A stretch of DNA of 23,392 bases, from the IMG/VR virus record IMGVR_UViG_3300036851_000410, positions 1 through 23,392 of that record, one strand, 5' to 3'. This stretch comes from a virus. Made by a program: the position numbers and the translations under genes. Positions 1-23,392 of this stretch are shown piece by piece (positions within the stretch are counted from its first letter, which is position 1; each line of letters starts with the position of its first letter). The notes beneath the pieces were generated by a model. The model was not told the DNA's origin. It searched no databases and saw nothing but the letters and a program-made list of their open reading frames with translations.

Positions 1-300
1 CTTGAGTTGCGCGGAGCCCGGCCTGGAGCGCTGGTCGGCATTGACGGTGTCGTAGTCGGTATGGGGGAACGAACGGTTGATCGGCAGTGAGTCGAGCGGC
101 GGCACCTGGAACACAAACGGACGCCCGAGCACCGTCGGGTCGGTCAGACCTTGTCGTCGCTCCAACCGCACGATCAGTCCGCGCCCTTCGGCATCGGTGT
201 GTGCAACGGTCGGTTCGAGCACCGGCACAGCCGGAGAGACAGGCAGCGGCGGCAGCCCTCGGTCGTCGTCGCCATTGACGTGTGGTACTGGCTGCGGCAC
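1..300 (-). CDS. XkdP-like baseplate/LysM-region protein, N-terminal part
   Basis: The gene runs off the left edge, so only the first 100 residues are visible. It starts with GTG at 300-298, which shares one base with the tape measure stop TAG (TAGTG), a typical coupled phage junction. The first 30 or so residues are proline-rich. They are followed by a segment with FVFQVPPLDSLPIN and then RPGSAQLK. A VPP motif followed about 25-30 residues later by PG-x-x-x-LK is what I know from the N-terminal domain of XkdP/gp53-like proteins, which follow the tape measure in contractile-tail phages of Gram-positive hosts. They often carry a LysM domain and help build the baseplate hub. The position directly after the tape measure supports this. 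The LysM part would lie outside the window, so the family assignment is an inference. Confidence 0.72.
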   Translation of the reverse strand, partial: MPQPVPHVNGDDDRGLPPLPVSPAVPVLEPTVAHTDAEGRGLIVRLERRQGLTDPTVLGRPFVFQVPPLDSLPINRSFPHTDYDTVNADQRSRPGSAQLK

Positions 301-3300
301 TACCGGATCGTCTCCTCGTCCCCAACGAACATCGTCAGCCCGAGTTCGTCCGCGAGCAGGTCGAACTCGTGATGAACGATCTTCCGAATGTCGCCGTCTC
401 GGTGGTTCTCGATCTTGTCGATGTTCACCTGCAAGACGATGGGTCGGCCGTCGCGCGTGCGCCTGTGTGTCGGCGTGATCTGCACTCGCTCCTCGGTGTC
501 CCCGACACCGATCAGCATGGGTTTACGCGCGACGAAGTCGGCACCCTGCTTGTACCAGTCCGCTGCGGTGGGGGTGCCCATCCCGGTCATCCCGCCGAGC
601 ATCTGATTGAGCCTTGCGGTCGCGCCAGTCGCCATCAGGAGCCCCGCCTGGTCTGCGAGCACGCCCGGCACGCCTCGCAGACCGCTCGGGCCGGGATAAA
701 GCTGGCTGAGGGTGATCTGTCCGATCCCGCCCGGCATCCCCGCTACGCCGCCGCGCGCGCCTAGACCTCCTGCTGCGAGGTGGATGTGGTCTCGGTGCCC
801 CGCCCAGGTCTTAGCTCCCCAAAAGCTCGGGGCGACGGCCGCGCCGTTCTTGATCGACAGGTTCGGGTTGTGGATGCCCTCCAGTAGCGAGCGGCCGATG
901 TTCGCGCCGACCCAGCGCGCGGCTGCGCTCATTACCGTGCTCGAACCGGCGAGATCGACCGCCATCCCGGAATAGTGGTAGGAGCTTGGGCGACCCTGCG
1001 GTCGCGCACCGGAGGAGATGTACAGGCCGGGGAACCGGCCGGTCACTTCGGACGCTATGGCGCTGATGCCGGGCTGGAGCCCAAACGCCTGGCCGCGCCC
1101 GCCACGTGCGAACGACCCGTGCGCTCGCCCCTCGTTGGCGACCAGCCCGCCGAGTGTCGTGCGTCCGCCGAGCAGGTAGTTGACCTTGCGCTCGGTGTGT
1201 CGGTTGACAACGAGTTCGCCCTTGGCACCGAGTTGGCCGTTGCCGAGCGCGACGCTGTCGCCCATGCCGTAGCCGGGTGCCCAGATTCGTCCGCCGGAAG
1301 CGCGACCGCGCCCACCTTCCAGCGGGTCAGGCCCGCGCACCAACCCCGAAGCAGGGCCGGGTGCAGTCGGAGAAGTCGGCGTGACGCCTGTGCGTTCCAT
1401 CCCAGCAACCAAGCGTCGAGCCTGCGCGGCAGTGAAACCCATCGCCTGCAAACTGCCGACCGCCTTGACCTGGATCGCCGTGAACGCCGCTACGACCGCC
1501 TGCCGCGCGCGCTCAGCAGGGTTAGAGATGGCAACCCGGATCGCGTTCCACTCCTTCTGGCTGCCGGTGAAGATGCCTCGATTGGTCACGCGCACCTGCT
1601 CGCCCATGGTCTTGAACGCCGCCTCCACGTCTTGGCGGATCATCCGCGTCGCGCCCTTGAAGCCAGGCCGTCCTTCCTTCTCCATCTGCTGCGCCCACGA
1701 CAGCACCGCACGACCGAGCACTCGCCGCCCGGCTGGACCGAGTTCACTCATCTGCCGAGCGATCTCACCGCGCGTGCGACCGAACGCTTCTTGCGGGCCG
1801 AACCTAGCCGCATAAATGTCGAACGCCTGGCCGATCTGCCGAACGCGCTGCGTGCCGAGCGCGCGGTCGCGCTGGTTCTTCTCGCGCACGAGCGTGCCGA
1901 GCAGGATGCGCCGCACTCTGATCTCCTCGCGGATGCCCACCATCAGTGCGCGCCCTTCGGGTGTACGCGGGCCGCCACCGGGGAAGCCGATGCCTTGCAG
2001 GTAGCGCAGACTCCCTTGCACCTGCCCGAGCGTCCGTGGCTGCTGGCCGCCGAAGCGTTCGAGCCCGCCAGCAATCTGCTGCTGCCAACGCTGGAGACGC
2101 TGCTCTCTGATCTCGCCGAACGTCGGCGGGTTGTAGATGCCGAACGTCAGGCCGCTGAGGAACTGTCGAGAGCGTTGCCCCCAGCCGCCCTCGGCGGTCG
2201 CGCCACCGTAGATGCCCATAGCTGCGGCGACCGGGATGGCGACTCGGCCGAACGCTGCGAGCCCGGCTCCGGCGCGACCAAAGCGTCCGGCCGCACCACC
2301 GCGCATGCCGCCGCCCATGAGTACACCTCCCGCCGCAACTCCGGTTGCACCCGCCTGGGCTCCGGCGGCTGCCCGCGCTCCGGTGACAACCGCCCACCAC
2401 GACGCGGCGAGTGTGCGCACCTTGTTGATGAACAGTCCGATGGTGGCGACCGAGAGCGCAGTCGAAAGCACATGGCTCAATCCCGGAATAGCGGTGATGA
2501 GATCGTTGATGAGTTGCAGAATCCGCGCGAGCAACGAAAGCATCACGTTGATCGGCCCGGTGACGCTTGTGAGGAACGTCAACGTGCGCACGAACTCGTT
2601 GAGCAGGTCGGCTGTGACCGGGCCAAATACGCGCACAAACATGTTGAACATCGCTTCGAGGTTGTCCACCATGTTCGACAAAGCGGTAGCGATCCTCGGA
2701 AGCTGCTCGGAGGTGCCCATCCGAAACAGCGCGCGCACGAGATTGTCAAACAGCGTGACGATGGCCTCGACGGCGTCGTGCATCTGGAGGAACTGCCGGG
2801 TCAGCCGAAGCTGACCGGCCACGCTGTTGCTGTACTTCGCCCATGAGCGCGTCGCACGCTCGGCGTCCCGCCAGAGCATGTCTCCGAGCGGACGCGCCGC
2901 GCGGCCTAGCCCTCTAAACCAGTTCCAAATGTTCTCCAGCAGATGGCCGAACTGCGTCATCGAGCGACGCGTGCGTTCGAGGAACGTGGCGAAGCGGCCC
3001 GAATCGCGTCCGAACTGCGCCCAGTCGCGGAACCACACACCGAAGCGCTCGATCAACGTGCCGATCCACTCGGTGAACGGGCGCGCAGCCATGGTGAGAT
3101 GGCGCAGACCATCCACGACGTTGACGAGCGCTCCGGCGAAACGGTCGAACATCTGGACGCCCTGGCGACCGATGCCCTCAAAATCCTGGAGGAACCCGAC
3201 CGTCGTGAAACGGTTGGCTGCGGACGAGGCTGCTGCACCGATGTGTCGGCCCATCGTCCCGACCAGCCGTTGTACGGTTGGCACCGCCCGCTGAAGCCTG

Positions 3301-3908
3301 CGCACTGAGTATTCGAGCCCAGGGAACAAGCCCTGCTGGGCCGAGCGGCGCAGGTCACGCACGACAGGCTGATACTGCTTGAGCGTGGTCAGGAAGCTTC
3401 GTGCCTCCGGCGTCAGCGCCTTCAGCGCGTTCTTGTTCCCGCCCATCGCCTTGCCGAGGTCGTTGAACGCTAACTTCACCGTCCCGAGCGCAAGCCCGAC
3501 ACCCGCCAAAGTCGCCGGGAGGGCAGCGAAAGCGCCAGATAGATCAACCAGCCGGGGGAGTAAGGCGATGATGCCTCCGGCGAGCGCCCCGATTGCCTGA
3601 GCCAAGACTCCGATGGCGAGTCCGATAGCCGGAATGGCGAGCACGCGCATCATGTTCCGCAAGCCGCCGAGCGCAGCCCCGGTTGTGATGATCGCGTTGC
3701 GGAGCCGCTGCCAACGAGTGACGTGCTGATCCATGTCGCGGGTCAACCGTCGCGTACGACTGCCAACCCGATCGGCTTCACCGCCGTAACTACGCAACGC
3801 ACGCTCAGCCGCCGAGATGTTGCGAGCCTGCTGGGGCGTGCCGACCTGATCGGTCGTCATCGCCAACCGCGCGATGGCACGGTCGGTCTGCTGCGCTTGA
3901 CGCTCCAT
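300..3908 (-). CDS. Tape measure protein with M15-type peptidase domain
   Basis: This 1202-aa ORF is the longest gene here and sets tail length in tailed phages. The N-terminal 70 residues are charged and helical. Residues 88-145 are strongly hydrophobic, and a second hydrophobic and Gly/Ala-rich stretch spans about 470-580. Residues about 925-1047 look like an M15 zinc peptidase (D,D- or L,D-endopeptidase fold), with H978-x6-D985 (HYSGMAVDL) and a downstream H1041-I-H1043 as metal ligands. This domain would cut cell-wall peptides during DNA entry. The last 150 residues are a separate C-terminal region. The first ATG at 3908 has no Shine-Dalgarno. In-frame codons just upstream encode a tape-measure-like N-terminus (FRIIDRASGPLRR) but offer no ATG, GTG or TTG. 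The real start is probably the TTG at 3972 in another frame (see separate entry). If so the protein would be about 1223 aa. Confidence 0.93.
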   Translation of the reverse strand: MERQAQQTDRAIARLAMTTDQVGTPQQARNISAAERALRSYGGEADRVGSRTRRLTRDMDQHVTRWQRLRNAIITTGAALGGLRNMMRVLAIPAIGLAIGVLAQAIGALAGGIIALLPRLVDLSGAFAALPATLAGVGLALGTVKLAFNDLGKAMGGNKNALKALTPEARSFLTTLKQYQPVVRDLRRSAQQGLFPGLEYSVRRLQRAVPTVQRLVGTMGRHIGAAASSAANRFTTVGFLQDFEGIGRQGVQMFDRFAGALVNVVDGLRHLTMAARPFTEWIGTLIERFGVWFRDWAQFGRDSGRFATFLERTRRSMTQFGHLLENIWNWFRGLGRAARPLGDMLWRDAERATRSWAKYSNSVAGQLRLTRQFLQMHDAVEAIVTLFDNLVRALFRMGTSEQLPRIATALSNMVDNLEAMFNMFVRVFGPVTADLLNEFVRTLTFLTSVTGPINVMLSLLARILQLINDLITAIPGLSHVLSTALSVATIGLFINKVRTLAASWWAVVTGARAAAGAQAGATGVAAGGVLMGGGMRGGAAGRFGRAGAGLAAFGRVAIPVAAAMGIYGGATAEGGWGQRSRQFLSGLTFGIYNPPTFGEIREQRLQRWQQQIAGGLERFGGQQPRTLGQVQGSLRYLQGIGFPGGGPRTPEGRALMVGIREEIRVRRILLGTLVREKNQRDRALGTQRVRQIGQAFDIYAARFGPQEAFGRTRGEIARQMSELGPAGRRVLGRAVLSWAQQMEKEGRPGFKGATRMIRQDVEAAFKTMGEQVRVTNRGIFTGSQKEWNAIRVAISNPAERARQAVVAAFTAIQVKAVGSLQAMGFTAAQARRLVAGMERTGVTPTSPTAPGPASGLVRGPDPLEGGRGRASGGRIWAPGYGMGDSVALGNGQLGAKGELVVNRHTERKVNYLLGGRTTLGGLVANEGRAHGSFARGGRGQAFGLQPGISAIASEVTGRFPGLYISSGARPQGRPSSYHYSGMAVDLAGSSTVMSAAARWVGANIGRSLLEGIHNPNLSIKNGAAVAPSFWGAKTWAGHRDHIHLAAGGLGARGGVAGMPGGIGQITLSQLYPGPSGLRGVPGVLADQAGLLMATGATARLNQMLGGMTGMGTPTAADWYKQGADFVARKPMLIGVGDTEERVQITPTHRRTRDGRPIVLQVNIDKIENHRDGDIRKIVHHEFDLLADELGLTMFVGDEETIR

Positions 3909-3935
3909 ACGTCTGAGCGGGCCAGACGCGCGATC

Positions 3936-3987
3936 AATGATCCTGAAAGATGCCCTCGACTGAGGCGGCCAAGGTTAGATCACCTCC
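3936..3987 (-). promoter_or_regulatory. Perfect Shine-Dalgarno and TTG start out of frame with the tape measure
   Basis: On the minus strand GGAGGTGATC (3987-3978) is a complete match to the 3' end of 16S rRNA. It is followed by TAACC and TTG at 3972. That TTG frame encodes MAASVEGIFQDH and stops with TGA at 3938-3936. The tape measure frame covers the same bases and reads FRIIDRASGPLRR into its first ATG at 3908. A single +1 slip at TTT-C (3948-3945) would give MAASVEGIF-RIIDRASGPLRRM, which resembles the usual start of Mu/PBSX-type tape measure proteins. Either this is a +1 frameshift or there is a one-base indel or sequencing error in the window. The raw sequence alone cannot decide. Confidence 0.6.
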
Positions 3988-4010
3988 CCCTGCGCTTCCG
4001 TGTGAACCAC

Positions 4011-4244
4011 TTAGACCGTCATCCTTCGTGCGGCTTGTGCGCTTGCTTCATCGTCGGCGAGCACAGCGAAACCCAAGATCACCGCTCGCAGACGAAGTGG
4101 ATACGGGGGCGGCTTTGGCTTACCGCCCCCGAAAGGCACGTACTCAGCGTCGAGCTTGTTGTGCAGGCGGTACGGATCGTGCCCGCCGTACTTCCACGCG
4201 AGGTAGAGGAGGCGGGCATCTCCACCTACCCGCGCAAGTTTCCC
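4011..4244 (-). CDS. Tail assembly chaperone, frameshifted C-terminal part (gpT-like)
   Basis: This reading frame has no start codon of its own and is entered by a -1 frameshift from the upstream chaperone gene. After the slip at GGGAAAC it adds 75 residues before TAA at 4013-4011, giving a fusion of about 291 aa (216 + 75). The added part includes DARLLYLAWKYGGHDPYRLH and a Pro-rich segment, then a helical end (AVILGFAVLADDEASAQAARR). It fits the second domain of phage tail assembly chaperones, the part that contacts the tape measure protein during tail assembly. It lies between the short chaperone and the tape measure, where gpT-type extensions normally are. The coordinates given start at the slippery site; the full fusion runs 4885 to 4011. 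Confidence 0.85.
   Translation of the reverse strand, partial: GKLARVGGDARLLYLAWKYGGHDPYRLHNKLDAEYVPFGGGKPKPPPYPLRLRAVILGFAVLADDEASAQAARRMTV
4202..4244 (-). promoter_or_regulatory. -1 programmed ribosomal frameshift signal
   Basis: The heptamer GGGAAAC (4244-4238) is in the X-XXY-YYZ register of the chaperone frame, with zero-frame codons GGA AAC. This is the classic class of phage tail chaperone slippery site. Seven bases further on a stem-loop can form: GGTAG (4230-4226) pairs with CTACC (4206-4202), and GGAG (4223-4220) pairs with CTCC (4211-4208), around an 8-base loop. The zero-frame stop TAG (4228-4226) lies in the stem. The spacing suits a stimulatory element. The pairing was found by eye and not folded computationally. 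Confidence 0.85.
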
Positions 4245-4885
4245 GCCGCCCTCACCATCGTGACCTCGGGCGTGGCCCGAACCACGTCGTCCTCGTCCGC
4301 GCCGGAGAACAGCATGACCTCACCGGCAACCTGGTCGAGGAGGATCGGCTTGTTGCGGAAGCGCGCCTTGAGCAACTCGACCTTGTAGAACAGCGGGTCG
4401 GCTGCGGGCTGGCTGAACTTCGCCTTGACGGCCTCGTCGAGATCGGGCTCGACGGTGGCCGCTGCGACTACACGCTGGTTGTAGACGGTCACGTCGAAGT
4501 CGATCTCGTCTCGACCGCGACCGCGCTGCCGCCGCACCTGCCGGTTGCCGCTCTCCAATCGCGCCTGGGCGCGAATCTGATTGAACGTCTCGGCATCGAG
4601 GGTCGTGATGACCCAGTCGATGATCTTCGGCTGCTCGTCCGTGCCGACGTTCAACTTCAGCAACCGCCGGGGAGCCTGCTGCTCCTCCTCGGTCTCGTCG
4701 CTGAGCAGCCAGTCGAGGGCGTCCAACTGCTCCTCGGGCGACAGCACCTTCGCGCCCGCCTGCCCTGCCTTGCCTTCCGCACCGGCCTGCCGGACGGCGC
4801 GCTCGGCGTCGGATACTTCCGGCCGCTCGTCCGACTGGGCTACGTGAACGTCAGGATGATCCGGCTTCTTCGTGCTTGCTTCCAT
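4226..4885 (-). CDS. Tail assembly chaperone, short form (gpG/XkdN-like)
   Basis: This gene encodes 219 aa. Translation starts at ATG 4885 behind GGAAGGAG. The first 50 residues are polar and probably disordered. Residues about 50-210 are acidic and helical, with PEEQLDALDWLLSDE, a repeated hydrophobic pattern and an end that reads VAGEVMLFSGADEDDV. That arrangement (acidic helical protein just upstream of the tape measure, with a frameshifted extension) is typical of XkdN/gpG chaperones, which bind the tape measure and recruit tube subunits before being lost from the mature tail. The last codons overlap a GGGAAAC slippery site, so a minority of ribosomes should make the longer fusion ending at 4011. 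A region rich in Arg (RRQRGRGRDE) in the middle is unusual but does not alter the call. Confidence 0.87.
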   Translation of the reverse strand: MEASTKKPDHPDVHVAQSDERPEVSDAERAVRQAGAEGKAGQAGAKVLSPEEQLDALDWLLSDETEEEQQAPRRLLKLNVGTDEQPKIIDWVITTLDAETFNQIRAQARLESGNRQVRRQRGRGRDEIDFDVTVYNQRVVAAATVEPDLDEAVKAKFSQPAADPLFYKVELLKARFRNKPILLDQVAGEVMLFSGADEDDVVRATPEVTMVRAAGNLRG

Positions 4886-4921
4886 CGCTCTCTCCTTCCG
4901 AGAGTGAGTGGGTCGCCACGG

Positions 4922-5173
4922 TCAGTCATCACGACCCCAGAGAGAGCCCAACTCAATCGGCTCTCGGTCGTCAGTGGACTTCCCGTTGGGCGGGGACTTG
5001 TCGCCAGCCGGGCGACGCGGTCGTTCGTCGAACCCTTCCTCTGCCTCGGGCACCTCGCAGTCCTTCTCGATCTCTGCCGCCTTGCGCAGAAGCTCGTCGC
5101 GGCCGTGTGACGCCTTCGAGGCGATGTGCGCTCGAAGGTGAAGCAAGGCTCGCTCATAGTCGGCTGCTGGCAC
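4922..5173 (-). CDS. Small hypothetical protein between tube and chaperone
   Basis: This encodes 83 aa and starts with GTG at 5173. The choice of start rests on TAGGAG eight bases upstream, where the TAG is the stop codon of the tube gene, so the ribosome binding site overlaps that stop. The N-terminal half (DYERALLHLRAHIASKASHGRDELLRKAAEIEK) is a likely helical hairpin, here given in parts: residues about 5-20 and 22-37. The C-terminal half is rich in Pro, Asp, Glu and Arg and is likely disordered. I do not recognise a family. The location suggests a role in tail assembly, but no function can be claimed. Confidence 0.7.
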   Translation of the reverse strand: MPAADYERALLHLRAHIASKASHGRDELLRKAAEIEKDCEVPEAEEGFDERPRRPAGDKSPPNGKSTDDREPIELGSLWGRDD

Positions 5174-5183
5174 CCGAGGTCTC

Positions 5184-5735
5184 CTACGGCACCGGGCCTT
5201 CGTAGTAGCTCGGAACCGACACGCCGCCCGGCCCGACCTCACGCCGGAAGGTCTCCAGCGGTCGCTCGGTCTCCCAGGTGATCGGGAACTCCCGTTCCAC
5301 CTGGTCGTCACCGATGCTGAAGCCCATCGGCAGACGCCAGATCAGCACGCCGTCCAACTGCCACCGCTCGCGCCCGAGCGCGTACGGGTCGTCGTACTCC
5401 AGGACGAGCGAGAACGGCCGCATCTGCGCCTTCCCGGCGTCGCGTGCCGCGCGTCGTTCGTCGAGGGACTGGGAGAGGAAGTTGTAGACCTCCGTCTCCC
5501 ACGAAGCGTCACGCTTCTGCACGCGCATGACGCCTTCACGGGTCTGTCGTCCCGGCTTGTGCCCGAGCCGCTCCGTGCCGACCATCGGTACATCGACGCG
5601 GTTGATCTCGACCGCGCCACTGCACTCGATCACGTCGGCCAGGAGCTTCCCGTCGCGCCAGGCCGAGCCGTACATCCCGCTGAACACGAGCAGCCCCTCC
5701 TGAGCTGCTGCGGCTGCGGGTGAAACAGCAGGCAT
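5184..5735 (-). CDS. Tail tube protein (XkdM-like)
   Basis: This encodes 183 aa and starts at ATG 5735 behind GGAAAGGAG. The N-terminal third has GSAWRDGKLLADVIECSGAV, then a run with VPMVGTERLGHKPGRQTREG. Both match the pattern of the XkdM/contractile tube family (a short beta-barrel subunit that forms hexameric rings): the GsaW-dG segment, and a Gly near a K-x-G in the middle. The central part carries helix and strand segments including PFSLVLEYDDPYALG, and the C-terminus has a WETERPLETFRRE segment. Its place between the sheath and the chaperone and tape measure, with only an HNH gene inserted after the sheath, fits the usual sheath-tube-chaperone-tape measure order. Some XkdM proteins are about 145 aa, so this one is somewhat longer. 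Confidence 0.83.
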   Translation of the reverse strand: MPAVSPAAAAAQEGLLVFSGMYGSAWRDGKLLADVIECSGAVEINRVDVPMVGTERLGHKPGRQTREGVMRVQKRDASWETEVYNFLSQSLDERRAARDAGKAQMRPFSLVLEYDDPYALGRERWQLDGVLIWRLPMGFSIGDDQVEREFPITWETERPLETFRREVGPGGVSVPSYYEGPVP

Positions 5736-5750
5736 CCGCTACTCCTTTCC

Positions 5751-6392
5751 TTATGCGGCCTGTGCCGCCAGGGCGATTGCTCGACCCTTTGCTCGATTGC
5801 ACGGTGGGTGCGCTACCTGGGAGTTCGCGTACGAGTGCTCACCCCCAAGTGCCAGCGGAATCACATGATCCACGTCGAAACAATCACGCTCCGCTAGCTC
5901 ACCACAGATTCCGCAGACACCTTCGTCGCGCTCGAACACAACCTGCGGATCGACGTGTTCGACGAATGCGTCACGGATACGAGCGCGACGCGCAGACGCA
6001 GCCTTGCGTCCATTCGTGCGTACGCGCTCCGGGTTCTTTGCCCGCCAAGCCGCGTATCGCGCGTCTCGCCTACCCGGATTCGCCTGGGCGGCCAGCACCG
6101 CCGTGTTCTTGTCGCAACTTCGACAATAGACCGAGACACCGAGTGTGCGGTGAGGATAGAACCCGTCGTCGCGTGACTTGACCTCCCCACACTTCGGGCA
6201 CCGTTTTAGTCCGAGCCCTCGAAGCTCCTGTCGCTCCCGATGACGTGACGTACCGGAACCGCGCAAGACGGAGCTAATACACGACTGACCTACCCCAAAC
6301 CGCAACCCAAGCTCAGCCTGAGAAATACCGCCACGAGCATAGTCCTCACGAATCGTAAGAACCTGGGCTCCGGTGAGCTTGGGTGCGGGCAT
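5751..6392 (-). CDS. HNH endonuclease with N-terminal helix-turn-helix
   Basis: This encodes 213 aa. I take ATG 6392, four bases after the sheath stop; an alternative ATG at 6434 would overlap the sheath by 38 bases. No good Shine-Dalgarno precedes 6392, so translation may depend on coupling. Residues 8-45 form a helix-turn-helix (LRFGVGQSCISSVLRG). Two Cys pairs follow (C65/C68 and C90/C93), then an Arg/Ala-rich linker. The HNH domain has C160/C163, D175-H176, N190 and C198-N199, with GGEHSYAN in between. HNH enzymes of this form nick or cut DNA with a metal ion and are often free-standing mobile genes. It has a close relative at 9546-10121. It is inserted between sheath and tube genes and is unlikely to be structural. 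Confidence 0.92.
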   Translation of the reverse strand: MPAPKLTGAQVLTIREDYARGGISQAELGLRFGVGQSCISSVLRGSGTSRHRERQELRGLGLKRCPKCGEVKSRDDGFYPHRTLGVSVYCRSCDKNTAVLAAQANPGRRDARYAAWRAKNPERVRTNGRKAASARRARIRDAFVEHVDPQVVFERDEGVCGICGELAERDCFDVDHVIPLALGGEHSYANSQVAHPPCNRAKGRAIALAAQAA

Positions 6393-6396
6393 GTGG

Positions 6397-7878
6397 TTAG
6401 CGCACGACAATCGTCGATAGCACCTGCTCCGCACTTCGACCGAACGCGAGGAAGTAGTCCAGCGCGATGAACTCGTCGTCGTCGCTCGGGGGTGGATCGG
6501 CTGACACGGTCACCGTCCAGCCGGGCTGGATCGCGGCCCCCTCCTCTCGTAGTCGCATCCGCGAGGACATTTCCGCGATGACGGCGGAGCGCGACTTGGA
6601 GTTCACCGGAAGCTGCCCGATCACGTTCGACTGCACCCACTCGGTGATCTCCATTTGGAGGTCGTGCATCGTCCGCACGAATTTCGGATTGCGGAAGATG
6701 CGGTACGGACGGTTCTTGTCGGTCTGGAGCGTGAAGGTCGTCACACCCTTCTCGATGTGCACCGGAGCATCCGGGTCGGAGTCTCGACTGAGCACGACCG
6801 TGCCGTTGTCGAAGGCCAACTCGATGCCCGCTTCGGTCGCGCCGTTCAGCAGAGTCACTCCCTGTACTCGCGCGCCCGTGAGGGAGCGTGCCTCTCCGAG
6901 CGCAGCAAGGATGCCCGCCAGCCGTGGGACGAACTGCGAAGTGCTGAGCACGATGGCAACGCCGGACGCGTCGAGCATCTCGTCGTCGCGCACCGACCCG
7001 ACTCCGACGTTGATGAAGTCGGGATCGTTGAAGGTCAACGACCGCGCGTTCGCGGTGGCGACCAACTCGTTCAGCGCACCGCCGACAACGACGAAGAACC
7101 TCTTGCCTTTGTTGTTCAGGTTCACCGCCCATGTCTTGAGCGACGCAAGAATCGACGCATCAGTGAGATCGAACGGAGCGAAGTAGCCGAACCGCTCGGG
7201 CTCCAACGCGGTCGTCATCTCCGTCCAGTCCAGGGCAACGAGCGTCGCCCCGTTCGCGCCGCCCGCAAGCGGCGTCGAGACAACCGGCGTCAGCGGGACG
7301 GTGTCGATCAGAACCGTCAGCCTGACCCAGTCCGACACGGCGTTCACTGCATCACGCAGCACTGCCAGCGGAGTCGCCACCGCCGGGTCGTACACGATCC
7401 GCTCGACCTCGGTGAGACCATCCAGCACGATGAAATCCCGCTTGGTCGCATCGACCGGGTCGGTCTGGATCGTCACGCGCAGGTCGTTGCCGCGCGTGCC
7501 TTCGTAGACCGCATCGACCTTGAGCGCGGAGGCCGGGGTCGTGTTGCTCAGGGTCACCGTCGCCTTGGCAGCGGCAGCAGCCCCCATGCGGTACGCGAGA
7601 ACCTGCCCGGCCCCGCGTCGGCCGCGCACGCCCTCGCCACGAAACGCCTGGCGCACGGCCCGGTACCCAGGCTGGTCGAGGCTGTTGCCGAAGATGGCGG
7701 TGAAGTCCGCGAACGAGTTGAGCCGCACCGCCTGTTCGAGCGGCCCCCAGTCATGCGTGAACGGCACCGCGACAACCGAGCCGACCGACGGCGGAACCGT
7801 GACCGCAGGCAAGGCTCGAAAGTTGAAGTACGCCCCCGGCCGCTTCGGGAGACTCCCAGCGCTGAAAGACCCAGACAT
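6397..7878 (-). CDS. Contractile tail sheath protein
   Basis: This encodes 493 aa and starts at ATG 7878 with GGAGAGGAGG upstream. The sheath surrounds the tail tube and contracts to drive it into the host. Features of the family are visible: an N-terminal PGAYFNFRA strand, a central region with alternating strands and helices (for example GNDLRVTIQTDP and DFINVGVGSVRDDEM), an LAGILAALGEARSLTGARVQG segment, and a C-terminal part with TDKNRPYRIFRNPKFVRTMHDL and an IGQLPVNSKSRSA helix-strand followed by a last beta-strand (ALDYFLAF). The length is near the usual 350-500 aa of simple sheath proteins. An HNH gene follows immediately, and the tube comes next. Its presence marks the phage as a myovirus type. 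Confidence 0.93.
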   Translation of the reverse strand: MSGSFSAGSLPKRPGAYFNFRALPAVTVPPSVGSVVAVPFTHDWGPLEQAVRLNSFADFTAIFGNSLDQPGYRAVRQAFRGEGVRGRRGAGQVLAYRMGAAAAAKATVTLSNTTPASALKVDAVYEGTRGNDLRVTIQTDPVDATKRDFIVLDGLTEVERIVYDPAVATPLAVLRDAVNAVSDWVRLTVLIDTVPLTPVVSTPLAGGANGATLVALDWTEMTTALEPERFGYFAPFDLTDASILASLKTWAVNLNNKGKRFFVVVGGALNELVATANARSLTFNDPDFINVGVGSVRDDEMLDASGVAIVLSTSQFVPRLAGILAALGEARSLTGARVQGVTLLNGATEAGIELAFDNGTVVLSRDSDPDAPVHIEKGVTTFTLQTDKNRPYRIFRNPKFVRTMHDLQMEITEWVQSNVIGQLPVNSKSRSAVIAEMSSRMRLREEGAAIQPGWTVTVSADPPPSDDDEFIALDYFLAFGRSAEQVLSTIVVR

Positions 7879-7892
7879 TTACGCCTCCTCTC

Positions 7893-8294
7893 CTAGTTCT
7901 GCGTCGGGGTCGTGGTGTCCTCGGATTTGAGCCAGCGCTCGATGTGCTGCTTGGCTTCGTCGATACCGAGGTATTCGTCCTCGACGAAGTGCAATGCACC
8001 AGCAGCGACATGCGCCGGATAGCCGAGCACATCCTCCGCGTGGTCGATCAGCCAGCCCTGCGCGAAGATCGTCTCCTTGCCCGCGATCTTCTCGGTCGGA
8101 GGTAGCGCGCCCTCCGGGACTGACTTCAGGTCGGCGGCTTTGTCCTGCTGCCGCTCGCGCTTCTCTGCCGCCTTGGCGGCTTCGGCCATTTCTTCGGCCT
8201 GAGCTTCAGCCTCGCCTTCACGCTCGGAAAGCTGGGCCTCGGTCGAGGTCTCGGCGTCCGGCGTGGTGCTCGGCTGGGTTCTGGATCGAGCCAC
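7893..8294 (-). CDS. Small acidic protein upstream of the sheath
   Basis: This encodes 133 aa and starts with GTG at 8294. GAGGAGGAAGG sits just upstream, which decides against longer in-frame starts that would overlap the previous gene. Residues 15-55 are a highly charged Glu/Ala-rich helix, likely a coiled coil (EGEAEAQAEEMAEAAKAAEK). Residues 60-125 look folded, with FAQGWLIDHAEDVLGYP, HVAAGALHF and DEAKQHIERWLKSED. Short proteins of this type are common between the tail terminator and sheath genes in related phages, but I do not know a function. The last residues (TTTPTQN) are probably flexible. Confidence 0.72.
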   Translation of the reverse strand: MARSRTQPSTTPDAETSTEAQLSEREGEAEAQAEEMAEAAKAAEKRERQQDKAADLKSVPEGALPPTEKIAGKETIFAQGWLIDHAEDVLGYPAHVAAGALHFVEDEYLGIDEAKQHIERWLKSEDTTTPTQN

Positions 8295-8305
8295 GACCTT
8301 CCTCC

Positions 8306-9016
8306 TCAGCTTGGGTGCGCAGCCATGCGCACGGATTCTATGAGATACCCAGGAACGAAGCGAGGCACCCGACGCCACGTCGCCCGAAAGTTGGCGATTG
8401 CCATAGCGTGGGTGTCGTCCTCTGGATCAACCATGTGTTCGGTAGTCAGCCCCTCGACCCGCAGCCAGTCGTAGGGCAGACGTGCCTCGGAACCCTGCGC
8501 CAGATCAGGCTTCCCGGCGTAGTCGAACAGCGGGATCAGCAGTTCGCGGCCCCTGGCTGCCCCGAACTTGAGCGCGTCCCCGATCAGGTGTCTGAGACGG
8601 AGTGCGAGCAAGATCGCCTGCTCGCTGTCTGGGGCGCGGTATGGGTACAGATGTACCGTCATTGCCTGGGTCACGTCAGCGTAGAGGGCCGGGCCGACGA
8701 CAGTGTCCGGCCCGACGGCAGACACGCGTGCGAACGGATAGTGGAAAGTGCCGCCCTCATCCCACAGGCGAACCTCCCAGGCTGTGCTCGTTTCCTCATT
8801 GCCGTTGTCGTCGAGCCCGGTCAGGAACGGCGCGCCGAGTTCGTCGAGAACTTCCGCGACGTACTTCTTGACTGACCGCAGAGCATCCTCGGTGGTGCGC
8901 TCGGGCATGCGGCCGTACACGCCGTACGGCATGGCGAGCGACTTGCCGACCGGCGAGATCGGTACGACAACGTCGCCAGGGATGACGTAGCGCTGCTCTC
9001 CTACAACGGCGCTCAC
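8306..9016 (-). CDS. Tail terminator-like protein carrying one copy of the fibre repeat motif
   Basis: This encodes 236 aa. It starts with GTG at 9016, overlapping the upstream stop as GTGA. The body from about residue 38 (ALRSVKKYVAEVLDELGAP) has a leading helix, several strands and a LALRLRHLIGDALKFG helix. This order, and the place between the gp10-like gene and the sheath, fit a tail terminator or tail completion protein that caps the tail and joins it to the head. The family assignment is from layout and general shape, not a clear motif. Residues 23-36 read VGKSLAMPYGVYGR and match the 14-residue repeat of the large fibre-like protein at 16346-19348 (see repeat entries). Confidence 0.68.
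   Translation of the reverse strand: MSAVVGEQRYVIPGDVVVPISPVGKSLAMPYGVYGRMPERTTEDALRSVKKYVAEVLDELGAPFLTGLDDNGNEETSTAWEVRLWDEGGTFHYPFARVSAVGPDTVVGPALYADVTQAMTVHLYPYRAPDSEQAILLALRLRHLIGDALKFGAARGRELLIPLFDYAGKPDLAQGSEARLPYDWLRVEGLTTEHMVDPEDDTHAMAIANFRATWRRVPRFVPGYLIESVRMAAHPS
8909..8950 (-). repeat. Stray copy of the 14-residue fibre repeat
   Basis: The segment VGKSLAMPYGVYGR matches the repeat consensus xG[RK]SLAQPYTVxAx of the 1000-aa protein; units 1 and 2 of that array are VGASLAMPYTVIAV and VGKSLASPYTVNAP. DNA also agrees: 19 bases at 8923-8941 differ in one position from 16486-16504 and from 16537-16555. Shared codon bias could explain part of this. Confidence 0.65.
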
Positions 9017-9477
9017 ACGATTCTCCGGCCGATGAACACATAGGGCTGGCGCTCCCAGTCCCGCTCCTGCCTGCGAGCCCACTCGCTCGCAAGCTCTTGC
9101 AGAAAGGCGTGCGCCTCGTGCTCGACCATCACCGCTCCGATGGCGAACATGTGCGCGCCGGGCGAGCCGGGGTGCATCACCCGCTTGGCGAAGATCACCT
9201 CGCCGGTCTCCTGGTCGCGCCAACGCAGCCACCCGTCGGGACGCTTGGGCCTGATCTCGTACATCTGCCGTCGCGGCCCCCACAGACCAGTGCCGTTCTC
9301 GACAAAGGGGGCGTAGTCGAGGTTCGTCTCGCAGCCGGACTCGTAGACGATCCGGCCGCGCTGAACGTAGACCACGGTGACCTTCTGCTCGATGCTCGCA
9401 CGCAGAGCGCCGGGGATGTAGTTCTCGCTGAAGGGCTGGTGGCCAATGGGGGTATTGGCCTTTACGAGAGCAGTCAT
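9013..9477 (-). CDS. HK97 gp10-like tail completion / neck protein
   Basis: This encodes 154 aa. The start ATG 9477 is preceded by GGAGGAG; a longer frame reaching 9594 would overlap the HNH gene and lacks such a site. Typical features of the gp10-like family are present: an N-terminal helical part, then NLDYAPFVENGTGLWGPR (Y-A-P-x-V-E-x-G-T), a polar middle and MHPGSPGAHMF before a C-terminal helix (EHEAHAFLQELASEW). The Y-A-x-x-V-E-x-G and PG-x-x-x-x-x-F pattern is what I use for this call. Members sit at the head-tail joint and help tail attachment. Its place between head-closure and terminator-like genes agrees, although an HNH gene now separates it from the head genes. Confidence 0.82.
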   Translation of the reverse strand: MTALVKANTPIGHQPFSENYIPGALRASIEQKVTVVYVQRGRIVYESGCETNLDYAPFVENGTGLWGPRRQMYEIRPKRPDGWLRWRDQETGEVIFAKRVMHPGSPGAHMFAIGAVMVEHEAHAFLQELASEWARRQERDWERQPYVFIGRRIV

Positions 9478-9545
9478 CCGCTCTCCTCCGCGATCCGCCA
9501 TCCGACGACATGTCCTGTTGAGATTCGACCGATCAAAGAAGGGAG

Positions 9546-10121
9546 CTAAGCGACCGCCGTAGTAAGACACGCCGCTCCCTTCTGCTGGTTGCACAACGAG
9601 TGACTAACCTGCGTGTTGGCGTAAGAATGCTCGCCGCCCTTCGAGAGCGGCACGATGTGATCCAGGTGCCAGTCATCGCGGTCGGCAGGCTTCCCGCAGA
9701 TGCCGCAGATGCCCTCGTCTCGTTCCCAGACGATCTGCGGATCGACCGCTTCGACGCAGGCATCGGACAGCCTGGCTCGTCGAGTCGCCTGAGTTCGGCG
9801 TGAATGAGCCCGAGCTTTGTCGGGATTCTCTCTACGCCATCGGCGTTCACGATCTCGACTTACCTCGCGCGAGCGGTTTTGTAGTTCGCGCTTCCGTGAC
9901 TCCGCGACTCTCTGTGGATTCTTGGCCTTCCACTCGCGTCGAACCTGCCGCTCGTGCTCGGGCCTTTCCTGCATCGCCCGCTCGTGACGCTGGCTGCGCT
10001 CAGCCTTCTTGCAGTCCGCACACACGCGCATGCGCCAAGCGTTCGTCCGATAGAAAGAATCGAGGGGCTTCTCTACGCCACACCGCACGCAGACGCGGAT
10101 CTCGACTTCCTGGACGCTCAT
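9546..10121 (-). CDS. HNH endonuclease with N-terminal zinc-ribbon
   Basis: This encodes 191 aa. The start ATG 10121 overlaps the previous stop as ATGA. Two CxxC pairs (C11/C14 and C34/C37) form a likely zinc ribbon, followed by a long Arg/Glu-rich helical linker (residues 40-115). The HNH nuclease part holds C139/C142, D154-H155, N169 and C177-N178, with GGEHSYAN between. The last 70 or so residues are about 65 percent identical by hand count (45 of 69) to the HNH protein at 5751-6392, but this one lacks that protein's helix-turn-helix. It probably is a mobile homing-type gene placed between the head-closure and gp10-like genes. Role in packaging is an alternative, as some HNH proteins assist terminase, but two copies in the tail region argue against that. 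Confidence 0.92.
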   Translation of the reverse strand: MSVQEVEIRVCVRCGVEKPLDSFYRTNAWRMRVCADCKKAERSQRHERAMQERPEHERQVRREWKAKNPQRVAESRKRELQNRSREVSRDRERRWRRENPDKARAHSRRTQATRRARLSDACVEAVDPQIVWERDEGICGICGKPADRDDWHLDHIVPLSKGGEHSYANTQVSHSLCNQQKGAACLTTAVA

Positions 10122-10519
10122 ACCAGCCTCTCCGCCTGTCGTGTCTTAGTGCGACGCAAAGTCACTTGAAACCCCATCACCTCAGACTTCTTGCGGATCG
10201 GCTGGGGCTCCGCGATCACGTCCCAGATCGAGGTGTCGCCTTGTTCGAGCGACTCGACCTCGACACGATCCTGTGCGCTCAGACCGACCGGGAGGTCGCG
10301 CTCGTCCAAGTCCTCGTACATGAGCGTCGGTGCGATCACGGCCCGCCGTCGGCTGTTCTCCGGGCCGGGCTGCTCGGTGCCGTCAGGAAGCTCCAGGCGC
10401 GCCCGGAACCAGTTGCCCTCGACCGGCACAAACCGTGTCGAGCCCTCCACCCGCCCGACCGCTGCGGGCTCTTGCCGGATCACGCGCGCGCGATCTACGA
10501 GTGCGCTGCCGAGGCCCAT
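10118..10519 (-). CDS. Head-closure (stopper) protein, probable
   Basis: This encodes 133 aa. It begins at ATG 10519, overlapping the stop of the previous gene as TAATG. The N-terminus (MGLGSALVDRARVIRQ) is helical. The rest looks like a small beta-barrel, with FRARLELPDG, AVIAPTLMYEDLD, DRVEVESLEQGD, SIWDVIAEPQPIRKK and FQVTLRRTK. That size, and its location after a connector-like gene and before a gp10-like gene, fit the stopper or head-closure proteins (HK97 gp7, SPP1 gp16 type, and the DUF6093 group in actinophages). No catalytic features are expected. The strand pattern is suggestive only, so the family is held with moderate confidence. Confidence 0.7.
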   Translation of the reverse strand: MGLGSALVDRARVIRQEPAAVGRVEGSTRFVPVEGNWFRARLELPDGTEQPGPENSRRRAVIAPTLMYEDLDERDLPVGLSAQDRVEVESLEQGDTSIWDVIAEPQPIRKKSEVMGFQVTLRRTKTRQAERLV

Positions 10520-11073
10520 TACATGGACTCCGCGCCGACGATCACCCGATCCCACGGCTCGAACCACTGGAGCGCCGTGTACGGGTTCCAGTCCACGCCG
10601 ACGACCGACCAGTCGGCGGTGGCTTCGCCCGACACGTAGCCGAGCCAGTAGCCGTACATGTCCGGCGACATGAGCATCCACAGAAGCTCGTCGAGCGCGG
10701 GCCAGGTGTTGATCGAACGGGACTTCTCCGGTCGTCTCGGATCGCGCCGAGACTCGGAGTAGAGCCCGGCGCTGAACGACTGGATGACTTCGTTCTGTGC
10801 GGCCGACTCGACGTAGTCGCGGCGACCCTGCATGATGATCTGCTCGACGCGCATCTGGATCGCCTGTTGCATCAATGCAGCGACGTTGGTCGCGTTCGGC
10901 TGGTACCACAGGATTGCGGCTTCGGCGTCCGCGAGCGCGATCCCGGTGACCGAGGTGATGTAACCGACGGCGCGGTCGATGACGTTTTCGAGCTTCGCGT
11001 CGTCGGAGTAGCCGAGCCGGTCGAAGTTCAAGTCCGACCACTCCCTGATCTGCGCGGCGCTCGGTTTCGTCAT
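10519..11073 (-). CDS. Head-tail connector (adaptor) protein, probable
   Basis: This encodes 184 aa from ATG 11073. The upstream site is weak (GGGGTG). Residues 1-110 are helical: IREWSDLNFDRLGYSD, LENVIDRAVGYITSVTGIALAD and a further helix around NVAALMQQAIQMRVEQIIMQ. Residues 95-110 (EVIQSFSAGLYSESR) fit the end of the adaptor fold, in which the C-terminal arm docks on the portal. The four-helix pattern with I-D-R-A-x-x-Y-x-x-x-x-T-G is typical of gp6/gp15-like connectors. An extra C-terminal segment of about 65 residues rich in Trp and Tyr (for example LWMLMSPDMYGYWLGY) is unusual for short adaptors. It comes right before the stopper-like gene. Confidence 0.75.
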   Translation of the reverse strand: MTKPSAAQIREWSDLNFDRLGYSDDAKLENVIDRAVGYITSVTGIALADAEAAILWYQPNATNVAALMQQAIQMRVEQIIMQGRRDYVESAAQNEVIQSFSAGLYSESRRDPRRPEKSRSINTWPALDELLWMLMSPDMYGYWLGYVSGEATADWSVVGVDWNPYTALQWFEPWDRVIVGAESM

Positions 11074-11093
11074 CTACGCACCCCAAGACGACA

Positions 11094-11126
11094 CCGGGCC
11101 GGTCACAGTGCGTGAGTCCGGCCCGG
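11094..11126 (-). terminator. GC-rich hairpin between head genes
   Basis: CCGGGCCGG (11094-11102) pairs with CCGGCCCGG (11118-11126), and inside it TCAC (11103-11106) pairs with GTGA (11112-11115), around a 5-base loop. It lies in the 71-base gap after the coiled-coil protein stop. No strong T-run follows on the minus strand (GTGTCGTCTTGG). It could act as a partial terminator that limits downstream tail gene expression, or it could stabilise the capsid mRNA. Confidence 0.55.
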
Positions 11127-11144
11127 CATCTCAGAGATGGCTGT

Positions 11145-11810
11145 CTAGCCCTCGGCCTGCTTCCGACTCGCCCGAGACCGAGCGGACGAACCGGACTTCT
11201 TGCGACCGCCCGAGCGCTTGCGAGACCCGCCGGTCTTGCGAGACGGCTCGGAGGTTTCCTTCTGCTCCTCCTTGGCCGCCTGCTCGTCCAGCTTCTCCTG
11301 CGCCTGCGCAAGCTCGGCTCGCAGCTTGGCGATCTGCTCCGCCGACTCTGCTTCCGCCTCGCGCCGGGCCTCGGCCGCCTTGACGGCGATCTCGGCCTGA
11401 GCATCGAGCGCGGCCTGGCGAAGCTCGGCCTCGGACTGCACCGTGTGACGCAGCGAAGCCTCGGCTGCCGAGTCCTTCACGGCTGCCTTCGCCCGCGCCG
11501 ACTTCTTCGCTCCGACAGGCTGGACACCCTTGTACCACCGGCCCGTTCCGTCGTCGGCCACGTAGGAGATCATGTCCTCGCGCACGACCGCATCGACCAC
11601 AAAGTGCCCGGAGGGCAGGTCGATGCTGTCCTGGTCGAGTTCCTTCGTGGCGTCGAGATCGACGGGCTTCAAGGCCGCCGCCCGAACATCCGGGGGGATG
11701 CTCGCCTGGTGAGCACGGATCAGTTCCTCGGCGTTCTGATGAATGCCGTACTGACCCGCAAGCTCGCGTCGGGCTTCGGCCATCTCGTTGACGACTGCTG
11801 CACTTGACAT
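11145..11810 (-). CDS. Coiled-coil protein with a basic C-terminal tail
   Basis: This encodes 221 aa from ATG 11810. A GGAAGGAG site lies about 12 bases upstream, further than usual. Residues 1-105 look folded: an N-terminal helix, a DLPSGHFVVDAVV strand region and ISYVADDGTGRWYKGV. Residues 115-180 are an Ala/Glu-rich coiled coil (AEARREAEAESAEQIAKL). The last 35 residues are Lys/Arg/Ser/Gly-rich, with SRKRSGGRKKSGSSARSR, much like a histone H1 tail, so DNA or RNA contact is possible. I do not recognise a family. The gene follows the major capsid protein, where some phages have a minor head or head-assembly protein. Confidence 0.78.
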   Translation of the reverse strand: MSSAAVVNEMAEARRELAGQYGIHQNAEELIRAHQASIPPDVRAAALKPVDLDATKELDQDSIDLPSGHFVVDAVVREDMISYVADDGTGRWYKGVQPVGAKKSARAKAAVKDSAAEASLRHTVQSEAELRQAALDAQAEIAVKAAEARREAEAESAEQIAKLRAELAQAQEKLDEQAAKEEQKETSEPSRKTGGSRKRSGGRKKSGSSARSRASRKQAEG

Positions 11811-11839
11811 GTGGGTCGTCTACTCCTTCCTGGCCGTGG

Positions 11840-12940
11840 CTACGCCACCAGCCCTCGGTACGCGCCGCGTGGATCGACGGCGGCCGTGCCGAAGATGTGG
11901 CGCACCTTGAAGTCGATGGAGTCGAACTCGAACGTGTACGGATCGACACCCGGCCCCATGGCGTTGCGCACGTACGGCTCCTTGAGACCAACGAACGGCG
12001 TCTCGTTGCCGTTCAGGAAGCCGATGGCGAACGCGGGCACGTCATCCGGGTTGGCGAACACGTACCAGTCGTTGGAGTCGGTGAAGTACGGCTCCTTGAC
12101 GACCGCGTCGTTCGGGACGATGCCTTCGAGGGGGTTCAGCGTCCCCTTGTCGAAGATGTTGGTGCCCGCACCCGCAGCCATGGCGATCTGCAACTGCGCG
12201 CCGGTCAACTGCGAGTTGATGATGCGACGAGCGACCAACTGCTGACGCGTGTTCTTGACGATCACGGCACCCGGACGGACGGTGATCGGGAAGCCCGAGT
12301 CATCCGTCAGCGAGTCCATGAAGGAGACGGCGTCCGCCAGGCTGTCCTCGGACAGCGCGTTCGTCGTCTGATTGCCACGTGCACCCCCGAAGAAGGGGTT
12401 GCCGTCTGGCGCGGTCGGGTTGGTCTCGATCAGGGCGACGAGCGTCGTGGCGACGAAGATGGCCGCGTCGCGGCCCATGTCGCCGGGGATGCGGTTAAGC
12501 AGTTCCCCGATGTCGTCGTTGATGATCGCCTCCATCGTGATCTTGTAGACGAACCCGTACTTGTCCACCATCAGACCGGCGGACGGGCGCTCCGTCCGGC
12601 GGCCTTCGGCGTATTCGCCGTTCTCCCCGACATACGCCATGCCGCGCACGGCGTTGAGCCCGCGCAGGCGGCGCTCACGGAAGTCGGGCATGTTCTCGAT
12701 CCGCGCGTAGCGGCGGTACTGCGGTGCGACCTGCGTGTAGCCGCCCCAAAGGGCGGTGCTCACGGGGCCGTAGAGGAAGTTCGGGAAGTCGAACCGTGTG
12801 GCGACCTCCTGGAGTTCGAGGTCGCCCGACTCGGCGGCCTCCTCCAGAAGCGCCTGGTTCTTCTCGACCCAATCCTCCCAGGCATCGAACAGACGGATCG
12901 GCCCGCCCCAATGCCCGTATGCACTTCTGCGATTTGGCAT
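11840..12940 (-). CDS. Major capsid protein, gpT-like HK97 fold
   Basis: This encodes 366 aa from ATG 12940 behind GGAAAGGAG. It forms the phage shell. The middle part reads YKITMEAIINDDIGELLNRI then GRDAAIFVATTLVALIETNP and DGNPFFG; these three segments in this order mark the Mu gpT-like branch of HK97-fold capsid proteins. A gene for a protease-scaffold fusion and one for a decoration protein stand just upstream, as in related phages. C-terminal strands with FAIGFLNGNETPFVG and YTFEFDSIDFKVRHIFG fit the A-domain and the end of the P-domain. Expected to be the most abundant virion protein, in line with its strong ribosome binding site. Confidence 0.93.
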   Translation of the reverse strand: MPNRRSAYGHWGGPIRLFDAWEDWVEKNQALLEEAAESGDLELQEVATRFDFPNFLYGPVSTALWGGYTQVAPQYRRYARIENMPDFRERRLRGLNAVRGMAYVGENGEYAEGRRTERPSAGLMVDKYGFVYKITMEAIINDDIGELLNRIPGDMGRDAAIFVATTLVALIETNPTAPDGNPFFGGARGNQTTNALSEDSLADAVSFMDSLTDDSGFPITVRPGAVIVKNTRQQLVARRIINSQLTGAQLQIAMAAGAGTNIFDKGTLNPLEGIVPNDAVVKEPYFTDSNDWYVFANPDDVPAFAIGFLNGNETPFVGLKEPYVRNAMGPGVDPYTFEFDSIDFKVRHIFGTAAVDPRGAYRGLVA

Positions 12941-12961
12941 CTTGGTGCGCTCCTTTCCGGC

Positions 12962-13360
12962 CTAGGGGATTGAGTCCTTCATGTCGAGATCGACGCGCAT
13001 GAAGCCCGTCTCGGTACCACGCTGGCCCTGAATCTCGACGACGCGGCCGAACTTTAGGTTGCCCGCCGCCGTCTCTGTCAGGACGTTCGTCGCGGCGATG
13101 ATGTAGAGCGCATCGCCCTTCGCTGCGCCAGTCAGGAACGGCACCTTGACGATGCCCTTGCAGACGATGGCGAAGGCTTCCCCGACAGGGATGTTGACCT
13201 GCGGGTCAGGTGACCCACCGATCCCGGCCGACGAGAGCGGCTGCTTCTGCTTCTGCGCCGTGCCGACCACACCGTCCTCGGTGCAAGGCTTCCCGTGCAG
13301 GACAGCCTTCGTCGCTGCCGTGACGTAGTACCGGGTGCCGGGGCGGTTGTAGTGACCCAT
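12962..13360 (-). CDS. Capsid decoration protein (DUF2190-like)
   Basis: This encodes 132 aa from ATG 13360 with GAAGGAGGA upstream. It has the features of the DUF2190 or SHP-like group that trims the capsid surface and stabilises it: an N-terminal segment GTRYYVTAATKAVLHGKP, then VNIPVGEAFAIVCKGIVKVP, AKGDALYIIAATNVLT and KFGRVVEIQGQRG before a final FMRVDLDMKD strand. All are short strands joined by Gly turns, as expected of a small beta-barrel. It lies between the protease-scaffold and the major capsid protein, the normal location. Only 18 bases separate it from the protease gene. Confidence 0.85.
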   Translation of the reverse strand: MGHYNRPGTRYYVTAATKAVLHGKPCTEDGVVGTAQKQKQPLSSAGIGGSPDPQVNIPVGEAFAIVCKGIVKVPFLTGAAKGDALYIIAATNVLTETAAGNLKFGRVVEIQGQRGTETGFMRVDLDMKDSIP

Positions 13361-13378
13361 GTTGTCGTCCTCCTTCGC

Positions 13379-14800
13379 CTACGCCCGCGCGTAGACCGAG
13401 TCGAGGGCGTCGGGCTGGAAGCCCGCCTCCAGCAGAAGCTCGTCGGCAAGCGAGGAACCCGTGGAGTGCGGCACGTCGTCGTCGGCGCTTCCGCCGTCGC
13501 CGTTGCCGTCCCCGTTCTCCTCCGCCCCCTCCTGGAGCTTCGTGTCCTTCTTGGTCGAGCGCCGGGTGGAACCGGCACCCTGGCCGCGCACGCGCGTCGG
13601 GCGAAGGTCGGCCTGAAGCTCGCGGGCGTCCGCGATCTCCTGGCTGACCGCCTCGATCAGCACATCCATGGCGGGTTTGGTGACGTTGCCCTCCTCGTCC
13701 GTCTCCGGGCCGAGATTGAGTGCGTCCGTCGGGGTCTTGCCGTCGATCAGGGCAAACTTCGCCTTGATCGACTCCTTGAGCCTGGGATGCAGCTTGGCGG
13801 ACTCGACGAGCGAGTGCGCCTTGTCGCGCATGTCCCGAAGCTCGATCTGCCGGTCGGCGTCCGTGCGTGCGTCGATGCGCAACGTGTCCGCCTGCTCGGC
13901 CAGCCGCGACTCGATGAGGTTGTTCAGCGAATCCTCGTCGATCCCCGGCTGCACGTCCTTGAGAGCCTCCTGGAGCGCTTCCTTCATCGGGTCGGCCAGC
14001 GCTGTCGCCAGCGCCGCCTTGCCGTCGTCGGAAGCAAGAGCCTCCTGGAGAACCTCGGCGGTGATCTCAGTCACCTCGTCCTCCTCATCTGGACGGTCGT
14101 CGTTGCCGCTGTCGCTCGCGCGCAGCGCCTCCAGGAGTTCCGGCCGGTTCTTCTCCAGGTACTCCTGAAACTCGTCGTTGTTCAGCGATTCGAGCACCGC
14201 CTCCTCCTGGTCGGTGGCTTCGAGCAGCACCTTGCCGCCCGCGCCACCTTCGCCCGCGATCCAGTCGAGCGCGGGCTTGGGCTCGTCACGGATGCCCTCG
14301 ACCAGGGCGACGATCTGTCCGCGCACGCGTCCCGGCCTGGTGGCCGTCGCCAGCGCGTTGATCGAGGTCTCGATCAACTCGGGATCGTCCTCGATCATCT
14401 CCCTGATCTGCTTGGTCGGACGTACCTTGGCGATGACCGCGCCCTGCTCGAAGCGGTCGCTGGCGGGTACGTCCCCGTCCCACCACGACTCCAGAATCCG
14501 GCCGCCGAGGTGCTCGACCTTCCGGGGAAGGTGCCCACGCTCGCGTGCTTCGCGGTCGGTCTCGTGGTTCAGGAACATGCGAGAGCCGCTCCACTTGTGT
14601 GCGTTCTCGCGGAGCATCTCCGGGCTGTAGTAGCGACGGCCGCGACCCTTGCCGATGCCCGGACGGATCACGTGGATGAGAACGGTTCCGTCGGGCTGGA
14701 TTGGTGAGGCAACTGACGCTGACTCTCGGAGATGAAGGCGCTCGTCCTGCGGGTCGGTGATGCGCTGGTCGTCGGCTGCTGTTGCCGCCGCTGCGCTCAT
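13379..14800 (-). CDS. Prohead protease with C-terminal scaffold domain
   Basis: This encodes 473 aa. I choose ATG 14800 because of GGAGGT six bases upstream; a longer in-frame GTG at 14869 would lie over the promoter candidate and has no site. Residues 38-190 look like a capsid maturation protease: LIHVIRPGIGKGRGRRYYSP, then MFLNHE with His79, and ETSINA with Ser146 as probable catalytic pair, followed by VEGIRDEPKPALDWI and GEGGAGGKVLL. Residues about 200-400 are charged, helical and coiled-coil-like, as expected of a scaffold that is later cut. Residues 415-450 are a low-complexity Gly/Asp/Glu stretch, and the last 25 residues (LADELLLEAGF) may contact capsid subunits. Fusion of protease and scaffold is common in phages of this type. 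It begins the head module. Confidence 0.87.
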   Translation of the reverse strand: MSAAAATAADDQRITDPQDERLHLRESASVASPIQPDGTVLIHVIRPGIGKGRGRRYYSPEMLRENAHKWSGSRMFLNHETDREARERGHLPRKVEHLGGRILESWWDGDVPASDRFEQGAVIAKVRPTKQIREMIEDDPELIETSINALATATRPGRVRGQIVALVEGIRDEPKPALDWIAGEGGAGGKVLLEATDQEEAVLESLNNDEFQEYLEKNRPELLEALRASDSGNDDRPDEEDEVTEITAEVLQEALASDDGKAALATALADPMKEALQEALKDVQPGIDEDSLNNLIESRLAEQADTLRIDARTDADRQIELRDMRDKAHSLVESAKLHPRLKESIKAKFALIDGKTPTDALNLGPETDEEGNVTKPAMDVLIEAVSQEIADARELQADLRPTRVRGQGAGSTRRSTKKDTKLQEGAEENGDGNGDGGSADDDVPHSTGSSLADELLLEAGFQPDALDSVYARA

Positions 14801-14816
14801 GGGTGACCTCCAGAGA

Positions 14817-14845
14817 AGCTGGGCTTCATCCTGGGCGAGAATATA
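14817..14845 (-). promoter_or_regulatory. Promoter candidate, -10 element upstream of the head module
   Basis: On the minus strand TATATT (14845-14840) matches the -10 consensus TATAAT at five of six positions. Seventeen bases further upstream TGGCGT is a weak -35. It sits about 40 bases upstream of the protease-scaffold start and directly downstream of a strong hairpin, a sensible place for a promoter that restarts transcription for the head genes. Found by eye only; the coordinates cover the -10 and the likely start region. Confidence 0.4.
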
Positions 14846-14903
14846 GACGGAACCTGGGACGGACGCCACCCATACTGGGCTTGTTCAGACGCCCTAGAAC
14901 GCC

Positions 14904-14927
14904 GAAGGCCCGCCGGAGCGGGCCTTC
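14904..14927 (-). terminator. Perfect terminator-like hairpin
   Basis: GAAGGCCCGC (14904-14913) and GCGGGCCTTC (14918-14927) form a ten-base perfect stem with a CGGA tetraloop. It lies 22 bases after the stop of the 132-aa gene. No clear U-run follows, as is common in actinobacterial terminators. It works on either strand and separates the small-gene cluster from the head module. Confidence 0.75.
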
Positions 14928-14948
14928 AAACGCGGTACACGCAGCGGA

Positions 14949-15347
14949 CTATCGGCGCATAGTCTCCCACACGATGCCGTCATCGTCGAGCACGTACGCG
15001 CGCTTCACGAGCGCCATCTTGCCGTCGCGCTCGATCACGACGTAGTCGCCCGCGCTGCGCCTGGCCTGTTGCTCGGCCTGCCGCACGAGCATGCGCACGG
15101 TCTCGAAGCGGTCGTTGGCGTCAATCTCGACCCACTCCGGGAGGTCGGTGAGATGAAAGTTGTTGTCCCCGATGCGCGGTCGTCCGATGCGGCGGATTCG
15201 TTCGTCGAGCATGCCCGCCTCCTCCATCAGGTCGTACAGCTCCGTGTCCTGCGCGAGGTGCTCCTCCGCCTCCTCGGGCGTCATCGACGCCGGACTCCCG
15301 AATGGGGACACGTAGCGCACGAGCTTTGGTGTCTTGGTACGGGTCAT
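14949..15347 (-). CDS. Hypothetical protein, 132 aa
   Basis: Translation begins at ATG 15347 with GGAGG seven bases upstream, and the ATG overlaps the previous stop as TGATG. The N-terminal 45 residues carry a basic start (TRTKTPKLVRYVSP), then an acidic helix (TPEEAEEHLAQDTELYDLMEE). The middle is polar with DERIRRIGRPRIGDNNFHLTD. From residue 75 there is a helix (FETVRMLVRQAEQQARR), then YVVIERDGKMALVKRAYVLD strands. I do not recognise a family. It closes a run of four small coupled genes, and the terminator-like hairpin follows it. Confidence 0.78.
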   Translation of the reverse strand: MTRTKTPKLVRYVSPFGSPASMTPEEAEEHLAQDTELYDLMEEAGMLDERIRRIGRPRIGDNNFHLTDLPEWVEIDANDRFETVRMLVRQAEQQARRSAGDYVVIERDGKMALVKRAYVLDDDGIVWETMRR

Positions 15348-15526
15348 CAGTGCACCTCCACTGCGTAGATGTTCCGGTTGTCGGGAAGCGGCAGTCGGTA
15401 GGTACCGCTGATCGTGTTCGGGTCAAGCCCCATGTCGGCCGCGAGCTTCTTCAGCGCGGAGTAGTCGCTGCGCGCGAACACGGTGCCGACGATCTCCGCG
15501 TCGAGCCAAATGGCGAAGCGTCTCAC
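15347..15526 (-). CDS. Small hypothetical protein, 59 aa
   Basis: It starts with GTG at 15526, overlapping the upstream stop as GTGA, and its stop TGA overlaps the next start as TGATG. The protein reads as one strand (RRFAIWLDAEIVGTVFAR), a helix (DYSALKKLAADMGLD) and a final strand (RNIYAVEVH), so it may be a small alpha-beta fold. No family recognised. Both overlaps and clean length support it as a real gene. Confidence 0.7.
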   Translation of the reverse strand: MRRFAIWLDAEIVGTVFARSDYSALKKLAADMGLDPNTISGTYRLPLPDNRNIYAVEVH

Positions 15527-15768
15527 TGCCTGACTGCCGTCTTGGTGTAGCCGCGCTCGGCGGCGAACTTTTCCGCATCGTCGGCGGCTTCGAGCAGGAG
15601 CTTGCCGCCGCGATGCGTCTTGACGACCTGGTAGCCCCATGCGCTGCCGAGCTTGTGCAGCAGACGGCCGGGTCGCAGGTCGGGCTTGACGGTGAGCACG
15701 ACCGCCGCGCCGCCCGCCCCCTCGAAGCGGACGTGCTCGCGTTCGCCGTGTGCGCTGATCTTTGCCAT
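15523..15768 (-). CDS. Small hypothetical protein, 81 aa
   Basis: It starts at ATG 15768, sharing bases with the stop of the 36-aa gene (TGATG), and ends in GTGA overlap with the next gene. The N-terminal half is beta-rich (AAVVLTVKPDLRPGRL), the middle holds a LHKLGSAWGYQVVKTHRGGK segment with a helix and strand, and the C-terminal 25 residues are helical (ADDAEKFAAERGYTK). No family recognised. The context is a group of coupled genes between the fibre and head modules. Confidence 0.72.
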   Translation of the reverse strand: MAKISAHGEREHVRFEGAGGAAVVLTVKPDLRPGRLLHKLGSAWGYQVVKTHRGGKLLLEAADDAEKFAAERGYTKTAVRQ

Positions 15769-15878
15769 CAGACCGCCACCATCGGGCGACCGGTGTAGCT
15801 CTCACTGCCGTGCGCCTCTAGGTACGTGGATGCGAATACGTCGCCCGGTCTGATCTCGTCCCTACGGATAGACCTCAT
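15768..15878 (-). CDS. Very small protein, 36 aa
   Basis: Its ATG at 15878 is preceded by AAGGGAGGT, a strong Shine-Dalgarno with good spacing. The protein begins MRSIRRDEIRPGDVF and ends TGRPMVAV, with the stop overlapping the next start as TGATG. These coupled signals are the main support, since the gene is below normal length cutoffs. No family recognised. It is the first gene of the small cluster, and a hairpin overlaps its ribosome binding site. Confidence 0.62.
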   Translation of the reverse strand: MRSIRRDEIRPGDVFASTYLEAHGSESYTGRPMVAV

Positions 15879-15887
15879 GCTCTACCT

Positions 15888-15917
15888 CCCTTGGTCGGGG
15901 AACACACGACCCAAGGG
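15888..15917 (-). promoter_or_regulatory. Hairpin overlapping the ribosome binding site of the 36-aa gene
   Basis: On the plus strand CCCTTGG (15888-15894) and TCG (15895-15897) pair with CGA (15907-15909) and CCAAGGG (15911-15917), with one bulged base and a nine-base loop. In the minus-strand RNA the second arm covers the AAGGG of the Shine-Dalgarno. It may be a terminator for the fibre module or a switch that hides the site. A weak promoter-like pair (TTGCCT, 17 bases, TACCCT) lies just upstream at about 15914-15942 on the minus strand. Confidence 0.4.
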
Positions 15918-15943
15918 TAGCATGCACTGATGGCTAAGGCAAG

Positions 15944-16330
15944 CTAGTCGATCTCGATGGTCAGATGGTCGTCATTGGGGACGGTCTCTACGTCCCCAGC
16001 GACGGTCTGAATCTCAAAGGTGGCCCGGTAGACACCCGCCGTGGCGGTCTCACCGGCCGTCCAGCGGTACTCGACGACGCCTTTGCCGTACTTCCTGGTC
16101 GGGCTCGCAGGATCGTAGTTTTCAAGGTCGGTCGGGGGGATGACCGTCCCCTCCAACACCACTACCGGCCGGTCGGTGATGCTCGGTAGGCCCGAGATGC
16201 TGCCGAGCATGTTGAAGCGCACCGTGGATTGGTTCGGGCCGGGGTCACCAAGAGGGATCGGCTTGCCGCTCACACGTCTCAGGATGACTCGGAGCGGCTT
16301 CGTGTCACCTCGGTGGATGCCATAGCGCAC
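15944..16330 (-). CDS. BppU-like Ig-fold baseplate/receptor protein
   Basis: This encodes 128 aa from GTG 16330; no strong Shine-Dalgarno precedes it, and it starts 15 bases after the stop of the repeat protein. The pattern IHRGDTKPLRVILR, then VRFNMLG in the first third, KGVVEYRWTAGETATAGVYRATFE in the last third and VPNDDHLTIEID at the end is that of the N-terminal Ig-like domain of baseplate upper proteins (BppU_N, DUF2479 group). These anchor receptor-binding proteins to the baseplate. Here only that single domain is present, so it may act as an adaptor for the preceding fibre protein. The ending VPND-x-x-L is also found at the end of the repeat protein. Confidence 0.66.
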   Translation of the reverse strand: MRYGIHRGDTKPLRVILRRVSGKPIPLGDPGPNQSTVRFNMLGSISGLPSITDRPVVVLEGTVIPPTDLENYDPASPTRKYGKGVVEYRWTAGETATAGVYRATFEIQTVAGDVETVPNDDHLTIEID

Positions 16331-16345
16331 GTGCCCAGTATGGCG

Positions 16346-19300
16346 CTAAACGGGGACGGCCTCGGTGTCCTCCGGCACCTGGAGGTAGCTGTCGTTCGGC
16401 ACGACTTCCAGAGTGAGCCCGCCGGACAGATCGTAGTGAACGAGATAGGAGAAGATGACCGACTTGCCTCGCAGAGAAGCAACTACGTACGACATGGCGA
16501 GCGAGTGGCCTACCGGCGCGAGCACCCCAACAACGGCGTACGACATGGCGAGCGAGCGTCCGGCGAGCGCGAACACAAGGTAGGGCTGGGCAAGAGAGCG
16601 ACCGGTCTCGACGTGTTGTGTCCACGACTGCGCGAGCGAGCGGCCCGCAAGCTGGGCGAGTAGATAGGGCTGTGCCAGACTCGCACCACTGAACGTGCTG
16701 AGCAAGAACGGCATGCTGAGGGAGCGGCCGATGAACGCGTGCACCGACCACGGCTGGTTCAGCGAGCGACCGGCGAACGCATGCACAGCGTATGGCAGCG
16801 TCCGAGACGCGCCGTTTGCAACCGTCACCGTGTACGGCTGGCCGAGCGTGCGGCCGACAACCACGCTCACGTCGGATGGGAGGAATACGCTCCTGCCGAC
16901 GAACGCGGCGACGACGAAGTTGAACGCAAGCAAGCGACCGGCGAGTATGTAGATCGAGTAGGGCGTAGCGTTGCTCTTGCCAACGACGGTCAGCAACGCG
17001 TAAGGCTGAACGAGACTGACTCCCCGGATGCTGGCAACAACGTAGCTCTGGCTGAGCGACTTGCCGACCGGAGCCGCGACTACATACAGCATGACAAGTG
17101 ACCGACCGGCGAAGGCGATCAGCGTGTACGGCTGCGCGAGTGAGCGAGCGACCAGCGCCGCCACCGTGTACGGCTGGCCGAGGGACGCCCCCGCGAACAT
17201 GTGCACGGCGTACGACAGCGCGCTGCTACGACCTACGACCCCGGCGAGCCCATACGGCGTGACCAGGCTCTTGCCAAGGATGACGGCGACCGTGTACGGC
17301 TGCGTGAGCGAGCGACCGGCTTCGGCACGCAGCGTGAACGGTTGAGTGAGCGAACGCCCGGCTTCGACCAGCACGGCGTAGGGCAAGCTCGCGCTGCGTC
17401 CAACGAACATCGCCACCTGATACGGGAGCGCGAGACCGCTGCCTGCGAAGGCGTGGATCGTCCACGGCTGGGCCAGCGACTGCCCGGCGAATACAACGAG
17501 TGTGTAGGACAGCGTGTTGGACTTGCCGACGAACGCGTTGACTGCATACGGCAAACTCGTACTCCTTCCGACTGTCCCCGCGAGACCGTACGGCTGCACG
17601 AGCGACGCACCTGCGAGGGCGAACACCGTCCAGGGCTGGGCGAGCACGCGGCCGATCTCGACGTGTAGCGTCCACGGTTGCGCGAGCGAGCGACCGGCGA
17701 GCACGTTGACCGTATACGGCTGGGCCAGCGTGCGCCCGACGACCGCGATCACCGTGAAAGGCAGCGCCAGCGACGCACCCGCGAGAGCAATCACCGTGTA
17801 CGGCTGCGCAAGACTTCTGCCTGCGAGCACCGCCACGGTGTACGGCTGGGCCAGCGTGCGACCGGCCTCGACAAAGGCCGTCCAGGGTTGCGCGAGTGAG
17901 CGCCCGACGGCCGCGTGAACGGTGAAGGGCAGCGCGAGTGAGCGACCTACGAAGGAGATGGTCGTGAATGGCTGAGCGAGACTGGCCCCGACGAGAACGG
18001 CGACGGTGTAGGGCTGCGCCAAAGACCGGCCCGCCAGCGCGTGGACAACGTAGGGCTGAGCTAGTGCTCGACCAATCTCTACGGAGGTCGTCCACGCCTG
18101 CACGAGGGATCGACCAACCTCTGCGTACACGACATACGGCTGCGTAAGAGAGCGACCGATAGCCGCGAATACCGTCCACGGCTGGGCCAGCGACTTGCCG
18201 ACCTCGGCGCTGACGGTGTAGGGCTGCGCGAGAGATCGACCGGCGACTGCAACCACGGTGTACGGCTGCGCGAGACTTCCACCCGCAACCACAAACACGG
18301 TGAACGGTTGCGCTACAGAGCGGCCGAGTTCGGCGCTGGTTGTCCACGGCTGGGCCAGGCTCTTGCCGACGAACGCCACCACGGTGTACGGCAAGGCAAG
18401 GCTGCGACCAACGAAGGTGACCACCGTGAACGGCTGAGCGAGCGAGCTACCGACCAACGCGGCGACCGTGTACGGTTGGGACAGCGACCGCCCGGCCTCG
18501 ACGTGCACCGTGAAGGGCTGGGCGAGCAAGCGGCCGACGACCGCATAGATGGTATACGGTAAGACGCTCGTCGCACCAGTCGCCTGGTAAACGGCGAATG
18601 GGAACGTATTGCTCTTACCGGTGAGCACGTACAGTGTGAAGGGCTGAGCCAGGCTCTTGCCGACCGGTGCGTTCACGGTATACGGCGATGCCAGGCTCTT
18701 GCCGACGACAGCAATGACCGTGTACGGCATCGCAAGAGAAGCCCCAACCGCCGTGACACCAGCCCCAGCCGTGACGCTGGGTGTGACGGCGTAGCTGTCC
18801 AGGGGCAGCCCGTCCGCGATGAGACGGAAATCGAAAACATCGCCCGCCAACGCGCCGAAGGAGGAGTTGAAGCGAAGCGAGAACTCGTACTCGGTTACGG
18901 TGCTCGGTCCGAGATTGGTGTCGAACTCGGTCGCGGCGTCCAGAACCACGCCCGCAATGAACGTCCCGGCGCTGATCTGCTGCGTGGTCGCCTCCTGGTT
19001 GACGACATTCGGCGAGTCCACGACCTGGACGGCCAGAACAGCGTCCGGCTCGGTCCAGGCTCCCGCGTTCCGCCGAAACTGGATGCCGAACATGCGCGAG
19101 GGCGGGTCCGCCGCTCCCGCCGCCTCCGCGACTGCTATGCGCAAACGGAAGCGCGTGTCGAGCGCTATGTTCGGCGGCGGCGTGTCGAGCCCCGCCATCC
19201 ACGTCGCGCCTGTCTCACTGCCGTTGTCGTTGCGAAAGCGGTAGTGCTGCTGCTCGAACCTCGGCGGTTCAAGCGTGGCACCGACGATCTGCGAGGACTG

Positions 19301-19348
19301 GACTAGCCCAGGAGGATCGTGCGACGAAACGGGATGAACGATCTTCAT
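16346..19348 (-). CDS. Giant 14-residue-repeat fibre-like protein
   Basis: This encodes 1000 aa from ATG 19348, overlapping the previous stop as ATGA. Residues 1-200 form a head domain with strands such as RFRLRIAVAE, FGIQFRRNAGAW and STVTEYEFSLRF, a type common in phage and metagenomic surface proteins. Residues 201-973 are 55 tandem units of 14 residues (one has 17), with consensus xG[RK]SLAQP[YFW]TVxAx. Residues 974-1000 are a short tail with EVVPNDSYLQVPED. Gly is at position 2 in 54 units, an aromatic residue is at position 9 in 54, and Pro is at position 8 in 45. I infer a long beta-repeat shaft (beta-solenoid or triple beta-spiral type), probably a tail or head fibre. I do not know a named family. 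An alternative is a surface or adhesion protein carried as cargo. Confidence 0.85.
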   Translation of the reverse strand: MKIVHPVSSHDPPGLVQSSQIVGATLEPPRFEQQHYRFRNDNGSETGATWMAGLDTPPPNIALDTRFRLRIAVAEAAGAADPPSRMFGIQFRRNAGAWTEPDAVLAVQVVDSPNVVNQEATTQQISAGTFIAGVVLDAATEFDTNLGPSTVTEYEFSLRFNSSFGALAGDVFDFRLIADGLPLDSYAVTPSVTAGAGVTAVGASLAMPYTVIAVVGKSLASPYTVNAPVGKSLAQPFTLYVLTGKSNTFPFAVYQATGATSVLPYTIYAVVGRLLAQPFTVHVEAGRSLSQPYTVAALVGSSLAQPFTVVTFVGRSLALPYTVVAFVGKSLAQPWTTSAELGRSVAQPFTVFVVAGGSLAQPYTVVAVAGRSLAQPYTVSAEVGKSLAQPWTVFAAIGRSLTQPYVVYAEVGRSLVQAWTTSVEIGRALAQPYVVHALAGRSLAQPYTVAVLVGASLAQPFTTISFVGRSLALPFTVHAAVGRSLAQPWTAFVEAGRTLAQPYTVAVLAGRSLAQPYTVIALAGASLALPFTVIAVVGRTLAQPYTVNVLAGRSLAQPWTLHVEIGRVLAQPWTVFALAGASLVQPYGLAGTVGRSTSLPYAVNAFVGKSNTLSYTLVVFAGQSLAQPWTIHAFAGSGLALPYQVAMFVGRSASLPYAVLVEAGRSLTQPFTLRAEAGRSLTQPYTVAVILGKSLVTPYGLAGVVGRSSALSYAVHMFAGASLGQPYTVAALVARSLAQPYTLIAFAGRSLVMLYVVAAPVGKSLSQSYVVASIRGVSLVQPYALLTVVGKSNATPYSIYILAGRLLAFNFVVAAFVGRSVFLPSDVSVVVGRTLGQPYTVTVANGASRTLPYAVHAFAGRSLNQPWSVHAFIGRSLSMPFLLSTFSGASLAQPYLLAQLAGRSLAQSWTQHVETGRSLAQPYLVFALAGRSLAMSYAVVGVLAPVGHSLAMSYVVASLRGKSVIFSYLVHYDLSGGLTLEVVPNDSYLQVPEDTEAVPV
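16430..18748 (-). repeat. 55 tandem 42-bp units encoding 14-residue repeats
   Basis: Unit n starts at 18748 - 42(n-1) for units 1 to 52; unit 53 has 51 bases (three extra residues), followed by units 54 and 55. The protein pattern is much more uniform than the DNA, so selection on the protein is likely. Larger patterns exist: units 7-10 resemble units 18-21 (an 11-unit step), and units 28-29 with PYGLAG resemble 36-37 (an 8-unit step), which suggests growth by block duplication. Confidence 0.93.
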
Positions 19349-20058
19349 GCGGGCACGTAGGGACGCATGACGAGATCGGGAATCGGCAGCCGGGCTTCCC
19401 GAACAGCCAGATAGACGAACGCTCGGTCATCGGTCGTGCCCGAGGTGAAGCCGACGGGGCGCGAGCCGGTACCGCCCGTGGTCTCCCGGCAGACTGCCGC
19501 CACCTGAGCGCCCGTGTCGAAGTTTTGCAGCCCCGTGGAGCTTCCCTGGGTCGCGCCGGGGAGGGGGGCGGGCGGTGACGTTAGCCCCGAGTAGCCCCCG
19601 CAGTACCGCATCGACGCCGGAGACCCTCCGGGCAGGAAGTCGGAAATGTTTACCTCGGCCAAGGTGCCGTCCCCGCCCTGCGTGATCGCGGCCGCGTAGT
19701 CCGTGTCGTTGTTGGCGGTCACTGTTATGCACACCGCCCACACCTCGTCGGCGGTGTTGCCCCGGTTGACGACGACCGTCCGCGCGCCTGTCGGAATCCC
19801 CGAACCCAGGAAGAACACGCTGCAACTGCCCGGTTCCCCGGCCGAGTCGTTCACGAACCCTCCTGTGACGGAGGGTACGGTCACACCGCCGTAAGTCACG
19901 GAAGTGACTATGTTGGCAGTCGAGACTAGGTTGACAGCGAAGATCAGCACGCCCCGCGGCGTGCCGACCGGCGTGTGCGTCCAGGAGAACGACGCCTGGT
20001 TGATCGAGCCCGTCGCGCCCGTGTGCGACTCCGAGGCCGCGTCGTGGGCGACCGCCAC
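19345..20058 (-). CDS. Beta-rich virion surface protein, 237 aa
   Basis: Starts with GTG at 20058 and ends in an ATGA overlap with the repeat protein. It is beta-rich with many Gly, Ser and Thr. The pattern SFSWTHTPVGTPRGVLIFAV, then VTYGGVTVPSV, a SVFFLGSGIPTGARTVVV strand pair and TANNDTDYAAA is one I have seen in many phage and metagenome-derived proteins, where a small beta-sandwich is used in tail or minor virion proteins. The precise role is unknown. The tight coupling with the repeat protein suggests that the two are made together and may form one fibre. Confidence 0.72.
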   Translation of the reverse strand: MAVAHDAASESHTGATGSINQASFSWTHTPVGTPRGVLIFAVNLVSTANIVTSVTYGGVTVPSVTGGFVNDSAGEPGSCSVFFLGSGIPTGARTVVVNRGNTADEVWAVCITVTANNDTDYAAAITQGGDGTLAEVNISDFLPGGSPASMRYCGGYSGLTSPPAPLPGATQGSSTGLQNFDTGAQVAAVCRETTGGTGSRPVGFTSGTTDDRAFVYLAVREARLPIPDLVMRPYVPA

Positions 20059-20061
20059 GCT

Positions 20062-22029
20062 CTACTGCCCCTGGATCGTGAAGTGACGGTCCACCCGCCC
20101 CGGCGACTCCCCGTCTGCGTAGGTCTTGTGAACGTCGAACGAGTCCGCGTCGCTCGCGTCGAGCGTCCAGCCTGCCGCCACGTGCTCGTCCTTCTTCCAC
20201 GTCAGCATGGCCTCAGCGGTGGCGAACAGGTCGCCGGGAACCTCCGCGTACAGCGTCTCGGTCGAGCTCGTCATCACGCCGCCCGACTGGACGCTGTCGT
20301 TCTCCTGCACGATCTGGATGTAGTCGGGCGGGCCGTACTCGACCACGACGCCGACGAAGCACACCAGCGCCCCGCGTGTCGTGCCCTCGGTCTTCTTGAC
20401 CTTCACGTTCGAGGTGTGGGCCACGTCGAGGGTCGGGTTGTAGACGACGGCTCCGCGCCCCCAACGCCATGTCCCCGGATACGCGTTCGCGGCTCCAGCG
20501 TTGTCGCCGTAATCGAACGAGCCGACCGCCCCGACCGGGTTCGTGACCATCTCGACCGTCCCGGTCTTGGTGCCGGGCGCGACTGCCTCCGCGTGGCAGA
20601 CGACCGGGTAGAGGCAACGCACCTTGTTGGCGCGGGTACTGACGAAGAACTGGCTGGCGGGCGGTGGCCCCGCCGTGGGCGCGCTCCAGACCGAGCCGTT
20701 CCACTGCGACTGTTTGCTGTCGGAGTTGAGCCCTACCGGCGTCTGCGCCGGGCCGGACTGGTAGTAGTTGCTCGCGTCCACCGCGCCGGAGCGACCCGTG
20801 ACGAACCAGTAGGGTGTGGCCGGGTCGAGCACGAGGCTGCCGGGGTCGAAACGGTAGACGGCCATGCTCGTCGTCAGCGAGGAGCCGGACAGCGTAGCCG
20901 TGCCGAGCACCGTGGACGAGGGCTTGCCCGCGCCGTCGTCGGCGCGTATCTCGACCACCACGTCGTCGGTCGGCGCGCCCACCTTCTTCAGGTAGAGATC
21001 GATGAACTCCAGCGTCCCGTTGAGGTAGAAGCGGTACGCGCGCTTCTCGGCCGAGGCCGCGTTCCCGAACGACGAGCCGAACTCGTTGCCGGTCTGCCAC
21101 GGGTAGATGAGGTCGCCCGCGACGCCCGCCGCCGCGTAGGGCTTGCACCCCCACTGGCCGTACGTGGCCACGTCGTCGCTCTCGGTGTAGACCTGGTGGC
21201 TGACCGAGTGAGCGGTCGCGTGCGCCTCGCCCAGCGGCGGGCGGTTCCGCACCGCCGCGCATATCTCGCTCTGAGAGATCGCGTTGGTGCAGGTCGCCCA
21301 CTCGGGCGGCGTCGGCCCGTCTCCGAACACGGGGTTGTCCACGACCACGACGACCACGACGCTGCCCTCGCCGAGCCACGAGTTCTCGTCCGTGCCCGTC
21401 TCGTCGTTGACGCCCACGTCGTCCTGGTAGAAATCGGAGGTGACGCCGGGCGCGTCGATCCAGCCGACGTGCCACTCGCTCGGCATCGCGGTAGCGAGCG
21501 CCGCCCCGAGCGACGACGCCACCGTCACCGCCGCGTAGGCGGGCGGGCCGACCGTGTCGGGCGCGAGCCGGAACTCCACGTCGTCGTTCCCGGCGGTGTT
21601 GACGCGCAGCATCACCTCGACGCGGTAGTAGCGGTCAACCGCGACCGTCTCCTCCGAGTCCGAGCCGATCTGCGCCCCGGCCGAGTTGTAGAGCGCGAGC
21701 TTGCCCGCGCTCGTCAGCCGGACTGTGACAAGCTCAGTCGCGCCCGCGCGCAGCCGCACGATCTTCTTGGCTGCGCCGGTCGGGAGCGCCGTAACCTGCA
21801 CGTAGGCGCGGTCGAACGCGCCCACGCCCGAGGCCGGGGCCGTGAAGGGATAGACCCGGTAGGACGTGCTGGTGGCGGTGCCGGGGCACTTGATGCACGA
21901 GTCGCCGCTGCGCTGCCGCGTCGTGTCGGTGACGGTCGCGACCGTCCCCGCCGAGTAGCCGTCGGGGCTGCCTATGTCCGAGGTCGGGTGGTCGCGGATC
22001 TCCCCGCCCGAACGAACGAGCGCGCCCAC
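20062..22029 (-). CDS. Fibre-like protein with a ConA-like N-terminal region, 655 aa
   Basis: Starts with GTG at 22029, four bases after the metzincin stop. Residues about 1-235 look like a concanavalin/LamG-type jelly roll: DRAYVQVTALPTG, a YRVEVMLRVNTAGNDDVEFRL strand run and an ending DDVGVNDETGTDENSWLGEG, the usual close of such domains in phage proteins. A run of seven Val follows. Residues about 330-450 form a second beta-domain (RFYLNGTLEFIDLYLKK then PATPYWFVTGRSG), and residues 500-655 a third one with strands. The whole protein looks like a surface or receptor-binding fibre. No enzyme motif seen. Confidence 0.75.
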   Translation of the reverse strand: MGALVRSGGEIRDHPTSDIGSPDGYSAGTVATVTDTTRQRSGDSCIKCPGTATSTSYRVYPFTAPASGVGAFDRAYVQVTALPTGAAKKIVRLRAGATELVTVRLTSAGKLALYNSAGAQIGSDSEETVAVDRYYRVEVMLRVNTAGNDDVEFRLAPDTVGPPAYAAVTVASSLGAALATAMPSEWHVGWIDAPGVTSDFYQDDVGVNDETGTDENSWLGEGSVVVVVVVDNPVFGDGPTPPEWATCTNAISQSEICAAVRNRPPLGEAHATAHSVSHQVYTESDDVATYGQWGCKPYAAAGVAGDLIYPWQTGNEFGSSFGNAASAEKRAYRFYLNGTLEFIDLYLKKVGAPTDDVVVEIRADDGAGKPSSTVLGTATLSGSSLTTSMAVYRFDPGSLVLDPATPYWFVTGRSGAVDASNYYQSGPAQTPVGLNSDSKQSQWNGSVWSAPTAGPPPASQFFVSTRANKVRCLYPVVCHAEAVAPGTKTGTVEMVTNPVGAVGSFDYGDNAGAANAYPGTWRWGRGAVVYNPTLDVAHTSNVKVKKTEGTTRGALVCFVGVVVEYGPPDYIQIVQENDSVQSGGVMTSSTETLYAEVPGDLFATAEAMLTWKKDEHVAAGWTLDASDADSFDVHKTYADGESPGRVDRHFTIQGQ

Positions 22030-22032
22030 GCC

Positions 22033-22605
22033 TCAGTCCCCGTGCGCGTAGATCGTCTCGAGCTGCTCGTAGTCGTGCGCGTTCGGGTGATCCCAGGCTC
22101 CCCCGTAGACGCTCGACCTCATGCAGGTGCCGAACTTCTTTCGATTCTCGTACTGGTGGTCGAGCCCGAGCGAGTGGCCGAGCTCGTGACAGGTGGTGTG
22201 TTGGCGCGATCCGTAGTAGGAACCGTTGAGGTAGGTCTCGTTGAGGCGCACATCGAGGGAGACGAAGTGGCCGTCCCAGTCACGAAGCGGTGAGGTGGCG
22301 CCAAGCCATCCCGTCAACCCGTACTCACCCGAGTAGACGTGGACGCAGTTCATCCAGTCCTGGCAGGCGGGGACGACCTCCATGTGCAGAACACTCGACG
22401 CGCTCCAATCGGACGCGGCGGCGGTGATCTCCGTCGTGAACCGCCCCGCGGTGTTGTCGATTGCCGAGACGACAAACGGATTGGACGTTCTCGGCCAGTG
22501 GTAGCCATTCCACCAATGCGACGCCGAGGCTGGCGCGATCAACACGAGAGATGCCAAACAAACCATCATCGCCAGCGCGACGTACCTCGTCACTTGGCCT
22601 ACCAT
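22033..22605 (-). CDS. Secreted zinc metzincin (matrixin-like) protease
   Basis: This encodes 190 aa from ATG 22605, overlapping the upstream stop by seven bases; no clear Shine-Dalgarno. Residues 6-28 are a signal peptide with a hydrophobic core and A-S-A before the likely cut after residue 28. Residues 140-150 are HELGHSLGLDH, the full HExxHxxGxxH zinc site (H140, H144, H150, catalytic E141), and M162 in GTCMRSS fits the Met-turn. The early part (HWPRTSNPFVV and ASDWSASSVLHMEVV) resembles matrixin-like proteins common in actinobacteria. Four Cys residues in the mature part (81, 87, 139, 161) may form disulfides. It sits inside a virion operon, so it may be a secreted accessory factor or a cell-surface-clearing enzyme carried by the phage. 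Confidence 0.88.
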   Translation of the reverse strand: MVGQVTRYVALAMMVCLASLVLIAPASASHWWNGYHWPRTSNPFVVSAIDNTAGRFTTEITAAASDWSASSVLHMEVVPACQDWMNCVHVYSGEYGLTGWLGATSPLRDWDGHFVSLDVRLNETYLNGSYYGSRQHTTCHELGHSLGLDHQYENRKKFGTCMRSSVYGGAWDHPNAHDYEQLETIYAHGD

Positions 22606-23270
22606 CTCTGGCTGCTGCGGACAATGTGGCGCTTCGGCTGCGCAGGAACTAGGGACGGATCAAGATTGCCAGCGGAGAAATCGTCAAAGACGGTCGAGAG
22701 GTGGGTCGTGAGCATCCCGCAGTAGCCGCTTCTCCAGGTCTCGTCCGAGAGAGCGTTCCGCAGCACCCAAGCGCCTCCGGTGTACGCCCACATCTCGACC
22801 TGATTGTGGACGCGGCGCATGCCCAGCTTGTCGCCGTTGATCCACTCAGCCTTGGTTATCACGCTTTGGGCGATGATGCCCTCGCCCACGTAGCAGATGA
22901 TCTGCCACTCGTCGTTATCGACTCCGTCGCGGCGGATCATCCGACCCTCGTAGCAATCCACTAGGCCCGACCCCGGCACGTGGTTGGTGCCGCAGATGAC
23001 GAGGTTCGCCCGATACACGGACGCGTTGGGCAGACCGGAGACGGTGACGTACATGCCACAGTGGGGGCCGAAGGTCGCTCCGTTCCAGTACGACGCGCTT
23101 CCGATCCCGTTGACCCCGGAACCCGACACAGCGCCGTTCGAGACGAGATCGAGGCCGTTGCCACTCCCTCCCTGCGACAGCATCTCATCCGTCCAGCCCG
23201 TCATCGGGGCCGTCTCGTTCGCGCGGTTGAAGTTGTCGCGGAGCGTGACGCCCAAGAAGGGGTCGGGCAT
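22599..23270 (-). CDS. Concanavalin-like jelly-roll protein, 223 aa
   Basis: Starts at ATG 23270, directly after the upstream stop (TAGATG), with GGAGG six to eight bases upstream. The pattern RDNFNRANETAPMTGWTDEM, a VSNGAV turn, MYVTVSGLPNASVY, YEGRMIRRD, WQIICYVG and VEMWAYTGGAWVLR, ending with VFDDFSAGN, is the classic jelly-roll form of LamG-like phage proteins: DnFnRa near the start and DDF near the end. Proteins of this type are minor tail or fibre components that may bind glycans. Catalysis is not expected. Confidence 0.8.
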   Translation of the reverse strand: MPDPFLGVTLRDNFNRANETAPMTGWTDEMLSQGGSGNGLDLVSNGAVSGSGVNGIGSASYWNGATFGPHCGMYVTVSGLPNASVYRANLVICGTNHVPGSGLVDCYEGRMIRRDGVDNDEWQIICYVGEGIIAQSVITKAEWINGDKLGMRRVHNQVEMWAYTGGAWVLRNALSDETWRSGYCGMLTTHLSTVFDDFSAGNLDPSLVPAQPKRHIVRSSQRW

Positions 23271-23392
23271 CTAGCCCTCCGGTTCGTCCTCGCCGATTCC
23301 CTCGATCTCTGCGTCCGGGTGCTTCTTCTTGTGGAAGTTCCGAAGCTTGGACAACGTCGGGAAACCGTCCTCGCGCCGACAGGCTTCAACGA
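23271..23392 (-). CDS. C-terminus of an unknown protein with a zinc-finger-like end
   Basis: The reading frame enters from the right edge and ends at TAG 23273-23271, next to the following ATG. About 39 residues are visible. They read EACRREDGFPTLSKL then RNFHKKKHPD and an acidic tail (IEGIGEDEPEG). The spacing C-x5-F-x5-L-x3-H-x3-H resembles the second half of a C2H2 zinc finger, and the other Cys would lie outside the window. The call is tentative because only the end is seen. Confidence 0.55.
   Translation of the reverse strand, partial: VEACRREDGFPTLSKLRNFHKKKHPDAEIEGIGEDEPEG

Follow-up and report, generated by a model that had tools for sequence, protein, structure and literature searches.

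The window, that is, the whole stretch of DNA analysed here, is a 23.4-kb IMG/VR record, a fragment of a phage with a contractile tail, and carries the virion module, with all of its genes on the minus strand. The module comprises the genes of the major head and decoration proteins, of head-tail and neck proteins, of the sheath, of a phrog_365 tail protein, of an XkdN-like protein and of the tape measure, and the gene of a long repeat protein, which is the subject of this analysis, is located upstream of the head genes (Table 1). Between the virion genes, positions 9546-10121 (minus strand) encode an HNH/endonuclease-VII-like endonuclease of the homing type (phrog_1035, 1.5e-27); a second endonuclease-type ORF, similar-looking by inspection, lies between the tail genes (5751-6434, minus strand). 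Within the block of appendage genes, the minus-strand ORF 22033-22605 encodes a small protein whose N-terminus resembles a signal peptide and which contains the metzincin-type zinc-protease motif HELGHSLGLDHQ; its matches to Pfam M43 and M10 are weak and below the cut-off, and the gene possibly codes for a secreted protease.

Table 1. The repeat-protein gene, its parts and its neighbours, with positions in the window.
Feature	Positions	Strand	Remarks
Upstream gene, unknown family	19345..20058	minus	stop overlaps the ATG of the repeat gene (ATGA)
Repeat protein, 1000 aa	16346..19348	minus	single uninterrupted ORF, ATG start
N-terminal Ig-like beta-sandwich, aa ~30-195	18764..19261	minus	motif YRFRNDNGSETGATW; common to unrelated phages
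Array of 55 x 14-residue units	16430..18748	minus	53 in register + 3-residue insertion + 2
Insertion Leu-Ala-Pro (LAP), aa 943-945	16514..16522	minus	precedes the final two units
C-terminal tail, 27 residues	16349..16429	minus	follows the last unit
Adjoining gene, Ig-like, BppU_N-like candidate adaptor	15944..16330	minus	L010 and L124 have relatives in this position
Capsid decoration (cement) protein	12962..13360	minus	PF09956 8.5e-8; phrog_122
Major head protein	11840..12940	minus	phrog_133 1.4e-41
Contractile tail sheath	6397..7878	minus	phrog_279 3.4e-66
Tail tape measure protein	300..3908	minus	phrog_6435 7e-26

The repeat array occupies the C-terminal 77% of the protein. Fifty-three of its units stand in perfect register (residues 201-942) and the final two, which follow the insertion, take up residues 946-973. 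The unit has the consensus [VA]-G-[RK]-S-L-A-Q-P-[YFW]-T-V-x-[AV]-x: Gly is present at position 2 in 54 of the 55 units, an aromatic residue at position 9 also in 54 (34 Tyr, 11 Phe and 9 Trp), Ser at position 4 in 46, Pro at position 8 in 45, and Arg or Lys at position 3 in 41. Our recount of the units, of their span and of the Gly, aromatic and Pro positions is identical to that of the first-pass annotation. Asp and Glu are nearly confined to position 14 and Cys is absent, the net charge being about +33. The predicted strands are strongly amphipathic and bear hydrophobic residues on both faces, at positions 1, 5, 9, 11 and 13 on the one and at the outward positions 12 (64% hydrophobic) and 14 (75%) on the other. 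Identity at a lag of 14 residues amounts to 0.448, against a mean of 0.089 and a maximum of 0.136 in 1000 shuffled arrays; the only, and weak, excess similarity is found between units four or five apart.

At the DNA level, the synonymous sites of the units are saturated. Pairs of identical residues in different units share the codon in a fraction of 0.408, while 0.394 is expected from the codon usage of the array; positions 2, 4, 5, 8, 9 and 11 are nearly fixed across the units. Since the synonymous sites are randomised between units, programs that search for tandem repeats in DNA see only short two-copy runs, and Tandem Repeats Finder reported just three of them. Randomised codons together with fixed residues point to an old array rather than to a recent duplication of DNA, and a recent slipped-strand expansion was rejected on account of the saturated synonymous sites. 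The array is thus ancient and maintained by protein-level selection, which argues that each unit has a fixed structural role.

Comparison of the unit with Pfam, PHROGs, NCBIfam and the PDB sequences gave no convincing match, which is in line with the first-pass annotation, where no named family was known for such a unit. The PLipase_C_C family (PF05506) reached 35.6 bits for the whole protein, above its cut-off of 24.4, yet no single stretch passes it, so the score is a sum over repeats; likewise, Hera_RBD and other Pfam, PHROG 34376 and NCBIfam matches were either repeat sums without a passing stretch or sub-threshold. Scans of IMG/VR with the single protein, with the consensus and with degenerate DNA retrieved zero close relatives of the unit, and in the papers searched we did not find a 14-residue phage tail repeat described.

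The N-terminal domain has relatives in other phages. Its motif pattern, YR[FW]RND[ND]GxExxATW, occurs in 22 IMG/VR loci, and an alignment of the full domain from eight sequences contains 19 invariant columns, the identity to the window being 27-41%. Having both the conserved motif and the full-length alignment, the domain of the window is a member of this unnamed YRxRND[ND]G family. It is the best-predicted part of the full-length AlphaFold2 model, with many blocks at pLDDT 79-92, and the VIA list for that model was filled by it, being uninformative on the array. The structure matched was that of Thermus TTHA1873 (Foldseek 6e-4; Z 8.8, 3.0 Å, 122 residues), along with pilin domains; as modelled, the domain thus resembles Ig-like sandwiches of the TTHA1873 or pilin type; it has no family name.

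Homologous N-terminal domains were found in the loci L105, L107, L108, L110, L116, L117, L120 and L124, but what follows them differs from the window. In L108, L110 and L116 the domain precedes beta-repeats with a period of 23 residues (THEGASDISVSSELTVSGSVAHP), instead of 14; in L117 and L120 the repeats are of 18 residues (GSITxTGSLxKxTxKxLA), in L124 of 20, L107 has kelch repeats, and L105 is without such an array. The repeat units of all these relatives are unrelated to that of the window, and the head genes accompanying them are from other families. As for the gene order, the repeat genes of L110, L117 and L124 have head, portal or packaging genes beside them: that of L117 is flanked by the portal-type gene and the major head gene, that of L124 adjoins the major head protein gene, and that of L110 is located near portal and head-protease genes. 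The 23-residue arrays, which stand behind the N-terminal domain in L108, L110, L114, L115, L116 and L122, show an identity between units of up to 91%; an array of this kind is apparently younger.

A small Ig-like protein is encoded next to the repeat gene in several phages. In L110, the neighbour gene matches Pfam Gp77, the podophage fibre-tail adaptor, above the cut-off (5.8e-12); in L124 and L010 the neighbours are weakly BppU_N-like, at 0.053 and 0.1, both below the cut-off. The adjoining gene of the window aligns with the neighbours in L124 and L010 (33-35% identity, 23 invariant columns), has no match to Pfam BppU_N or Gp77 above the cut-off, and its family does not align to the Gp77 protein of L110. 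The recurring pair of a repeat protein and a small Ig-like protein looks as a fibre and its adaptor would, which suggests that both may be located on the particle.

The closest relatives of the phage itself were sought by its major head protein, which has 74% identity to that of L006, 61% to those of L008-L010, and 55% to that of L040, a contig of an actinobacterial metagenome-assembled genome. The 14-residue array is absent from these head-protein relatives, including the closest of them (L006, L010 and L040), and a search in 396 genomes from the phylum of L040, the sole bacterial relative, gave no match, the window's own record serving as the positive control. Upstream of their head genes, other proteins are encoded: in L008, L009 and L010 a Gly-rich repeat protein with a unit of ~20 residues (KTGGALTSASTGGPKLVGA), which in L010 is a frame of 971 aa (2309-5221, plus strand) with no database match; in L006, which has the closest major head protein, a collagen-like protein (GATGATGATGATGPAGA; 5912-6565, plus strand); and in L040 a large protein (772-2694, plus strand) that bears a pair of peptidoglycan-binding domains (PF01471, 2.6e-34). 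The differing repeat and collagen-like genes indicate that the appendage genes at this place vary among related phages. By eye, the ORFs 19345-20058 and 22599-23270 of the window could be taken for relatives of parts of the L010 repeat protein, but BLASTP failed to support it.

As to the fold of the array, AlphaFold2 predicts one strand per unit when nine units are modelled alone (pLDDT 53), while in the full-length model the units at ~265-600 are at pLDDT 60-73, and the values drop below 50 past residue ~660. Nearly all of these units follow the same pattern: a 6-7-residue strand Y9-V1', a turn G2-R3, a two-residue strand S4-L5 and a loop A6-Q7-P8. The regular beta structure expected in the first-pass annotation is therefore predicted, although at a confidence so low that the fold is unproven. 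Moreover, a solenoid can be the form into which models of low confidence drift by default. In comparisons with known structures, the nine-unit model was superimposed on the beta-helix of SufD (5awg) with Z 8.2 and 2.4 Å over 124 residues; the alignments with the CsgA fibril (rmsd 8.5 Å in spite of Z 11.4) and with the ryegrass ice-binding protein (3ult) were less convincing, and the best Foldseek matches of the repeat model were insignificant. Our best guess from these models is that the units stack as a flattened beta-solenoid in which each unit makes one coil of ~14 residues; a super-period of 28 or 42 residues was not detected in the array, which speaks against rungs of two or three units. 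At 0.48 nm per unit, the 55 units would form a solenoid of ~26 nm. The predicted coil, with ~14 residues and a long and a short strand, is like those of small-coil or flattened solenoids such as 3ult and the core of SufD, although there is no sequence relation to them and the confidence of the window model is low. An ice-binding function was rejected, as the array contains no TxT rows.

A shaft of ~70 nm was proposed for the same array in the first-pass annotation, on the supposition of a triple beta-spiral, in which three chains are wound together and each unit contributes two short strands, a Gly turn and ~1.3 nm. The consensus of this fold is a repeat of ~15 residues with hydrophobic residues at c, e, g, l and n and Gly or Pro at j, and the adenovirus fibre shaft is built of short beta repeats that share a single conserved Gly at the turn. 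The window array also has one turn Gly; the spacing of 7 from Y9 to G2' and the alternation of Y9, V11 and A13 are like those of c, e, g and j in the adenovirus consensus, the hydrophobic character of positions 12 and 14 suggests buried inter-chain faces, and the monomer prediction, being of low confidence, would leave room for such a trimer. However, the second half of the unit does not fit: G2 and L5 are separated by 3 residues instead of 2, position l falls on Ser4 and is hydrophobic in 7% of the units, and the period is 14, not 15. Furthermore, the adenovirus knob has no counterpart here, as neither a knob nor a trimerisation domain is present in the C-terminal tail of just 27 residues, the profile has no match among PDB chain sequences, and the models look like a monomeric, flattened solenoid. 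The triple beta-spiral and its length are thus unsupported, and we regard this fold as unlikely.

It is also rather unlikely, in our opinion, that the units form a non-solenoid beta assembly which arises exclusively within the virion or at the host, be it a beta-meander, a curli-like stacking or another multi-chain fibre without a solved relative. The strongly amphipathic strands, hydrophobic on either face, the low confidence of the monomer and the weak alignment to the CsgA fibril would be in line with such an assembly; against it, the units of the full-length model regularly show two strands each, a pattern that fits one coil per unit.

Considering all these data, we find it reasonably probable that the protein is a modular virion appendage, an adhesin or a fibre, with an Ig-like N-terminal domain and a rod of 55 short beta units. 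The arguments are as follows. The array has been preserved in its residues while the codons drifted, and its period and register recur in C-terminal arrays of Aeromonas tail proteins; the models show a strand in each unit. The repeat gene sits among the sheath, head, decoration and tape-measure genes; the homologues of its N-terminal domain in L110, L117 and L124 are encoded in virion modules, and several homologues have other beta-repeats behind them; and it adjoins an Ig-like gene, the corresponding position in L110 being occupied by a Gp77 adaptor. Counting against this reading, the closest head-protein relatives (L006, L010 and L040) are without the array, and the assignment of the adaptor in the window is under the Pfam threshold, its product not being alignable to the L110 protein. 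The gene at 22033-22605, with its likeness to a secreted zinc protease and its signal-peptide-like N-terminus, could hint that the repeat protein, too, is secreted or displayed on the cell surface and is not a part of the virion. Yet inspection revealed no signal peptide in the repeat protein, which is encoded within the virion module, and the relatives of its N-terminal domain adjoin portal, head and fibre-adaptor genes, which makes a secreted product highly improbable.

In the virion appendage that we propose, strand Y9-V1' of each unit would turn at G2-R3 into the short strand S4-L5, and the loop would end at P8. Stacking of such units should produce a rod that has aromatic residues aligned as a ladder at one corner and Arg and Lys aligned likewise at the turn edge; the protein would probably be anchored to the particle via the small Ig-like partner from the adjoining gene. 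The array stops 27 residues short of the C-terminus, so there is no receptor-binding head after it, and for want of such a knob contacts along the rod are proposed. The basic edge and the aromatic ladder could contact anionic or sugar-rich surface polymers, and many weak contacts of this kind, e.g., of the basic edge with anionic polymers, would probably keep the phage near the host surface.

More tentatively, and with only a modest chance of being right, we suppose a class of phage beta-fibres in which one family of small Ig-like domains is combined with interchangeable arrays whose short beta unit varies freely in length (14, 18, 20 or 23 residues), forming thin rods of an unsolved fold that contact host polymers multivalently by the rod itself and have no knob at the tip. 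In general, it is the repeat-built shaft that determines how long and how stiff a phage fibre is, and few such architectures have been solved. The occurrence of one N-terminal domain family with several repeat periods in unrelated phages makes the relation between repeat length and rod geometry testable. In addition, with its near-invariant turn and core and its free outward positions 12 and 14, the array could be used as a scaffold for designed binding rods.

Among known phages, the arrays most similar to that of the window were found in Aeromonas. A three-unit LxxP[YF] pattern retrieved one clearly related array, that of Aeromonas phage L045, the rest being low-complexity or unrelated ORFs, and tblastn revealed that tail proteins of Aeromonas Casjensviridae contain arrays of ~20 units (for example, GVIADLTTPYGLQP), namely those of BUCT552 (QVW27843.1), AVP3 (WZX10242.1) and 13AC503A (WGH28364.1). 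Like the array of the window, they have a period of 14 (the spacing has this value in 20 of 21, 16 of 17 and 17 of 18 cases), are located in the C-terminal part of the protein, and keep the register [SDE]4-L5-x-x-P8-Y9-x-[LV]11 (LxxPYxL). In profile-profile alignments to the window, which ran from 4-39 to 4-39 for BUCT552 and AVP3 and from 7-39 to 7-39 for 13AC503A, the scores were 17.2, 22.2 and 16.0, while 48 column-permuted controls did not exceed 15.0; a direct profile search with the window unit does not reach these arrays. They differ from the window in that they are carried by a tail protein of ~1200 residues and not by an Ig-like domain, and in that their units have Gly elsewhere and an acidic residue at position 4. 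The AVP3 protein contains Phage-tail_3 (PF13550, 8.8e-7), a domain absent from the repeat protein of the window. The array may represent a new fibre architecture, as put forward in the first-pass annotation, but unnamed arrays of equal period and register already exist in cultured Aeromonas phages. The likeness may reflect either common descent or convergence.

Two more proteins of known phages are to be compared here. The Vibrio phage K566 (L036, 2260-3489, plus strand) encodes an annotated tail sheath stabilizer with loose C-terminal beta repeats of ~14 residues, retrieved by tblastn with a weak score (3e-3). In the "capsid protein" of Desulfofustis phage LS06-2018-MD01 (WBK39766.1), whose gene adjoins head and portal genes, a laminin-G-like domain is followed by units (SYDLRLNV) that are mostly 14 residues apart; unlike the window array, this one has irregular spacings (14, 18, 30 and 32), no Pro and no significant profile similarity. 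Judging by sequence, the 14-residue arrays of the window and of the Aeromonas phages, both unnamed, are the closest to each other in period and register, and the protein of the window, far from being isolated, can be placed in a loose group, as yet without a name, of phage appendage proteins built of beta-repeats.
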